A stretch of DNA of 64,000 bases. Source: an uncultured cyanobacterium. GTDB taxonomy: Bacteria; Cyanobacteriota; Cyanobacteriia; PCC-6307; Cyanobiaceae. A program made the position numbers and the translations under genes. Shown here piece after piece: positions 1 to 64,000 of the stretch. Every line of letters begins with the position of its first letter. Within the stretch, counting starts at the first letter, position 1. The notes under the pieces are model-generated. The model saw only the letters and a program-made list of their open reading frames with translations. It made no database searches and was not told where the DNA came from. Location: assembly GCA_903823115.1 (NCBI GenBank), contig CAIJRN010000053.1:62001-126000 (forward strand), in the 5' to 3' direction.

Positions 1-2556
1 TCCTCCCTCGGCGCCACGCTCGATCTGCATGGACGTTGGGACACAACGCCTTATACGTCGGAGCCATACAAGCTCCCCTCGATCCTCTCCTGGGATCACA
101 TCGCGCCACTTGGACGCGATCAGTTCGTGCGCGTGGCCTATCCCGGCTACCTCTTTCCCTTCGGACACCGTTGTGCGCTGATCAAGATCACGGAGCGAAA
201 GATTGATTCAGCCACCAACCCTGTGGCGTACCTGCGCCAGCGCCAGTTTCTGATCGTCTCCGAGCCGCTGCTCAGCTATGGCAGCAGGGATCTGCCGTTC
301 CGCCAGGTCGAGATCCGCCCGTTGGTGACGCCCAACATCGCAGATCCGCTCAACAACGGCGACGATCTCAGCCCAGGCAAGAAAGCGCTGTTCTGGCCGG
401 CGGTGGGCGGGAACCGATTTTTGTTCACGCTTGTCTGCATCGATCACAACGGCCGGCGCGTGCGTTTTCAGACGCCGCTGCTGTTCGTCGCCGAGAACTT
501 GCCGAATGACAAATACTCCAGCGACACGATCACAGAAACGTGGACCAAATGGACCCACATTTCCGCAAACGCGATCCAGGGCCTCGGCCAGAGCGTGGCC
601 TTCGCCGAGAGCGAAGTGCCCGGAGACACCGCCTTTGAGGCGGTTCGGCTCTACTTCACCGGCAGGCCAGGGCCGGCCGGCAGCGCCAGCTCCACCCCAA
701 AGCTCAGCAGCGCGGATGTGATCATCCCGGCCATGCGTCACCTGGCGCCGGATGCTCCGCCCGTCAACGTGTCGTACACCGACACTTATAGAAACACCGG
801 CTTTGCAGGCAGCAACGCCGCTCAGGTGTTCCTCCAGCTCAAGGATCCAGCCGCGATCTCCTTCAGCGGCGGCACCGACCGCTCCGGAGGGTTCCTCCAA
901 CCCGACCTGCCGATCCGTGGCTTGTCCCGCACGCTCGGGACTGTGGGGGAGATCGACAACATCTCATCGGGCACGTTCAATCCCGCTGCCTTCCTGGCCG
1001 GTGCCGTGCCGAAGCTGTTCGGGCTGTTTGATCTCACTGACATCCTTGATTTTGGCGATCTCGGCGATGCCCCGACCTTCATCAGCAACCAGCTCGATGC
1101 CATCTCCGCTCTGCTGAGCGACCTCGCTGCCCTCCAGGCGGTGGTGGCAGAGGGCGTCACCCGCCTGACACCAGCGGCGACACCTGAACCCACCGAGAAG
1201 TTGCGCCAGCAGGCGGCCGATGCAAAGGCCAGCCTGGAGAAGGTACAGCTGCAGCTCGATGCCCAGATCGGGCCCGTCCTTGCCGCCATCAAAGCCTTGC
1301 TTGAGCCAAGCGCCGCCAAGGAACCCGATGATGTCAAGTCCGCTACGGCGACCGGGCTTAAGACGATCGGCGTGGTGATCGCAGAGTTGCAGACCTTGCT
1401 GCAGGAGCTGCCGCTGCCCACAGCCCTGCGTGCCGAACTGGAGCGGCTCGTGCATGCACTGGAGCCCGCGCTGAACGACACGGCCCTCGCTGCCACGCTT
1501 GCTTCGGTCGGGGACTTCGTGAAGGGCCTGCTGCCGGAAGGCGGCGGCTTCCGCGCCAGCTACCAATGGCAGCCCAGGCTCAGGAATTTCCCGGATTCGT
1601 CCCCAGCCCTGTTCGAGGTGCCTGAACACGGACTGACACTCTCGGTGGAGGCCCGCGCTGCAGGCCAGAGCGGTGTCGGTGTCGACGTCCTCGCTGAACT
1701 GCGCGACTTCAAGCTCAATCTCTTCCCTGATGCTGCATTGCTGCGCATCAACTTCAAGCGTCTTGCTTTCCGCAGCGCCTCCGGGCGGAAGGCCGAGGTC
1801 GATGTGGTGTTCGGCGGCATTGAGTTTGTCGGTGTGCTGTCCTTCATCCAGACCCTGAAAGACCTGATCCCCTTTGACGCCTTCTCGGATCCGCCCTACC
1901 TCGACGTCAGCAGCGAGGGCGTGACAGCCGGCTTCAACCTGGCCCTGCCGGCCACCGCGATCGGCGTGTTCGCCCTCCAGAACATCAGCTTCGGTGCCGA
2001 TGCCCGCGTGCCCTTTCTGGGCAAGGAGGCCCTCACCTTCGGTTTCAACTTCTGCACCCGTGAGAAGCCCTTCTGTCTCACGGTGATGGCGATCGGTGGC
2101 GGTGGCTTTGTGGCCATGCGCCTCTCGCCACGCGGGCTGGTGGTGCTGGAGATGGCGCTGGAGGCAGGCGCCTGTCTGGCCATCAGCCTCGGCGTCGCCT
2201 CCGGCTCGGTTTCGGTGATGGTGGGCATCTACCTGCGGCTTGATGCCCAAGCCGGTTCCCTCACGGGCTACTTCCGCATCCGCGGAGAGGTGGACGTGCT
2301 CGGCCTGATTTCCGCCTCCATCACCCTCGAACTTGCACTCACTTACGAGTTCGACAGCGGCAAGATGGTCGGCCGCGCCTCCCTTGAGATCGAAGTGGAG
2401 GTGTTCCTGCTCTCCTTTTCGGTCACCGTCACCTGCGAGAAACGCCTGGCCGGCGCCAATGGCGATCCCACCTTCGCGCAAGTGATGGGCATCACAGACC
2501 GTGATGCAACCGCCCCTGCCTGGTCCCAATACTGTGCCGCCTTCGCGGTCGCCTGA
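1..2556 (+). CDS. Large unrecognised protein, 5' end outside window
   Basis: The frame is open from base 1 through a TGA at 2554-2556, so this is the C-terminal part (about 851 codons) of a longer protein; the GTG at 127 is only the first start-like codon inside the window. I do not recognise the family. A mixed N-terminal part is followed by a helical, Ala/Leu/Gln-rich stretch near bases 1080-1500 that looks coiled-coil-like. The last 250 or so residues alternate hydrophobic and polar residues with many Gly and Val, suggesting a beta-rich domain. I see no signal peptide in the visible part and no catalytic motif. It ends 4 bases before the most likely start of the next large gene, so the two are probably co-translated. 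A structural or surface role is a guess only. Confidence 0.7.
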   Translation, partial: SSLGATLDLHGRWDTTPYTSEPYKLPSILSWDHIAPLGRDQFVRVAYPGYLFPFGHRCALIKITERKIDSATNPVAYLRQRQFLIVSEPLLSYGSRDLPFRQVEIRPLVTPNIADPLNNGDDLSPGKKALFWPAVGGNRFLFTLVCIDHNGRRVRFQTPLLFVAENLPNDKYSSDTITETWTKWTHISANAIQGLGQSVAFAESEVPGDTAFEAVRLYFTGRPGPAGSASSTPKLSSADVIIPAMRHLAPDAPPVNVSYTDTYRNTGFAGSNAAQVFLQLKDPAAISFSGGTDRSGGFLQPDLPIRGLSRTLGTVGEIDNISSGTFNPAAFLAGAVPKLFGLFDLTDILDFGDLGDAPTFISNQLDAISALLSDLAALQAVVAEGVTRLTPAATPEPTEKLRQQAADAKASLEKVQLQLDAQIGPVLAAIKALLEPSAAKEPDDVKSATATGLKTIGVVIAELQTLLQELPLPTALRAELERLVHALEPALNDTALAATLASVGDFVKGLLPEGGGFRASYQWQPRLRNFPDSSPALFEVPEHGLTLSVEARAAGQSGVGVDVLAELRDFKLNLFPDAALLRINFKRLAFRSASGRKAEVDVVFGGIEFVGVLSFIQTLKDLIPFDAFSDPPYLDVSSEGVTAGFNLALPATAIGVFALQNISFGADARVPFLGKEALTFGFNFCTREKPFCLTVMAIGGGGFVAMRLSPRGLVVLEMALEAGACLAISLGVASGSVSVMVGIYLRLDAQAGSLTGYFRIRGEVDVLGLISASITLELALTYEFDSGKMVGRASLEIEVEVFLLSFSVTVTCEKRLAGANGDPTFAQVMGITDRDATAPAWSQYCAAFAVA

Positions 2557-2560
2557 ACCG

Positions 2561-5500
2561 ATGGCTTCCGAGTCTTTCACTGTCACGGCCCTGCCCTACT
2601 CGGCCTCACCCAGCGAGCAATTCCACGTCTCCCTGTTCATCAGCCATCACCTCGTGCCGGATGGCAGCGAGGGGCAACTGGGTGAGTTCAAGCTCACCAG
2701 CGAATGGACGAAGCGCTTGGCCAATGCTCACTTCAGCCTGCGTGGAGGTAAAGGCAGCCAGGTGGTCGAACTGCCCGTCACGCCGCTGCTGGATCAGCTT
2801 GATCCAGAGCTCTGGAGCCGCGTGTTCCCGGCGAGTTTGCCGGTGCGTCCCTGGAATGCGCCCAACTTCACCGACACCCCCTGGCACAGCTTTCCAGCTC
2901 ACCGGATGCAGGCCTACGCCCTGATCAACCACGCCGCGGCGATGTGGAGTTCACCGCTGGCGGCACCGGGAGTCGCCAGCAATCCGCTGAGCTCGCTTCT
3001 GGTTCGCTTCCAGGCGAACATGGCTGGCGTCCGGCCCAGCCTGCTTGAAATCATTGAGGGGCAGTTCGACAAGACCCTCACTGACAAGCTACGGGACTTG
3101 GGCGGTGACGGCATCGTCGGTCACAAAGCCGGCGGCGCTGAACTGTTCAGGCCACTTTCGACGAGCCAGTCGCTGCTCCAGGGAATGATCGACCTGCAGG
3201 CCGCCCGCCGTTACTACCAGCGGCCGGAGGATCAGCAGGATGAATACAAGGACTATCCCAAGGCTGGCACCCTGCCCAAGCCCATCCCCCGACCGGCACC
3301 CGATTTTCACGAGCGCGTGGGCTGGCTGGGCGATCTATCACCTCTGCTGCGCAAGCTCGGTCTGATCGTCGATCTGCACATCGACAACCTGAGCCTGCTT
3401 GATGGTCTCAGCTGGATCCAGGCCGATCTTGATGTCTCCAGCCTGCCGATCAGACGATGGCTTCCGCATCGCAACCACCAACCGAAAACCAACTGTGCCG
3501 TCGCCGGCCACTCCTTCACCACCGTGTCGGCAACGGGCGATTACTCTCACGGCCTGTTGAAACTGGGCGATGAAACTCGCTTCACCCTGCTCGACCTCGA
3601 CCCTGACGCTTCGGCTCTCAAGCTCGAGCAGTACACCCGTAACCTCCTGCGATTGTCTGTACTCGAGCGCAACGGCGATCCGGTCAACTCCGCCCCCGCA
3701 AGCCTGCGAGCCACAGGCTTCTCGATCGCCCGCATCGAGCGGCCCGTGCAGCTTCAGAGCCACCTCAAGGATGCCCCCGCCAAGCTGGCTGCCCTGCTGG
3801 CCGGAAATGGTGCTCCGCTCAGCCTGGAGCAGGTGAGACGCGGCCTGCGCCTTGAGGTCTGGGATGACGTCAGCAACCAATGGCACTCGCTGCACCAACG
3901 CCTGCTCAGCGTGATCCTTGATGGCTTCGGCCCGGTGCTGACGGACGTCGCCGACAAAGGTTTCCTGCAGGGAGCCAGTCTGAGCCGCAGCGACAGCCAG
4001 CCGAACGCCGATCGCTACGCCCATGAGGTGCTGGCTGGCTGGGATGGTTGGTCGCTGTCGGCGCCACGGCCCGGGAAGATCATCGCCGGCGAGGGTGAAC
4101 CCCAGGACGGACAACTGCTCGACAAGCCGCCGCTTGAAAACCACCCCATCAACCCGGTGATCAGCACCAGCCAGGTGCAACCGGGTTCATTGCCGCGGTT
4201 GCGCTACGGGCGCAGCTACAGCTTCCGTGCCTTCGCCGTCGACCTGGCCGGGAACTCCAGCCCTGCAGGAACGGCGCCGCTGCTCTCCACGGCCGAAGCT
4301 GTGCAGCTGATGCAACAGCGTTGGACGGCAACGGCGGCCGACGCCACCCATATCCCCGGTCTGCGCCAGGGTGCCGTCGGCGGCGATCGGCTGCGGCGCC
4401 GGCTCAAGGCCCTTCGACCCCAGCCTGGCGTCGGGCCACGGGATAACGCCGGTGTGCGCGGCATTGATCCAGCTGGTTTGGTTGCCACCAAGGTGCCGGT
4501 GCTTGATCGGCTGATTGGTGCGCGGCTGGTCACGCTCCAACAGAGCCGCCTGCCAGTCGGCTCGATCCGCGCCAACCAGGTCGCGTTTGCCTTCGGCGCT
4601 GCTTCCGCCACCACCACTCAGCTCCTGGAACGCACCGACCTGCAGTTGGGACCGGGTTTGGCCGCCGAGGCGCTGGTGGGGCTGGGCCTTGGTGCTACAG
4701 GCAGCCAGCTGATTTCCCTGCCGCGCCCCTTTCTGCGCTGGGATCCGGTGCTGGAACCGGCGATCTTGCCGCGCTGGGCCTACAGCGAAGGCGAATCGCT
4801 GCAGCGCCTGGTGATCCGATCGGGAGTTCGCCAGCCCAGCCCTGGCGCCCAGGAGCTGGAGGTCAGCGAGCCTGCCGCCTACCTCACCGAACTACAGAGC
4901 AGCCATCCAGACCTGACCCCCAGCTGGCAGGACACCTGCCAGCGCCACCTGGCACCAGCCAAGACCAGCCAGCTGAGCTGCGAACTGCACGGCGCCTTTG
5001 AGACTGCGATCGGCAAGGCTGCTCCTGCGGAGGCGGTGCGCCGATCCCTCGGCATCGCGCTGCTGGAGGCGGGTTCCTTCCTGGACGCGCGAAGAGCTGA
5101 TATCGACAACCCCGGCAGCACGCTGGAACAGCAGGGTGTGACCTTCCACTCCACCCCTACCGCAGACAAACCGGAACACGACAAGCCTGAGGACTTGCCC
5201 CACGGCACTCCCCCCAGCCGCGGCCAGTACGTCGCCCATGACGTCGACACGGTGGTCCTCCCCTATCTGCCTGATCCACTCGCGGCCGGCCTTTCCCTGA
5301 CCTTCCCTGATGCCGGCAAGGACCATCGACTCAAGGGGTTATTCGCCGTTGAGGGCACCACGCTGCGCTTCCTGGGTGACTGGCCCCAGCTGGTGCCCTA
5401 CCGGCTGGTGCTGGAGAGCGGCCGCGAGCTGGGCGCTGAGGTGGACGGCAATGTGCTGCGTGTCAGCCTGCCTCCAGGCGAGCAGTTGCGGTTGCGGCTG

Positions 5501-7120
5501 TCGTCATCGCTGCCCAAGACATCGCTGGAGCTGCTGGGCCTGTGGCGCTCACTGCCGGCAGCGGTGCGTACCAATCCGGTGCTGCGTGAAGCCGCCGCTG
5601 ACGGTTGGTTCTGGTGGCTCACCCCGGCCAGCGAGGTGCGGCTGGTGCATGCCGTGCCCCGTCCCCTGGAAGTGCCTCGCGCCACCCTGCTCATGCCGTT
5701 CCGCCAACTCGGTGACACGGCGATCCGCCTTTTCGGCGCGGTTGATGTCCACGGTCCCAGCACCGAGCGCATCGACGTCGAGGCCCGCTGGACGGAATGG
5801 GCCGATGACCCCACCAAGAACGAGCCTGAGAGCAGGTCCGTGATGGCGGCGGCCTGCGGGACCAGCGTCGACTACCAGGAGGACCTGGTTGTGTTGAGTG
5901 GTCTTCAGGACACCATGGTGCCCTTGCCTGACGGCAGCCAGCTGCGTCTGCACGCCGCAGTGCATGAGATCGGTGACACCCGTCACCGCACCATCACCTA
6001 TCAGGTGCGAGCCAGCAGCCGTTACCGCGAGTACTTCCCGCCTCAGCTGACCGCCACAATCGACTCCATCTCGGTTCTCGGTCCCGAGAGCACGCTTGAT
6101 GTTCCCAGCAGTGCCCGGCCAGCCAAGGTGGTGGTGCGCGACGTGCTGCCCCTGTTCCGTTGGCAGGAGTGCACCGAGCCAGGCCAGCCTTTTGGCCTGC
6201 GGCGCATCCGCAGGACCGGGCTGAGGATCTATCTGGAGCGGCCCTGGTACTCAAGCGGCGATGGCGAATTGCTCGCACTGCTGTTGGCCAAAGACTCCAA
6301 CTCAGCGCTGCAGGGTTCGGTGACCCGTTGGGGCAGTGATCCGGTCTTTTTTCAACAGGGACCTGCCCAGCGGGGGCTGCTGCCGCTCATGGATCTGCTC
6401 CAGCTCACCGGCCTCGATGATCGGCCCGAGGCTGGCCGTCCGGTTGGCCCGCCAGTGCGCCGTGCGCTGGTCGATCTGCCGGACAATCCCCAGGTGTGGA
6501 CCCTGAGCTACAAACCAGAGTTTTCGAAGGAGCGAGGTCTTTGGTACGTCGACGTTGCGATCGATCCCGGCACCGCCTTCTGGCCCTTCGTACAGCTGGC
6601 GATCGCCCGTCACCAGCCCAGCTCGCTTGAGGATTTGCATCTCGGGCCCATCACCCAGTGCGATTTTGCTCAATTGCCCCCCGAGCGCACCGCCACGATC
6701 AGCCGCACCGATGAAACCCGCGTCCGGATCGTCGTGACCGGTGCCGTTGGGGTGCCGGATCTGCCCGACGCGCAGGCAGCGGTACTTGGCGCTGCCAAGC
6801 CCATGCACTTCTATGAGCGTCTGGCCAGGACCCGCAAGATGGTCGCCCGCCTTGAACGGTTCGACGCCAGCATCGGCACCGACCTGGCCTGGCAGACGCT
6901 CTCGTCGCTGGAGCTTCCCATCCTGGGGATCGACGGCACGGTGGTGTCCTGGGCGGGCGAGATCACCCTGCCGATTGAGCTGCCGCCGCGTACCCCAGGC
7001 CGTGATGGCGAGTGGCGGGTCACCCTGGAAGAGTGGGAATTGCTGCCGGGTGATCTGGAGGCCGGGGGTAGCGGCGGACTGCAGCCACGCATCGTCTACG
7101 CCGATCATTTACCCCTCTGA
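2561..7120 (+). CDS. Giant unrecognised protein paired with the preceding gene
   Basis: About 1519 residues from the ATG at 2561; the same frame has upstream GTG/ATG codons at 2501 and 2504 that would overlap the previous gene by 50-odd bases. I prefer 2561 because it follows the preceding stop by 4 bases. No family is recognised. The protein is mostly beta-like, has few cysteines, and contains a segment around bases 4195-4260 (LRYGRSYSFRAFAVDLAG) that resembles a strand of a fibronectin-type-III-like or similar Ig-fold domain; this is inference. Codon use looks like that of the neighbours, so there is no obvious compositional sign of recent transfer. The gene ends at 7120 and the next gene is convergent. 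Confidence 0.75.
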   Translation: MASESFTVTALPYSASPSEQFHVSLFISHHLVPDGSEGQLGEFKLTSEWTKRLANAHFSLRGGKGSQVVELPVTPLLDQLDPELWSRVFPASLPVRPWNAPNFTDTPWHSFPAHRMQAYALINHAAAMWSSPLAAPGVASNPLSSLLVRFQANMAGVRPSLLEIIEGQFDKTLTDKLRDLGGDGIVGHKAGGAELFRPLSTSQSLLQGMIDLQAARRYYQRPEDQQDEYKDYPKAGTLPKPIPRPAPDFHERVGWLGDLSPLLRKLGLIVDLHIDNLSLLDGLSWIQADLDVSSLPIRRWLPHRNHQPKTNCAVAGHSFTTVSATGDYSHGLLKLGDETRFTLLDLDPDASALKLEQYTRNLLRLSVLERNGDPVNSAPASLRATGFSIARIERPVQLQSHLKDAPAKLAALLAGNGAPLSLEQVRRGLRLEVWDDVSNQWHSLHQRLLSVILDGFGPVLTDVADKGFLQGASLSRSDSQPNADRYAHEVLAGWDGWSLSAPRPGKIIAGEGEPQDGQLLDKPPLENHPINPVISTSQVQPGSLPRLRYGRSYSFRAFAVDLAGNSSPAGTAPLLSTAEAVQLMQQRWTATAADATHIPGLRQGAVGGDRLRRRLKALRPQPGVGPRDNAGVRGIDPAGLVATKVPVLDRLIGARLVTLQQSRLPVGSIRANQVAFAFGAASATTTQLLERTDLQLGPGLAAEALVGLGLGATGSQLISLPRPFLRWDPVLEPAILPRWAYSEGESLQRLVIRSGVRQPSPGAQELEVSEPAAYLTELQSSHPDLTPSWQDTCQRHLAPAKTSQLSCELHGAFETAIGKAAPAEAVRRSLGIALLEAGSFLDARRADIDNPGSTLEQQGVTFHSTPTADKPEHDKPEDLPHGTPPSRGQYVAHDVDTVVLPYLPDPLAAGLSLTFPDAGKDHRLKGLFAVEGTTLRFLGDWPQLVPYRLVLESGRELGAEVDGNVLRVSLPPGEQLRLRLSSSLPKTSLELLGLWRSLPAAVRTNPVLREAAADGWFWWLTPASEVRLVHAVPRPLEVPRATLLMPFRQLGDTAIRLFGAVDVHGPSTERIDVEARWTEWADDPTKNEPESRSVMAAACGTSVDYQEDLVVLSGLQDTMVPLPDGSQLRLHAAVHEIGDTRHRTITYQVRASSRYREYFPPQLTATIDSISVLGPESTLDVPSSARPAKVVVRDVLPLFRWQECTEPGQPFGLRRIRRTGLRIYLERPWYSSGDGELLALLLAKDSNSALQGSVTRWGSDPVFFQQGPAQRGLLPLMDLLQLTGLDDRPEAGRPVGPPVRRALVDLPDNPQVWTLSYKPEFSKERGLWYVDVAIDPGTAFWPFVQLAIARHQPSSLEDLHLGPITQCDFAQLPPERTATISRTDETRVRIVVTGAVGVPDLPDAQAAVLGAAKPMHFYERLARTRKMVARLERFDASIGTDLAWQTLSSLELPILGIDGTVVSWAGEITLPIELPPRTPGRDGEWRVTLEEWELLPGDLEAGGSGGLQPRIVYADHLPL

Positions 7121-7258
7121 GCCAGCCCCAGCCTTGGGATCTGAAGCAGGGACCACTGGCAGAAATCAGGCTGGACATCCAAGGCCACGACGCAAGCGGC
7201 TGGCTTGATGCTCCGGCCGCTTGCTCACTCACCGCTGGCTCAACTGACCCCCCCAGGC
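7121..7258. other. Intergenic spacer between convergent genes
   Basis: This stretch separates the stop of the giant protein from the convergent trpA stop. I see no convincing hairpin followed by a T-tract and no RNA gene. Confidence 0.4.
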
Positions 7259-8098
7259 TCAGTGATCAAGGGCGCTGCGCAGCTCGGCGCAGAAGCGGCC
7301 GGCGGCGGCGGCCACCGGCTCCCCGGCCTCGTGGGCCTGGGCCATCACCTTCACCAGGGCACTGCCGACAATGGCGCCATCGGCTCCCCAGTCCCGCACC
7401 TGGCGGGCCTGGGCCGGCCCGGAGATGCCGAAGCCCACGGCCACGGGCGTGGGGCCCTGGTGCTTGAGCTGCTGCACCAGCGGCTCCACCCGCGATTCCA
7501 GGTTGGTGCGCACCCCGGTGACGCCGGTGACACTGACCAGATAGGTGAAGCCGCGGCTGGCGCCATGGATGCGGGCCATGCGCTCGGGCGGGGTGGTGGG
7601 GGCCACCAGCAGGATCAGATCCAGGCCGGCGGCGGCGGCGATCGCCGAGAGTTTCTCGGCCTCCTCCAGGGGTAGATCCGGCACCACCAGACCGGCGGCA
7701 CCGGCGGCTGCGGCATCGCGGCAGAAGGCCTCCATGCCCCGGTTGAGCAGGGGGTTGCTGTAGGTGAACAGCACCACCGGGGTCGTCAGCTCGCCCGCCA
7801 GGCTGGCCAGCATGGCGAGCACGGCTCCCGGCGTAGTGCCGGCGGCCAGGGCGCGGCCGGCTGCGGCCTGGATCACCGGGCCATCGGCGAGCGGATCGCT
7901 GTAGGGGATGCCCAGTTCGATCAGATCGGCGCCCGCTTGCTCCAGGGCCAGCAGGGTGGCCCGGGTGGTGGCAAGGTCGGCGTCGCCGGCGATCAGGAAC
8001 GGCATCAGGGCGCAGCGGCCTTGTTGCTTCAGGGAACTGAAGCGTCGCTCAATCGCGGTGGGGCCGGTGGCGGCGGTGCTGGGGATGCTGGCGCTCAT
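7259..8098 (-). CDS. trpA: Tryptophan synthase alpha chain
   Basis: Converts indole-3-glycerol phosphate to indole and glyceraldehyde 3-phosphate; indole passes to the beta subunit in the cytosolic TrpA2B2 complex. The 279-residue product has the family's usual length and fold signatures: [19 protein letters not shown] carries the catalytic Glu and Asp, and later segments [11 protein letters not shown] and [11 protein letters not shown] fit the phosphate-binding TIM-barrel loops. The open frame extends upstream to 8191, but the ATG at 8098 gives the expected length and the extra 31 codons look non-coding. It is the last gene of a minus-strand set with ndhL and the DUF3007 gene, with about 90 bases between it and the latter. 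The trpB gene is not in the window. Confidence 0.96.
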
Positions 8099-8187
8099 CG
8101 GCGCGAAGGGGCTGGCGTTGGCTGCGAGCCTACGGGTCAGGGGCGAACAGCCTGGGCCCGGCTGCCGAAGACGTGATCGCCCCGAAC

Positions 8188-8523
8188 TCACATCTCGGCA
8201 TCGGCCTGGACCTGGCCCACTTCAGCCAGCAGCCTGGCCTGTTCCTCGGGGCTGAGGGAATCGAATTTGGCCTGCAGGGCGTCGTCGGTGATCGCGTCAT
8301 AGGCGCTGCGGTACTTGCGCCTCTGCTCCATGTAGGTCATCTTGCCGCTGACGACCCGCAGCAGATAGCTGCTCGTCCAGCCCACGACAATCAGCATCAG
8401 GATCCCGGAAGCGGCGATGCCGGGGTCGAAGCCCTCCAGTCCGCTGGCCTGGAAGCCCAGGTAGCCCAGGCCGCCAAGGGCGAAAACCGCCAGTCCCAGC
8501 AGGATGACTGCTTTGCGGCTCAC
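8188..8523 (-). CDS. DUF3007 family membrane protein
   Basis: A 111-residue protein with two predicted membrane segments ([19 protein letters not shown] and [15 protein letters not shown]) followed by a charged cytosolic or stromal-side tail with [14 protein letters not shown] and an acidic helix. This matches the cyanobacterial/plastid DUF3007 family, whose function is unknown. Start chosen at the GTG of 8521-8523 because it forms a GTGA overlap with the stop of ndhL, and because the protein begins there in the family as I recall it; the open frame extends to 8664 but inside ndhL. Coupling with ndhL suggests a thylakoid location, which is inference. Confidence 0.85.
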
Positions 8524-8828
8524 GCCCGTGCGCTCCCTTGGCCGGCCATGCGCAGATTGATGAAGGGGGCGAACAGGATCAGGCCAGGGAAAAAGAGAAA
8601 CACCAGGCCGTAGACGCCCGTGCGCTCGATCTTGCCCATCACCGTCCAACGTTTGGCCAGCCACCAGTAGAGAGCCAGGGGCACCACCACCAGATAGGCC
8701 CCGGCCAGGACGGTGTACAGAGCCAGCACCAACAGGGTTTCACCCGTGAGCTGGAACGGCAGCTCAAACGGAAGCGCCGCGGTGATCGAGCTCAACAACC
8801 CTGGGAGGGGCACGGCACGCAAAGCCAA
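8520..8828 (-). CDS. ndhL: NAD(P)H-quinone oxidoreductase subunit L
   Basis: Small subunit of the photosynthetic NDH-1 complex, a thylakoid enzyme that moves electrons from ferredoxin to plastoquinone in cyclic electron flow and respiration. The 102-residue product has two hydrophobic helices ([22 protein letters not shown] and [18 protein letters not shown]) separated by the diagnostic polar loop [18 protein letters not shown], which is typical of NdhL. Its stop overlaps the GTG start of the DUF3007 gene, so the two are translationally coupled. The gene starts only about 27 bases from the divergently oriented tRNA-Leu gene, so its promoter must lie within or beside the tRNA gene. Confidence 0.93.
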
Positions 8829-8855
8829 GGGAACACAAATCTAGGATGGGCCGGC

Positions 8856-8939
8856 GGGGGCATGGCGGAATCGGTAGACGCAGCGCACTTAAAATGCGCA
8901 GACGGCGACGTTGTGGGGGTTCAAGTCCCCCTGCCCCCA
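8856..8939 (+). tRNA. tRNA-Leu (anticodon UAA), intronless
   Basis: A class II tRNA folds from these 84 bases: acceptor GGGGGCA pairs with TGCCCCC, followed by discriminator A at 8939. The anticodon stem is GCGCA/TGCGC around loop CTTAAAA, giving anticodon TAA. A long variable arm and a T arm with loop TTCAAGT follow. CCA is not encoded. In many cyanobacteria this gene carries a group I intron after the anticodon U; here the anticodon loop is uninterrupted. Confidence 0.97.
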
Positions 8940-9056
8940 TGGCTCCGGTGCCAGATCCCTGAGCGCTGCTGAGGCTGCGAATCGTCACGCCCAGGTTGCG
9001 GGCGCAGCCGAACGGCCCCGGACTGGCTAGCAAGGGATCAGGACCGCAGCGGGGTC
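8940..9056 (+). promoter_or_regulatory. Spacer upstream of the hox gene run
   Basis: This 117-base gap between tRNA-Leu and hoxE must contain the leader, and perhaps the promoter, of the hydrogenase run unless tRNA transcription reads through. I could not pick out a convincing -35/-10 pair, and I see no clear LexA- or AbrB-type box by eye. The tRNA is not followed by an obvious hairpin plus T-tract terminator. Confidence 0.3.
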
Positions 9057-9719
9057 ATGGTGGCGGCCACTCCAGTTCCAGGCAGCGCTCAGCCGGGCTT
9101 CAGCCCAGCTGCCGCTGCGCTCGCCTCCCCGCCAGCGCCTGCTGAGGGCCAGCGCTCAGGTCGTGGTGCCGATCCCAGGCCAGGCCAGGTCGCCAGCCAC
9201 GAGGATGAGCGCATCGCCCGGATGATCCGCCGCCACGGGGGGCAGAGCCACGGCCTGATCGAAGTCCTCCACCAGGTTCAGGAGCTCGACGGCTTTCTGT
9301 CGAAGCCGGCCCTGCTGCAGGTGGCACGGGGGCTGCGGCTGCCCCTGAGCCGGGTCTATGGCGTCGCCAGTTTTTATCACCTGTTTCGGCTCCAGCCCCC
9401 CGCCGAGCATCGCTGCGCCGTCTGTCTCGGTACGGCCTGCTTCGTGCGCGGAGCGGGGCGTTTGGCGGTGGGCCTGCGGCGGCGGCTGGGCCTCGATCTC
9501 GATCAGACCAGCGGGGATGGCCGCTGGGCGCTGGAGCGGGTGAGCTGCCTGGGAGCCTGCGGTCAGGCGCCGGTGCTGGTGCTGGATGGCGTGTTGTTCA
9601 CCGCGCCGCCTGCCGATCAGCCGCAGGAGCTCGATTCCTGGCTGACGGCGCTGGGCTTGCCCGCAGCAGTTGCCCTGCCGGCGGCGGTGGGCCTGCCGGC
9701 AGCGGTGGGGACACCCTGA
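9057..9719 (+). CDS. hoxE: Bidirectional hydrogenase diaphorase subunit HoxE
   Basis: NuoE-like subunit of the HoxEFU diaphorase that links the [NiFe]-hydrogenase to NAD(P)H and ferredoxin/flavodoxin in the cytosol or at the thylakoid. The 220-residue product has the thioredoxin-like [2Fe-2S] domain with four cysteine ligands: C123 and C128 in CLGTAC, C164 and C168 in CLGAC. The first 45 residues or so are Pro/Ala-rich and poorly conserved-looking. The C terminus carries three 18-nt tandem units encoding LPAAV-x (residues 201-218), which lie after the folded domain. The stop overlaps the hoxF start (TGATG). Confidence 0.95.
   Translation: MVAATPVPGSAQPGFSPAAAALASPPAPAEGQRSGRGADPRPGQVASHEDERIARMIRRHGGQSHGLIEVLHQVQELDGFLSKPALLQVARGLRLPLSRVYGVASFYHLFRLQPPAEHRCAVCLGTACFVRGAGRLAVGLRRRLGLDLDQTSGDGRWALERVSCLGACGQAPVLVLDGVLFTAPPADQPQELDSWLTALGLPAAVALPAAVGLPAAVGTP
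9657..9710 (+). repeat. 18-nt x 3 in-frame tandem repeat at hoxE 3' end
   Basis: Units at 9657, 9675 and 9693 differ by a few substitutions (second unit CTGCCGGCGGCGGTGGGC) and encode LPAAVA, LPAAVG, LPAAVG. Confidence 0.85.
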
Positions 9720-11359
9720 TGGTGGCCCTCCCGCCGCGCGAACGGTCCCAGTTGCGTTGCTGCGGCGCCAGTGGTTGCCGCAGTGCCGGGGCCGGACCGC
9801 TGCTGGCGGCCCTCAGGGCGGCCGCGGCGGCCGGAGTGGCCGGCGAACCGTCTGCCATTGCTGCGCTTACGACAGCAGAGCCAGGGAGTGGCCTGGAGGT
9901 GCGCAGCGTGGGCTGTCTGCGCCTGTGCGGCCAGGGGCCGCTGGTGGCCTGGGATGGTCCCGAGGGAACCCGTCTCTTCGGCGGGTTGCCGCCCGAGGGG
10001 GCTGCGGCCCTGGTGGCCCAGGCTCGGGGGCTGGCGCCGATCCCCTTGCAGGCCGAGCCTGCCCTGGCCGGCCATCGCCTCGATCTGGAGCAACCCTTCT
10101 TTCGGCTGCAGCGACCGCTGGTGCTGGAGGGGTGCGGCATCGTCGATCCCGAGCGAATTGAGGAGGCCATCGCCCATGGCGGTTACGCCCAGTTGCGGCG
10201 CGTGCTGCAGGAGCTGAGCCCCGAACAGGTGCGGGAGCAGGTGCGCCGCAGTGGCCTGCGCGGTCGCGGCGGCGGCGGCTATCCCACCGGCCTCAAGTGG
10301 GACACGGTGGCGTTGCAGCCGCCGGGGCGGCGCTATGTGGTCTGCAACGCCGATGAAGGTGATCCCGGTGCCTTCATGGACCGGAGCGTGCTGGAAGGCG
10401 ATCCCCATCGGCTGCTGGAGGGCATGGCGATCGCCGCCTACGCGGTGGGGGCCGATCACGGCTACGTCTATGTGCGGGCGGAGTATCCCCTGGCGATCGA
10501 GCGGCTGCGGCTGGCCCTGCAGCAGGCGCGCCATCAGGGACTGCTGGGCCAGGGCATCGCCGGCAGCTCCTTCAACCTCGAACTGGAGGTGCGCGTGGGG
10601 GCCGGCGCCTATGTCTGCGGCGAGGAGACGGCCCTGCTTCACTCGATCCAGGGGCAGCGGGGCACGCCCCGCAGCCGGCCGCCCTATCCGGCCCAGGCGG
10701 GGCTGTGGGGGGCGCCGACTCTGATCAACAACGTCGAGACCCTGGCGGCCGTGCCGGTGATCCTGCGGCAGGGGGGCGATTGGTATGCGGCCATCGGCAG
10801 CGACAAGAGCCGCGGCACCAAGGTCTTCAGCCTCTCGGGGGCGATCCGTCACACCGGCCTGGTGGAAGTGCCGATGGGCACCAGCCTGCGCACGGTGGTG
10901 GAGATCATGGGTGGCGGCGATCCCGATGGCGGTGCCGTCAAGGCGGTGCAGACCGGCGGCCCTTCCGGGGGCTGCATCCCCGCTGCTCTGCTGGACACGC
11001 CGGTGGATTTCGAGAGCCTGCTCGCCCTCGGTTCGATGATGGGCTCCGGCGGCATGGTGGTGATCGGCCAGGGCACGGCGATGCCCGAGGTGGCGCGTCA
11101 TTTCATGGCCTTCAGCGTCAACGAGAGCTGCGGCAAGTGCGTGCCCTGTCGGGCCGGCACCGTGCAGTTGCTGGCCCTGCTGGATCGCTGTGTGGAGCGG
11201 CGCGCCACGGCAGCGGATCTGGAGGCCCTGGAGGCCCTCTGCGCCATGGTGAAGGCCACCAGCCTCTGCGGGCTGGGGCAGGCGGCGCCGAATCCGGTGC
11301 TCAGCACCCTGCGCCATTTCCGCCAGGAGTACGGCGCGGTTCCGGGGGCGGGGCCATGA
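9719..11359 (+). CDS. hoxF: Bidirectional hydrogenase diaphorase subunit HoxF
   Basis: NuoF-like flavoprotein that oxidises or reduces NAD(P)H using FMN. The 546-residue product has an N-terminal thioredoxin-like [2Fe-2S] domain (CCGASGC near residues 13-19 and CLRLCGQ near 70), then the NADH/FMN domain with GRGGGGYPTGLKW near residue 181 and NADEGDPGAFMDR near 211. A C-terminal [4Fe-4S] domain has SCGKCVPCRAGT near 471 plus a later Cys in SLCGLGQ. This is the complete HoxF architecture. The ATG at 9719 overlaps the hoxE stop and the TGA at 11357-11359 overlaps the hoxU start, so translation of hoxE, hoxF and hoxU is coupled. Confidence 0.97.
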   Translation: MVALPPRERSQLRCCGASGCRSAGAGPLLAALRAAAAAGVAGEPSAIAALTTAEPGSGLEVRSVGCLRLCGQGPLVAWDGPEGTRLFGGLPPEGAAALVAQARGLAPIPLQAEPALAGHRLDLEQPFFRLQRPLVLEGCGIVDPERIEEAIAHGGYAQLRRVLQELSPEQVREQVRRSGLRGRGGGGYPTGLKWDTVALQPPGRRYVVCNADEGDPGAFMDRSVLEGDPHRLLEGMAIAAYAVGADHGYVYVRAEYPLAIERLRLALQQARHQGLLGQGIAGSSFNLELEVRVGAGAYVCGEETALLHSIQGQRGTPRSRPPYPAQAGLWGAPTLINNVETLAAVPVILRQGGDWYAAIGSDKSRGTKVFSLSGAIRHTGLVEVPMGTSLRTVVEIMGGGDPDGGAVKAVQTGGPSGGCIPAALLDTPVDFESLLALGSMMGSGGMVVIGQGTAMPEVARHFMAFSVNESCGKCVPCRAGTVQLLALLDRCVERRATAADLEALEALCAMVKATSLCGLGQAAPNPVLSTLRHFRQEYGAVPGAGP

Positions 11360-12072
11360 GCGTCATCACCCTGCAGGTGGATGGCCACGATGTGGCGGTG
11401 CCGGCCGGATCGACGCTGCTGCAGGCGATCCAGGCGGCTGGGCTGTCCGTGCCGACCCTCTGCCATCTCGATGGCCTCGATCCGGTGGCGGCCTGTCGCC
11501 TCTGTCTGGTGGAGGTGGAAGGCAGCCAGCGGCTGCTACCGGCCTGTGCCAGCGAGGCCACGGAAGGCCAGGTGATCCACACCGATACAGCTCAGCTCCA
11601 GGGTTATCGCCGCATGGCGGTGGAGTTGTTCTTTGCCGAAGGCAACCATGTATGCGCCTTCTGCGTCGCCAATGGCGACTGCGAGCTGCAGGACGTGGCG
11701 GTGGCCGTGGGCATGGATCATTCCCGTTTCCCCTATCAGGACCCGCAGCGCTCGGTGGATGCCTCCCATCCGCGCTTCAGCCTGGATCACAATCGCTGCA
11801 TCCTCTGCACCCGCTGCGTGCGGGTCTGCGATCAGATCGAGGGAGCCCATGTCTGGGATGTGGCCGAGCGCGGCAGCGACTGCCGCATCGTCGCCGGCCT
11901 CGACCAGCCCTGGGGTGAGGTGGACGCCTGCACCTCCTGCGGCAAGTGTGTCGACGTCTGCCCCACCGGCGCCCTGTTCGCCAAGGAGAACACCACGGCC
12001 GAAAAGCATCCCCACCCGGAGCGGGCCCACCAGCTGCGGCGGGCCCGGGAGCAACAGCAATGGATACGATGA
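11356..12072 (+). CDS. hoxU: Bidirectional hydrogenase diaphorase subunit HoxU
   Basis: NuoG-N-like electron-wiring subunit connecting HoxEF to the HoxYH hydrogenase. The 238-residue protein has an N-terminal plant-type [2Fe-2S] domain ([15 protein letters not shown] and later PAC). A His/Cys [4Fe-4S] site follows ([15 protein letters not shown]), then two [4Fe-4S] clusters ([11 protein letters not shown] and [12 protein letters not shown]). The start at 11356 forms an ATGA overlap with hoxF; the open frame continues upstream inside hoxF but that part is a shadow. It overlaps hoxY at its 3' end. Confidence 0.96.
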
Positions 12073-12704
12073 CGCAAGCTCCTCTGCCAGCCCAAGCCCA
12101 CGCTCAGGCTCAGTCCTCCACCTTGACCGGTGGGCCGGGCCGCCCCAGGCTGCGCTTGGCCACGGTCTGGCTGGCGGGCTGTTCCGGTTGCCACATGTCG
12201 TTTCTGGATCTCGACGAATTTCTGTTCGAGCTCGCCGATGCGGTGGAGATCGTCTACTCGCCGGTGGCGAGCGACACCAAGATCTATCCCGAGCGGGTGG
12301 ATGTCTGTCTGGTGGAGGGGGCGGTGGCCAATGTCGACAACCTCGAGCTGGCGCTGAGCCTGCGGCAGCGCACGGCGCTGGTGATCTCCTTCGGCGACTG
12401 TGCCATCAGCGCCAATGTGCCCGGCCTGCGCAATCTGTTCAGTTCCCCGGGCCGCGACAGTGCCCGCACCGTGCTGGAGCGGGGCTATCTGGAGCTGGCC
12501 GACGCCACGGGCCAGCTGCCCCATGCGCCCGGCATCGTGCCGGAGCTGCTGCCCAGGGTGCTGCCCCTGCATGAGGTGATCCCCGTGGATCTCTACCTGC
12601 CGGGCTGCCCCCCTTCGGCTGAGCGCATCCGCGCCGCGATCGCGCCGCTGCTGGTGGGTGAGAGGCCCCGCATGGAAGGGCCCGAGATGCTGAGGTTCGG
12701 CTGA
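12060..12704 (+). CDS. hoxY: Bidirectional [NiFe]-hydrogenase small subunit
   Basis: Small subunit of the hydrogenase, holding the proximal [4Fe-4S] cluster next to the NiFe site. The 214-residue protein shows the ligand motifs [19 protein letters not shown] and [11 protein letters not shown]. The first 30 residues are Gln/Ala-rich and probably flexible. Two starts are possible: ATG 12060, which has GGGAG eight bases upstream, and ATG 12069, which would form the ATGA overlap seen at the other junctions. I chose 12060 for its ribosome-binding-site spacing. Either way the start lies inside hoxU. The stop overlaps the hoxH start. Confidence 0.95.
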
Positions 12705-14146
12705 TGGCCCGCACTGTCGTCATCGATCCGGTCACCCGGATTGAGGGTCACGCCAAGATCACCCTGCACCTCGACGATGACGGCCATCTCGTCGACAGCC
12801 GTTTCCATGTGGTGGAGTACCGCGGCTTCGAAACCTTCTGCGAAGGGCGACCGTTCACCGAGATGGCCGGCATCACCGCCCGCATCTGCGGCATCTGCCC
12901 GGTGAGCCACCTGCTGGCGGCCGCCAAGACCGGCGACAAGCTGCTGGCGGTGCAGGTGCCTGCTGCGGCCGTCAAGCTGCGGCGCCTGCTCAACCTGGCC
13001 CAGATCACCCAGAGCCACGCTCTTTCGTTTTTCCACCTCAGCAGCCCCGATTTCCTGCTCGGCTGGGAGAGCGATCCGGCTCGCCGCAACATCTTCGGTC
13101 TGATGGCGGCCGATCCGGAGCTGGCCCGGGCCGGCATCCGCCTGCGCCAGTTCGGTCAGCAGATCCTCGAGCTGCTCGGCGGTCGCAAGATTCACTCGGC
13201 CTGGGCGGTGCCCGGTGGCGTGCGCTCGCCGCTGAGCCTTGAGGCGCGGGACTGGATCCTGGGCCGTCTGCCCGAGGCCCAGGCGACGATCCGCCTGGCC
13301 CTGGAGTTGCACAAGCGCCTGCTCGATGGCCCTCTGCAACAGGAGCAGCGCCTGTTCGGCAGCTTCCCCAGCCTGTTCATGGGCCTGGTGACGCCGCAGG
13401 GGCTCTGGGAGCACCTCGATGGCCAGCTGCGCTTCCGCGACAGTGAGGGCACGATCGTCGCCGATGGCCTGCGGGAGGACGACTACGCCGATTTTCTGGC
13501 TGAGGCGGTGGAGCCCTGGAGTTATCTGAAGTTCCCCTATTACCGGCCGCTCGGCTATCCCGACGGCATGTACCGGGTGGGGCCCCTGGCCCGCCTCAAT
13601 GTCTGCGAGCACATCGGCACGGCCTGGGCCGACCGGGAGCTGGCGGAGTTCCGCCAGCGCAGCGGCCGGGTCGCCACTTCGAGCTTCGCCTATCACCACG
13701 CCCGCCTGGTGGAGATTGTCGCCTGCCTGGAGGCGATTGCCGTCCTTGTCGAGGATCCGGAGCTGCTGGGCGGACGCATTCGTAGCCATGCCAGCCTTAA
13801 TCGCAACGAGGCCGTGGGGGTGAGCGAGGCACCGCGGGGCACCCTGTTCCATCACTACCGCGTCGACGACAACGGTCTACTGACCAAGGTGAATCTGATC
13901 ATCGCCACCGGTCAGAACAACCTGGCGATGAACCGCACCGTGCATCAGATCGCCCGCGCTTATATCCCCGATCCGGTGCCGGCGGGAGTGGAGATCCCCG
14001 AGGCCCTGCTCAACCGGGTGGAGGCGGGCATCCGCTGCTTTGATCCCTGTCTCTCGTGCAGCACCCATGCGGCCGGCCAGATGCCGCTGGCGATCAGCCT
14101 GGTGGCGGCCGACGGCCGGGTGTTGGCGGAGCGTTGCCGCGGATGA
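12704..14146 (+). CDS. hoxH: Bidirectional [NiFe]-hydrogenase large subunit
   Basis: Catalytic subunit that binds the NiFe(CN)2CO site and interconverts H2 with protons and electrons. The 480-residue product carries both pairs of cysteine ligands: [10 protein letters not shown] near residue 63 and [10 protein letters not shown] close to the C terminus. The 26 or so residues after the His of the last motif are the extension expected to be cut off by the dedicated protease once nickel is in place; that protease gene follows directly. Start at the ATG overlapping the hoxY stop. The stop overlaps the next gene's ATG. Confidence 0.97.
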
Positions 14147-14835
14147 GTGGCCCCGGGCCCGTCGCGATCCAGGCAGCGACGAGGGCTGTCCAGACAGGTC
14201 TGATCCAGACAGGTCTGATCCAGACAGGTCTGGCCCAGACGGCAGGCTCCCAGGCAGCAGACTCCCAGGTGAAAGAGTCCCAGGTAAACGACTCGCCGTC
14301 AGCCGTGGCGGATCATCGGACCATGAAGTGGCCGCGGCCGGCGCAGGGGGAAGCGCGTCCGGCCCGTTCGCTGGTGATCGGCATCGGCAATCCGCTGCGC
14401 AGCGACGACGGCGTCGGCTGGCAGTTGGCCGAGGAGGTGGGTGGCCTCGCCGTGCATCAGCTCACCCCTGAGTTGGCGGCCGAGCTGGCGGCGGTGGATC
14501 GGGTGTTGTTTGTGGACGCCTGGCAGCTGGCGCTGGGGCCCGGGCGGTCCCAGCCCTGGCTGCGCCCTGTCGCCCCAGGGGCCGGGGGGCTTGGATCCAG
14601 TCATCGGCTCGAGCCGGCGGAGTTGCTTGCCCTGGCGGCCGCCCTCTATGGCGCCCGGCCCGTGGCCCACGAGCTGCTGCTGCCGGCCCGGGAATTCGCC
14701 CATGGCACCAGGCTTTCGCCGCCCCTGCGCCGCCAGTTGCCGCGGGCGCGGCGCCTGCTCAGACAGTGGCTGCATGGGCAGTGGCTGCTCGGGCAGTGGC
14801 TGCATGGGCAGTGGCCGGTGCAGGCCGGTGCATGA
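14143..14835 (+). CDS. hoxW: HoxW-type hydrogenase maturation endopeptidase with repeat tails
   Basis: HyaD/HycI-family peptidase, predicted to remove the C-terminal extension of HoxH after nickel insertion. The core motif [14 protein letters not shown] starts near residue 80, with a second metal-ligand-like region LFVDAW. From the ATG at 14143 (ATGA overlap with hoxH) the protein is 230 residues, longer than usual because of two repeat-rich extensions. One is an N-terminal segment with QTGLI units (residues 17-31), the other a C-terminal run of [10 protein letters not shown] units. An alternative start at 14323 (MKWPRP) would skip the N-terminal repeats and give a more typical length. The 3' end overlaps hypA by 8 bases. 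Confidence 0.85.
14191..14235 (+). repeat. 15-nt x 3 in-frame tandem repeat in hoxW
   Basis: CAGACAGGTCTGATC at 14191 and 14206 is identical; the third unit at 14221 ends GGCC. Encodes [15 protein letters not shown]. If translation starts at 14323 these would lie in the untranslated leader. Confidence 0.9.
14764..14808 (+). repeat. 15-nt x 3 in-frame tandem repeat at hoxW 3' end
   Basis: CAGTGGCTGCATGGG at 14764 and 14794 is identical, with CAGTGGCTGCTCGGG between them, and a degenerate unit follows at 14809. Encodes [10 protein letters not shown], giving a Trp-rich tail. Confidence 0.9.
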
Positions 14836-15169
14836 GCTCAGCTTGATGGATCGGGTGCGGGAGCTGGCGCTGGCCCAGGCCGGCGCCCACGGGGCCAGCC
14901 GCATCACCGCCATCACCCTGCGGATCGGCTCCCTCGCCGGGGTCGACCCCGAGGCCCTGCAGTTCGCCCACGAGGTGGTGATGGCGAAGACGATCGCTGC
15001 CGGCAGCCTTCTGCACCTGGAGGTGGTGCTGGCCCGGTGCTTCTGCGCACCCTGCCGCGCTCCGTTTACGGCGATGGATGGGGTCTGCGTCTGCCCGCGT
15101 TGCGGAACGATCAGCGCTGAGCTGCTGCAGGGGCGGGAGCTGGAGCTGGCCTCGCTGGAGCTGGTCTGA
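14828..15169 (+). CDS. hypA: Hydrogenase nickel incorporation protein HypA
   Basis: Zinc metallochaperone that works with HypB to deliver nickel to the HoxH precursor. The 113-residue product begins MHELSLM when the GTG at 14828 is used as start, which matches the HypA N terminus whose His is the nickel ligand. No ATG in frame would preserve this His, so the GTG is chosen with confidence. The zinc site is present as CFCAPC...CVCPRC. The start overlaps the hoxW stop by 8 bases, extending the chain of overlaps from hoxE to hypA. Confidence 0.93.
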   Translation: MHELSLMDRVRELALAQAGAHGASRITAITLRIGSLAGVDPEALQFAHEVVMAKTIAAGSLLHLEVVLARCFCAPCRAPFTAMDGVCVCPRCGTISAELLQGRELELASLELV

Positions 15170-15355
15170 GGGCCCGGAAGCCGTTGCCCGGGGGCCATGG
15201 CGCTGCTGTCGTCGCGCTCGGCCCAGATCGCCTCGACACCGGCAGGATCGCCGTCGAACACCGGGTTGAAAGCGGCGGCAAAAACCGGCGGCAGCGCTAG
15301 CGTCAGGGGCTCGGGGGGCTTCCGTCCGGGGGCCGCCGTCAGGAGCGGATTGGCC
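15170..15355 (+). other. Spacer between hypA and hypB
   Basis: This is the first real gap in the hox/hyp run. The hypB frame is open across it, but the expected HypB N terminus starts at 15356. I see no clear promoter, hairpin or other feature. Confidence 0.35.
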
Positions 15356-16246
15356 ATGTGTGTTGACTGCAATTGCGGCCGCAGCGTTCCCGAGGCTGTT
15401 GTGGTTTCGGGGGTCAGCGATCGTCCCGATCCGGATCACCGGCATCATCACGATCCTCAACACGATCAGCTTCTCCACGACCACCGGCAACAGGAGGTCT
15501 CTCAACACGGCGATCCTCAGCACGTCGAGCCTGGATTGCCGTTGCAACCCCAGTCGCCGTTGCAACGCCAGTCGTTGTTGCAACCCCGGTTGCTGACGCT
15601 GGCGGATCGTCTCCTGGCCCACAACGACGCCCATGCCGCCGTCAACCGCCAGCGCTTCGCAGAGGCGGGGGTGACGGTGGTGAACCTGCTCTCCTCGCCC
15701 GGTTCCGGCAAGACGGCCCTGCTGGAGCAGCTGGCCCGCTCGTCCCGGGGAGCGATGGCGGTGATCGTCGGCGATCTGGCCACCGACAACGACGCCCGCC
15801 GCCTGCGGGCCGCCGGCCTGCCGGCGGTGCAGATCACCACCGGCCAGGCCTGTCATCTCGAGGCGGCGATGGTGCAGCGGGCCGTCGATGCCCTTGAGGC
15901 CCAGGGTCAGCCCCTGGCGGAGCTGGAGCTGCTGTTGATTGAAAACGTCGGCAATCTCGTCTGCCCTGCCGCCTACGACCTCGGCGAGAGCCTGCGGCTG
16001 GTGCTGCTGGCGGCCGGCGAAGGCGAGGACAAGCCGCTGAAATATCCCGCCCTGTTCCACTCCGCCGACTTGGTGGTGATCAGCAAGAGCGACCTGGCCG
16101 AGGCGGTGGCCTTCGATCGGCCTCAGGCCCTGCGGGCGATCGCCACGGTGGCGCCGAAGGCGCGGGTGTTCGAGTGTTCCGCCCGCACGGGCGCCGGCAT
16201 TGAGGCCCTGCTGGCGGCGCTGTTGCCCCTGCCCCTGCCGGCATGA
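15356..16246 (+). CDS. hypB: Hydrogenase nickel incorporation GTPase HypB
   Basis: GTPase that stores or transfers nickel with HypA during HoxH maturation. The 296-residue product starts MCVDCNCG, a Cys-rich metal-binding N terminus typical of HypB, which fixes the start at ATG 15356. It is followed by a His-rich stretch (residues 27-56, DPDHRHHHDP then several more His), likely nickel-binding, and a Gln/Leu/Pro repeat linker (about 62-79). The GTPase domain has the P-loop LSSPGSGKT near 112-120, ENVGNLVCP for the dimer metal site, and SKSDL for the guanine-specificity motif. It ends with an ATGA overlap to hypF. Confidence 0.95.
   Translation: MCVDCNCGRSVPEAVVVSGVSDRPDPDHRHHHDPQHDQLLHDHRQQEVSQHGDPQHVEPGLPLQPQSPLQRQSLLQPRLLTLADRLLAHNDAHAAVNRQRFAEAGVTVVNLLSSPGSGKTALLEQLARSSRGAMAVIVGDLATDNDARRLRAAGLPAVQITTGQACHLEAAMVQRAVDALEAQGQPLAELELLLIENVGNLVCPAAYDLGESLRLVLLAAGEGEDKPLKYPALFHSADLVVISKSDLAEAVAFDRPQALRAIATVAPKARVFECSARTGAGIEALLAALLPLPLPA
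15541..15594 (+). repeat. 18-nt x 3 in-frame tandem repeat in the hypB linker
   Basis: Units at 15541, 15559 and 15577 share the GTTGCAACCCCAGTC pattern with single-base changes. They lie between the His-rich segment and the GTPase domain. Confidence 0.85.
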
Positions 16247-18987
16247 GCGCTGAGGCCGCCGGCCTGCGTCTGTTGTGCCGCGGCGTGGTGCAGGGCGTGG
16301 GTTTCCGCCCCTGGGTGTACCGGCTGGCGACGGAGCTGGCGCTCGATGGGGCCCTGATCAACGGCGGCGAGGGGGTGTCGGTGGAGCTGTCCGGCGCCCG
16401 CCCGCAGCTGCAGTGCTTCCTGCGGCGTCTGGTGGCGGAGCTGCCGGCGCCGGCCCGCCTGGAGCCCCTGTTGCCCCAATGGGGCCCTGCCATGGCGGCC
16501 CGGGGTCAGGGGGTGCGAATCGACGCCGGCCCGCGGCAGCCGCTGGGGCTGGGTTGGTTCGCCCCCAGCCTGGCCCCCGATCGCGCCCCCTGCGCCGCTT
16601 GCCTGGCGGAGCTGAACGATCCCGCCAACCGCCGCTTTGGCGACCCTTTCATCAGCTGTGCCCGCTGCGGCCCTCGTTACAGCATTGCCCTGGCTCGCCC
16701 CTATCGGCGCGCCCACACCACCCTCGCCGGCTTTGCCCCCTGCGATGCCTGCCGGCGGGAGTTCGCCGATCCCGGCGATCGCCGTTTTCATGCCGAGACC
16801 ATCGGCTGTCCCCGCTGCGGGCCGCGGCTGTGCCTCTGGGATCAACAGGGCGAGGTGAGCGCCGAGCCCGAGTCCCCGCTGGATTCCCGGGCCCAGCACC
16901 AGGTCGATCGCCAGGTTGATCCCCTGGGGCTGGCCTGCGAGCTGTTGGCGGCCGGTCGGATCCTGGCGCTGCAGGGTGTGGGGGGCTTCCAGTTGTTGGT
17001 GGATGCCGCCAATCCGGCTGCCGTGGCCCGGCTGCGCCAGCGCAAGCGGCGGCCGTCCAAGCCCTTCGCTCTGCTGGTGGCCGATGAGGCCTGGTTGGCG
17101 GCGGCGGTCTGGATCGATGCGGCCGAGCAGCTGGCCCTGCGGGATGGGGCGGCGCCGATCGTGCTGCTGCGCCGTCGCCCGTCGCCGGTGGAGCTCTGGC
17201 CCGGGGTGGCTCCGGGCAGCCCGGCCCTGGGGGTGATGCGGCCCGCTTCGCCGCTGCATCACTTGCTGGTGCACCGGCTGGGCCGGCCGCTAGTGGCCAC
17301 CAGCGGCAATCGCAGCGGTGAACCTCTCTGCAGCGATCCGCTGGAGGCCCGCCAACGGCTCGCCGGCATCGCCGATGCCTATCTGGTGCACGACCGGCCG
17401 ATTGCCCGGCCCCTGGATGACTCGCTGCTGCAGGTGATTGAGGGGCGGCCGGTGCTGCTGCGCCGGGCCCGGGGCTATGCGCCTGAGCCCCTGCCTCTGC
17501 CGCCGGCAGACCCGTCCCTGCCGGCGGGCCCGCCCTTGCTGGCGCTCTCGGGGGATTTCAAGTGCGCTCCGGGGTTGGCGTTGGGGGATCGCCTCTGGCT
17601 GGCGCCCCACCTGGGGGATCTGGCTGATCGGCGCTGCCAGGAGCGCCTGGTGCAGGGGCTGGCCGAGCTCACCGGGGTGTCGTTGGGCCAGCTGGATTCA
17701 GGGCCTCTGGCTCCTGGGCAGCAGGCGCCTGGGTCGCAGACTCCTGGGCCTCTGGCCCCTGGGTCGCAGGCGAGCTGCAACGCCCGGCTGGCCATCCCTG
17801 AGCTGCAGGCAGGGCCGTTGCCGCTGCCCATCACGCTCGTCTGTGATGCCCACCCGGGCTACCTCAGCCACCAGCTGGCCCGCTGCAGCGGCCTGCCGCT
17901 GGGCAGCGTGCAGCACCATCTGGCCCATGGTCTGGCGGTGATGGCCGAGCACGACCTGGAGCCGCCGCTGCTGGTGGCAGCCTTCGATGGGCTCGGCTAC
18001 GGGGAAGCGCTGCTGGCCGGGACCAGTCCTGGCGGGACCAGTCCCAGCGGGACCAGTCCCGATGAGACCCGTCCCCATGGGACCAGTCCCGCCGGGGTCA
18101 GCCCCAGCGGGGTCAGCCCCAACGGGGTCAGCCCCAACGGGGCCGCCGAGACCTGGGGAGATCCAGCTGTGGCTCCCATTCGCCTCTGGGGAGGCGAACT
18201 GCTGTTGATCACGAAGGCGAGTGGCCGCGGAACCTGGCGGGCCGAGCACCTGGCCGGACTGCGGCCGTTCCCCTTGCCGGGCGGTGAACGGGCGCAGACG
18301 GAGCCGCGCCGGGCGGCCCTGGGGCTGCTGCTGGCGGCCGATGCCCTCGACCATCCCGGCGCCTGGAGGACCCGCCAGGCTTTCGCGGCGGCGGATCTGG
18401 CCCTGCTCTGCCAGGCGGTGGCCGCCGGCTGCCAGGCGCCGCTGTGTTCCAGCGGCGGGCGCCTGTTCGATGGGGTGGCGTCGCTGTTGGGTCTGGTTCA
18501 GGTGCTCGGTTACGAGGGCGAAGGGGGCCTGAGGCTGCAGGGGGCGGCAGCCGCCAGCGCCTCAGGGGCCGGGGCGCTGGCGGCTGCCAGGGGCGGCGAC
18601 GAGCTGCTGCCACTGCTCGCTCCTGCGGGCAGCGCCAGCCGTTGCTGGCTCGATTGGCGGCCGCTGCTGCTGCGGGTGCTGGACGGGGTTGCGGGCGGGA
18701 CCCCGTCCGAACGGCTGGCGGCCCGCTTTCACCGGGATCTGGCCGAGGGGTTGGCCAGCGCCCTGGCGGCCTGGGCCGATCGCCTCGGCCTCGCCGCCGA
18801 TCAGCGCCGCGTGGCCCTGGCTGGAGGTTGTTTCCAGAACCGCCTACTGCTGGAGGCCGCCAGCGCCGGCTTGCGGCGACGGGGCCTGGAGCCCTGGTGG
18901 TCGCAGCAGGTGCCCATCAACGACGGCGGCCTGGCCCTGGGCCAGGTGTGGGCTGGGCGGCGGGGGCTGGCTAGAACGCTCCTGTAG
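16243..18987 (+). CDS. hypF: Carbamoyltransferase HypF with two repeat insertions
   Basis: Makes the carbamoyl/thiocarbamoyl group used by HypE to build the cyanide ligands of the NiFe site. The 914-residue product is longer than typical HypF (about 750-800). Order of domains: acylphosphatase (CRGVVQGVGFRPW near 10-22); two zinc-finger units (CAACLAEL...CARCG and CDACRREF...CPRCG); a YrdC-like domain with QRKRRPSKPFALLV near 266-279; and a Kae1-like domain with CDAHPGYLSHQLA. The C-terminal motif LAGGCFQNRLLLE is intact. The extra length includes two 15-nt repeat arrays (residues 487-511 and 593-632) inside or between parts of the Kae1-like region. All key motifs remain in frame, so it is probably functional. 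Confidence 0.95.
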   Translation: MSAEAAGLRLLCRGVVQGVGFRPWVYRLATELALDGALINGGEGVSVELSGARPQLQCFLRRLVAELPAPARLEPLLPQWGPAMAARGQGVRIDAGPRQPLGLGWFAPSLAPDRAPCAACLAELNDPANRRFGDPFISCARCGPRYSIALARPYRRAHTTLAGFAPCDACRREFADPGDRRFHAETIGCPRCGPRLCLWDQQGEVSAEPESPLDSRAQHQVDRQVDPLGLACELLAAGRILALQGVGGFQLLVDAANPAAVARLRQRKRRPSKPFALLVADEAWLAAAVWIDAAEQLALRDGAAPIVLLRRRPSPVELWPGVAPGSPALGVMRPASPLHHLLVHRLGRPLVATSGNRSGEPLCSDPLEARQRLAGIADAYLVHDRPIARPLDDSLLQVIEGRPVLLRRARGYAPEPLPLPPADPSLPAGPPLLALSGDFKCAPGLALGDRLWLAPHLGDLADRRCQERLVQGLAELTGVSLGQLDSGPLAPGQQAPGSQTPGPLAPGSQASCNARLAIPELQAGPLPLPITLVCDAHPGYLSHQLARCSGLPLGSVQHHLAHGLAVMAEHDLEPPLLVAAFDGLGYGEALLAGTSPGGTSPSGTSPDETRPHGTSPAGVSPSGVSPNGVSPNGAAETWGDPAVAPIRLWGGELLLITKASGRGTWRAEHLAGLRPFPLPGGERAQTEPRRAALGLLLAADALDHPGAWRTRQAFAAADLALLCQAVAAGCQAPLCSSGGRLFDGVASLLGLVQVLGYEGEGGLRLQGAAAASASGAGALAAARGGDELLPLLAPAGSASRCWLDWRPLLLRVLDGVAGGTPSERLAARFHRDLAEGLASALAAWADRLGLAADQRRVALAGGCFQNRLLLEAASAGLRRRGLEPWWSQQVPINDGGLALGQVWAGRRGLARTLL
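17701..17775 (+). repeat. 15-nt x 5 in-frame tandem repeat in hypF
   Basis: Five units starting at 17701, each beginning GGG, encode GPLAP, GQQAP, GSQTP, GPLAP, GSQAS. Confidence 0.88.
18019..18138 (+). repeat. 15-nt x 8 in-frame tandem repeat in hypF
   Basis: Eight units starting at 18019 (GGGACCAGTCCTGGC, then variants) encode GTSPx in the 5' half and GVSPx in the 3' half; the last two units are identical, suggesting recent slippage. Confidence 0.93.
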
Positions 18988-19011
18988 ACCGCTACCTTCC
19001 AGGTCCGCTTC

Positions 19012-19476
19012 ATGTGCCTGGCCGTCTCGGGAGAGATTCTCACCATCAGCGATGGCCAGCCACGGCCTGCCTCGCCACTGCCTGCCGGGGCACTGTCTGC
19101 CTCGCCACTGTCTGCCGGGGCACTGCCTGCCTCGCCACTGTCTGCCGGGGCACTGCCTGCCTCGCAAAGGCCTGCCTCGCCATCGCCTGCTGCGCCATGG
19201 CCTGCCGGGCCACCGTCTGAGTTGCCACGGTCTGAGTTGCCAGCTTCTGAGTTGCCCCTCTCTGACTTGCCTCTGAGCGGCCCGGCGCTGGATCCCCTCT
19301 GGCGCGTCGCTGAGGTCGATTTCGGTGGCGTGCGCCAGCAGGTGAGCCTGGCCTGCCTGCCCGAGGCCCGGGTGGGGGACCGGGTGTTGGTGCATGTCGG
19401 TTTTGCCCTCTCGCTGGTCGAGGAGGAGGACGGGGAGTGGGGCGAGCCCCAGGCCGACTGGAACCGCGGCTGTTGA
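19012..19476 (+). CDS. hypC: Hydrogenase chaperone HypC with large repeat insertion
   Basis: HypC/HupF chaperone that carries the Fe(CN)2CO group with HypD and docks it on HoxH. Family members are about 75-110 residues; this one is 154. The N terminus MCLAVSGEIL, with the essential Cys2, and the C-terminal part LWRVAEVDFGGVRQ...SLACLPEARVGDRVLVHVGFAL are both typical. Between them, residues 19-88 are fourteen 15-nt repeats encoding Pro/Ala/Ser/Leu-rich pentapeptides such as PASPL and PAGAL. The reading frame is kept, so a functional protein with a long loop is plausible. It lies 24 bases after hypF. Confidence 0.92.
   Translation: MCLAVSGEILTISDGQPRPASPLPAGALSASPLSAGALPASPLSAGALPASQRPASPSPAAPWPAGPPSELPRSELPASELPLSDLPLSGPALDPLWRVAEVDFGGVRQQVSLACLPEARVGDRVLVHVGFALSLVEEEDGEWGEPQADWNRGC
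19066..19275 (+). repeat. 15-nt x 14 in-frame tandem repeat in hypC
   Basis: Fourteen consecutive 15-nt units from 19066. Early units alternate CCTGCCTCGCCACTG and TCTGCCGGGGCACTG types; later ones drift to TCTGAGTTGCCACGG types. The total is 210 bases, nearly half the gene. Confidence 0.94.
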
Positions 19477-19738
19477 GCCCAGCCTGGCCAGCAGCCTGGG
19501 CTGATCGCGTCCCACCCGAATCCGATCGGCGGCTGCTCACCTCAGCGGCTGGGTCCCCTCGGAACAGGGTCTGGCAGGGCCCGGGGCTCGCCCCTCTCCG
19601 CCCCGGCGCCCCTCTGCGCCCCGGCGCGACTGTTCGCCCTGGCACCCCTCAGTGACTCGAGCCGTAACGACAACCGGTCCGGGGCCGCCAGGCTGCCTAT
19701 AAGAAAGATGGCCAAGCCGCTGAGCGGGGTTCTTGCCC
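19477..19738 (+). promoter_or_regulatory. Spacer and possible promoter upstream of nifJ
   Basis: A 262-base gap between hypC and nifJ. A TATAAG at 19698-19703 could be a -10 element, but no good -35 is visible at the right distance, so this is weak. It is the most likely place for an independent nifJ promoter. No terminator is seen after hypC. Confidence 0.3.
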
Positions 19739-22700
19739 ATGAACGGCGCCGAACTGGTGACCATCGACGGCAATGAGGCCGTCGCCAGGGTGGCCTATCG
19801 CCTCAATGAGGTGATCGCCATCTATCCGATCACCCCCGCCACGCCGATGGCGGAATCGGCCGACGCCTGGAGCGCCCAGGGTCGCCCCAACCTCTGGGGC
19901 ACGGTGCCGGCGGTGGTGCAACTGCAGAGTGAGGCCGGGGCTGCCGGGACGGTGCACGGGGCGCTGCAGGTGGGGGCGCTGACCACCAGCTTCACGGCCA
20001 GCCAGGGGCTGCTGCTGATGATCCCCAACCTCTACAAGTGGGCCGGGGAGCTGACGCCGGTGGTGCTGCAGGTGGCGTCCCGGGCGCTGGCGGCCCAGGG
20101 GTTGTCGATCTTCGGCGATCACAGCGATGTGATGGCGGTGCGGGGCACTGGCTGCGCCGTGCTCGCTTCGGCCTCGGTGCAGGAGGCCGGTGACTTCGCC
20201 GCCATCGCCACCCGGGCCAGCCTCAACGGGCGCCTGCCCACCGTGCACATGTTCGACGGTTTCCGCACCTCCCATGAGATCCAGAAGGTGGCCGCGATCT
20301 CCGATGAGGTGCTGCAGCAACTGGTGCCGATCGACAGGATCAGCGAGCATCGCCGCCGTGCCCTCAGTCCTGAGCACCCGGTGCTGCGCGGCACCTCCCA
20401 GAACCCCGACACCTATTTCCAGGGCCGGGAGTCGGTCAATCCCTTCATCGAGGCTTTCCCGGCCCATCTGCAGGAGGCCCTGGCGGCCTTCGCCGCCCTC
20501 ACCGGCCGCCTCTATCAGCCCTATGAGTACGTGGGGCCTGCCGATGCCGAGCGGTTGCTGGTGCTGATGGGCTCCGGCTGCGAGACCGCCGCGGAGACGC
20601 TGGAGCTGCTCCAGGCGGCCGGCGAGCGGGTGGGACTGCTCAAGGTGCGCCTGTTCCGCCCCTTTGCGGCGGCCCTGTTCGTGGCGGCGCTGCCCGCCAC
20701 GGCGCGGGCCATCGCCGTGCTCGATCGCTGCAAGGAGCCCGGTGCCGTGGGCGAACCGCTCTATCTCGACGTGGTGGCGGCCCTGGCAGAGAGCTGGCCG
20801 GAGCTGCATCCGGAGCGGCCCCTGCCCCAGGTGCTGGGGGGCCGCTACGGCCTGGCCTCCAAGGAGTTCACACCGGCGATGGTCAAGGCCGTCTGTGATC
20901 ATCTGCTCGGCTGCCTTGACCCGGCGATCCCCAGGCCCCTGAACCATTTCAGCGTCGGCATCGACGACGATGTCAGCCATCGCTCCCTGCCGCTGGATCC
21001 CGGCTTCCTCACCGAGGGAATCGACAGCGCCGATCAGGGCCAGGTGCGGGCGATCGTCTACGGCCTGGGCTCCGATGGCACCGTCGGTGGCAACAAGAGC
21101 ACGATCAAGATCATCGGCGAGGGCACCGATCTGTTCGTGCAGGCCTATTTCGTCTACGACTCGAAGAAGTCCGGTTCGATGACGGTCTCCCATCTGCGCT
21201 TCGGGCCGCGGCCGATCCGCTCCACCTATCTGGTGCAGCGACCCACCCTGGTGGCCTGCCATCAATGGGATTTCGTCGATCGCCTTGATCTCACGGCCGG
21301 TCTTGTGGACGGCGGCTGCCTGCTGCTCAACAGCCCCTTCGACGGTCCCGAGAGCTGGCGGCGGCTGCCGGCGCCGCTGCGGGCCGCGATCCGCTCCAAG
21401 CAACTCGACGTCTGGGTGATCAATGCCTACCGGGTGGCCCGTGAGGCCGGCATGGGGCCCCACATCAACACCGTGATGCAGGTGTGCTTTTTCGCCGTCA
21501 GCGGTGTGTTGCCACGCCCGGAGGCGATCGAGCGGATCCGCGCCTCGATCGCGCACACCTACGGCGCCAAGGGGGAGGCGGTGGTGGCCATGAACCTGCG
21601 GGCCGTGGACGCCACCCTCGAGCATCTGCAGCCTCTGGACTGGCGCCATCTGGAAGAGCCGGAGCTGGATCCCGAGGCCCTGAGCGCCGATCCCCTGGCC
21701 ACTGCTCCCTTGGCCACTGCTCCCGCCTTCGTGCGCGAGGTGATCGGCCCTCTGCTGCAGCGCCGCGGCGATCAGCTGCCCGTCAGTGCGATCCCCTGCG
21801 ATGGCACCTGGCCCACCGGCACTGCCCGCTGGGAGAAGCGCAACATCGCCGAGAGCGTGCCGCTGTGGGAGAGCGATCTCTGCGTGCAGTGCGGTAAGTG
21901 CGTGATGGTCTGCCCCCACGCCGTGATCCGCGCCAAGGTGGTGCCAGCCGAGGCCCTGGCGGCCGCCCCCGAAGGCTTCCGCCAGACGGCGGCCCGCGAT
22001 CCTGATTTCGCCGGCCAGGCCTTCACGCTTCAGGTTTCGGCCGAGGACTGCACCGGCTGCAGCCTCTGCGTCGAGGTCTGCCCGGCGCGGGATCGCAGTG
22101 AACCGCGGCGCAAGGCGATCAACATGGTGCCCCAGCGGCCCCTGCGCGAGCGCTCGCGGCTGGACTGGGCCTTCTTCGAGACGCTGCCGGAGGTCCCGCG
22201 CGCTTCCCTCAATCTGCACAAGATCGGCCAGCAACAGTTGCAGCAGCCCCTGTTCGAGTTTTCGGGAGCCTGCGGCGGTTGCGGCGAGACGCCCTACCTC
22301 AAGCTGGCCAGCCAGTTGTTCGGCGATCGCCTGCTGATCGCCAACGCGACGGGGTGCTCGTCGATTTATGGCGGCAACCTGCCCACCACCCCCTGGAGTC
22401 AAAACGCCGAGGGGCGCGGCCCGGCCTGGAGCAATTCGCTGTTCGAGGACAACGCCGAGTTCGGCTTCGGTATGCGGGTGGGGCTGGATCAGCAGCGGCA
22501 GATGGCCCTGGAGCTGCTGGAGCGCCTGGGCCAACCGGTGGCGGATGGGGCTGTGGCGCTTCTTCCCCAGGCCCTGGTGGCGGCGATCAGGGCCGCCGAT
22601 CAGGGTGATGAGGCCGGGATCGTCGAGCAGCGCCGGCGGGTGGCGGATCTCAAGCGGTTGCTGCGGCAGGCCCTGGTGGCGGGGGAGAACCTGGCTGCGT

Positions 22701-23461
22701 TGGGCAGCGAGAGCGAACGGGCCGGATCCGCCGCGGCGCGGCTGCTGGAGCTGGCCGATGCCCTGGTCAAGACCAGCGTCTGGCTGGTGGGCGGCGATGG
22801 CTGGGCCTACGACATCGGCTTCGGCGGCCTCGACCACGTCCTGGCCAGCGGCCGCGATGTCAACGCCCTGGTGCTCGACACCGAGGTGTACTCCAACACC
22901 GGTGGCCAGATGTCGAAGGCGACACCGCGGGGGGCCGTGGCCAAGTTCGCCAGCGCCGGCAAGGCGGCGCCGAAGAAAGATCTGGGCCTGATGGCGATGA
23001 CCTACGGCACCGTCTATGTGGCCAGCGTCGCCATGGGCGCCCGCGATGAACACACCGTGCGCGCCTTCCTCGAAGCCGAGAGCTATCCGGGCCCGTCGCT
23101 GATCCTGGCCTATTCCCACTGCATCGCCCACGGCATCGACATGAGCCAGGGCATGGCTCAGCAGAAGCTGGCGGTGGATTCAGGCCGCTGGCTGCTCTAT
23201 CGCTACGACCCCCGCCGGCTGGAGCGAGGCGAAAACCCCCTGCAGCTCGATGTCAAGGCGGCCAAACGGCCGCTGGCGGAGGCGATGGCCAGCGAGAATC
23301 GCTTCCGCATGCTCGGCTACAGCCAGCCGGAGCGGGCCCGGCAGCTGGCGGCCCAGGCCCAGCTGGAGCTCGATCGCCGCTGGGCCATGTACCGGTCCCT
23401 GGCGGCCCAGCCGGGTGTGCCGGCCCCAGGGGACACCGCACCTGGAGCATTCTCGTCATGA
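19739..23461 (+). CDS. nifJ: Pyruvate:flavodoxin/ferredoxin oxidoreductase
   Basis: Oxidatively decarboxylates pyruvate to acetyl-CoA and reduces flavodoxin or ferredoxin, an oxygen-sensitive route used in cyanobacterial fermentation. The protein is 1240 residues from ATG 19739; a TTG two codons upstream is less likely. It is a single-chain enzyme with the N-terminal pyruvate-binding part (YPITPATPMAE), and two [4Fe-4S] motifs CVQCGKCVMVCP and CTGCSLCVEVCP. The thiamine-diphosphate domain has SGACGGCGETPY, ATGCSSIYGG, GGDGWAYDIGFGGLDHV and VYSNTGGQMSKATPRG. It includes a 15-nt duplication encoding LATAP twice (residues 653-662). The end overlaps the next gene (ATGA). Its place inside the hyp gene run fits a shared electron-disposal role with the Hox hydrogenase. 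Confidence 0.96.
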   Translation: MNGAELVTIDGNEAVARVAYRLNEVIAIYPITPATPMAESADAWSAQGRPNLWGTVPAVVQLQSEAGAAGTVHGALQVGALTTSFTASQGLLLMIPNLYKWAGELTPVVLQVASRALAAQGLSIFGDHSDVMAVRGTGCAVLASASVQEAGDFAAIATRASLNGRLPTVHMFDGFRTSHEIQKVAAISDEVLQQLVPIDRISEHRRRALSPEHPVLRGTSQNPDTYFQGRESVNPFIEAFPAHLQEALAAFAALTGRLYQPYEYVGPADAERLLVLMGSGCETAAETLELLQAAGERVGLLKVRLFRPFAAALFVAALPATARAIAVLDRCKEPGAVGEPLYLDVVAALAESWPELHPERPLPQVLGGRYGLASKEFTPAMVKAVCDHLLGCLDPAIPRPLNHFSVGIDDDVSHRSLPLDPGFLTEGIDSADQGQVRAIVYGLGSDGTVGGNKSTIKIIGEGTDLFVQAYFVYDSKKSGSMTVSHLRFGPRPIRSTYLVQRPTLVACHQWDFVDRLDLTAGLVDGGCLLLNSPFDGPESWRRLPAPLRAAIRSKQLDVWVINAYRVAREAGMGPHINTVMQVCFFAVSGVLPRPEAIERIRASIAHTYGAKGEAVVAMNLRAVDATLEHLQPLDWRHLEEPELDPEALSADPLATAPLATAPAFVREVIGPLLQRRGDQLPVSAIPCDGTWPTGTARWEKRNIAESVPLWESDLCVQCGKCVMVCPHAVIRAKVVPAEALAAAPEGFRQTAARDPDFAGQAFTLQVSAEDCTGCSLCVEVCPARDRSEPRRKAINMVPQRPLRERSRLDWAFFETLPEVPRASLNLHKIGQQQLQQPLFEFSGACGGCGETPYLKLASQLFGDRLLIANATGCSSIYGGNLPTTPWSQNAEGRGPAWSNSLFEDNAEFGFGMRVGLDQQRQMALELLERLGQPVADGAVALLPQALVAAIRAADQGDEAGIVEQRRRVADLKRLLRQALVAGENLAALGSESERAGSAAARLLELADALVKTSVWLVGGDGWAYDIGFGGLDHVLASGRDVNALVLDTEVYSNTGGQMSKATPRGAVAKFASAGKAAPKKDLGLMAMTYGTVYVASVAMGARDEHTVRAFLEAESYPGPSLILAYSHCIAHGIDMSQGMAQQKLAVDSGRWLLYRYDPRRLERGENPLQLDVKAAKRPLAEAMASENRFRMLGYSQPERARQLAAQAQLELDRRWAMYRSLAAQPGVPAPGDTAPGAFSS
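21695..21724 (+). repeat. 15-nt x 2 in-frame duplication in nifJ
   Basis: CTGGCCACTGCTCCC at 21695 is followed at once by TTGGCCACTGCTCCC, encoding LATAP twice, before the ferredoxin-like domain. Confidence 0.85.
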
Positions 23462-24492
23462 GCACCCCTGATCTCTCCACTACCTACCTGGGCCTTGAGC
23501 TCTCCAGTCCCCTGGTGGTGGGGGCGGCGGCACCCCTGAGTGAGGCCATGGACCAGCTCGCTGGCCTGGAGCGCGCCGGGGCGGCGGCGATCGTGCTGCA
23601 TTCGCTGTTCGAGGAGCAGATCGAGCAGGAGCAGCTCCAGCACCATCGCCTCAGCCTGCAGGGCAGCGAGAGCTATGGCGAAGCCCTCAGCTACGTCAGT
23701 GAGCCGTCGCTGTTCCATGTCGGCCATGACCTCTACCTGCGCCACATCGAGCAGGCCCGCCGCCAGCTCGCGATTCCGCTGATCGCCAGCCTCAATGGCC
23801 ACCATCCCGGCAGCTGGGTGCGCTTCGCCCGCCAGATGGAGGCGGCGGGCGCCGATGCGATCGAGCTCAACATCTACAGCCTGCCCACCGATCCGGATCT
23901 CTCCAGTGCGGCGATCGAGGGCCAGGTGGAGGAGATTGTGCGCCAGGTGCGGGCCGAGGTGAGTCTGCCGCTGGCGGTGAAGCTGGGCCCTTTCTTCACC
24001 AACTTCAGCGCCATGGCCAAACGTCTGGCTGCCGCCGGCGCCGATGGCCTGGTGCTGTTCAATCGCTTCTATCAACCCGACATCGACATCGAGTCCCTGG
24101 AACTGCGGCCCAACCTGCTGCTTTCCACCCCCCATGATCTGCGGCTGCCCCTGCGCTGGATCGCCCTGCTGCACGGCCGTCATCCCCTGGATCTGGCCGC
24201 CAGCGGTGGCGTGCATCGCGGCACCGATGTGGTGCGGCTGTTGATGGCGGGCGCCTGCTGCACCCAGGTGGTGGGGGCGCTGCTGCGCCACGGCCCCCAG
24301 AGGATCACCGGGCTGGTCGATGAACTCTGCCAGTGGTTGCAGGAGCACGATCACGGCAGTGTGCGTGAACTGATCGGCTGCATGAGTCAGCGCCGTTGCC
24401 CCGATCCGGCTGAGTATGAGCGGGCCCAGTACATGAAGGCCCTGCAGACGTATCACCTCGATGACGCGATCTCGGCGCCCGGCCCGTGGTGA
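23458..24492 (+). CDS. Dihydroorotate dehydrogenase-like flavoprotein
   Basis: A 344-residue TIM-barrel protein of the dihydroorotate/dihydropyrimidine dehydrogenase superfamily: LSSPLVVGAAAPLSE at the N terminus, LIASLNGHHPGSW, AIELNIYS, LPLAVKLGPFFTNF and ASGGVHRGTDVVRLLMAGA for FMN/phosphate binding. Its true substrate is unknown; the overlap with nifJ (ATGA) suggests a role tied to pyruvate or low-potential electron metabolism rather than housekeeping pyrimidine synthesis. That link is inference. It lacks a membrane-anchor helix. The stop overlaps the GTG start(s) of hypD. Confidence 0.85.
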   Translation: MSTPDLSTTYLGLELSSPLVVGAAAPLSEAMDQLAGLERAGAAAIVLHSLFEEQIEQEQLQHHRLSLQGSESYGEALSYVSEPSLFHVGHDLYLRHIEQARRQLAIPLIASLNGHHPGSWVRFARQMEAAGADAIELNIYSLPTDPDLSSAAIEGQVEEIVRQVRAEVSLPLAVKLGPFFTNFSAMAKRLAAAGADGLVLFNRFYQPDIDIESLELRPNLLLSTPHDLRLPLRWIALLHGRHPLDLAASGGVHRGTDVVRLLMAGACCTQVVGALLRHGPQRITGLVDELCQWLQEHDHGSVRELIGCMSQRRCPDPAEYERAQYMKALQTYHLDDAISAPGPW

Positions 24493-25589
24493 AGCGGGGG
24501 CAGCAGGCTGTCACCGCCGCTGCGGTGGCCGAGCTGACGGCGGACCTGGCCCGCATCACCACCCGGCCCTGGACGCTGATGGAGGTCTGCGGCGGCCAGA
24601 CCCATGCGATCGTGCGCTGGGGGCTGGACCAGTTGCTGCCGCCGGGGATGCGCCTGCTGCATGGCCCCGGCTGCCCGGTGTGTGTCACCCCCGCTGCCAC
24701 CATTGATGCCGCCCTGCAGCTGGCCCGCCGCTCGGAGGTGATCCTCTGCTCCTACGGCGACATGCTGCGGGTGCCGGGTTCCACTCCCGCCGGGGGAGAT
24801 GATCTGCTCGGGGTCCGGGCCGCCGGTGGCGACGTGCGGCTGCTGACGTCGCCCTTGCAGGCCCTGGAGCTGGCCCGCTGCCAGCCCCAGCGCCAGGTGG
24901 TGTTTTTCGCCGTTGGCTTTGAAACCACCGCCCCGGCCACAGCCCTGCTGGCCCGCCAGGCCCTGGCACTGGGCTTGAGCAATCTCTCGCTGCTGCAGGC
25001 CCATGTGCGGGTGGTGCCGGCGATGGAGGCGATCCTCAGCGATAGCGAGCATCAGGTGCAGGGTTTCCTGGCTGCCGGACATGTGGCCGCCGTGATGGGC
25101 ATGGCCGAGCTGCAGCAGCTGGTGGATCGCCGCCGCTTGCCGGTGGTGGTGAGCGGCTTCGAACCGCTCGATCTGATGCGGGGGCTGCTGGCCTGTGTGC
25201 GGCAGCTGGAGGCGGGTGAGGCACGCTTGAGCAATGCCTACCCGGCGGCGGTGCGTTCCGACGGCAATCGGGCGGCGCAGGATCTGCTGGCGGCGGTGTT
25301 TGAGCCCGTGGATCAGCCCTGGCGTGGTCTGGGCCTGATCGCCGGCGGCGGCCTGGCTCTGCGCCCCCCCTACGACCGCCTCGATGCGCGCCAACGCTTC
25401 GATCTGGACGCCAGTGACGCTGCGCCGGAGGCTTCTGAGGTCTGCATCGCCGGAGCGGTGCTGCGGGGTGTGGCGCGGCCCAGCGACTGTCCGGCCTTCG
25501 GATCCAGCTGCAGTCCCGACCATCCCCTCGGGGCGCCGATGGTGTCCAGCGAAGGCGCCTGTGCCGCTTACCACCGCTACCGCCGCTGA
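24486..25589 (+). CDS. hypD: Hydrogenase maturation protein HypD
   Basis: Iron-sulfur scaffold on which the Fe(CN)2CO unit is assembled with HypC and HypE. The 367-residue product has LMEVCGGQTHAIVRWG, HGPGCPVCVTP with the active-site cysteines, FFAVGFETTAPAT, and the C-terminal cluster-ligand region CPAFGSSCSPDHPLGAPMVSSEGACAAYH. Two adjacent GTG codons (24486 and 24489) can start it; both overlap the preceding stop. It is separated from hypC by the nifJ pair, an order worth noting because HypC and HypD act as a complex. Confidence 0.95.
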   Translation: MVKRGQQAVTAAAVAELTADLARITTRPWTLMEVCGGQTHAIVRWGLDQLLPPGMRLLHGPGCPVCVTPAATIDAALQLARRSEVILCSYGDMLRVPGSTPAGGDDLLGVRAAGGDVRLLTSPLQALELARCQPQRQVVFFAVGFETTAPATALLARQALALGLSNLSLLQAHVRVVPAMEAILSDSEHQVQGFLAAGHVAAVMGMAELQQLVDRRRLPVVVSGFEPLDLMRGLLACVRQLEAGEARLSNAYPAAVRSDGNRAAQDLLAAVFEPVDQPWRGLGLIAGGGLALRPPYDRLDARQRFDLDASDAAPEASEVCIAGAVLRGVARPSDCPAFGSSCSPDHPLGAPMVSSEGACAAYHRYRR

Positions 25590-25655
25590 GGCGATGATGG
25601 CGGCGTTGCCGAGGCGGTGCGGCCGAGGCGGCTCTGACATGAGCAGGTGGAATCG

Positions 25656-26645
25656 ATGAGCGAATGCATCCGCCTGGCCCATGGCGGTGGCGGCACCCTG
25701 ATGCAGCAGCTGATTGATCGGGAGTTCCGCTGTCTCTATGCCGATCCGGAGCAGCTGCTGCACGATGCGGCCTGTCTTGAGTTACCCCACGGTCGCCTCG
25801 CCTTCAGCACCGACAGCTACGTGGTGCAGCCCCTGGAGTTCGCCGGCGGCGACATCGGCACGCTGGCGGTCTGCGGCACCGCCAATGACCTGGCGATGGT
25901 GGGGGCCCGTCCGCTGCATCTGAGCCTGGGGCTGATCCTGGAGGAGGGGCTGGAGCTGGCCCTGTTGCGCCGCATCATCGGCTCGCTGATCGCCAGTGCC
26001 CGCGCCTGCGGCGTCACGATCGTGACCGGTGACACCAAGGTGGTGGAGCGGGGCAAAGGGGATCGGATCTTCATCAACACCAGCGGTATCGGCCTGCAGG
26101 AAGCCCCCGAGCCGATCGGGCCGGCGGCGATCACGGCGGGCGATCAGCTGCTGGTCAGCGGCGATCTCGGTCGCCATGGGGTGGCGATCCTGGCGGCCCG
26201 GCACGGGCTGGATCTGCAGCCGCCCCTGGCCAGCGACTGTGCCCCCCTCTGGCCCCTGGTGCAGCAACTGCTGGCGGCGGGGGTGCGGCTGCACGCTTTG
26301 CGCGATCTCACCCGCGGCGGCCTGGCCAGTGCCCTGCAGGAACTGAGCACCGCCGCAAACCTGGAGCTGGTGGTGGAGGAGAGCGCGATCCCGGTGCAGG
26401 CCACGGTGGCCCGCTGTTGTGAGCTGCTCGGCTTCGATCCGCTGCATCTGGCCAACGAGGGCCGCTGCCTGCTGGTGGTGCCCGAGGTGGCCCGAGCAGC
26501 GGCATTGGCGCTGCTGCAGCCCCTCGGCGGCGCCTGGATCGGTGCCGTGGGCCAGCCGGGCCGGCGGGTGCTGCTGCGCACGGCCTTCGGCAGCGAGCGC
26601 CTGCTGGTGCCCCTCAGCGGCGAGTTGCTGCCGCGCATCTGCTGA
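25656..26645 (+). CDS. hypE: Hydrogenase maturation protein HypE
   Basis: ATP-dependent dehydratase that turns its C-terminal thiocarboxamide into thiocyanate, the cyanide donor for the NiFe site. The 329-residue product starts MSECIRLAHGGGG; a GTG at 25647 would add three residues. PurM-like ATP-binding features are present (FSTDSYVVQPLEF, GTANDLAMVGARP, VTGDTKVVERGKGD) and it ends in the required LLPRIC with the terminal Cys. It is the last gene of the plus-strand hydrogenase run, 66 bases after hypD, and converges on hemN with about 29 bases between the stops. Confidence 0.95.
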   Translation: MSECIRLAHGGGGTLMQQLIDREFRCLYADPEQLLHDAACLELPHGRLAFSTDSYVVQPLEFAGGDIGTLAVCGTANDLAMVGARPLHLSLGLILEEGLELALLRRIIGSLIASARACGVTIVTGDTKVVERGKGDRIFINTSGIGLQEAPEPIGPAAITAGDQLLVSGDLGRHGVAILAARHGLDLQPPLASDCAPLWPLVQQLLAAGVRLHALRDLTRGGLASALQELSTAANLELVVEESAIPVQATVARCCELLGFDPLHLANEGRCLLVVPEVARAAALALLQPLGGAWIGAVGQPGRRVLLRTAFGSERLLVPLSGELLPRIC

Positions 26646-26674
26646 GGGACACGGCCCCGCGCCATGCAGCGCCT

Positions 26675-28138
26675 TCAGACCAGCCGTGAGCCGCTGGCCT
26701 GCAGGCGCTGCAGCGGATCGAACACCGCTGCGATCGTGCGGATCAGCCAGCGCCCCTGGGTCGTCACGTTCACCGACAGGCGGCCGTTGTGCTGCTCCAG
26801 CTGCACCAGGCCATCGGCGGCCAGGGCCTGCAGATCCGCCAGTTCCGTCTGGAAATCCGCCAGGGGCACAGTCACGCTGAACTGGCACATCAGCGCCCGG
26901 ATCAGGGCACGGCGCTCGAGCACATCCTGATCGCGCACCTCCAGCCCCCGCTCCACCGGCAGCTGCCCTTCGTCCAGGGCCCGGTAATAGGCCTTGAGAT
27001 CGCGATGGTTCTGGGCGAAGAGATGGTGAAACTGGCTGATCGCCGTCGGGCCCACCCCCAGCAGCTCGAGATCGCCGCCGGTGGTGTAGCCCTGGAAGTT
27101 GCGATGCAGGCTGCCCTGGCGGGCGGCGATCGCCAGGCTGTCGCCGCTCAGGGCGTAGTGATCCATGCCGATGGCGTCATAGCCACAGGCCACCAGCAGC
27201 CGATTGGCGTTGTCGAGCATGGCCAGCCGCTGGCGCTGGTCGGGGAGATCGGCGGTGGCGATCTGGCGCTGCAGCGGCAGCTGCTCGGGCAGGTAGGCGA
27301 AGGAGAACAGCGAAATCCGATCGGGCCGCAGCTCCCGCACCAGCTCCAGGGTGGTCTGGAAGCGATCGGGGGTCTGCAGCGGCAGGCCGCAGATCAGATC
27401 GACGTTGACGCTCTGGAAGTCGGCCTCCCGGATCCAGCCCATCACGCGCCGCAGCTGATCGACCGGCACCACCCGGTTCACCGCCGCCTGCACCTGGGGA
27501 TCGGCATCCTGGATGCCGAAGCTGATGCGGTTGAAGCCGAGCTGCCGCAGGGTCTGGATCTGCTCCCGGTCCACCAGTTCGGGATTCAGCTCGATCGAGG
27601 CCTCCAGATCGGCGTCGAGATCGAAGTGCTGGGCGATCAGCTCCCACAGCTGGGCCAGCTCGGCGTTGTTGAGGTAGTTGGGCGTGCCCCCGCCCCAGTG
27701 CAGCTGGGCCAGGCGCCGCCGCTGCGGCATCTGGGCGCTGATCAGCTCCAGCTCCTTGCCCAGGGCGAGCAGATAGGGCTCCACCACCTTCGAGCCCAGC
27801 TGGGTGGTGATGCGATTGCAGCCGCAATACCAGCAGGCATGGCGGCAGAAGGGCACGTGCACATAGAGCGACAGCGGTGCGCTGGCCGGGGTGGCCAGCT
27901 GCTTCGCCATGTCGCCGGCCCCCACGGCCGTGGTGAAGGCCGAAGCCGTCGGATAGCTGGTGTAGCGGGGGACGGGGCGGTCGTACTTGAGCAGCAGCTC
28001 CAGGGGGCTCAGGCAGGGGCTGGTGGCCAGGGCGCCGGGCTGATCTTCGGCACGGGCGGGGGTCGCACTGGTGCTGGTCGCAATGGTGGCGGTCGCAGTG
28101 GCGGTGCTCAAGGTGGCGGTGCTGGTGAGCGAGGGCAT
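26675..28138 (-). CDS. hemN: Oxygen-independent coproporphyrinogen III oxidase
   Basis: Radical-SAM enzyme that converts coproporphyrinogen III to protoporphyrinogen IX without O2, serving heme, chlorophyll and bilin synthesis under low oxygen. The 487-residue product has the four-Cys signature CRHACWYCGC (C98, C102, C105, C107) and RYTSYPTA at the substrate region, which separates true HemN from HemW. The first 40 residues are a Thr/Ala/Ser-rich low-complexity tail encoded by a degenerate repetitive stretch; translation may start further in. It faces the hydrogenase run and follows heme oxygenase on the same strand, a pairing reminiscent of the micro-oxic chlAII-ho2-hemN set of Synechocystis. 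Confidence 0.93.
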   Translation of the reverse strand: MPSLTSTATLSTATATATIATSTSATPARAEDQPGALATSPCLSPLELLLKYDRPVPRYTSYPTASAFTTAVGAGDMAKQLATPASAPLSLYVHVPFCRHACWYCGCNRITTQLGSKVVEPYLLALGKELELISAQMPQRRRLAQLHWGGGTPNYLNNAELAQLWELIAQHFDLDADLEASIELNPELVDREQIQTLRQLGFNRISFGIQDADPQVQAAVNRVVPVDQLRRVMGWIREADFQSVNVDLICGLPLQTPDRFQTTLELVRELRPDRISLFSFAYLPEQLPLQRQIATADLPDQRQRLAMLDNANRLLVACGYDAIGMDHYALSGDSLAIAARQGSLHRNFQGYTTGGDLELLGVGPTAISQFHHLFAQNHRDLKAYYRALDEGQLPVERGLEVRDQDVLERRALIRALMCQFSVTVPLADFQTELADLQALAADGLVQLEQHNGRLSVNVTTQGRWLIRTIAAVFDPLQRLQASGSRLV

Positions 28139-28287
28139 GGAAGAGGCGGGCAGCAGGGTGAGGGGTCGTGGCGGGCAGCCGTTGCTGTAAGCCGTGGCTT
28201 GAAGCCGTGGTGGTCAGGAGTGGCGGTCACGCGTGGCGATGGAGAGCGCGGCAAGCGCGTCGCCAGGGGGCTCGCCGTTGCGCCGGT
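28139..28287 (-). other. Spacer between heme oxygenase and hemN
   Basis: Gap of 149 bases between the two minus-strand genes. No clear promoter or terminator is visible, so cotranscription is plausible. Confidence 0.35.
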
Positions 28288-28962
28288 TCAGCCGAGTTCG
28301 GCCAGCAGCCGCTGGGTGGCTTGAAACGCCAGCACGGCCTCCTCCAGCAGTTCCTCCTCTTCCGCCTCGGAGAGTTCGAGCTGCTCGAAGGCCTCGTGCA
28401 GTTCCACCTTCAGCTCCGCGGTTGGCCGCGCGAAGGCCCAGAAGGCCAGCTTCGGCAGGCCATGGCGCTCCAGGATGGCGTTGGCCTGGTCGCCCAGCTG
28501 CTGGCCGCCGGAGAGATCGCCGCCGTAGCGCACATAGACATGGGCCATCAGCCGATGGGGCGCCTGCTGGGCCAGGGTGCGCAGATGGGTCACCCACTGG
28601 GCTGCAGCGATCGAAGCCGGCGTGGCTTCCATGCCATCCAGCATGGCGACGTCCCGCTGCAGCGCCGCTTTGCGGCTGAGGTCGCCCCAGGGCAGATCCC
28701 TGGCTCCCAGGGCGGCGCCCAGTTCGGGTCCGTCCTGCTCCAGCACGGCGTAGCCGGGCTGGAGCGCCCGCAGCAGGGCCGCCAGTTGCTGCGGTTCCGC
28801 CTGGCCGTCGAGCAGGGACCGAGAGAAGGCCATGCCTTCGGCCTGGTGATGGGCGGCGCCGATGCGGGCATGGAGCCGGCGCACCCTGGGGCCGAGGCGC
28901 GGCCGCAGGGCTGCATCGCGGGCACTGGCGTGGACGGAGAGGGTCTCGGTGGCGTGGGTCAT
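28288..28962 (-). CDS. Heme oxygenase
   Basis: Opens heme to biliverdin IXa using O2 and reduced ferredoxin, the first step in phycobilin synthesis. The 224-residue protein has LHARIGAAHHQAEGMAF containing the likely proximal His, and VYVRYGGDLSGGQQLG, the distal-helix glycine signature of the family. Start chosen at ATG 28962; the frame extends to a TTG at 28974. Context beside hemN and a second AcsF cyclase suggests this is a low-oxygen isozyme (ho2 type) rather than the main enzyme. That is inference from neighbours, not from sequence. Confidence 0.9.
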   Translation of the reverse strand: MTHATETLSVHASARDAALRPRLGPRVRRLHARIGAAHHQAEGMAFSRSLLDGQAEPQQLAALLRALQPGYAVLEQDGPELGAALGARDLPWGDLSRKAALQRDVAMLDGMEATPASIAAAQWVTHLRTLAQQAPHRLMAHVYVRYGGDLSGGQQLGDQANAILERHGLPKLAFWAFARPTAELKVELHEAFEQLELSEAEEEELLEEAVLAFQATQRLLAELG

Positions 28963-29364
28963 GGTGGCGAGCAAGGAAGGTGAGTGGGATGAAGCCGCCG
29001 CTGCCGCTGAGCTCCGGTGCCCGGGGCCGGCCAGCTGGCCGGCCGGAGTGATGGGAGCTCACAGGCCTGGGCGGAGTTCACCGGCGTGGCCGTCGATCAA
29101 GGGCGCGATGGCGGCCGGACAGCGCCGCTGAGTTCAACGGTATAACAGCAGCGTTGTTATGCTGTGTCGTGGTCGCGATTTGTTGCGCGGCTCATCGGCG
29201 ACCTGATCTCCCTGGCTGTCTGGCCCGCTGCCTCTCCTGGCTCAGGGCCTGCCTGGCTCGATGTCCGTCGGCCCCGCAGCCGGCTGGCCTCGTCCGCTTG
29301 TGGTTCCAGGGCGAGGACGCCGGTCCTGAGCTCTCCATCCTGTCCCCTCTTCTTCTCCGTTCCC
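28963..29364. promoter_or_regulatory. Divergent intergenic region between heme oxygenase and a small unknown gene
   Basis: About 400 bases upstream of both genes. Its clearest element is the 19-bp palindrome at 29142-29160, annotated separately. The plus-strand frame of the small gene is open back to 29164, so part of this region may be coding if an upstream start is used; I prefer 29365. Confidence 0.5.
29142..29160. promoter_or_regulatory. Perfect palindrome ATAACA-N7-TGTTAT, candidate operator
   Basis: ATAACAGCAGCGTTGTTAT is symmetric over its six outer bases on each side, a typical dimer-binding site. It lies about 180 bases upstream of the heme oxygenase start and 205 upstream of the small plus-strand gene. 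The core ATAAC-x-GCA-x-CGT recurs at 37236 upstream of the hemerythrin/AcsF operon. The binding protein is unknown. Confidence 0.55.
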
Positions 29365-29733
29365 ATGACCATTTCCGCCTGTTCCGTTCTGCATCTGCTC
29401 CTGGCCCCCCGCGGCCAGCTCAGCGCCGATGGCCAGCTGGGGGAGTTGATCCGGGAGCGCCGCAGCCGCCTCGGCGGCGATGGCGGCATCCTCTATCTCA
29501 GCCCCGAGCTGCTGGCGTCCCAGCAGCTGGCGACTCAGTCGCTGGCGGACATGTCGCTGGCGGCCATGCCGCTGGCCGGTGCCGACCAGGAGGCTGTGGC
29601 GGCCCAGGATCCCGCCGTGATCACCTGGTTGCAGCTGCGCTTCGGTGGCCGCCGCCAGAGCTGGGAGCTGCCGGTCGCCGCCCTGCCCGAAGGCAGCCTC
29701 GATCTGCCGCCGGCGGTGGCCTTGCCCTGGTGA
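29365..29733 (+). CDS. Small unrecognised protein divergent from heme oxygenase
   Basis: A 122-residue product from ATG 29365: MTISACSVLHLLLAP, then a mixed sequence with YLSPELLAS, ending LPPAVALPW. No family recognised and no membrane segment or metal motif. It carries three 15-nt units (29539-29583) encoding SLADM, SLAAM, PLAGA. The upstream frame to 29164 is Pro/Ser-rich and looks non-coding. It is convergent with the HD-GYP gene. Moderate confidence that it is real. Confidence 0.55.
   Translation: MTISACSVLHLLLAPRGQLSADGQLGELIRERRSRLGGDGGILYLSPELLASQQLATQSLADMSLAAMPLAGADQEAVAAQDPAVITWLQLRFGGRRQSWELPVAALPEGSLDLPPAVALPW
29539..29583 (+). repeat. 15-nt x 3 in-frame tandem repeat in the small unknown gene
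   Basis: TCGCTGGCGGACATG, TCGCTGGCGGCCATG and a more diverged third unit follow one another. Confidence 0.8.
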
Positions 29734-29782
29734 GGTTGGCCTGGTGACGGTCTTTCGCTTACCTCCAGTCCTGGCGATCGCT

Positions 29783-31177
29783 TCAGTAGCTGGTGGGGGC
29801 GAAGGCGTAGCCCTGGCCTCGGAACAGCCGCAGACAGGCCGCCACCGGCTCCGGGTCGTAGTGCAGGCCACACTCCGCCTCCACGGTGGCCAGGGCCGCC
29901 GCGATTCCCAGGGACTGGCGGTACGGGCGGTTCGTGGCCATCGCCTCCACCGTGTCGGCGACGGCCAGGATGCGGGCCTCCAGGCAGATCTGATCCCCCT
30001 TCAGGCCCCGGGGGTAACCGCTGCCATCGAGGCGTTCATGGTGCTGGCGCACCGCTTCGGCGACGGGCCAGGGGAACTGGATCGGCCGCAGCGCCTCGTA
30101 GCCGGCTTCGGCATGGGTGCGCACCAGGGCCAGCTCCTCGGGGGACAGGCGGGTGGGTTTGGTCAGGATCTCGGCGGGGATCGTGAACTTGCCGACGTCA
30201 TGGACCAGGCCGCTGATGCGGATCCCCTCCACCTGCTGGGGTGAGAGCTTCATCTCGGTGGCGATCGCACTGGCCAGGGCCGAGACCCGCAGCTCATGGC
30301 CGGCGGTGTAGGGATCGCGAGCTTCGTTGAGGGAGACCAGGGCGCCGACGATCTGGTGCAGGCTCTGCAACACTTCGCCTTGATATTGCAGGGCCAACTG
30401 TTCGGCAGCTCGGCGATCGGAGATATCGCGGATGTTGCATTGCATCACGGTGGTCTCACCGGCGCCATATCTGTTGCTGACGAACTCCACCTCGCGTGTC
30501 GCACCGTTGGCGCTTTGCAGCATCAGGTTGTCGTGGCGCACGTAGCCCTGTTGCTGCAGCGCGGTGAAGATCTCCAGGACTCCCTGCTGATCGCGGAAGA
30601 CGCCGAGTTCCCACAGTTGTTTGCCCAGCAGCTCGGGTGTCGCCAGGCCCAGCAGCTCACAGATGAAGGGATTGGCCTCGAGGATGCGGCCGCTGTCGGC
30701 GTCGAGGATGAGGATGCCGTCCTGGGCCGCTTCAAACAGACCCCGGTAGCGCTCTTCACTGGTGATCAGCGCCCGTCGGCTTCGGGCTTCGGCGATGGCT
30801 CGGATCACGATGCTCCCGAGTTTGTCCAGCTGGTGCTTGAACACGTAGTCCACCGCCCCCTGGCGCAGGGCGCTCAGGGCCGCGGCCTCGGAAATGGTGC
30901 CCGAGACAAACAGGAACGGCACCTCAGGCGCCAGCTCCCGGGCGATCTGCAGCGCCCGTGCTCCGGAGAACTCCGGCAGGGTCCAGTCCGCCAGGATGGC
31001 GTCCGGTAGCTGCTGGCTGAGGGCGGCGCGCAAGCCCTGCTCGGTATCGCTGGCCCGGATTTTCGGCTTCAAGCCCCCATCCAGCAGGGCATCAGTGATC
31101 AGCTCAAGATCTTCCGCCGAATCCTCAATGATCAACAGGTCGACCAAACCGATCGCCGGCGAGACCAGGGAGGTCAT
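29783..31177 (-). CDS. Response regulator with PAS and HD-GYP domains
   Basis: A 464-residue protein: receiver domain (IIEDSAEDLELI, phosphoacceptor Asp in AILADWTLPEFSG, Lys in VDYVFKHQ), a PAS domain (ILILDADSGRILEANPFICELLG), then an HD-GYP phosphodiesterase domain. The last has HDVGKFTIP, the QHHERLDGSGYPRGLKGD signature, and ILAVADTVEAMA. HD-GYP proteins hydrolyse cyclic di-GMP, so the predicted output is lowered c-di-GMP. Start at ATG 31177 gives an ATGA overlap with the upstream response regulator; the frame extends to 31213. It is the last gene of a three-gene signalling set. Confidence 0.92.
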   Translation of the reverse strand: MTSLVSPAIGLVDLLIIEDSAEDLELITDALLDGGLKPKIRASDTEQGLRAALSQQLPDAILADWTLPEFSGARALQIARELAPEVPFLFVSGTISEAAALSALRQGAVDYVFKHQLDKLGSIVIRAIAEARSRRALITSEERYRGLFEAAQDGILILDADSGRILEANPFICELLGLATPELLGKQLWELGVFRDQQGVLEIFTALQQQGYVRHDNLMLQSANGATREVEFVSNRYGAGETTVMQCNIRDISDRRAAEQLALQYQGEVLQSLHQIVGALVSLNEARDPYTAGHELRVSALASAIATEMKLSPQQVEGIRISGLVHDVGKFTIPAEILTKPTRLSPEELALVRTHAEAGYEALRPIQFPWPVAEAVRQHHERLDGSGYPRGLKGDQICLEARILAVADTVEAMATNRPYRQSLGIAAALATVEAECGLHYDPEPVAACLRLFRGQGYAFAPTSY

Positions 31178-31623
31178 TGGGTGGTTCCGGGCAGTTTGTT
31201 GAGCAACATCCAATAGAGCCCCAGTTCGGCCACCGATTTCATGAACGCCTCCGACTCGACCGGTTTGACCAGATAACTGTTGGCACCCAGGTTATAGGCG
31301 CGCACCAGGTCGGATTCTTCCTGCGAGGAGGTGAGCACCACAACGGGCATCAGCCGGGTGGTCTCGTCGGCTCTGATCCGTTTGAGCACCTCCAGTCCAT
31401 CCACCCTGGGCAGTCGCAGATCCAGCAGCACCAGTTTGAGGTTCAGCAGGGTCGTCGACTGCCGCTTGCTCCCCACCAGCAGCTCCAGGGCTTCGGCCCC
31501 ATCCTTCACCCATTGCACGGCGTTGACCAGGCCGGTGGCCAGCAAGGCATCGATGGTGAGCTCGGCATCGGCAGGGTTGTCCTCCACCAGCAGCAACTCC
31601 AGGGGGCTGTTGTGATGCGTCAT
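31174..31623 (-). CDS. CheY-like response regulator (Rcp1-type)
   Basis: A single-domain receiver of 149 residues: VEDNPADAEL acidic pocket, phosphoacceptor Asp in LVLLDLRLPRVDG, Thr in VVVLTSS and Lys in SYLVKPVES. It has no output domain, so it probably shuttles phosphate between the kinase encoded just upstream and the HD-GYP regulator encoded just downstream. The sequence resembles the small regulators paired with cyanobacterial phytochrome-type kinases, though the kinase here has no GAF/PHY domain. Confidence 0.93.
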   Translation of the reverse strand: MTHHNSPLELLLVEDNPADAELTIDALLATGLVNAVQWVKDGAEALELLVGSKRQSTTLLNLKLVLLDLRLPRVDGLEVLKRIRADETTRLMPVVVLTSSQEESDLVRAYNLGANSYLVKPVESEAFMKSVAELGLYWMLLNKLPGTTQ

Positions 31624-31641
31624 GGTGATCGTCCTCGGGAA

Positions 31642-34008
31642 TCAGGCGGGCTCGGTGGTGCTGGCGGCAACTGTGGTGCCGGTGGCAAGCGTGGTGCTGG
31701 CGGCAACTGTGGGGCCGGCGGCAACCGTGGGGCTGGCGGCAAGGGCCTGGTGAAGCGGCAGCGTGAAGTGGAAGGTGGCGCCGCCATCGGGCTGGCCTTC
31801 GCCCCAGATGCGGCCCTGGTGGCGATGCAGGATGCGCTGGCTCAGGGCCAGGCCCACACCGGTGCCTTCAAACTCATCCTGGCGATGCAGTCGCTGGAAG
31901 ACCCCGAACAACTTGTCGGCATAGGCCATGTCGAAGCCGGCGCCGTCGTCCTGGACGCTGTAGATCGCCTCGCTGCCCTGCGGCTCCCCCGCCACCGTGA
32001 TGTGGGCCACGGGGCGATCGCGCGAGAACTTGATCGCATTGCCGATCAGGTTCACCCACACCTCCCGCAACATGGCGGCATCGCCTTTGGCCTCAGGCAG
32101 CTTGCCGCAGCTGAATTCGATCCGGCGCTCAGACTCGGAGGCCAGCAAGTCCGAGGCCACCCCCCGGGCCAGGGCCTCCATGTCCACCGGTTCGATCTGC
32201 AGCTCGCGGCGGCCCAGGCGCGAGAAGCGCAGCAGATCGTCGATCAGCTGGCCCATGCGCTGGGCGTTGTCGCGCACCACCTGCAGCAGCCGCCGGCCCT
32301 CGTCATCGAGCTGGTCGCTGTAGGTCTTGAGCAGCTTGTGGCTGAAGCCGTCCACAGCTCGCAGCGGCGCGCGCAGATCGTGGGAGACCGAATAGGCGAA
32401 GGCCTCCAGTTCCTGGTTGACTTCCGTGAGATCCTCGGTGCGTTGTTGCACGCGTTCTTCCAGCTCGGTGTTGAGGCTGCGCAGTTTCTCCTCCATCTGC
32501 TGCACCTGGCTGATGTCGCGGGCGGCGGCATAGACACCGAGCACCTCGCCCTGGCCATTGCGATAGGTGCTGGCGTTGTAGAGCACCGGCATCAGCGAGC
32601 CGGAGACATGGCGCAGGGTGAGGGGGTAATCCCGCACCGAACCCTGCTGGAAAGCGTTTTGATAGCCCTGCCGGGCCCGCTCCGGCTCGGTGAAGAAATC
32701 GGCGAAATCCCGTCCCTGCAGCGCCCCTCGCGGTAGCCCGGTGGCCTGGACCGTCGCCTCATTGACATCCTCGATCGTGCCGGCGGGGCTGATCGTGACC
32801 AGGGGATCGATGCTGGTTTCAATCAGGCTGCGGGTGTAGTGCACCTTCTCCAGCAGAGCCTGTTCTTCGGTCTTGAGGGCGGTGATGTTGAGCATGATCG
32901 TGATCAGCTCCAGTGAGGCATCCTTGCTGTTGCGGCGCAGCACCAATCCCTCATCGACCCAGACTTTCTGGCCGTTGCGATGCCGGTAGCACTGCACCAG
33001 CCGGGCAGAGGGTTTGCTGCCATCCAGCAAGGACGCCAGGCCGGCGGCGTGGCCCTTGGGCTCCTGGGGATCGCAGAGGCTCTCCAGGCTCAGCGCCTTC
33101 AGCTCCTCCCTGCTGTAGCCCAGCATCGTGGCCACGGCTTCGTTGGCTTCCAGCTGCTGTTCCCCCAGCTCTTCTGTGCTGTAGCCCAGCATCGTCGCCA
33201 AGGCTTTGTTGTCGTCCAGCGTGGGTCCGCCGGGGTTGATGGCGGCCAGCTTGGTCATCGCCATGCCGACGCTGGCATTGTCGAACAGGTAACGGAAGCG
33301 CTCCTCACTGCTGATCAGGGCGCCAAGCGTGGCTGCGCGGGCCTGCCGTTCCCGCCGGATCAGCCCCAGGTTGACGATCACCAGCACCAGCATCGTCACC
33401 ATGCTGAGGGCCTGAAGCAGCTGCAGGCGCTGGCGCTGCTGGTTCAGGTGGCTGCTGCGGCTCAGCAGCAGTTGCTGCTCATCGCGCGTCATCGCTCGCA
33501 GTTGGCCCAAGATCAAGGCCAATGAAGAGTTGATCTGCGTCGTCAGCAGCCGGCGGGAGGCTTCGCCATTGCTGCCCTCAGCCAGCTGGATGCTGCGCTC
33601 CAGCAACCGCTGATGGCTCGTGACAGCAAGCCGCAGCTGACTCCAACGTGCCTTCTGGACCCTGTTCTCATCCGTCAGGCTCTTCAACTCCTCCAGCGAC
33701 CGCTCCTCCAGGTCGTAGCCGCTCCAGGGGATGGGGCTGACATACCCAGCAGGGTTGACAATGCTGGCCATGGCCCGCAGATCGCTCTGCAGCAGGCCAC
33801 GCTCCACATCCGAAAGCGACACCAGCACCGCCTGGCTGCGGCTGGTCCGGATCGCTTCATTGAAGGTGTCCTGGGTCTGCCTCCAGGCGAATCCCCAGGC
33901 CACCAGTGCCAGGGCACCGGCGGCGGCCAGGGGGATCAGGGGATTGAGCGGGCGGCTGCTTTTCTGGGGGATGGCGATCGCGTGTGCTGGCCGTTCGGCT
34001 TGCTGCAT
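31642..34008 (-). CDS. Membrane sensor histidine kinase with PAS domains
   Basis: A 788-residue kinase. Two membrane helices (LIPLAAAGALALVAWGFAW near 26-44 and LQALSMVTMLVLVIVNLGL near 195-215) flank a helical sensor resembling CHASE3. Then come two PAS domains, a HisKA helix with phosphoacceptor VSHDLRAPLRAVDGFS, and the ATPase domain (NLIGNAIKFS, DDGAGFDM, GTGVGLALS). The first PAS contains a 22-residue tandem duplication (33111-33242 region). The C terminus ends in five 18-nt repeats encoding Thr/Val/Ala-rich units after the catalytic domain. The signal is unknown; neighbours suggest oxygen or redox, which is inference. Confidence 0.92.
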   Translation of the reverse strand: MQQAERPAHAIAIPQKSSRPLNPLIPLAAAGALALVAWGFAWRQTQDTFNEAIRTSRSQAVLVSLSDVERGLLQSDLRAMASIVNPAGYVSPIPWSGYDLEERSLEELKSLTDENRVQKARWSQLRLAVTSHQRLLERSIQLAEGSNGEASRRLLTTQINSSLALILGQLRAMTRDEQQLLLSRSSHLNQQRQRLQLLQALSMVTMLVLVIVNLGLIRRERQARAATLGALISSEERFRYLFDNASVGMAMTKLAAINPGGPTLDDNKALATMLGYSTEELGEQQLEANEAVATMLGYSREELKALSLESLCDPQEPKGHAAGLASLLDGSKPSARLVQCYRHRNGQKVWVDEGLVLRRNSKDASLELITIMLNITALKTEEQALLEKVHYTRSLIETSIDPLVTISPAGTIEDVNEATVQATGLPRGALQGRDFADFFTEPERARQGYQNAFQQGSVRDYPLTLRHVSGSLMPVLYNASTYRNGQGEVLGVYAAARDISQVQQMEEKLRSLNTELEERVQQRTEDLTEVNQELEAFAYSVSHDLRAPLRAVDGFSHKLLKTYSDQLDDEGRRLLQVVRDNAQRMGQLIDDLLRFSRLGRRELQIEPVDMEALARGVASDLLASESERRIEFSCGKLPEAKGDAAMLREVWVNLIGNAIKFSRDRPVAHITVAGEPQGSEAIYSVQDDGAGFDMAYADKLFGVFQRLHRQDEFEGTGVGLALSQRILHRHQGRIWGEGQPDGGATFHFTLPLHQALAASPTVAAGPTVAASTTLATGTTVAASTTEPA
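31655..31744 (-). repeat. 18-nt x 5 in-frame tandem repeat at the kinase C terminus
   Basis: On the plus strand, units GTGGTGCTGGCGGCAACT (31655 and 31691, identical) alternate with variants at 31673, 31709 and 31727. On the coding strand they give Ala/Thr/Val-rich hexapeptides. Confidence 0.9.
33111..33242 (-). repeat. 66-bp tandem duplication inside a PAS domain
   Basis: The plus-strand string TGCTGTAGCCCAGCATCGT begins at 33111 and again at 33177, exactly 66 bases apart. In protein, NKALATMLGYSTEEL and NEAVATMLGYSREEL repeat with a 22-residue period in the sensor kinase's first PAS domain. Confidence 0.85.
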
Positions 34009-34081
34009 GGCCTGGCCTCTGCGGCGGATGGGAGCTCTGGTCTCAGCCGCCGGAGCTCCCCCCTTGTCTAGCCACGCTTGA

Positions 34082-34837
34082 TCAGGCCGTCATCGCCCGC
34101 CGCAGCAGGCGGGCTGCCTCGCTGGAGCCGAAGCCGATCGTTTCCAGGGAGTGCTGGAAGCCCTCGCCGAAGCTCGCCACCAGCTCATAGGGATCCATGC
34201 CGATCACGCGCATGTCGTCCACCAGGGCCCGCAGGATGCCCAGAGTGGTGGGCAGGGCCTGCAGGCAGATGGCCGAGACGGCCGCCTGCACCGCCGCAAA
34301 GCGCTGTTTCAACCACACCTCGCCGTAGTCGAGGTGTTCGCTTTCATCCTCGAGCACGGCGGCGGTGATCGGTCGGGCGAAGGCATCGGCCACGGGCAGG
34401 TAGTTGCGATAGGCCGCCACCGCAAAGCACTCGACGATCAGGCACTGGATCACGACGCAACCGGGAATGTCGCCGCGCTCGTCACACTGGCGAAAGAGCT
34501 GGTGCAGGGGCGCGAACAGCTGTTTGGCCAGCCGGATGTCGGGTCTGACGCCGAGATTCCTGGCGCATTCGCTCAACTGGCGGGCATGGTTGCCCTCCAT
34601 CTGCCCCAGTCGCAGCAGTTCAGCCCCATCAGCGGGGATGGCGCGGGCCAGCCGGCGGAAGTGATGGTGGGCCAGGGTTTCCCCCACCACCACCACACCG
34701 TTGATGCGGCCGTAGGCCTGCCGATAGGTCTCGGAGTCGGTGTCCGGGCGGCCGTCCGCGCAGTTGTCCGCACTGATCGGTGGCTCCTGGTGAATCAAGG
34801 CAGCAGGCTTGATCTGGCAATCCGTGGTGACCGTCAT
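34082..34837 (-). CDS. Aldehyde deformylating oxygenase-like di-iron protein
   Basis: A 251-residue ferritin-like protein clearly related to cyanobacterial aldehyde deformylating oxygenase (ADO), which makes alkanes from fatty aldehydes. All six expected di-iron ligands can be aligned: E53 (VGETL), E81 and H84 (MEGNH), E136 (IVECFA), E165 and H168 (ESEH). Family landmarks YRQAYGRIN, CLIVECFAVAAYRNYLPVADAFAR and YGEVWLK are present. It has about 35 extra N-terminal residues compared with the ADO I remember, and many substitutions, so its substrate may differ. It is not beside an acyl-ACP reductase gene. It is instead the last gene of an overlapped operon with a hemerythrin-like protein, AcsF and a glycosyltransferase. 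Start at ATG 34837 overlaps the glycosyltransferase stop. Confidence 0.85.
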   Translation of the reverse strand: MTVTTDCQIKPAALIHQEPPISADNCADGRPDTDSETYRQAYGRINGVVVVGETLAHHHFRRLARAIPADGAELLRLGQMEGNHARQLSECARNLGVRPDIRLAKQLFAPLHQLFRQCDERGDIPGCVVIQCLIVECFAVAAYRNYLPVADAFARPITAAVLEDESEHLDYGEVWLKQRFAAVQAAVSAICLQALPTTLGILRALVDDMRVIGMDPYELVASFGEGFQHSLETIGFGSSEAARLLRRAMTA

Positions 34838-35646
34838 GAGGAAGCTGGCTCGCAGGGGGACAGGGGATGGTTCATGGCGGCGCGGGCGGCTTGCCAGCGC
34901 TCCGACTGCGGCATGGCCTGGCAGTCGTCGAACCAGGGGCCACCGAGGGTGTAGTGCAGGATGCGGGCGCTTTCCGGCACCGGTTGCACCCCCACCAGCA
35001 CATTCCATTCCGGCGGCAGATCGCCGATGGCGTCGTCCTCGAGCCAGCGGAACTGGTGCAGATCCAGCCCACTGGCGCTGTTCACGTACTCCGGGGTGAG
35101 GGCGCGGCAACGGCCGCAGTTGAACAGCACCACCGAGGACCAGTTCTTGCGGCCGTAGGGGCTCTGGGGCATCCCCTGGAATTTGAGTCCCTGCTCGCAC
35201 TGCATCTGGTGTTTCACCACCTGCACCGCCTTGGATTCATCGCGCAGGGCCCAGAGCTCGGCGATGTCTCCCTGGCAGAGCATGTCGGCATCGATGAACA
35301 GGGCCCAGCCTTCGTAGCCGGCCAGCCAGGGCACCAGGAAACGGCTGAATGAAAAGGCCGTGCTCTGCAGCGGATGGTGCTGGCGCCGGTAGACGTTGCC
35401 CAGCTGGGAGAGCCTGACCTGGGCGATCTGCACCGGCGTGGTCGCATGGGCCTGGATTGAATCGGCCAGCACGTTGACGGCCACGTCCTCGCGGGGGTCG
35501 TAGCCGATGAACACCCGCGGGGTGTCGCGGCCGGTGAGCGGCCCCTGGGCGTTTGGAGCGAGGGTCGTCGCTGGGTCCGTGAGCGCTGGGTCTGGATGGG
35601 CGGAGCCATGAGGCGCTGAGCTCGTACGCGTCGCCGAGGTCGTCAT
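34834..35646 (-). CDS. Glycosyltransferase, GT8-like
   Basis: A 270-residue protein with RVFIGYDPREDVAVNVLADSI at residue 44 onward, then a DxD-type metal/nucleotide-sugar motif in LFIDADMLCQGD, and SSVVLFNCGRC further on. The overall pattern is a GT-A fold nucleotide-sugar transferase, close to GT8-like proteins, with unknown acceptor. The first 40 residues are Ser/Ala/Pro-rich. ATGA overlaps at both ends tie it to AcsF upstream and the ADO-like gene downstream. Why a glycosyltransferase sits in a chlorophyll/di-iron operon is unclear. Confidence 0.8.
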   Translation of the reverse strand: MTTSATRTSSAPHGSAHPDPALTDPATTLAPNAQGPLTGRDTPRVFIGYDPREDVAVNVLADSIQAHATTPVQIAQVRLSQLGNVYRRQHHPLQSTAFSFSRFLVPWLAGYEGWALFIDADMLCQGDIAELWALRDESKAVQVVKHQMQCEQGLKFQGMPQSPYGRKNWSSVVLFNCGRCRALTPEYVNSASGLDLHQFRWLEDDAIGDLPPEWNVLVGVQPVPESARILHYTLGGPWFDDCQAMPQSERWQAARAAMNHPLSPCEPASS

Positions 35647-36707
35647 GCCACCACCTCGGCCGAGGCCACCATCGGCTGGCTGAACTGGCGCAGCAGCAGT
35701 TGGGCGAATTGCCAGCGCAATTTCATCCGCTGCAGCCAGCGGTTGCTGGCAGCCGGGGAGCCGGCCAGGGCCTTGAGCTGCCGGAAGGTGTCCACCAGCT
35801 GGTCGCGCAGCTCGAAGTAACGGCTGTTGTCCAGGTCGAACACCATCGGGAAGGCGCGCTGGGCGGTGCGGTTGGTCTGGCGCATCACCTCGGCATCGAA
35901 CTGGGCCGGATCGAGTCCGAGCAGGGCGTAAAAGTCGCCGCGCTCACACACCGTCAGGCTGTGGGTGAGGAACACGGACCAGAGAAAGAAACGGCTCAGC
36001 AGGCGCCCGCGCAGGCCCCGGCGCAGGCCCGGCCAGCAGCGGATCAGCATGTTGAAGATGTCGCCATGGCGGTTCTCGTCCTGGCACCAGGGCTCGAAGA
36101 AATCGAACAGGGGCGCGACGCTGTTGTCGGGATTGGCCTTGAGATGGCGATCGATCAGGATGTAACGCCAGTAGCCGATCTTCTCGGAGAGATAGACCGA
36201 ATACAGCACCCAGCTGAGCGGAAACCAGGTGATCGGCCGCTTGCCGCTCAGGGAGGGCAGGTCGATCGTGATGCCTTCCGCCACCAGGGCCCGGTTGAGG
36301 AAGCCGGCATGGCGGGCTTCGTCGCGGGCCATCAGCTGGAACAGGCGGCCCAGATCGGCGCGGCCGGCCTGCATCAGCCGGCGGGAGAGTTCCTTGAACA
36401 GCAGGAAGCCGGAGAACTCCGACACACAGGAGCGCACCAGATAGCTCTCGTAGGCTTCCTTGTCGGCGGCCGAGAGGTCCCGCAGCCGATCCATGGGAGT
36501 GCGTCGATCGAAGTGATCGCGGTTGTAGTCCGCCTCCATCTCAGCGAGCATGGCGTCGAAGATCGGCCGTTGCGGTTCGATGTCGGTGGTGGCGGCCTTG
36601 GCGATCTGGGTGGTGTAGAAGCGCGGTGTCAGCAGGTCTTCGCGCAGATGGGGGGCGGGGCCGACATCGGCGGTGGCTGCTGCACCGGGGCTGGCGAGGG
36701 TGGTCAT
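35643..36707 (-). CDS. acsF: Mg-protoporphyrin IX monomethyl ester oxidative cyclase (AcsF/ChlA)
   Basis: Aerobic di-iron cyclase that forms the fifth ring of chlorophyll at the membrane. The 354-residue product has the family landmarks YTTQIAKAA, AMLAEMEADYNRDHF, CVSEFSGFLLFKELSRRL, the iron-binding ARDEARHAGFLNRAL and the downstream CQDENRHGDIF. Cyanobacteria can hold two cyclases, one for low oxygen (chlAII). The company of heme oxygenase, hemN and a hemerythrin-like protein suggests this is the low-oxygen form, though the sequence alone does not prove it. It overlaps the genes on both sides by 4 bases. Confidence 0.93.
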   Translation of the reverse strand: MTTLASPGAAATADVGPAPHLREDLLTPRFYTTQIAKAATTDIEPQRPIFDAMLAEMEADYNRDHFDRRTPMDRLRDLSAADKEAYESYLVRSCVSEFSGFLLFKELSRRLMQAGRADLGRLFQLMARDEARHAGFLNRALVAEGITIDLPSLSGKRPITWFPLSWVLYSVYLSEKIGYWRYILIDRHLKANPDNSVAPLFDFFEPWCQDENRHGDIFNMLIRCWPGLRRGLRGRLLSRFFLWSVFLTHSLTVCERGDFYALLGLDPAQFDAEVMRQTNRTAQRAFPMVFDLDNSRYFELRDQLVDTFRQLKALAGSPAASNRWLQRMKLRWQFAQLLLRQFSQPMVASAEVVA

Positions 36708-37195
36708 GGTTGTGAAGGGGTGATGGAACGGGCAAGGGCGTAGGCGTGGGCATCGGGGCCGCCTGTGTGCTCCAGCAGCCAGGCCTGCAGGCCCCGCAGC
36801 CAGATCAGCTGTTGCTGGCGATCAGTTCCGGCCTGCCTCAAGCCCTCCTCGCTGTCATGGGCGACCAGCTGATGGATGGCTCGATGCCCTGGGCAGAGGC
36901 AGCCGCAGGCACTCAGCCAGCGCTCCTCCAGCCGCAGGTGCAGCCGCAGCTGTCGCAGCAGTTGCTGCCGCAGCAGCTGCTGGCTGCCGCTGCCGAGCTC
37001 GGCCGGTGCGGCCGGCTGATCGGCGCCGCAGAGCACCGCCAGGGTCAGATCGGCGATCTGATCCCGCAGGATCTGGTGCTGCCGCTCCAGCAACAGCTCC
37101 CGCTGCGGCCAGGCAACTGGCCAGCGGCCCGGGCCCGCCACGGCGGCGGCAGGACGGCTCAGCAGCACCGGAGCCTCGGTGACAATCAGCGCCAT
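36704..37195 (-). CDS. Hemerythrin-like di-iron protein
   Basis: A 163-residue helical protein. A full set of seven hemerythrin-type iron ligands can be placed with near-canonical spacing: H40, H86 and E90 (HLRLE), H104 and H108 (HRAIH), H143 and D148 (HTGGPD). It is therefore predicted to bind O2 or store iron reversibly, in the cytosol, as no signal peptide is present. It is the first gene of the operon with AcsF (ATGA overlap), suggesting O2 delivery to, or sensing for, the O2-dependent cyclase; this is inference. I do not know a named family with exactly this context. Confidence 0.72.
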   Translation of the reverse strand: MALIVTEAPVLLSRPAAAVAGPGRWPVAWPQRELLLERQHQILRDQIADLTLAVLCGADQPAAPAELGSGSQQLLRQQLLRQLRLHLRLEERWLSACGCLCPGHRAIHQLVAHDSEEGLRQAGTDRQQQLIWLRGLQAWLLEHTGGPDAHAYALARSITPSQP

Positions 37196-37220
37196 TGGAT
37201 CCCTCCCATCAGCGACAGCC

Positions 37221-37254
37221 TCACAACGGTCATGTCATAACGGCATCGTGATAC
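37221..37254. promoter_or_regulatory. Direct repeats and heme-oxygenase-like motif upstream of hemerythrin/AcsF operon
   Basis: TCAcAACGG at 37221-37229 and TCATAACGG at 37235-37243 are near-identical repeats. The second runs into ATAACGGCATCGT, which matches the ATAAC-x-GCA-x-CGT core of the palindrome at 29142. It lies 26-59 bases upstream of the operon's first ATG, the right distance for an operator. Confidence 0.45.
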
Positions 37255-37344
37255 TACAGCAAGCGAGAGGCCCGATAAAGCAAGGATCTGATAGGGCAAG
37301 GGGTCGATAGGCGAAAGGCCTGTTGGGCGAGATCGGTGCTGGCC

Positions 37345-37360
37345 AGCGCAGATCTGCGCT
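37345..37360. promoter_or_regulatory. 16-bp palindrome AGCGCAGATCTGCGCT
   Basis: Perfect inverted repeat about 150 bases upstream of the ArsR-type gene. It could be an ArsR-family operator or, with the AGTTTT that follows, a weak terminator. Confidence 0.4.
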
Positions 37361-37508
37361 AGTTTTGTCGGGCTTCGCCCCTCTTGTCTGCGGCAGGGCA
37401 TGAGCGACGCTCGGCTGCAGCCGTGAGCTTCCAGTCGGGCAACGTGCGCCGGGCCTGCCGGTTGGGCTTCATCTCTTCATCCAACGCCACCTTTTCTTCG
37501 CTGTGTCC

Positions 37509-37814
37509 ATGGAAGCCCTGGCCGACTACTTCAAGGTCTTCTCCGAGCCCAATCGCCTGGCGGTGCTGGAAGCCCTGCGCGATGGTCCTCTCAATGTCAC
37601 GGCCGTCGTCGACAAGACCGGCCTCAGCCAGGCCCTGGTTTCGAAGCACCTGAAGTTGTTGATGATCGCCGGTGTGGTGCATCGGCGCCCCGAGGGTTCG
37701 CTGGTGTTCTATGAAGTGGTCGATCGCTCGGTGTTCAGGTTGATCGCCCAGGCGGAAAAACTGCTGATGGCCTCTCGTCGTCTGCAATTCGAGGCCCTGG
37801 CGGCGAGCCTCTGA
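37509..37814 (+). CDS. ArsR/SmtB-family transcription regulator without cysteines
   Basis: A 101-residue winged-helix regulator: YFKVFSEPNRLAVLEALRDGPLNV, recognition helix GLSQALVSKHLKLLMIAGVV, wing HRRPEGSLVFYEVV. It lacks the ELCVCDL metal site of ArsR/SmtB and contains no cysteine at all, so it is unlikely to use thiol-based metal, sulfide or redox sensing. A GTG at 37503 would add two residues. It is divergent from the hemerythrin/AcsF operon and so a candidate for its regulator. Its stop overlaps the start of the pentapeptide gene (TGATG). Confidence 0.88.
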   Translation: MEALADYFKVFSEPNRLAVLEALRDGPLNVTAVVDKTGLSQALVSKHLKLLMIAGVVHRRPEGSLVFYEVVDRSVFRLIAQAEKLLMASRRLQFEALAASL

Positions 37815-38485
37815 TGGCCGCCGAGGCCCCCCTGCCGCTCACGGTGGCGGAGTTGCGTCAGGCGCTGGCGGCAGGACGGCGCCATTTCCCCGGCCTGCGT
37901 CTGCTCGATGTCGACGGTGGTGATCTCGATCTTTCCGGCTGTGATCTGCGCGGCGGCTCCTTCCAGGAAGCCCGCTTCGGCCATGCCCGCTTCCAAGGCG
38001 CCAATCTGGCCTCCTGCGGTTTCCAGCAGGCGTTGATCTGGGGGGGCGATCTTTCGTCGGTGCAGGCGCCCCGATCCAGCTGGCAGGAGGCGGATCTCTC
38101 CGGATCCCGACTGCAGCATGCCGACCTCAGCGGTGCCCGGCTGCATCGCTGTTGTCTGCGGGGGGTGGTGGCGGCGGGCAGCATCTGGTGTGAAGCCACG
38201 CTGGTGGATGTGGACTTCCGCAGTGGTCAGGACCAGCTCACCGATCTGGGCGGTGCTGATTTCCGCGGCGCCGATCTCAGCTTTGCCCAGTTGCAGGGGG
38301 TGCAGCTGCGCGGTGCTGATCTGCGGGGTAGCTGTCTCTATGGCGCCAACTTCAGCGGTGCCGACTTGCGGCAGGCCGATCTGCGGGGCTGTGATCTCAG
38401 GGCTTGCCAGCTCGATGGTGCTGATCTGCAGCAGGCCCGGCTTGACGCTGTCAGCGGAGCCCATCCGGCGCTTGAGCCCAGCTGA
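37814..38485 (+). CDS. Pentapeptide repeat protein
   Basis: A 223-residue protein. After a 35-residue head it is built of A(D/N)LxG-type pentapeptides (for example GADLRG, GANFSG, GADLRQ), forming a right-handed quadrilateral beta helix. No signal peptide or membrane segment is evident. Function unknown; some family members mimic DNA. Translationally coupled to the ArsR-type regulator. Confidence 0.9.
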   Translation: MAAEAPLPLTVAELRQALAAGRRHFPGLRLLDVDGGDLDLSGCDLRGGSFQEARFGHARFQGANLASCGFQQALIWGGDLSSVQAPRSSWQEADLSGSRLQHADLSGARLHRCCLRGVVAAGSIWCEATLVDVDFRSGQDQLTDLGGADFRGADLSFAQLQGVQLRGADLRGSCLYGANFSGADLRQADLRGCDLRACQLDGADLQQARLDAVSGAHPALEPS

Positions 38486-38671
38486 GACCCAGGCCCGAAT
38501 CCGTTTCGATCGGGCTGATTCCCAGCTTGGCTGCCCAGCTCCGCTGCCCAGCTCGGGCTGATCGGCCGCTTGTTGACGAGATGGCTCGCGGCGATGACCG
38601 TTGTGGCCAGCTTCGCCAAAATGAATGCAATCCGATCGGGCCACGCCGTTGAACACTCGAGGAGCGATCTG
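38486..38671 (+). other. Spacer upstream of glycine-rich membrane protein
   Basis: No clear promoter, hairpin or RNA gene seen. The downstream frame is open back to 38570 but lacks a good ribosome site there. Confidence 0.35.
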
Positions 38672-39139
38672 ATGGCGATGCAGCCGCGCAAGCCGGTGGA
38701 GGACTTCTTCACCTTCATCGTCGGGGCCGTGCTGCTGAGCACCGGCGTGTTCCTGTTCTTCAACCAGGTGCTGGTGGGCTCCCATGGCTTCGCCATGGGC
38801 GGGGCTGGATTCCACCGCGGCTGGGGCGGCGGCGGGATGGCTGGCTACGGCTGGGGTGGTGGCATGGGCGGTCCCCTAGCCCCCGGCGGCAGTTTCGGCT
38901 TGCTGCTGATCCCCCTGACCGCGGGGGTGTGCATGTTGTTCGCCCTGCGCAATCAGCGCTGGGGCTGGTTTCTGGTGCTGGCCTCCCTGGCGGCGCTGGC
39001 CGCCGGGGTGCTGCAGACCCTGTTCGTGCAGTTCCAGCCCACCACCCTCTGGAACCTGATGATGATGCTGGCTCTTGTCGGCAGTGGTGGTGGTCTGATG
39101 TTTCGCGCCCTGATGGGCTACGACGATGGCCAGGAGTGA
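38672..39139 (+). CDS. Small glycine-rich membrane protein
   Basis: A 155-residue protein with four probable membrane helices. A Gly/Trp/Met-rich loop between the first and second (GFHRGWGGGGMAGYGWGGGMGG) is unusual and might face the periplasm or lumen. Start taken at ATG 38672, preceded seven bases upstream by GAGGAG, rather than the upstream frame start at 38570. No family recognised. It overlaps the next gene by 14 bases. Confidence 0.75.
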   Translation: MAMQPRKPVEDFFTFIVGAVLLSTGVFLFFNQVLVGSHGFAMGGAGFHRGWGGGGMAGYGWGGGMGGPLAPGGSFGLLLIPLTAGVCMLFALRNQRWGWFLVLASLAALAAGVLQTLFVQFQPTTLWNLMMMLALVGSGGGLMFRALMGYDDGQE

Positions 39140-39662
39140 TGCCGCTCCAGGCGGTGCCGGGGCCACGGGTGCCAAGGCCCTGCGGGCCAAGGCCCCGCGG
39201 GGGCGCCCTTCGCCTGCCGGTTGTGCCGGCTGGGTGCTGGCGGCCCTGCTGCTGGGGCTGGGCTTCTATGGCGGCTGGTGGGCGCGGACCCTGCCCTGGT
39301 TCGCCACCGGCAAGCCAGCCGCCAGCGCTGCCCCCTCCGAACGCCAGCAGCTGCTGGCCGCGGGCTGGAAGGAGGTGGATTCGGGCGTTTTCGTGCGTCC
39401 CTGCGCCGGCAACTGCCGCCCGCCCAGGGTTTATGGCGGTGGTGCCGTCGAGGTGCTGGAGGTGGAGTGCCTCGATCGGCCCTGCGGTCAGATTCGCGCC
39501 ACGTTCCGTGTGCTCGGCGCCGATGGCGCAGCGCTCGACAGCCTGGTGGTCACGGCCGCTGGCCGCCAGGGCGAACGGCTGCAACTGGTGGCCGAAACCC
39601 CGAATCCCCAGGCCCGGCGCCTGGAGCTGCAGGAGTTCAGTGCCCGGGCGAGGCTCGATTGA
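39126..39662 (+). CDS. Unrecognised protein with one membrane anchor
   Basis: A 178-residue protein: a basic N-terminal 30 residues, one membrane helix (WVLAALLLGLGFYGGWW), then a soluble domain with paired cysteines (FVRPCAGNCRPP and VECLDRPCG). These could form disulfides if the domain is outside the cytosol. No family recognised. It overlaps genes on both sides, so it is probably expressed with the membrane protein and the PfkB kinase. Confidence 0.7.
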   Translation: MARSDAAPGGAGATGAKALRAKAPRGRPSPAGCAGWVLAALLLGLGFYGGWWARTLPWFATGKPAASAAPSERQQLLAAGWKEVDSGVFVRPCAGNCRPPRVYGGGAVEVLEVECLDRPCGQIRATFRVLGADGAALDSLVVTAAGRQGERLQLVAETPNPQARRLELQEFSARARLD

Positions 39663-40564
39663 TGGCGGCTGTGACGGAGTTGTCGCCGATCCCTCTGGAG
39701 CGATTGCCTGCCCTTCCCGATCTGCGGCTGGCGGTGCTGGGCCATGTGGAGCTGGTGAGCTTCGTCGGGGTGAGCCATCTGCCCCGCCAGGGCGAGATTC
39801 TGCGGGCTGACGATTTTTACGAGTGCGCCGCCGGCGGTGGCGCCGTGGTCGCCGTTCAGCTCGCCCGCCTGCTGGGCCGCCCGGTGCTGTTCTTCACCGC
39901 CCTGGGGCGCGATGCCATCGGCGAACGGGCGGCGGCGGAGCTCACAGCCCTTGGCCTGGAGCTGCATGTGGCCTGGCGGGATGCCCCCAGCCGCCGGGCG
40001 ATCACCTTTGTCGATGGCGATGGCGAGCGCACGATCACCGTGATCGGTGAGCGGCTCCATCCAGGGGCTGCCGACCCCCTGCCCTGGCAGCTGTTGTCGG
40101 CCTGCGACGGCGTGTTTGTGACGGCGGCCGATGCCGAGGCGCTGCGCCTGGCCCGCCGGGCGCGGCTGCTGGCGGCGACGCCCCGGGTGCGGCTGCCGCT
40201 GCTGCAGCAGTCGGGGGTGCAGCTGGACGCCCTGATCGGCAGTGGTCTCGATCCTGCCGAGCGCTACCGGCCCGGTGATCTGAGCCTGGAGCCGGCCCTG
40301 GTGATCGCCACGGAGGGAGCCGCCGGTGGTCGCCTCAGTCCGGGCGAACGCTTTGCGGCACCACGACGTCAACGGCCGATCCAGGACACCTACGGGGCTG
40401 GGGACTCCTTCGCCGCAGGTGTCACCGCCGGACTGGCCGCCGGCTGGAGTGTGGCCGAGGCGATCAGCCTGGGTTGCCATTGCGGCGCTGCCTGCCTGGA
40501 TGGCCGCGGTCCCTACGGCGCCCAGCTGCGCCGACCCTGGCCGCAGCCCGGCGGCAAAGCGTGA
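39662..40564 (+). CDS. PfkB-family sugar kinase
   Basis: A 300-residue ribokinase-fold enzyme. The PfkB signature DTYGAGDSFAAGV with the catalytic Asp is near residue 243; the N-terminal glycine-rich substrate region YECAAGGGAVVAVQLARLLG is present. The substrate cannot be read from the sequence; ribokinase-like or nucleoside kinases are possible. Start at ATG 39662 overlaps the preceding stop (TGATG). It ends 203 bases before tRNA-His. Confidence 0.88.
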   Translation: MAAVTELSPIPLERLPALPDLRLAVLGHVELVSFVGVSHLPRQGEILRADDFYECAAGGGAVVAVQLARLLGRPVLFFTALGRDAIGERAAAELTALGLELHVAWRDAPSRRAITFVDGDGERTITVIGERLHPGAADPLPWQLLSACDGVFVTAADAEALRLARRARLLAATPRVRLPLLQQSGVQLDALIGSGLDPAERYRPGDLSLEPALVIATEGAAGGRLSPGERFAAPRRQRPIQDTYGAGDSFAAGVTAGLAAGWSVAEAISLGCHCGAACLDGRGPYGAQLRRPWPQPGGKA

Positions 40565-40767
40565 TCGACCGCCCTGCCGTCCCGCTCACGGGTGGCTCCT
40601 TGGCCTGATCGGTTGCCTGCAGACATCTGGAGAAGGCGCGGTTCTCATGGTCCCTGGGACTTGAGAATCTCGGGGCGCTCCGGCAGCCTCGGTCGCCGTG
40701 TCCCGATCGCGAACCTCTCGCTTCGCGGCCCCTGCCCATCGCCGATGTTGTAGGTTCGCCTTTGCGC
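40565..40767 (+). other. Spacer between PfkB kinase and tRNA-His
   Basis: No gene seen. It presumably contains the tRNA-His promoter, but I could not identify it with confidence. Confidence 0.3.
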
Positions 40768-40841
40768 GGCGGGCGTCGCCAAGAGGTTAAGGCAGTGGCT
40801 TGTGGCGCCACTATTCGGGGGTTCGAGTCCCCTCGCTCGCC
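40768..40841 (+). tRNA. tRNA-His (anticodon GUG)
   Basis: Acceptor GCGGGCG pairs with CGCTCGC, and the extra G-1 typical of tRNA-His at 40768 faces C73 at 40841. The anticodon stem GTGGC/GCCAC closes loop TTGTGGC, giving GTG. The T loop is TTCGAGT. CCA not encoded. Confidence 0.95.
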
Positions 40842-40848
40842 CTTCCAG

Positions 40849-40879
40849 CCCGGTGTCTCTGGCACCGGGCCTGTTTTTT
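40849..40879 (+). terminator. Rho-independent terminator after tRNA-His
   Basis: Stem CCCGGTG / CACCGGG around a 7-base loop, followed by CCTG and six T. It ends right at the convergent stop of the DgcN-like gene. Confidence 0.85.
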
Positions 40880-42014
40880 AGCCCGCCTGCTCCAGCAGGG
40901 CATCGAGCAAGCCACGGCCTCCGGCCCGCACCGGATCGTGGCAGGGCAGGCCCGTGAGGGCCGCGGCGGCGGCGATCGCCTCGGCTGCCGCCGCCGCCCC
41001 GAGATGGCCGGTGTTCAAGGCGATGGCCCGTACCTTCGGCGGCCTCTGGGGGGTGTCCGGGCCGTCACCCGGGCTGGGCTGGTGGGGACGGGCCAGGGCC
41101 GCCATCGCTTCGACGGTGGCGATCAGTTCCGTCAGCGGCGGCAGTGGGATCTGCGGATGGTTGCGGATCGTCTCCTGGCCGGCGCGATGCACCAGCAGCA
41201 GCGCCGTCGGCTGGCTGCCCCGCATCAGCGGCAGGGTGGCGGTGGAACCGGGATGGCAGAAGGAGCCCTGGCCCTCCACCAGCACCAGGGTGTGGGCGCC
41301 TGCTCCCTCGGCGGCCGCCAGCACGGCCTGCTCCACGGCGCCGGCGGCGTAATCGACCCGCACCGCATCGAGGGCCACCCCCCGGCCGCTGATCAGGATC
41401 CCGGCCTGCCCGGTACCCACGAAGCGAGCATCGAGACCCTGCTCCAGGGCCGCCGCCTGCAGCTCCAGGCAGGCGCTCATTTTCCCCACGGACATGTCCG
41501 AGCCCACCGCCAGCCAGCGCTGCCCCGGCAGGCAGGCCGCCCTGGCGGCAGCCACCGCCAGATCGGCGGGCTCCTGGCGCAGATCCCAGATCCAGCGGCC
41601 CGGTTGCACCAGGGCCGCCAATTGGGGGTCATCTCCCAGCCGGGTGTGCAGCCCGCTGGCCAGGCAGAGACCCGCCTGCAGGGCGATCTTCAGATCGGCC
41701 CGCACCCCTTCGTCCAGGCGCCCCCCGGCCGGGGCCAGGCCCACAACCGCCACCGGTGTTCCCGCATCGATGCCGTCGGCGCTGCTGGATCCCGCCGAGC
41801 TCAGCAGCGGCAGGGCCTCGGCCATTGAGGCCACCACGGGTACGGCTCGATCGATGCCGGTGATCTCCCGCAGGCAGCCCCCCGCATGGTCTGGATCGAT
41901 CACGGCCAGGATCGGGCCCGATCGGTAGCGCAGCAAGGTCAGGCCGGTCTTGCCAACGAGATTGTCGAGGCCGTGGTGCAGCAGCAGCACCACAGGCGCT
42001 GCGGCGCTCAGCAC
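40878..42014 (-). CDS. DUF1611 family, DgcN-like (predicted D-glutamate N-acetyltransferase)
   Basis: A 378-residue protein with an N-terminal Rossmann-like part and a C-terminal P-loop-like domain with VGSDMSVGKMSACLELQ and VEGQGSFCHPG. This matches DUF1611, whose member DgcN was shown elsewhere to acetylate D-glutamate. The GTG start overlaps the end of the enolase-superfamily gene by 7 bases, the same DgcN-DgcA pairing, which supports the call. P-loop and cofactor details are read by eye only. Confidence 0.75.
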   Translation of the reverse strand: MLSAAAPVVLLLHHGLDNLVGKTGLTLLRYRSGPILAVIDPDHAGGCLREITGIDRAVPVVASMAEALPLLSSAGSSSADGIDAGTPVAVVGLAPAGGRLDEGVRADLKIALQAGLCLASGLHTRLGDDPQLAALVQPGRWIWDLRQEPADLAVAAARAACLPGQRWLAVGSDMSVGKMSACLELQAAALEQGLDARFVGTGQAGILISGRGVALDAVRVDYAAGAVEQAVLAAAEGAGAHTLVLVEGQGSFCHPGSTATLPLMRGSQPTALLLVHRAGQETIRNHPQIPLPPLTELIATVEAMAALARPHQPSPGDGPDTPQRPPKVRAIALNTGHLGAAAAAEAIAAAAALTGLPCHDPVRAGGRGLLDALLEQAG

Positions 42015-43111
42015 GGGTCAGGCTCCGGAGCTGCCTCCCCCTTGGCGCTCACCCCCAGGCCCGGGGCCAGACCGGCCAGCAGCCGATCGGCCTCAAGCCG
42101 CGGTCCCTCGAAGGGGTCATCGAGCAGATTCAGATGGCTGTCGAGATCGGGCCACTGGATCAGGGGCATCAGCTGGGCGGCGGCGCCGTTGAGCAGAGCG
42201 CTGTCGGAGTAGCAGCCCACCATCACCCCCAGCCCCAGGCGCCGGGCCGCCTCGGCCATCAGCAGCGCTTCGCTCAGACCGCCACTCTTGAGCAGCTTGA
42301 TGTTGACCCCATCCACGTAGGGGGCGAGTCGCACCACATCGGCCAGGTTCCAGCAGCTCTCATCGGCCACCAGCGGGATCGGGCAATCGAGCTCCAGGGC
42401 GGCGAAGGCGGCGCAGTCAGCGTCGGGATCCTCCAGGGGCGGCAGCGGTTGCTCCACCAGCACCACGCCCCGCTCGGCCAGCCAGCCCAGCATCGAGCGG
42501 GCCGCCGTGGTGTCCCAGCCGCCATTGGCATCCACCTGCAGTTCCAGGGCTTCGCCCCGCTCCTGGCGCCGCCGCTCCAGGGCCGCCGCCACGGCCTCCA
42601 CCAGGCTGCGGTCATGCTCCAGACCCTCCGGGCTGCCGAGTTTGAGCTTGATGCGGCTGGCCGGCAGCTGGGCCCACCAGCGTTCCAGTCGCTGCAACAC
42701 CGCCTCCACAGAACCCAGTCCCAGGGTGACGCTGGTGGGTACCGCCAGCTCGCTGTCGAGTCCCCAGAGCCGATGCACGGGCAGACCCAGCCGCTTGCCC
42801 CACCAGTCGTGCAGGGCCAGATCCAGCCCGCAGCGTGCTGGCGGCGAAAGCTCGGCCAGCAGGGGCTCAAGGGCCTGGAGCGGCTGAGGGGCCAGGCCGC
42901 TCAGCCGGGGAAACAGGGCCTCGAGTTCATGGGCGATCGCGTCACTGTCGTAGTGGCGATGGCCAGTCTCAAAACCGCCGGTTTCGCCCAGGCCGGTGAT
43001 GCCCTCATGCTCGACGCTCACCAGCAGATGTTCCACGGCCGCCGTGGTGCCACGGCTGATCGCCAGGGGGATGGTCTTGGTGAGGGGGAAGCGGCGCAGG
43101 CTGCAATGCAT
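42008..43111 (-). CDS. Enolase-superfamily racemase/epimerase, DgcA-like
   Basis: A 367-residue member of the muconate-lactonising/mandelate-racemase group. Catalytic residues visible: Lys pair in RIKLKLG, metal ligands Asp in VDANGG, Glu in VEQPL, Asp in ADESC, and Lys in NIKLLKSGG. Such proteins are usually annotated dipeptide (L-Ala-D/L-Glu) epimerase, but pairing with a DUF1611 gene fits N-acetyl-D-glutamate racemase (DgcA). Together the two would convert D-glutamate, for example from cell-wall recycling, toward L-glutamate. Start at ATG 43111; the frame runs upstream to 43234. Confidence 0.82.
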   Translation of the reverse strand: MHCSLRRFPLTKTIPLAISRGTTAAVEHLLVSVEHEGITGLGETGGFETGHRHYDSDAIAHELEALFPRLSGLAPQPLQALEPLLAELSPPARCGLDLALHDWWGKRLGLPVHRLWGLDSELAVPTSVTLGLGSVEAVLQRLERWWAQLPASRIKLKLGSPEGLEHDRSLVEAVAAALERRRQERGEALELQVDANGGWDTTAARSMLGWLAERGVVLVEQPLPPLEDPDADCAAFAALELDCPIPLVADESCWNLADVVRLAPYVDGVNIKLLKSGGLSEALLMAEAARRLGLGVMVGCYSDSALLNGAAAQLMPLIQWPDLDSHLNLLDDPFEGPRLEADRLLAGLAPGLGVSAKGEAAPEPDPC

Positions 43112-43278
43112 GGTGAAAGGGGAGCTGGCCGGCTTTTGCCTCACGCTGGCACAGGCCGGGCTTCGCCCTGCGGCCGCTGATCTGGCAGCGCCGGTCTTGG
43201 CCAAAGGGCTCGGGGCCAGGCCCGGCCTCAGCACCGGACAAGCGGCGCCGGCTGAAACAGTTTCCGCTCTGGCGGGCC

Positions 43279-44700
43279 ATGGCTGAAAATGTCGGCATGA
43301 CCGCCACCGAGACCAGCTTTCATTCCGCAGCGATTCCAGCGGCCGGCGCTGCCCCTGGCCGCGGCAGCTACTGGATCACCACCTTCGGCTGCCAGATGAA
43401 CAAGGCCGATTCCGAGCGCATGGCTGGAATCCTCGAGACCATGGGCTACACCGCCGGCAGCGATGAGCACAGCGCCGATCTGGTGCTCTACAACACCTGC
43501 ACGATCCGCGACAACGCCGAGCAGAAGGTCTACAGCTATCTGGGCCGCCAGGCCCAGCGCAAACGCGACAACCCCCATCTCACCCTGGTGGTGGCCGGCT
43601 GTGTCGCCCAGCAGGAGGGGGAGGCGCTGCTGCGGCGGGTGCCCGAACTCGATCTGGTGATGGGCCCCCAGCACGCCAACCGGCTCGACACCCTGCTGGC
43701 CCAGGTGGAGAGCGGTCAGCAGGTGGTGGCCACCGGCGAACACCACATCCTTGAAGACATCACCACGGCCCGCCGGGACTCCCAGGTCTGCGCCTGGGTC
43801 AACGTGATCTATGGCTGCAACGAGCGCTGCACCTACTGCGTCGTGCCCTCGGTGCGGGGCCGGGAGCAATCGCGGCTGCCGGAGTCGATCCGCCTGGAAA
43901 TGGAAGGGCTGGCGGCCCAGGGCTTCCGGGAGATCACCCTGCTGGGGCAGAACATCGATGCCTACGGCCGCGACCTGCCCGGCATCACCCCGGAGGGCCG
44001 CCGCGCCCACACCCTCACCGACTTGCTGCAGCACGTTCATGACGTCAAGGGGCTGAAGCGGATCCGCTTTGCCACCAGCCATCCCCGCTACTTCACCGAG
44101 CGGTTGATCGACGCCTGCGCCGACCTGCCCAAGGTGTGTGAACATTTCCACGTCCCGTTCCAGAGCGGCGACGACGACGTCCTGCGGGCGATGGCCCGGG
44201 GCTACACGGTGGATCGCTACCGGCGCATCATCGAACGCATCCGCCGGCGGATGCCGGAGGCCTCGATCAGTGCCGATGTGATCGTCGCCTTCCCCGGCGA
44301 AAGCGACGCCCAGTACCGCCGCACCCTCGCTCTGATCGAGGAGATCGGCTTTGACCTGGTCAACACCGCCGCCTACTCGCCCCGGCCGAACACCCCCGCG
44401 GCCACCTGGCCGGACCAGTTGGAGGAGGCCGTCAAGGTGGAGCGCCTGCAGGAGCTCAACGCCCTGGTGGAACGGACCGCCCGCCAGCGCAGCGCCCGCT
44501 ACCTCGGTCGCAGCGAAGAGGTGCTGGCCGAAGCGGTGAACCCCAAGGATGGCAGCCAGTTGATGGGCCGCACCCGCACCAATCGGCTCACCTTTTTCCC
44601 GGCCCAGCGGCCTGATGGCAGCGGCATCGTCCCAGGCGATCTGGTGGCGGTTCGCATCGAGGCGGTGCGTCCCTTTTCGCTCAGCGGCAGCCCCATCTGA
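43279..44700 (+). CDS. miaB: tRNA-2-methylthio-N6-isopentenyladenosine synthase
   Basis: Radical-SAM methylthiotransferase that modifies A37 of tRNAs reading UNN codons. The 473-residue protein has the N-terminal cluster domain ([11 protein letters not shown] with C38, [22 protein letters not shown]), the radical-SAM motif [17 protein letters not shown], and a C-terminal TRAM domain. ATG 43279 and 43297 are both possible starts. Divergent from the DgcA-like gene. Confidence 0.96.
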
Positions 44701-44770
44701 TGCCCCGAGGCCGTTGCTCCACCCTGGTCAGCGGCCCGATGGCTGATACGTTTGGCGCCACGACCGGCCG

Positions 44771-45868
44771 ATGATGACCCAGCTCCCCACCCACCTCGGC
44801 CTGGTGTTCGGGGGAGCCTCCGGCGAGCATGAGGTCTCGATCCGTTCCGCGGCCACTGTGCTGGCAGGCCTGAGCCGGGGGGCCAACGCCGAGCGCTATC
44901 GGGTGAGCTGCTTCTACATCGACCAGCGGGGGCGCTGGTGGCCTTCAGCGGTGGCCCGGCTGGTGTTGCAGCGGGGGGTTGCGATGTCGGCCTCCGAGCT
45001 TCCCGATCCAGGCGGCCCCGGCGGTTTCCGCGGGCTTCCGGAAGGGGCCCTGGACGTGGAGCTGTGGTTCCCGGTGCTGCACGGCCCCAATGGCGAGGAC
45101 GGCACGATCCAGGGGCTGTTCACGCTGATGCAGGTGCCCTTCGTCGGTTCCGGCGTGCTGGGATCGGCCGTGGGCATGGACAAGCAGGCGATGAAGGCGG
45201 CCTTCGCCGCCGCTGAGCTGCCCCAGGTGCCCTATCTGTGCCTGGATGCGGCCGAAGTCAGGGCCGATCCCGGGGCCCTGCTGGAGCGCATTGAGACCCA
45301 GCTGGGTTATCCCTGTTTTGTCAAGCCAGCCAATATGGGCTCGTCGGTGGGCATCAGCAAGGCCAGCGATCGCCCCGGCCTGCTGGCTGGCCTGCAGCTC
45401 GCTGCCAGCCTGGATCAGCGCCTGGTGGTGGAGCAGGGCGTCAAGGCCCGGGAGCTGGAGTGCGCCGTGCTTGGCGTCGGGCAGCTGCGGGCCTCGGTGC
45501 TGGGCGAAATCTGTTTCGATGCGGACTGGTACGACTACGAGACCAAGTACAACGAAGGTCGCAGCCATACGGTCATTCCGGCCGAGGTGCCCGAGGCGTT
45601 GGCGCAGCGGGCCCAGACGATGGCCATCGCGGCCTGCCGGGCCGTGGCCGCGGCAGGCCTGTCGCGGGTGGATTTCTTCTACGACGAGGACGGCGCTGGC
45701 CTCTGGATCAATGAGATCAACACCTTGCCCGGGTTCACCACGCAGAGCATGTATCCGATGCTGTGGCAGGCCAGCGGCTTGCCTCTCGAAGACCTGGTGC
45801 ATGACCTGGTGCTGGGGGCGAGAGAATCCTTTTCACAACGCAATCACCTTGGAGGTGCGGCGGCATGA
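44771..45868 (+). CDS. ddl: D-alanine--D-alanine ligase
   Basis: ATP-grasp enzyme that joins two D-Ala for peptidoglycan. The 365-residue product has [44 protein letters not shown], and the metal-binding end [17 protein letters not shown]. Consecutive ATGs at 44771 and 44774. It overlaps the next gene by 4 bases and heads a cell-wall/division run ending at ftsZ. Confidence 0.97.
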
Positions 45869-46275
45869 TCCACGGTCTGCTCTGGCTGCCTTTGCTGCTG
45901 GTGTTCGTGTTGCTGGCCGCCCTGGGCTGGCTGGAACGGCGCCGGCAGACCCTCTTCCGGCAGTGGGCCGAAGGAGCCGAACTCGCCAAGCTGGACGGTT
46001 GCGGCGCCGCCCGCCTCATGGATGGCATCCTCAGCTGGAGTCGCTTTGAGGCGGGCAGCTTCAAGTCTGAAGGAGAGTTTGAGATCAAGCATCTGGAGTT
46101 GCTGGAGCTGCTCGCCCTCGGCTCCGGTGAAGCTCCGCTCACCGAGGAGAGCCAGGGAGCCTGCCGGTTGCGCCTGGTGGGGGATGGTCAGCAGCAGGAT
46201 CTGCCCTTCGCCGATGCTCAGCGGGCTCGCCGCTGGATCGATGAACTGATGGCGCGCTCGCGCTGTGAGCTGTGA
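45865..46275 (+). CDS. Small membrane-anchored protein between ddl and ftsQ
   Basis: A 136-residue protein with one N-terminal membrane helix ([19 protein letters not shown]) and a charged soluble domain. No family recognised with certainty; its overlap with ddl (ATGA) and ftsQ (GTGA) suggests a conserved place in the division gene cluster. Function unknown. Confidence 0.82.
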
Positions 46276-47150
46276 GCGAGAGCGAAACCCCGGACGCCCC
46301 GACGCCAGTGGAATCGCCGCTGCAGCCGGGCTCCCAGCGCCGGCGTGAACTGCGCCAGCAGCGGCGGGCCGAGCGCTGGCGCAATCTCTGGCGGCTGGTG
46401 GTCTTCAGCCTGATCTCGGCAGGGCTGGGCTATGGGCTGATGCGTCAGGGCTGGAGCCTGCGGGATCCGGCCCAGGTGGAGGTGGTGGGCAGCAAGCTGG
46501 TCAGCCGTGACCAGGTGATCGCCGCCGCCCATCTGGAATTTCCCCAGCCCCTGCTCACCCTCAGCCCCCGGCAACTGAAGGCTGAGCTGGCGGAGGCGCT
46601 GCCGGTGGAGCAGGTGCGGGTCACGCGGCTGATGTTGCCGCCTCGCCTGCGGATCGACCTGGTCGATCGGGAGGCGATTGCCCGGGCCCAGCGCCGCAGT
46701 GCCGCTGGCCTGGAGCAGGGATTCATCGATCGCCAGGGCAGTTGGATCACCCCCGGTCAGGCCTCCGTGCTGCTGACCTCAAGCACGCAGAACCTGTTGG
46801 TGAGCGGCTGGAATGAACGCCATCGGGCGGCCCTGGTCACGCTGCTCGATTTTCGGGCGGCCCTGGGACCGGGCCTGCGTCAGATCCGCTTTGACCCCGA
46901 CGGCAGCATTTGGCTCACCACCACCGAACTGGGGGATCTGCGACTCGGCCCCGCCGATGGCAAGTTGCGCCGCCGCCTGGAGGTGGCTGCCCACCTCATT
47001 CACAATCTGCCGAACCAGTTGAAGGGTCGTCGCTTCCAGCTGATCGACCTCAGCGACCCGGAACAGCCCGAACTGACCTTGCCCGGCCCTGTGGTTGACG
47101 GCAATGATGGTGGCCCGGCTCACGCCCGCAAACCTCTTGGTGCCCAGTGA
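46272..47150 (+). CDS. ftsQ: Cell division protein FtsQ
   Basis: Bitopic divisome protein. The 292-residue product has a basic cytosolic N terminus rich in Arg, one membrane helix (LWRLVVFSLISAGLGYGLM), then a POTRA-type domain starting VEVVGSKLVSRDQV and a beta domain. GTG start at 46272 overlaps the preceding stop. Its position directly before ftsZ supports the call. Confidence 0.88.
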   Translation: MSESETPDAPTPVESPLQPGSQRRRELRQQRRAERWRNLWRLVVFSLISAGLGYGLMRQGWSLRDPAQVEVVGSKLVSRDQVIAAAHLEFPQPLLTLSPRQLKAELAEALPVEQVRVTRLMLPPRLRIDLVDREAIARAQRRSAAGLEQGFIDRQGSWITPGQASVLLTSSTQNLLVSGWNERHRAALVTLLDFRAALGPGLRQIRFDPDGSIWLTTTELGDLRLGPADGKLRRRLEVAAHLIHNLPNQLKGRRFQLIDLSDPEQPELTLPGPVVDGNDGGPAHARKPLGAQ

Positions 47151-47375
47151 TTCCGGCGGCAACCAAGCCAGCCATCCCTCACACGCGATTGCGCACCTAC
47201 CCTTTTGAAGGGATTCTGTATTCCACTCACCAGCTCTCTGGACCCTGCCCCGGACATAATGCAGCCGCCGATCAACGGATTCCCCCCTTCGCACCTCGCG
47301 ATCAGCCGCGATCAGGATTTACCCCCATCCGTTGACCAGTCGGCTGAGCCGGCGTCCCATCAGGAGCACCACGAC
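47151..47375 (+). promoter_or_regulatory. Leader region between ftsQ and ftsZ
   Basis: The ftsZ frame is open across most of it, but the residues before 47376 do not look like FtsZ. It is likely to hold an ftsZ promoter; I could not choose one confidently. Confidence 0.35.
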
Positions 47376-48467
47376 ATGAGCCAGACCTCACCCCAATCCA
47401 ACGGGATCGTTCCGAGCCAGTCGGCTCGGATCGAGGTCATCGGTGTCGGTGGCGGCGGCAGCAACGCCGTCAATCGCATGATCGCTTCCGATCTCCAGGG
47501 GGTCGGTTACCGGGTGCTCAACACCGATGCCCAGGCCCTGCTCCAGTCGGCAGCCAAGCAACGCATCCAGCTCGGCCAGAAGCTCACCCGCGGCCTCGGT
47601 GCCGGCGGCAACCCGGTGATCGGCCAGAAGGCCGCCGAAGAATCCCGCGCCGATCTGCAGCAGTCGCTTCAAGGGGCGGATCTGGTCTTCATCGCCGCCG
47701 GCATGGGAGGCGGTACGGGCACAGGGGCTGCCCCGATCCTGGCCGAGGTGGCCAAGGAATGCGGTGCCCTCACCGTCGGCATCGTCACCAAACCATTTGG
47801 CTTCGAGGGCCGCAAGCGCCTGCGTCAGGCCGAGGAGGGCATCGCCCGCCTGGCTGAGCACGTGGACACCCTGATCGTCATCCCCAACGATCGCCTGCGC
47901 GATGCGATCGCCGGTGCCGCTCTGCAGGATGCGTTCCGCGCCGCCGACGACGTGCTGCGCATGGGTGTGAAGGGCATCAGCGACATCATCACCAAGGCGG
48001 GCCTGGTCAACGTCGACTTCGCCGATGTGCGCTCTGTGATGGCTGACGCCGGCACCGCCCTGCTGGGCATCGGCGTCGGCTCAGGTCGCTCCCGCGCCAG
48101 CGAGGCCGCCCAGGCTGCCATGACCTGCCCCCTGCTGGAGTCGGCGCGCATTGATGGCGCCCGCGGCTGCGTGATCAACATCAGTGGCGGCAAGGACATG
48201 ACCCTCGAGGACATGACCACCGCTTCGGAAGTGATCTACGACATGGTCGATCCGGACGCCAACATCATCGTCGGCGCCGTGGTCGACGAAAGCCTGGAGG
48301 GTGAGATCCACGTCACCGTGATCGCCACCGGCTTCGAGAGCGGCGGCAGCTACCGCTCGGAGCGCACCAGCCGCAGCAGCTTTGTCGAAGCTCTCACCGC
48401 CAACCCGGAGGAACGGGGCGCCATGATTCCGCCGTTTCTGCGCAATCGTCAGGGCCGCATCGACTGA
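47376..48467 (+). CDS. ftsZ: Cell division GTPase FtsZ
   Basis: Tubulin-like GTPase that forms the Z ring. The 363-residue product has [17 protein letters not shown], the tubulin signature [23 protein letters not shown] and the T7 region. It ends in [13 protein letters not shown], not the long linker plus conserved tail of many bacteria. Start taken at ATG 47376, preceded by AGGAG nine bases upstream; an ATG at 47259 would add 39 residues without a ribosome site. Confidence 0.96.
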
Positions 48468-48940
48468 GCTGACGGCGGCCAACGCACTTGATGGCACCCT
48501 GAGGCTGCAGCCAGCCTCAGGGTGCCAATCCCAGCTTGCAGAAAGCTGGTCCTGGAACTGAGGCCTGTCAATGTCTCCAGGGCCCTGTCCAGGGCCTGGC
48601 ATGGGTTGATTCCCAGAGGAAGCTGCCCAACAAGGCCTTTTGCGTTCTTCGCCATGCGGATGAACCCTCAGAACAGCATCGCTGCCACTGGATTGAGCTG
48701 ATTCAGCAGCAGCGGCTTCTGCGTTGCGGAGAGGTTGTTCAGCAAGCAGCTGGAAGCAGGGTCGGATCGTCCGCCCTGGGCTTTTGCCTTGGCCGCTTGC
48801 GGCATCCGGTCCCGGACCAGGCAGCAGAGCGTTGGCGACCAACACCAGCTTGGTGCTCTGCCCCTCCAGGAACCTGAGGGATTTCAAGGTGTGAGGACGT
48901 CAGCCCGGGACGGCAACGTCACCTGGGTCTGGTTGGATTT
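48468..48940 (+). other. Long spacer after ftsZ
   Basis: About 470 bases with no supported gene. It contains the strong hairpin at 48493-48526 near its start, then nothing recognisable before the SRP RNA gene on the other strand. Confidence 0.5.
48493..48526 (+). terminator. Strong hairpin downstream of ftsZ
   Basis: A 14-bp perfect stem, GGCACCCTGAGGCT / AGCCTCAGGGTGCC, around a 6-base loop, 25 bases after the ftsZ stop. There is no T-tract, so it may stabilise the 3' end rather than terminate by the classic mechanism. Confidence 0.65.
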
Positions 48941-49034
48941 GGGTGACCCGGAGTCCACGCCTGCCCTGAGCATCCCGTGTGGCTGCTCCCTTCCGGTCCT
49001 GACCAGATTTGAGCGTCCGGGCCGCATGGGTCCG
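48941..49034 (-). ncRNA. ffs: Signal recognition particle RNA (small bacterial type)
   Basis: The reverse complement of 48981-49004 reads GGTCAGGACCGGAAGGGAGC followed by AGCC, the universally conserved SRP RNA domain IV that binds Ffh. Flanking bases pair into a long hairpin: GACCC near 49030 with GGGTC near 48945. Length about 94 bases, the usual size; exact ends are approximate. It targets membrane proteins with Ffh and FtsY. Confidence 0.88.
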
Positions 49035-49127
49035 AGTCGCTGCCAATGTAGCAATGGCACCAGAGCGTCCGGGGCCTGGCTGAACCCTTGGATGCCAGGC
49101 TTGAACCTTCAACGCCGGCCTGCGTGA

Positions 49128-49973
49128 ATGCGACCCGCTGATCTGATCGTTCGCAAGCAGGAAGGTCTGCCGATCGCGATGCTGACCGCCTGGGATGCCC
49201 TCTCGGCGCTGGTGGTGGCCGAAGCCGGTGCCGACGTGCTCCTGGTGGGTGATTCCCTGGCGATGACGGTGCTCGGTCACGGCACCACCCTGCCGGTCAC
49301 GCTCGACGAGATGCTGCACCACTGCCGCGCCGCCGGCCGGGGTCTGGAGGCCTGGCGCCTGGAGCAGCTGCGGCGGGGGGCTGTGAGCCGCCCCGCTCCC
49401 CTGATGATCTGTGATCTGCCTTTTCTGAGTTACCAGTGCGGCGCCGATGAGGCCCTGGCCGCCGCCGGCAGGGCCCTGAAGGAGGCGCCGGCGGCGGGCG
49501 TCAAACTGGAAGGGGCGGAGCCGGAAACGCTGGCGGTGATCGATCGCATGGTGCGCAGCGGCATTCCGGTGCTGGGCCATCTCGGTCTCACCCCCCAGTC
49601 GGTGCACCAGCTGGGCTACCGCCGCCAGGCCAGCGATCCGATTGCCCAGGAACGGCTGCGTCGCCAGGCGGAGCGCCTCGAGGTCGCCGGCTGTTTCGCC
49701 TTGGTGCTCGAGCACATTCCGGCGCAGCTGGCCACCGAGCTGAGCCGCGATCTGCGCATTCCGGTGATCGGCATCGGCGCCGGGGATGCCTGCGACGGCC
49801 AGGTGCGCGTCACCGCCGACCTGCTGGGTCTCACCAGCCGCCAGCCGCCCTTCTCGCCGCCGTTGATCGATGGCCGCGGTCTGGCGGTGGAGGCCTTGCG
49901 GCAGTGGATCAGTGTCCAGCGGCCGGTTCAGCCGGCCACCAGGCCAACAACTCCCGCAGCACCGCATTGCTGA
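49128..49973 (+). CDS. panB: 3-methyl-2-oxobutanoate hydroxymethyltransferase
   Basis: First committed step of pantothenate synthesis, making ketopantoate. The 281-residue protein has [55 protein letters not shown] and VIGIGAG. The expected Tyr of the common LTAYD motif is Trp here. The last 20 residues are a Pro/Thr-rich tail that overlaps the convergent hemW 3' end by 65 bases. Confidence 0.95.
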
Positions 49974-51249
49974 GGGCCAGCCCGGCCGGATCACTCAGGC
50001 GCCAGCGCTCTCCCTCCACCAGCAGCAGACCGCGCTCCTCGAAGGGCGCCAGCTCCTGACGCAGCGCCGCCAGCTGCTGGTGGCCAAGGCCGGCGGCGCG
50101 GGCCAAGGCAACGGCGTTCACCCCCTCGCGGCGCCTGAGGCCCACCATCCAGCGCTCGTCGATCGCCATCCCCACGGAGCCCTCCGGGGCGCCCTCGGTT
50201 GCGGCCAGGGCCGGCAGGGCGTGATCACGGGCCACCAGCCAGGCGGCATAGGCCTCGCGGGTGCGGGGCCTGGCCTGGCGCCGTCCGTAGGGGGCAGCCG
50301 TGGCCCCCATGCCGAAGCCCCACCAGCCGGCGCCGCTCCAGTAGACGCGGTTATGGCGGGAGGCATGGCCGGGCCGGGCGTAGTTGGAGATTTCGTAGTG
50401 GCCGTAGCCGGCCTGGCCCAGGCGCTGCTGGCTGAGCTCCATCAGATCGGCCGCCAGATCCTGATCGATCAGCTCCAGCTCGCCCCGTTCCAGGCGTCGC
50501 TCGAACACGGTGCCGGGTTCAATGCTCAGCTCGTAGATCGAGAGGTGGGGAGGCTCCTGGGCGATCGCCGCCTCCAGCTGCCGCTGCCAGTGGCTCAGCC
50601 CCTGGCCCGGCAGGGACTGGATCAGATCGAGGCTCCAGCTGGCCAGCTCCCCCCGGGCCCGGGCCCGCCGCAGCCACCCCGTCGCCTGGAGCAGATCCGC
50701 CAGCCGGTGCCGCCGCCCCAGGCTCGCCAGCACGCTGTCATCAAAGCTCTGCCCCCCCAGGCTCACCCGGTTGATGCCTGCCGCCAGATAGCCGGCCAGG
50801 CGCGCCTGATCGAAGCTGGCCGGATCCATTTCCAGAGTGAGCTCCGCCCCGGGCGCCAGGCCATAGCGCCGGTCCAGGGCCTTCAGCAGCGCGCCCACCT
50901 GGTCGGGGCAGAGCATCGAGGGGGTGCCGCCGCCGAGATACACCGTGGAGAGGGGTGGACCGGGCGGGGCGGTGGCGATTTCGCGGTGCAGCAGCTGCAG
51001 GTAGGCGGCGATCGAGGCGGCGCCGCTGCCGCCGCTGCCGTCGGCCCGATCGCCCAGGGGCACCACCGGAAAATCGCAGTAGAAGCAGCGCCGATGGCAG
51101 AAGGGAATGTGCACGTAGGCCGAGCGCGGTGGGGGCAGCGCTGGCCCCTGCTGCGCCGGTGCTGCGGCCAGGTCCGCGGCAGCCGCTGCCGTCGGGGTTC
51201 GGGGTGCTGCGCCGCTGTCCGGCAACGCCCCGGTCGATGGCGTTCCCAT
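49909..51249 (-). CDS. hemW: HemW-like radical-SAM protein
   Basis: Relative of HemN proposed to be a heme chaperone rather than a coproporphyrinogen oxidase. The 446-residue product has the CxxxCxxC motif [14 protein letters not shown], which lacks the fourth Cys of HemN (compare CGC in the hemN at 26675), then [18 protein letters not shown] and [10 protein letters not shown]. Start at ATG 51249; the frame extends to 51690 over the divergent PIN/TRAM gene. N-terminal 45 residues are low complexity. Confidence 0.88.
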
Positions 51250-51334
51250 CACGGGCGGTAACCCCTGCCTGTTATTTGGCGGCAGATCGGGCATGCTTCG
51301 GGCCTGATGTGATGGGCCGCCACACGTTTTCGGC

Positions 51335-52552
51335 ATGGTGGACACGCTCATCCTGGTGCTGTTCCTGGTCTCCGGTGCGGCCACTGGCTGGCTTGGTGTG
51401 GACCTGCTGCCGGAGAAGCTGCTGCTGCAGGTGACCAACCTGGAGGGGCTGCGCGGGGTGCTGGGGGGATTTGGGGCCTTTTTCGGCCTGATCGCCGGCT
51501 TCATGTTCCAGCAGCTGCGGCGGCGGCTGATGGCCCAGGTGCGCTCCATGCCCACCGACCTGCTGGTCAGCCGTGCCGTCGGGCTGATCCTGGGGCTGCT
51601 GGTGGCCAACCTGTTGCTGGCACCGATCCTGCTGCTGCCCCTTCCCTGGGAGGTGGTGTTGATCAAGCCCCTGGCGGCGGTGCTGAGCAATGTGTTCTTC
51701 GGGGTGCTCGGCTACAACCTGGCTGAAGTGCATGGGCGAACCCTGCTGCGGCTGTTCAATCCCTCCAGCACCGAGGCCCTGCTCGTCGCCGAAGGGGTGC
51801 TGCAACCAGCCAGCGCCAAGATTCTCGACACCAGCGTGATCATCGATGGCCGCATCCGCGGTCTGCTCGAGTCCGGGTTGCTGGAGGGCCAGGTGATCGT
51901 CGCCCAGGCCGTGATCGACGAACTCCAGGCCCTGGCTGATTCGGCCAATGCCGAGAAGCGGGGCAAGGGTCGCCGCGGTCTCAAGCTGCTCTCGGAGTTG
52001 CGCCAGCAATACGGCCGCCGGCTGGTGGTCAACAGCACCCGCTACGAGGGCAACGGCGCTGACGACAAGCTGCTCAAGCTCACCGCCGACACCGGCGGCA
52101 CCCTGCTCACCGCCGACTACAACCTGGCCAAGGTGGCCGAAGTGCAGGAGCTCAAGGTGATGAACCTCAGCGAGCTGGTGATTGCCCTGCGGCCCGAGGT
52201 CCAGCCCGGCGACGACCTGCAGCTCAAGATCGTGCGCCAGGGCAAGGAGGCCGACCAGGGGGTGGGCTACCTGGAGGACGGCACGATGGTGGTGGTGGAG
52301 GACGCCCGTGGCCGCATCGGCGAGCGCCTTGCCGTCACGATCACCGGTGCCCTGCAGACCCCCACGGGCCGCATGGTCTTCGCTCGCTGCGAGAAGGCAA
52401 ACAGCGAAAAAAACGGCGACAAGGGGCTCTTGAATCTTGCCGCCAAGGGCACGGAAACCCAGCCCGGCAAGGGCCAGGGCAAGTCCGCCGCCCGAGCCGG
52501 GGGAGGCAAACCCACCAGCAGCCAGGAACCGCTGCCTCCGGGACCCGGCTAG
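51335..52552 (+). CDS. Membrane-anchored PIN/TRAM domain protein
   Basis: A 405-residue protein with about four membrane helices in the first 130 residues, a PIN nuclease domain (ILDTSVIIDGRI with metal-ligand Asp residues, VIDELQALAD, LLTADYNLAKVA) and a TRAM RNA-binding domain. The C-terminal 40 residues are a Lys/Gly-rich tail. The family is conserved in cyanobacteria and Gram-positives; its RNA target is unknown. Confidence 0.93.
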   Translation: MVDTLILVLFLVSGAATGWLGVDLLPEKLLLQVTNLEGLRGVLGGFGAFFGLIAGFMFQQLRRRLMAQVRSMPTDLLVSRAVGLILGLLVANLLLAPILLLPLPWEVVLIKPLAAVLSNVFFGVLGYNLAEVHGRTLLRLFNPSSTEALLVAEGVLQPASAKILDTSVIIDGRIRGLLESGLLEGQVIVAQAVIDELQALADSANAEKRGKGRRGLKLLSELRQQYGRRLVVNSTRYEGNGADDKLLKLTADTGGTLLTADYNLAKVAEVQELKVMNLSELVIALRPEVQPGDDLQLKIVRQGKEADQGVGYLEDGTMVVVEDARGRIGERLAVTITGALQTPTGRMVFARCEKANSEKNGDKGLLNLAAKGTETQPGKGQGKSAARAGGGKPTSSQEPLPPGPG

Positions 52553-52583
52553 GCTCCGGGTCCAAGCCAACTGGTGTGTGCGG

Positions 52584-53267
52584 ATGACGGTGTCGGCCCC
52601 CTACTACGGCGATTCCGCCGTGATGCGCACCCCGCCCCCCGATCTGCCTTCGCTGCTGCTGAAGGAGCGGATCGTCTACCTGGGCCTGCCCCTGTTCTCG
52701 GATGACGAAGCCAAGCGTCAGATGGGCATCGACGTGACCGAGCTGATCATCGCCCAGTTGCTCTACCTGGAGTTTGACAATCCGGAGAAGCCGATCTTCT
52801 TCTACATCAACTCCACCGGTACCAGCTGGTACTCCGGCGATGCGATCGGCTTCGAAACCGAGGCCTTCGCCATCTGCGACACCCTGCGTTACGTCAAGCC
52901 GCCGGTGCACACCATCTGCATCGGCCAGGCCATGGGCACCGCGGCGATGATCCTCTCGGCCGGCACCAAGGGCCAGCGGGCCGCCCTGCCCCACGCCTCG
53001 ATCGTGCTGCACCAGCCCCGCAGCGGCGCCCGCGGTCAGGCCAGCGACATTCAGATCCGGGCCAAGGAAGTGCTGCAGAACAAGCACACCATGCTGGAGA
53101 TGCTGTCCGAGAACACCGGCAAGAGCATCGAAGAGCTCTCCCGCGACTCCGACCGCATGACCTATCTGACGGCGGAGGAAGCCAAGAGCTACGGCCTGAT
53201 CGACCGGGTGCTCAACAGTCGCAAGGACCTGCCTGCTCCGGTGGCCACGGCCGCCGGCATCGGCTGA
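52584..53267 (+). CDS. clpR: ClpR, inactive ClpP-like protease subunit
   Basis: A 227-residue ClpP paralogue lacking the catalytic serine. Where active ClpP has GLAASMGA, this protein has GQAMGTAA, so the Ser position is Gly; the His is present (IVLHQP). ClpR partners with ClpP3 in the cyanobacterial ClpP3/R core that works with ClpC in the cytosol. Start at ATG 52584; the open frame upstream overlaps the PIN/TRAM gene and is a shadow. It is followed 72 bases later by the active partner. Confidence 0.92.
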   Translation: MTVSAPYYGDSAVMRTPPPDLPSLLLKERIVYLGLPLFSDDEAKRQMGIDVTELIIAQLLYLEFDNPEKPIFFYINSTGTSWYSGDAIGFETEAFAICDTLRYVKPPVHTICIGQAMGTAAMILSAGTKGQRAALPHASIVLHQPRSGARGQASDIQIRAKEVLQNKHTMLEMLSENTGKSIEELSRDSDRMTYLTAEEAKSYGLIDRVLNSRKDLPAPVATAAGIG

Positions 53268-53339
53268 GTCCGCGCCGGGGGGCTTCCGGGCCCCTCCCCC
53301 TTTCCCCTACCAGCCCTCACCGCCCCACCAGCTAGACCC

Positions 53340-53942
53340 ATGCCCATCGGCACCCCCAGCGTTCCTTACCGCCTTCCCGGCAGCCAGTACGAGCGCTGGG
53401 TCGACATCTACACCCGGCTTGGCGTCGAGCGGATCCTGTTCCTCGGCCAGGAAGTCACCGATGGCATCGCCAACAGCCTGGTGGCTCAGATGTTGTATCT
53501 CGACTCGGATGACAGCTCCAAGCCGATCTATCTCTACATCAACTCCCCTGGCGGCTCGGTGACCGCCGGCCTGGCCATCTACGACACGATGCAGTACGTC
53601 AAGAGTGACGTGGTGACCATCTGCGTCGGCCTGGCTGCCTCGATGGGCGCCTTCCTGCTGGCGGCCGGCACCAAGGGCAAGCGGCTGGCTCTGCCCCACA
53701 GTCGCATCATGATTCACCAGCCCCTGGGCGGCACCAGCCAGCGCCAGGCCAGCGACATCGAGATTGAGGCGCGCGAGATCCTGCGCATCAAGGACATGCT
53801 CAACCAGAGCATGTCCGACATGACCGGCCAGCCCCTGCAGAAGGTCGCCAAGGACACGGACCGCGACTACTTCCTCAGCGCCGCCGAGGCAGTGGACTAT
53901 GGATTGATTGACCGGGTGATCGCCAATCCCAGCGAGGCCTGA
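53340..53942 (+). CDS. clpP: ATP-dependent Clp protease proteolytic subunit (ClpP3 type)
   Basis: A 200-residue serine protease subunit with a full catalytic set: Ser in [11 protein letters not shown], His in MIHQPLGG, Asp in [13 protein letters not shown]. The upstream inactive clpR indicates it is the ClpP3 of the mixed core. Start at ATG 53340. Confidence 0.94.
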
Positions 53943-54076
53943 TCCGGTCCTCGCGCCTCCCGTCCGGAAACCCCGCCTGGGGATGATGTTGCGGCCAGCG
54001 CCTGGGTTGAGGACGGCCCGGGTGAATCCTTGGGGCTTTCCAGCACCTACCGTGGCCGTGCCCTGCAGGCCCGACC

Positions 54077-54463
54077 ATGCCCACCACCCTCGAAGAAGCC
54101 GCTGAAGCGTTCTATGGGGCCGGCAACCGCCTGCTGGCCGGTGATGCATCCGCCTTCGCAGCCATCTGGTCTGACGCCGACGACATCAGCCATCTGGGCC
54201 CCATGGGTGCGATCTGCACGGGGCGCGCGGCCGTGATGGAGGAGTTCGCCAAGGAGTCCGCCATGGGCTTCGAAGGTACTTTGGTGGCCGATGAGCGCCG
54301 CTTCGTCGAAACCGCGGAGCTGGGCTACATGGTGTGTGTGGAGCGCACCCGCGGCATGACCAAAGCCGGTGAGACGATCACCGCGGACATCCGCGCCACC
54401 ACGATTTTCCGGAAAGAAGCAGGCCACTGGCGCGTGGTGCATCATCAGACCGATCGCTTCTAG
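54077..54463 (+). CDS. NTF2-like (SnoaL/ketosteroid isomerase fold) protein
   Basis: A 128-residue protein: FYGAGNRLLAGDASAFAAIWSDADDISHLGPMG at the start, then RATTIFRKEAGHWRVVHHQTDRF at the end, a pattern typical of the NTF2-like DUF4440/SnoaL-like group. No catalytic assignment is possible. It is convergent with a second protein of the same broad fold. Confidence 0.82.
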   Translation: MPTTLEEAAEAFYGAGNRLLAGDASAFAAIWSDADDISHLGPMGAICTGRAAVMEEFAKESAMGFEGTLVADERRFVETAELGYMVCVERTRGMTKAGETITADIRATTIFRKEAGHWRVVHHQTDRF

Positions 54464-54483
54464 CTGCCCAGCCCATGCCCTGA

Positions 54484-56097
<1,614 letters not shown>

Positions 56098-56101
56098 TTC
56101 C

Positions 56102-57175
56102 TTGATCAACAGGCCCGGGTTTCTGATACTGGCCTGGGGCAGCGCTCAGGCCAGCTCGAGCCTTGCGCTGGCCTCCACGGCCTGGCTGCTGAGCGGTCTC
56201 AATCCGTCGCCGCTGCTGAACGTTCTGCTGCCGGTCCTGGCCACCGTGCCGCTGTTGCTGCCCCTGCCGCAGCGGCTCCGTCTGGGCTACGTCCTCCAGA
56301 TCTCGGCCCTGCTGGTGCTGCTGGCGGTGGCCACCCCATGGGCGGGCCATCAGGTGTTGTGGCCCCTGGCCGGGGTTTTCCTGCTGGTCCTGGGTCAGCA
56401 GATCGGTCAGTCTCCGCTTCAACAGCAACTGGAGAGCAGTCAGGCCATACCGCCCGACGCCCTGGGCACCAGCGCCGAAGGCGGTCGGCTGATCGGCAAT
56501 CTGCTCACGGGTCTGCTGTTTCCTCTCGGCAAGGCCCTGCTGCAGTTCTCCCAGGCCCTGGTCCTGCTGCTCCCCTTGGCCCCGGCGGTGCTGGGCCTCG
56601 CCGCAGCCCAGCCCCAACCTCGGGCCGCCGTGGCCGCCGAACCGGAAACGCCCGGGAGTGCCGGTCTGTACCTGCCTTCGCTATTGCAGGGCATGCTGTT
56701 CGGCAGCCTCTTCGCCCTGTTGCCCCTGTGGGTCCGACAGGAAGGTGCGGGAAATTGCTTTGATTTCGGCATGGTGATCACGGCCTACGGCCTCGGCCGC
56801 AGTGCCGCCGCCGCCCTCGCCTCCCGCTGGCGCCTGGCGGCTCCCCTGCCCTACCTGCTGCTCGCGGTCCTGCTGGCGGCCACCCAGGTGCTGCCGGGCT
56901 GGGGAGCGGTAGGGCTGTTCGTTCCCTTCGGCCTGCTGGCGGGCCTATCGGACAGGAATCTGGGCCGATCCGCACCGCAGACCAGTGATCCCCGGCGGCG
57001 CTCGAAGTCGCAGGAACGCTCCAGCAGCGTGGGTGGTCTGGCGGGGAGCCTGCTGATGGGACTGCTGGCCCAGGTGACGGCCCTGGGTGTGGCCCTGCCA
57101 CTGCAGCTGGCGGGATTCGTGGCGGCCGCCCTGGTGCTGCCTCGGCTCGCTGCCACGGGCAACCCCGGCCGTTGA
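56102..57175 (+). CDS. Polytopic membrane protein, MFS-like
   Basis: A 357-residue hydrophobic protein with roughly ten predicted helices in two halves joined by a soluble loop, the pattern of a small major-facilitator-like transporter. Substrate unknown. The start is a TTG at 56102, four bases after the ilvC stop; no better in-frame ATG lies near. A basic, Ser/Arg-rich loop (DPRRRSKSQERSSS) sits near the end. It abuts cbiB directly. Confidence 0.7.
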   Translation: MINRPGFLILAWGSAQASSSLALASTAWLLSGLNPSPLLNVLLPVLATVPLLLPLPQRLRLGYVLQISALLVLLAVATPWAGHQVLWPLAGVFLLVLGQQIGQSPLQQQLESSQAIPPDALGTSAEGGRLIGNLLTGLLFPLGKALLQFSQALVLLLPLAPAVLGLAAAQPQPRAAVAAEPETPGSAGLYLPSLLQGMLFGSLFALLPLWVRQEGAGNCFDFGMVITAYGLGRSAAAALASRWRLAAPLPYLLLAVLLAATQVLPGWGAVGLFVPFGLLAGLSDRNLGRSAPQTSDPRRRSKSQERSSSVGGLAGSLLMGLLAQVTALGVALPLQLAGFVAAALVLPRLAATGNPGR

Positions 57176-58342
57176 ATGGTGCTCACTGCCCCTGGGCTGG
57201 CGCTGGCCCCATGGTTGCTCGCCCCCCGGCTTCTGGCCCCAACGTTTCTGGCCTCCTGCCTGATGGTCCCCTGGCTGCTGGTGACCCTGGCCTGTGGCCT
57301 GGACCGCCTGGTGGGAGATCCGATCTGGTGCCTCCATCCCGTGCAGGTGATGGGCTGGTGGATCGCCAGGCTGCGCCAGCTGGCCGAAGCCTGGGCCGCC
57401 GATGTGCCCTGGAAGCTGCAGTTGGCCGGGGGCCTGATCACGGCCCTGCTGGTCCTGGGCAGCGCTGCCTCCGGCTGGGCCCTGGAGCACCTGGCCCTGA
57501 CAACGCAGGGTCCGTGGTCCGTGCTGGCCATGGGACTGCTGCTGCTGGGCCTGGCCAGTGCCCTGGCGGGCCGCAGCCTCGAGCGGGCCGTCGAGGCCGT
57601 GCTGCAGAGCCTGCCTAAGGCTGATCCCACCACGGCGCCAGGCCCGCCAGCCGCGGCAGAAGCGGCCCTGAGGACCGCCAGGAGCCGACTGGCCTGGATC
57701 GTGGGCCGCGACACCGCAAGCCTGGACCAGGCCGGAATCCTGAGGGCTGCTGCCGAGACGGCCAGCGAGAACGCCGTCGATGGGCTGTTTGCCCCCCTGG
57801 CCTGGATGTTGCTGGGGGCCGGGCTGTGGTGCTGTCTGGTTGCCGGCGGAATGCCCCTGGCGGAGGCCGTGTCCCGGATACCGGGTCCATTGGCCCTCGC
57901 CTGGGGCTTCAAGGCGGCCAGCACCCTCGATTCGATGCTCGGTTATCGCCGTGGCCGTCTCCTCTGGCTGGGTACGGCTGGCGCCCGCCTGGACGATCTG
58001 CTCACCTGGCTGCCCTGCCGCCTGGTCGCCCTGAGCCTGCCCCTGGCCGCGGCCCGGCCCGGTCGCACCCTGGCCTGGTTACGGGGCGCCCTGGAACAGG
58101 GGGCCAGTGACCCCTCCCCCAATGCCGGCGTCTCCCAGGCGGCCTATGCCCTGGCGGCCGGCGTGAGGCTGGGGGGCACCAATCGCTATCCGGAGGGGCT
58201 GCGGCACAAGCCACTCCTGGCGCCGGAGAATCCCGCGGCCGATGCCAGCGCCGTCAGGCGGATCCTGGGCCTCACTGCCAGGCTGGAGCTGATCTGGATC
58301 CTGCTCAGCGGGCTGGTGTTCCTGCAGCTGGGCCCAGGTTGA
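57176..58342 (+). CDS. cbiB: Adenosylcobinamide-phosphate synthase
   Basis: Membrane enzyme that attaches the aminopropanol arm during cobamide (pseudo-B12) synthesis. The 388-residue product has the family features CGLDRLVGDPIWCLHPVQVMG, IVGRDTASLD, AAAETASENAVDG and KAASTLDSMLGYR. The first 40 residues are hydrophobic and Leu/Ala/Pro-rich; the true start may be slightly downstream. It begins immediately after the preceding stop. Confidence 0.92.
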   Translation: MVLTAPGLALAPWLLAPRLLAPTFLASCLMVPWLLVTLACGLDRLVGDPIWCLHPVQVMGWWIARLRQLAEAWAADVPWKLQLAGGLITALLVLGSAASGWALEHLALTTQGPWSVLAMGLLLLGLASALAGRSLERAVEAVLQSLPKADPTTAPGPPAAAEAALRTARSRLAWIVGRDTASLDQAGILRAAAETASENAVDGLFAPLAWMLLGAGLWCCLVAGGMPLAEAVSRIPGPLALAWGFKAASTLDSMLGYRRGRLLWLGTAGARLDDLLTWLPCRLVALSLPLAAARPGRTLAWLRGALEQGASDPSPNAGVSQAAYALAAGVRLGGTNRYPEGLRHKPLLAPENPAADASAVRRILGLTARLELIWILLSGLVFLQLGPG

Positions 58343-58397
58343 GCGGCGCGAATGGCTCCCGGGGCGCCGTTGGACGCAGCCTGGAGTTCCCTGAACG

Positions 58398-59180
58398 TCA
58401 GTAGGCGCCGCGATCGCGGGGATCAAGAATCACGGCGATGGTTTTGACGATGATCGTCAGATCCATCAGCACGCTGCGATGACGGGCGTAGCGCACGTCC
58501 AGGTCGACCCGCTCCTCGTAGCTGAGGTTGTTGCGGCCGGACACCTGCCAGAGTCCGGTGAGGCCGGGCCGGACCGCCAGCACCTCCTCCATGCGCTCGC
58601 CGTAGCGGGGCAGTTCCTTGCGCACGATCGGACGGGGGCCCACCAGGCTCATCTCACCGCGCAGCACATTGAGAAACTGCGGCAGTTCATCGAGGCTGGA
58701 ACGGCGCAGAAACTTGCCGAGGCGGGTGATGCGCGGGTCGTTCTTGAGCTTGAAATCGTTGCGGAATTCCTCCTCCAGATCCGGCGAGCTGAGCAGCAGG
58801 GCGCTGAGTACCTTGTCGGCATCGCGGCGCATCGTGCGGAACTTGATGCAGCCGAAGCTGCGGTAGTCGCGGCCGACGCGCTGCTGCACGTAGAACACCG
58901 GGCCCCGCGATGTGAGCTTGACCAGCGCCCCCAGGACCAGGAACAGCGGCGCTCCGAGGGTCAGGGCCGCGAGGGAAAAGACAATGTCGCCGCTGCGTTT
59001 GAAGGTGCGCGCCCGCCGTGACTGCAACTCGATCAGTTGTTCAGCCGTCGGGGTTGGCGTCAGCAACGGCAACGGGGCGACAGTCATCAAGGAGGGCCGG
59101 GAAAGGAGTGCTGGGCTGCGACCGCGACCAGCTTGGTTGGGGCTGACAGGGCGGGATGCGGTTCCTGGAGCTGCAATCAT
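58398..59180 (-). CDS. Undecaprenyl-phosphate sugar phosphotransferase
   Basis: A 260-residue initiating transferase of the WbaP/ExoY kind that puts the first sugar phosphate on a polyprenyl carrier for exopolysaccharide or O-antigen. It has one membrane hairpin (IVFSLAALTLGAPLFLVLGALV), then FRTMRRDAD, SSLDELPQFLNVLRGEMSLVGPRP and RPGLTGLWQVSGRN. Start at 59180 has a GGGGGG stretch just upstream; an alternative ATG lies at 59087. Confidence 0.92.
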   Translation of the reverse strand: MIAAPGTASRPVSPNQAGRGRSPALLSRPSLMTVAPLPLLTPTPTAEQLIELQSRRARTFKRSGDIVFSLAALTLGAPLFLVLGALVKLTSRGPVFYVQQRVGRDYRSFGCIKFRTMRRDADKVLSALLLSSPDLEEEFRNDFKLKNDPRITRLGKFLRRSSLDELPQFLNVLRGEMSLVGPRPIVRKELPRYGERMEEVLAVRPGLTGLWQVSGRNNLSYEERVDLDVRYARHRSVLMDLTIIVKTIAVILDPRDRGAY

Positions 59181-59267
59181 TGGCCCCCCTTCAATGACTG
59201 AATCTAAAGACCTGTCTCACTGGGACTCCAGCTTCTGGGGTCACTCATGCCAGAGGCACAGCGCCAT

Positions 59268-60482
59268 TCAGGCCAGGCGTCCATCGCGATCGTCGGGGCT
59301 TCTCGTCTGCTGCAGCCGCCCCTGATGCGCCTGCCAGAGCTGCTCCAGCAGGGGCAGCAGGCGCTGCTCGAAGCGGGCGGCCGAGAAGTTTTCGGCCCAG
59401 AGGCGCTGGGCTTCAGCCGGCAGGGCTTGCCAGAGCCGACTGGACTCGAAGTGCTCCAGTGCCGCCGCCAGGCAGGCAGCACTCTGTTCGCCGAACAGCA
59501 GCCCGGTGGGGTGGCTGGCGCCCTGGGCGTGACAGCGGACGCTGTCGCAGAGGCCACCGGCCCCGTAGCCGATCACGGGCGCTCCAGCGGCCATCGCCTC
59601 CACCGGCGCGATGCCGAAATCCTCCAGCCCGGCGTACACGTAGGCCCGGCAGCGCTCCAGCCACTGGGTCGCCTCGGCATCGGAGCAGCGCCCCAGAAAG
59701 CGGATCTGGGGCCCGGCCAGGGCCTCCAGGCGCGGCCGCTCGGGGCCGTCGCCGATCACCACCAGCGGCAGGCCGGTGCGGTTGAACGCCTCCACCACAA
59801 GGTCGACCCGCTTGTTCGGGACCAGGCGGCAAAGGCTCAGGTAGACATCATCCCGGGGTTGATCCCAGCGGAACCGTTCCACCGCCACCGGCGGATGCAC
59901 CACCTGGGCTCGCCGGCGCCAGCAGCGCCAGATGCGCCCGGCGGTGAAGCGGGAGTTGGCCACAAAGGCATCCACCCGCAGGCTGCTGATCGCATCCCAT
60001 TGGCGCAGCTGATGCAGCTGCAGGCGCACGAGGGGGCCCAGGGGGCCCCGGGCCAGGCTGGAGCTGGCCAGGTAGGGATGCATCTGATCCCAGGCGTAGC
60101 GCACCGGGGTGTGCACATAGCTGACGTGCAGCTGATCCGGGCCGGTCAACACCCCCTTGGCCACCAGGTGGTTGCTGCTCAGCACCAGGGGATGGGCGGC
60201 CAGATCCAGCTGCTCAATCGCCAGCGGCAGCAGGGGCAGATAGTGCTGGACGTGGCTCACACCCCAGGGCAGCCCCTGGATGAAGCTGGTCTGCACCTGC
60301 CGGCCTGCGAGCCAACTGCCGGCCCGGCTGCTTTCGCCATCGACCAGGGCGAACAGCTGGGGCCGCCGGCCCACGGCGCTGAGCATGGTGTCCAGCTGGC
60401 GCACCACCTGCTCGGCTCCGCCCAGGGAGCGGGGCGAAAACCACTCGTGCACAAGGGCGATCGGGCCGGGCAGGGCGCTCAT
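59268..60482 (-). CDS. GT4-family glycosyltransferase
   Basis: A 404-residue GT-B enzyme: HEWFSPRSLGGAEQVV at the N terminus, VNKR-like VPNKRVDLVVEAF, VVIGDGPERPRLEAL and the E-x7-E-type GLEDFGIAPVEAMAAGAPVIGYGAGG. It is next to the sugar phosphotransferase on the same strand, so it probably extends the same surface glycan. Confidence 0.93.
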   Translation of the reverse strand: MSALPGPIALVHEWFSPRSLGGAEQVVRQLDTMLSAVGRRPQLFALVDGESSRAGSWLAGRQVQTSFIQGLPWGVSHVQHYLPLLPLAIEQLDLAAHPLVLSSNHLVAKGVLTGPDQLHVSYVHTPVRYAWDQMHPYLASSSLARGPLGPLVRLQLHQLRQWDAISSLRVDAFVANSRFTAGRIWRCWRRRAQVVHPPVAVERFRWDQPRDDVYLSLCRLVPNKRVDLVVEAFNRTGLPLVVIGDGPERPRLEALAGPQIRFLGRCSDAEATQWLERCRAYVYAGLEDFGIAPVEAMAAGAPVIGYGAGGLCDSVRCHAQGASHPTGLLFGEQSAACLAAALEHFESSRLWQALPAEAQRLWAENFSAARFEQRLLPLLEQLWQAHQGRLQQTRSPDDRDGRLA

Positions 60483-60590
60483 CGGCCCACCGTAGGGGAG
60501 GCGATATCACGAAAACTCTCAGCCCATTGCCCTGGGGGGCCAGCCTGCCGATGCTGTCTGCATCTGGAGCAGGGCGAAGGCCGGCACGTG

Positions 60591-60833
60591 ATGGCAATCC
60601 GCGAACTGCTGGAAGAGGCCCTCAAGGAACCTTCGATCGGCAACACCTCCTGCTTCACCTGGCATGCCACACCTGTGGGCATCGCGGCGCTCTGGATTGA
60701 AGGCACGCCGCCGGCATCGCCGCCCTATGACGTGGCCCTCGAAGAGGGCCTGCAGGTGGGTCTTGACCTCAGTCGTGAGGAGCGGGAGTTCCATCAGGTC
60801 AAATCGGGCCTGGTGTTGTTGTTCCACTCCTGA
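60591..60833 (+). CDS. Small unrecognised protein
   Basis: An 80-residue acidic protein from ATG 60591: MAIRELLEEALKEPSIGNTSC, ending KSGLVLLFHS. No family recognised and no membrane segment. It begins in a 108-base gap after the divergent glycosyltransferase start and ends four bases before the TPR glycosyltransferase, so it may be cotranslated with it. The longer frame upstream is a shadow of the glycosyltransferase. Confidence 0.65.
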   Translation: MAIRELLEEALKEPSIGNTSCFTWHATPVGIAALWIEGTPPASPPYDVALEEGLQVGLDLSREEREFHQVKSGLVLLFHS

Positions 60834-60837
60834 GCCG

Positions 60838-62454
60838 ATGACCAAGGCCCCAACCCCAGGCGGTGACCAGCTCGTCGATCCGACCGAACAGGCCGAGGTT
60901 GAAGCCCTCTGTATGCAGTGGTTCGAAGCGATTCTGGCGGCTCCCGAAGATCCCGAGCCCCTCTGCGGTCTGGCCAGGGCGCTGCAGGATCTGGGCGAGC
61001 ACGAACAGGCCCTGTCGCTGTGGCAACAGGCGGAAGGGCTGGGTCCAGCCTCGACCGAGATCCTGATGGGTCAGGGGAAATGTCTGGAACAACTGGGGCT
61101 GGATCAGGAGGGAATCGCCCTGGCCGAGCGGGTCTGCGCCGCCCACCCAACGCTGGCCGAAGCCTTCCGTCTGCTGGGTTTCCTCCACTGGCGGGGCGGT
61201 CGCTTTGATCAGGCGGAAGGACCGTGGCGTCAGGCTCTGGAACTGGAACCGGACAATCCTCTCAATCTGATCAATTTCGGTGGTGTTCTCAATGGTCTCC
61301 ATCGCCTGGAGGAGGCCATCGCCATGCATCGGCAAGCGGTGCAGCTGGCACCGGAGAAGATGCTCAGTCGGATCAATCTGGCGATCACCCAGCGAAGGCT
61401 GGGTGATTTCGCTGGCGCTGTGGAGACCCTGAATCAGGCCCTGATTCTGGAGCCGGAGAACCCCCAGCTGCGCTGGTGCATGGCCTTGACCCAGCTGCTG
61501 CAGGGTGATTACGCCGCGGCCTGGCCAGACTTCGAGCAACGCTTCAGCATCACCGATCCCTCCGCACTGGTGGCCGATCCGGTTGGCCGGCGCTGGTCCG
61601 GTCCAGCAGGTCCGCGCCCCTCCAGTCTGCTGCTGATCGCTGAGCAGGGTCTCGGCGACATGATCCAGTTCTGCCGCTATGTCCCGCTGATGCGGCGCTT
61701 CAGCGACCGGGTGGAGCTGTGTGTGCCGGCCTCGCTGCACAGCCTGCTGGGCGACGCCCAGCTTGCCGATCGGGTGATCAGCCCCGAACAGCTTCAAGAC
61801 CAGCCGCCCCAGGACTGGCTGCCCTTGATCTCGACCCCCGGATTGCTGGGGGTGTCGGTGGCCGACCCCCTGGTGAGCGAACCCCACCTTCGAGTCGATC
61901 CTGAGCGGCTGGAGCGCTGGCGGCAGCGCTTGCCCAGTGGGCCGGAGCGCCTGATCGCCATCAATTGGCAAGGCAACCCGGCAACGGAGGTGTTGGAGGG
62001 CTTCAGGGGGCGATCCATGCCGTTGGAACTGCTGGCGCCGCTGGCAGCGCTGCCAGGAGTCCAGCTGGTTTCGCTGCAGAAGGGTGCGGGCCTGGAGCAG
62101 CGCGATGCCTGCAGCTTCCGTCATCGCTTTGTCGACGCCCAATCGGAGATCGACAGCCAGCTTGACTTCGCTGAGATGGCTGCCGTGATGGCTTGCTGCG
62201 ACCTGGTGATCAGTACCGATACGGTGATTCCGCACCTGGCCGGGAGCCTGGGCCTGCCGGTCTGGCTGTTGCTGAAGTGGGCTCCGGACTGGCGCTGGGG
62301 CTTTGAGGGTGACCAAAGTCACTGGTACCCCAGCATGCGCCTGTTCCGCCAGAACCAGGCCGGATCCTGGCAGGAACCCGTGGAGCGCCTGGCGGGAGCC
62401 CTGGCAGCCTGGCTGGAGATCCAAGGGCCGCGCAGGCCTGGCCAGTTTCTCTGA
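60838..62454 (+). CDS. TPR-domain glycosyltransferase
   Basis: A 538-residue protein: about six tetratricopeptide repeats in the first 260 residues (for example LLGFLHWRGGRFDQAEGPWRQ), then a GT-B-like domain with LLLIAEQGLGDMIQFCRY, RLIAINWQGNP and the nucleotide-sugar region CDLVISTDTVIPHLAGSLGLPVW. This resembles bacterial TPR proteins with a GT9/OGT-like C-terminal domain. The acceptor is unknown. Start at ATG 60838, just after the small gene. Confidence 0.88.
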   Translation: MTKAPTPGGDQLVDPTEQAEVEALCMQWFEAILAAPEDPEPLCGLARALQDLGEHEQALSLWQQAEGLGPASTEILMGQGKCLEQLGLDQEGIALAERVCAAHPTLAEAFRLLGFLHWRGGRFDQAEGPWRQALELEPDNPLNLINFGGVLNGLHRLEEAIAMHRQAVQLAPEKMLSRINLAITQRRLGDFAGAVETLNQALILEPENPQLRWCMALTQLLQGDYAAAWPDFEQRFSITDPSALVADPVGRRWSGPAGPRPSSLLLIAEQGLGDMIQFCRYVPLMRRFSDRVELCVPASLHSLLGDAQLADRVISPEQLQDQPPQDWLPLISTPGLLGVSVADPLVSEPHLRVDPERLERWRQRLPSGPERLIAINWQGNPATEVLEGFRGRSMPLELLAPLAALPGVQLVSLQKGAGLEQRDACSFRHRFVDAQSEIDSQLDFAEMAAVMACCDLVISTDTVIPHLAGSLGLPVWLLLKWAPDWRWGFEGDQSHWYPSMRLFRQNQAGSWQEPVERLAGALAAWLEIQGPRRPGQFL

Positions 62455-62562
62455 ACAGCGAAACCAACGGACGCCAGGGTGACGGATGGTGATCTGAACG
62501 GATTCTGTGGCCAGGAGGGTGCTAAGAACCCTTCTGTACCTGCCTCGTAGACAGCAGCGGCG

Positions 62563-62895
62563 ATGGGGAGCCCGATCGACGAAGCGACCTTCCTGAGCAG
62601 GGCGAGAGTTCGCTTTGGTGAAAAGTACGACTACTCCGGCATTGTCTATAAGAGCTACAAAACGCCGATCAAGATTCACTGCCGCGAGCATCCCGTACGC
62701 GATATCGTCATTACACCGGAAAAGCATCTACAGACCAGTGGTGGCTGCAAGTTCTGTCTGCGCTCCACCAGGTTGCGCATTCTGGAGCGGGAATTCATGA
62801 TTGCTGACGCTCCTGAGCCTGTCGTGCCATGCTCGCTGGAGTCTCCGGTTGTCGCCCGATCCCCAGCCTCCAAGGGCTCGAGCCTCAGCGGTTGA
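62563..62895 (+). CDS. Protein with a single DUF723-like zinc-ribbon domain
   Basis: A 110-residue protein. Residues 8-68 follow the pattern F-x-A-x-x-x-x-G-x-KYDYS ... IHC-x-x-H ... HL-x-x-x-GGCKFC, a domain usually found in repeated copies next to homing or restriction-type nucleases. Only one copy and no nuclease are present, so this may be a remnant of a mobile element. The last 30 residues are Pro/Ser-rich with no clear fold. Confidence 0.6.
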   Translation: MGSPIDEATFLSRARVRFGEKYDYSGIVYKSYKTPIKIHCREHPVRDIVITPEKHLQTSGGCKFCLRSTRLRILEREFMIADAPEPVVPCSLESPVVARSPASKGSSLSG

Positions 62896-63119
62896 ATCCC
62901 GCCTGGTTGGCCGTTGCTCTGCCCGACCAAGTCGGATCCAGGCCGTGATCGATCCTGGCCAAGGTGGGCAGATAAACACACAGCAGCCAGCAACGTCCGT
63001 CACGGCTAAGATCATCACGTTGAAATTTTCAATCCTGCGCTGGCTTCAGGCTTGAAGAGCCGGTACCGGATCGGCCTTCAATCTCTGCATCCTACGCTCA
63101 GCCACCTCCTCCAGACACC
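62896..63119 (+). other. Spacer with no recognised gene
   Basis: Short frames on both strands, none with convincing codon use or start site. Confidence 0.35.
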
Positions 63120-63311
63120 ATGTCCACATCAACCAACTGCCAGCCAGCGAAGATCAGGATCGGCATGGCCCAAGCGGCTTTGTTGACGGTATCGATGGCT
63201 GTGATCGCGTTCACGGCTGGCAATGTTCAGGCCTGTGAGAAGCATCTCAATGGCCATCAGAATGGCAGTGATACCCATCAGGAAGTTCAGTCAGGTAGCC
63301 AGCAACAGTAA
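63120..63311 (+). CDS. Small probable secreted protein, His/Gln-rich
   Basis: A 63-residue product: basic head, hydrophobic core (AALLTVSMAVIAFTAG) and a probable cleavage site near NVQACEKH, then a short mature part rich in His, Asn, Gln and Ser. It could be exported or bind metal, which is a guess. No strong ribosome site is seen, but a good terminator lies just downstream, supporting a real transcript. Confidence 0.55.
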   Translation: MSTSTNCQPAKIRIGMAQAALLTVSMAVIAFTAGNVQACEKHLNGHQNGSDTHQEVQSGSQQQ

Positions 63312-63333
63312 GCTCTTCCCTGGACATCTTTGC

Positions 63334-63379
63334 CAGGGTGCTTTCACGCTTTCAGCTTTCATTGAAGCACCCTGTTTTT
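63334..63379 (+). terminator. Rho-independent terminator after the small secreted protein
   Basis: Stem CAGGGTGCTT / AAGCACCCTG around a 21-base loop, followed by TTTTT; 23 bases after the stop. Confidence 0.85.
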
Positions 63380-64000
63380 CGATAGAGAAGTGACCAGATG
63401 GGATGGTTGATTCCATTCTCATCACCCAATATTGTGTTGTAAGGACGGAAATCCAGGGCTGGGGTTGGCTGGCACAGTCAGAAGGTCTCATGTGAATCCA
63501 TGGACAGTCTGATTGAAAGCATCAGGAGTTGTTTCGATGGCATGTCTTTTGACCTGTTGGCTTGACTCCTCATCGTCAGACTTTTATTCAGGGGAGATTT
63601 TCTTGGTTCAATGCCGCCTATGTTGTGACTGAAGGGCGGATTGTGCTCTTGTCAATATCTTTGGCCTCCATCGCCAGCGGTAAACAGTGTCAATCTATCC
63701 CATGGTGATAGAGAATGGCGTTGCTACATCGGCGAGCCGCTGACTCCACTGACTCTGCAGGGTTTGCTGGTTGGCGAATGGATCACAAGGCCGTGTTGGA
63801 TTTGGAATCTACTTTTTGAAAGCTCTTTTGTCAAGGCCTGGCCCATTAAAGGCGAATGATTCAATGTCGTACTGGTTGTATGGCTTTTTCAGAGATTGAA
63901 TTGGCTGTTGTCGACAAGTATCTCAACTTAGCTCGGATCCGGCGATGGTGCTGTCAATTCAGGCGGTGTTGATGGCTTTCATCGCTATGATTTGCTTGCG
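63380..64000. other. AT-rich region without a supported gene
   Basis: About 620 bases, visibly richer in A and T than the rest of the window. A 72-codon plus-strand frame at 63641-63859 is possible, but its sequence shows no recognisable fold and it has no clear ribosome site, so I leave it uncalled. No insertion-sequence ends or direct repeats were found. Confidence 0.45.

Follow-up and report, generated by a model that had tools for sequence, protein, structure and literature searches.

An enlarged picocyanobacterial form of the micro-oxic acsF2–ho2–hemN gene cluster with genes for a hemerythrin-like protein and a second ADO

The locus described here is the known micro-oxic acsF2–ho2–hemN cluster in an enlarged, picocyanobacterial form. 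The genes acsF2, ho2, and hemN share a strand, and the acsF2 end also contains genes for a hemerythrin-like protein (Hr-like), a GT8-family glycosyltransferase, and a second aldehyde-deformylating oxygenase (ADO2). An ArsR-family gene points the other way, and the gap that separates it from the operon holds a conserved inverted repeat. Overall, the locus is best explained as a picocyanobacterial micro-oxic tetrapyrrole cluster that gives low-O2 isozymes for the synthesis of chlorophyll, bilins, heme, and alkanes, a reading that we consider likely. Judged from its context, the gene set would act at low O2, and it probably lets tiny lake cyanobacteria go on producing pigments and the hydrocarbons of their membranes under limiting oxygen. 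Searches of the open-licence literature, outside which most subscription papers fall, gave no paper joining “aldehyde deformylating oxygenase,” “acsF,” and “cyanobacteria” and, among the matches listed, none with both hemerythrin and acsF; we found neither a protein of oxygen-binding type nor a second alkane-forming enzyme described in such gene sets.

Architecture and conservation of the locus

The features of the locus in the window (the whole stretch of 64,000 nucleotides that was analyzed) are listed below.

37814–38485, plus strand: pentapeptide-repeat protein that travels with arsR (PF00805, 125 bits)
37503–37814, plus strand: ArsR-family regulator, divergent, start codon uncertain (PF01022, NF033788)
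37237–37252, strand not applicable: operator-like inverted repeat ATAACG-GCAT-CGTGAT
36704–37195, minus strand: Hr-like, 163 aa
35643–36707, minus strand: AcsF2, O2-dependent Mg-protoporphyrin IX monomethyl ester cyclase, second copy, 354 aa (TIGR02029)
34834–35646, minus strand: GT8-family glycosyltransferase, 270 aa (PF01501)
34082–34837, minus strand: ADO2, divergent aldehyde-deformylating-oxygenase paralogue, 251 aa (PF11266)
31642–34008, minus strand: histidine kinase (Pfam)
31174–31623, minus strand: response regulator (Pfam)
29783–31213, minus strand: response regulator with PAS and HD domains (Pfam)
29164–29733, plus strand: C5, conserved protein (no Pfam match at 0.01)
28288–28974, minus strand: heme oxygenase ho2 (PF01126, 95.5 bits)
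26675–28138, minus strand: oxygen-independent coproporphyrinogen III oxidase hemN (TIGR00538, 485.5 bits; cut-off 324.95)

Read along the minus strand from 37195 to 34082, the order is Hr-like, acsF2, GT8, and ADO2, and successive window ORFs share a 4-nt ATGA overlap at all three junctions, as the initial annotation had stated. The ADO2 start is taken as the ATG at 34837, the ORF tool's start being an upstream GTG. The annotated start of ho2 is a TTG, with an ATG four codons further in, and the protein gave no NCBIfam match at 1e-5. Between ADO2 and ho2 lie C5, on the opposite strand, and three signaling genes (29783–34008, minus strand) that are outside the common core of the cluster; this gap of 5.1 kb, with its signaling genes, makes a single transcript through hemN doubtful in the window. 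A scan for promoters and terminators gave no sigma-70-type promoter-like site and one terminator-like site, against 1.4 expected. Genes for PFOR, NiFe-hydrogenase, and Hyp proteins form an island to the left of the acsF2 locus.

The initial annotation had set this combination apart from the micro-oxic acsF/heme oxygenase/hemN cluster, a distinction that has to be withdrawn because the locus is that cluster with added genes, ho2 and hemN having been missed. Its frame was too narrow, since ho2, hemN, the regulator gene, and the operator-like site belong to the locus as well. The joint low-O2 role that it had suggested fits the context, in that ho2 and hemN follow further downstream in the same orientation, a hydrogenase/PFOR island lies to the left, and synteny is maintained across genomes. 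As described in PMC4500134, Synechococcus sp. PCC 7002 has a chlR–acsFII–ho2–hemN–desF cluster, in which desF is required under micro-oxic conditions, and Synechocystis 6803 has a chlAII–ho2–hemN cluster. The window locus is like these in that a second acsF stands together with ho2 and hemN, here on the same strand, and in that a divergent regulator gene lies upstream of acsF2. Where those clusters have desF, the low-O2 form of a lipid enzyme that depends on O2, the present one has a putative counterpart in ADO2, together with a desaturase (DesL) in 16/65 genomes. Unlike the two clusters as published (PMC4500134), the locus has Hr-like, GT8, and ADO2 at the acsF2 end and a pentapeptide gene beside the regulator.

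AcsF2 passes the TIGR02029 equivalog cut-off (355 bits; cut-off 192.5), and the other AcsF copy of the genome is on contig C71. In a quick AcsF tree with a midpoint root, picocyanobacterial AcsF2 and an outer group fall on one side of a branch (100), and AcsF1 of the window genome (G000), on a long branch, falls among other cyanobacterial rows; this tree does not resolve AcsF2 as an orthologue of the second AcsF (ChlAII) of other cyanobacteria.

Conservation was assessed in 65 fetched genomes, comprising 64 whose AcsF2 rows show ≥67% identity plus G208; the fragment rows G155 and G141 were left out, and 10 of the AcsF2 rows with 60–65% identity were also fetched. Synteny in tens of genomes rules out chance adjacency in a single strain, and the adjacency described in the initial annotation is not confined to this strain; the exact set of Hr-like, acsF2, GT8, and ADO2 is nevertheless present in just 10/65 acsF2 genomes. 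The ArsR gene and the pentapeptide gene are each found near acsF2 in 60/65 genomes, ADO2 in 44/65, Hr-like in 26/65, and GT8 in 25/65. HO2 and HemN, also identified in the loci of relatives, are near acsF2 in 51/65 and 48/65 genomes, respectively, within the stretch fetched; where at least 6 kb downstream of AcsF2 was covered (50/65 genomes), the numbers are 40 and 38. The window genome is itself scored without HemN because its fetched stretch stops before hemN. C5 is present in 39/65 inner and 10/10 outer acsF2 loci, and the AcsF2 stop codon lies inside an ATGA in 38/75 loci. The additions are optional, since 21 of the 44 ADO2 genomes lack Hr-like and 11/65 genomes carry none of Hr-like, DesL, GT8, and ADO2. 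The ADO2 and GT8 genes of G297 are oriented opposite to acsF2. Cultured carriers include Vulcanococcus limneticus LL and Synechococcus GreenBA-s.

In the mechanism that we propose, falling O2 would cause the ArsR-family regulator to let the gene set be expressed. AcsF2 and HO2 would take over two O2-using steps, those leading to chlorophyll ring E and to bilins, and HemN would perform the coproporphyrinogen step without O2. ADO2 would make alkanes, with fatty aldehydes coming from the single AAR of the genome, in parallel to DesF desaturation in Synechococcus 7002. Hr-like may bind scarce O2 and buffer it or pass it to the neighboring di-iron enzymes, this being the weakest step. Neither the closure of chlorophyll ring E nor ADO chemistry proceeds without O2. 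If the mechanism is correct, the locus supplies players for these reactions at trace O2, namely a low-O2 cyclase, a candidate helper for O2 binding that is encoded directly before the cyclase, and a low-O2 alkane enzyme.

The hemerythrin-like protein

The di-iron ligand set that the initial annotation had read from Hr-like is borne out by its homologues: H40, E90, H104, H108, H143, and D148 are identical in 26/26 and H86 in 25/26, the weak row of G058 (29% over 79 residues) being excluded from the 26. The canonical spacing of hemerythrin ligands is H-x3-E, H-x3-H, and H-x4-D. The AlphaFold2 model of Hr-like (pLDDT 87.4) is a helical bundle, and DcrH-Hr domains fill its best two Foldseek rows, at E 0.036 and 0.079 (probability 1.00, TMt 0.77 and 0.72), with none at E ≤ 0.001; a search of the sequence against solved structures gave no match at E ≤ 1. 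In its ligand set, canonical spacing, and helical-bundle model, Hr-like resembles bacteriohemerythrins and DcrH-Hr. The score against PF01814 is 19.2 bits, under the cut-off of 25.3; the NCBIfam cut-offs were not reached either, and a PF01814 search of the whole genome gave no match at E ≤ 0.001. Among the homologues, 19/26 match PF01814 at E ≤ 0.01. Bacteriohemerythrins are thought, in the account of PMC12607906, to deliver O2 to methane monooxygenase; unlike the proteins described there, Hr-like scores below the Pfam and NCBIfam cut-offs and has a chlorophyll cyclase as its neighbor instead of methane monooxygenase.

We tentatively put forward the hypothesis, possible but doubtful, that Hr-like supplies O2 to the neighboring di-iron enzymes. 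Presence of Hr-like and ADO2 is associated across the 65 genomes (both in 23, Hr-like only in 3, ADO2 only in 21, neither in 18; Fisher p 0.006, kinship ignored). The Hr gene lies directly before acsF2 in all fetched loci that carry it, and in 12/26 its stop codon shares an ATGA with the following start codon. This arrangement argues against an alternative that we regard as somewhat unlikely, in which Hr-like does not feed AcsF2 and ADO2 and is a scavenger protecting O2-labile HemN, PFOR, and hydrogenase, or an O2 sensor for the signaling genes. The genes for HemN, PFOR, and hydrogenase are indeed near the Hr-like gene in the window, and an ArsR protein with no evident sensing residues leaves the sensor slot vacant, but many hemN loci are without Hr, which indicates that hemN does not depend on it. 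The supply hypothesis may be extended to an O2 supply chain inside the cell, in which a dedicated hemerythrin would collect trace O2 for the chlorophyll cyclase (and the alkane-forming oxygenase) and so allow chlorophyll and membrane hydrocarbons to be made where there is light but almost no O2. An ArsR regulator devoid of cysteine, with an operator of its own, would control this chain. In this full form, the hypothesis is rather unlikely.

ADO2 and the GT8-family protein

ADO2 passes the PF11266 cut-off (211.7 bits; cut-off 28) and falls under the equivalog cut-off of TIGR04059 (210.1 bits; cut-off 222.65). The six di-iron ligands recognized in the initial annotation (E53, E81, H84, E136, E165, and H168) are kept in every row with a residue there (45–46 rows), bar one R at H168, in an alignment of 47 rows that counts G000 twice and includes PDB 5ux2. 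In its fold and di-iron ligands, ADO2 is like cyanobacterial ADO (PDB 5ux2, 4rc5, and 2oc5), matching ADO structures at Z 34–39; the values for PDB 5ux2 are 61% identity, Z 38.8, and rmsd 0.5 over 220. This entry, entitled “Protein 19 with aldehyde deformylating oxidase activity from Synechococcus,” is identical to the ADO2 of G055 over the aligned 218 residues. G055 may be Synechococcus RS9917, and the paper behind the entry is probably that of Mak et al. 2020. Alkane formation by the window ADO2 is predicted, with the title of this 61% identical entry as indirect support.

Unlike ordinary cyanobacterial ADO1, to which it is about 40% identical, ADO2 belongs to a separate clade, lies away from AAR, and is tied to acsF2. 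The tree was built from 97 rows, reduced to 93 by dropping four with <150 aligned residues, and one G000 gene is represented by two rows. The ordinary ADO1 of the genome is on contig C18, adjoined by AAR. ADO2 as a recent copy of this ADO1 was rejected, since the ADO1 clade excludes it (100/100), as was a second AAR serving ADO2, since the genome has only the one beside ADO1.

The low identity to ADO1, the lack of an adjoining AAR, the score under the TIGR04059 cut-off, and changes at many ADO1-invariant positions near the active site (e.g., E51V, E55L, N59H, F103L, and F107L, window numbering) would be consistent with an ADO2 that has left alkane synthesis and applies the same di-iron chemistry to a different substrate, perhaps an aldehyde from the membrane or one linked to tetrapyrroles. 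With all six ligands kept, the fold of an ADO, and a member of the clade deposited under an ADO-activity title, we find this distinctly unlikely and retain alkane formation as the predicted activity. Two ADO homologues have been noted in some strains, including Cyanobium gracile PCC 6307 and Synechococcus RS9917 (PMC3903477); a low-O2 function of ADO2, if true, would give a reason for this published, unexplained second ADO. An internal stop interrupts the ADO2 gene in both G165 and G181; the gene is fragmented in G279 and decayed in G063. The second ADO of G450 has no acsF2, ho2, or hemN within 15 kb.

The GT8-family protein scores 30.9 bits against PF01501 (cut-off 24.3), and its D-A-D motif is present in 25/25 homologues; its sequence gave no match to solved structures at E ≤ 0.1. 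Its role is most likely a sugar change in the envelope or in lipids.

The ArsR-family regulator and the inverted repeat

The regulator divergent from acsF2 belongs to the ArsR family (PF01022, 40.6 bits; NF033788, 73.7 bits; both above cut-off). The metal- or thiol-sensing residues of ArsR/SmtB proteins were not found in the ArsR rows (n = 63): Cys occurs in the domain in 2/63 rows, at unconserved positions, and there is no obvious metal site. One His is conserved, which, judged by motif, we take to lie in the recognition helix. That the locus is a low-oxygen island in name only, with inherited gene order and an operon that responds to light, to iron, or to some metal sensed through the regulator, is improbable: ArsR/SmtB proteins are named metalloregulators and NF033788 is above cut-off, but a conserved metal-ligand pattern is lacking, Cys is almost absent, and the acsF2–ho2–hemN core is the published micro-oxic set (PMC4500134). 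PCC 7002, as described in the same source, has the MarR-type ChlR in this place; if the low-O2 reading is correct, the ArsR-family protein is a candidate picocyanobacterial regulator with a defined operator that replaces ChlR.

The repeat at 37237–37252 is an exact match to ATMACGN4CGTKAT. With at most one mismatch, this pattern is found in 47/61 homologous arsR-operon gaps, against 0.08 expected from shuffles, the pattern having been derived from the same gaps later counted and the gaps being related sequences. A larger regulon was rejected, as the genome has one exact site, and one-mismatch sites number 20 versus 6 in a reversed-pattern control; from a rough look at the ORFs around ten other repeat sites, we claim no target. 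In a comparison of 16 genomes, the site at arsR was the only recurrent one and was present in 15.

The operon and its neighbors

The four ORFs read by the initial annotation as an overlapping series (minus strand, 37195–34082) do share ATGA overlaps, at three of three junctions in the window. Their products are a hemerythrin-like protein (Hr), a second AcsF cyclase (AcsF2), a GT8 enzyme, and a divergent aldehyde-deformylating oxygenase (ADO2). The ordinary copies of the same genome are found on contig C71 (AcsF1, 505 bits) and contig C18 (ADO1, 392 bits), the latter adjoining the genome's only AAR gene. Three signaling genes (histidine kinase, response regulator, and PAS- and HD-containing response regulator) follow 3' of the operon on the same strand, and then ho2 and hemN; diverging from its 5' end are genes for an ArsR-family protein and a pentapeptide protein.

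Downstream, operon strand: ho2 (PF01126, 95.5 bits)
Downstream, operon strand: hemN (TIGR00538, 485.5 bits)
9057–26645, plus strand: hydrogenase/fermentation island, left of hemN (profile matches)
37237–37252: inverted repeat, 42 bases upstream of the start codon of Hr

The island encodes HoxE-like and NuoF-like proteins, a NiFe-hydrogenase large subunit (closest to VhuA among NCBIfam profiles, though below cut-off), HypB, HypF, HypC, PFOR, a DHOD-like protein, HypD, and a HypE-like protein named by its AIRS domains and position. AcsF and ADO require O2, and HemN is independent of it. Because of these neighbors (ho2, hemN, and the hydrogenase/PFOR island), a low-oxygen setting is likely from the surroundings by themselves. 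The three signaling genes between ADO2 and ho2 in the window count against the micro-oxic cluster reading.

Relation to the known micro-oxic cluster

According to PMC4500134 (section 3.3), Synechococcus 7002 carries an acsFII–ho2–hemN–desF set under ChlR control, and its desF mutant fails in micro-oxic conditions. What is demonstrated at the present locus is a gene set, a gene order, ligand conservation, and an inverted repeat, and we regard it as an enlarged, differently regulated variant of that cluster. The combination, unfamiliar to the initial annotation, is new in part: as far as our literature searches show, the Hr–acsF2 and ADO2–acsF2 links are. The acsF2 cluster would do the same job as the 7002 set, with ADO2 as its putative low-O2 lipid enzyme. 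By analogy with methanotroph bacteriohemerythrin, proposed in PMC12607906 to bind and pass on O2, Hr may bind O2 and hand it on.

Stretches around AcsF2 were compared in 65 genomes with the close AcsF2 type and 10 with a 60–65% type. The conserved adjacency sought after the initial annotation was found in the former, with ADO2 in 44 and Hr in 26, alongside ArsR (60), pentapeptide (60), HO2 (51), HemN (48), C5 (39), GT8 (25), and the desaturase DesL (16). The usual arrangement has arsR diverging from [Hr]–acsF2–[desaturase]–[GT8]–[ADO2]–ho2–hemN, with C5 on the opposite strand, and ADO2 and AcsF2 share one stretch in 41 of the 44 ADO2 genomes (separate contigs in G181, G183, and G294). Ten organism-titled loci, which partly overlap these genomes (some are apparently the same contigs), concur (AcsF2 10/10, Hr 8/10, GT8 5/10, DesL 5/10); among the titled carriers are Vulcanococcus limneticus LL and a MAG from Lake Pavin.

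Several observations count against the cluster reading. The added genes (Hr, DesL, GT8, and ADO2) are optional, and 11 of the 65 genomes have none of them; ADO2 is broken in G165, G181, G279, and G063; orientation departs from the usual in G297; and an AcsF tree does not clearly place AcsF2 as an ortholog of ChlAII.

Hr, DesL, GT8, ADO2, HO2, and HemN were found in none of the 10 outer (60–65% type) genomes within the stretch around AcsF2. Among 24 second-AcsF loci of other cyanobacteria (1.5-kb flanks), HO2 occurs in 10 and HemN in 7, with no match to Hr, ADO2, or GT8.

Within the order, ADO2-type matches occur in 42 of 299 genomes (identity 50–100%, the next row being at 40%) and Hr matches in 27 of 299, one of them weak. 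Across 244 genomes drawn from the phylum, the Hr query matched the window's own genome only, with no match outside the family, where ADO2 gave nothing but matches at about 36–43%.

C5, a family without Pfam match (window 29164–29733, plus strand; L149, 9995–10399, minus strand), sits between ADO2 and ho2 in the window and adjoins a 2Fe–2S ferredoxin beside acsF2 in the 10 outer genomes. The 60–65% copy is the sole match to the AcsF2 query in G002, G003, G005, and G008, and may be their sole cyclase. A record titled as a Bifidobacterium breve MAG (L035, CALPNT020000022.1) bears a cyanobacterial acsF2 locus and is probably mislabeled or mis-binned.

ADO2 and the hemerythrin-like protein

In a 93-row ADO tree (midpoint root, long branches flagged), all 42 ADO2 rows and the solved structure 5ux2 lie on one side of a 100/100 branch, the two changes scored for the ADO2 group arising only from the separate label of 5ux2; ADO1 of picocyanobacteria and other cyanobacteria lies opposite. 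ADO2 therefore did not arise by recent duplication of the genome's own ADO1, and we infer that the split is old. ADO2 retains its ligands, and many ADO1-invariant positions near the site are altered. PDB entry 5ux2, whose title assigns ADO activity, is identical in sequence to the ADO2 of G055 across the aligned part; the model of the window ADO2 (pLDDT 91.6) fits it with Z 38.8 and an rmsd of 0.5 over 220 residues. G450 has a second, long-branched ADO away from acsF2 (L229, 7051–7785), adjoining FAD-type and methyltransferase-like ORFs identified by eye.

Ligand spacing in Hr is canonical, the ligands are conserved across homologues of 33–78% identity, and C101 is kept in 25 of 26. The predicted structure is a helical bundle (pLDDT 87.4), with the hemerythrin domain DcrH-Hr as top Foldseek rows, but at E 0.036 and 0.079. 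The window protein scores below the family profile cut-offs, PF01814 at E ≤ 0.01 matches 19 of 26 homologues, and we call it hemerythrin-like.

The ArsR-family protein and the inverted repeat

Aligned homologues of the ArsR protein are nearly Cys-free. The repeat pattern ATMACG-N4-CGTKAT, derived from the same 61 homologous gaps between arsR and the operon in which it was counted, is exact in 28 of them and present with at most one mismatch in 47, versus 0.08 expected from shuffles. A perfect palindrome, ATCACGCCGGCGTGAT, occurs near position 1501 in L262, L263, and L264 (from G063, G133, and G117, respectively), some 50 to 150 bases from an ORF whose protein begins FRNLLIADSGKGHVEEMVR; it may be another target of the candidate ArsR regulator, or a chance occurrence.
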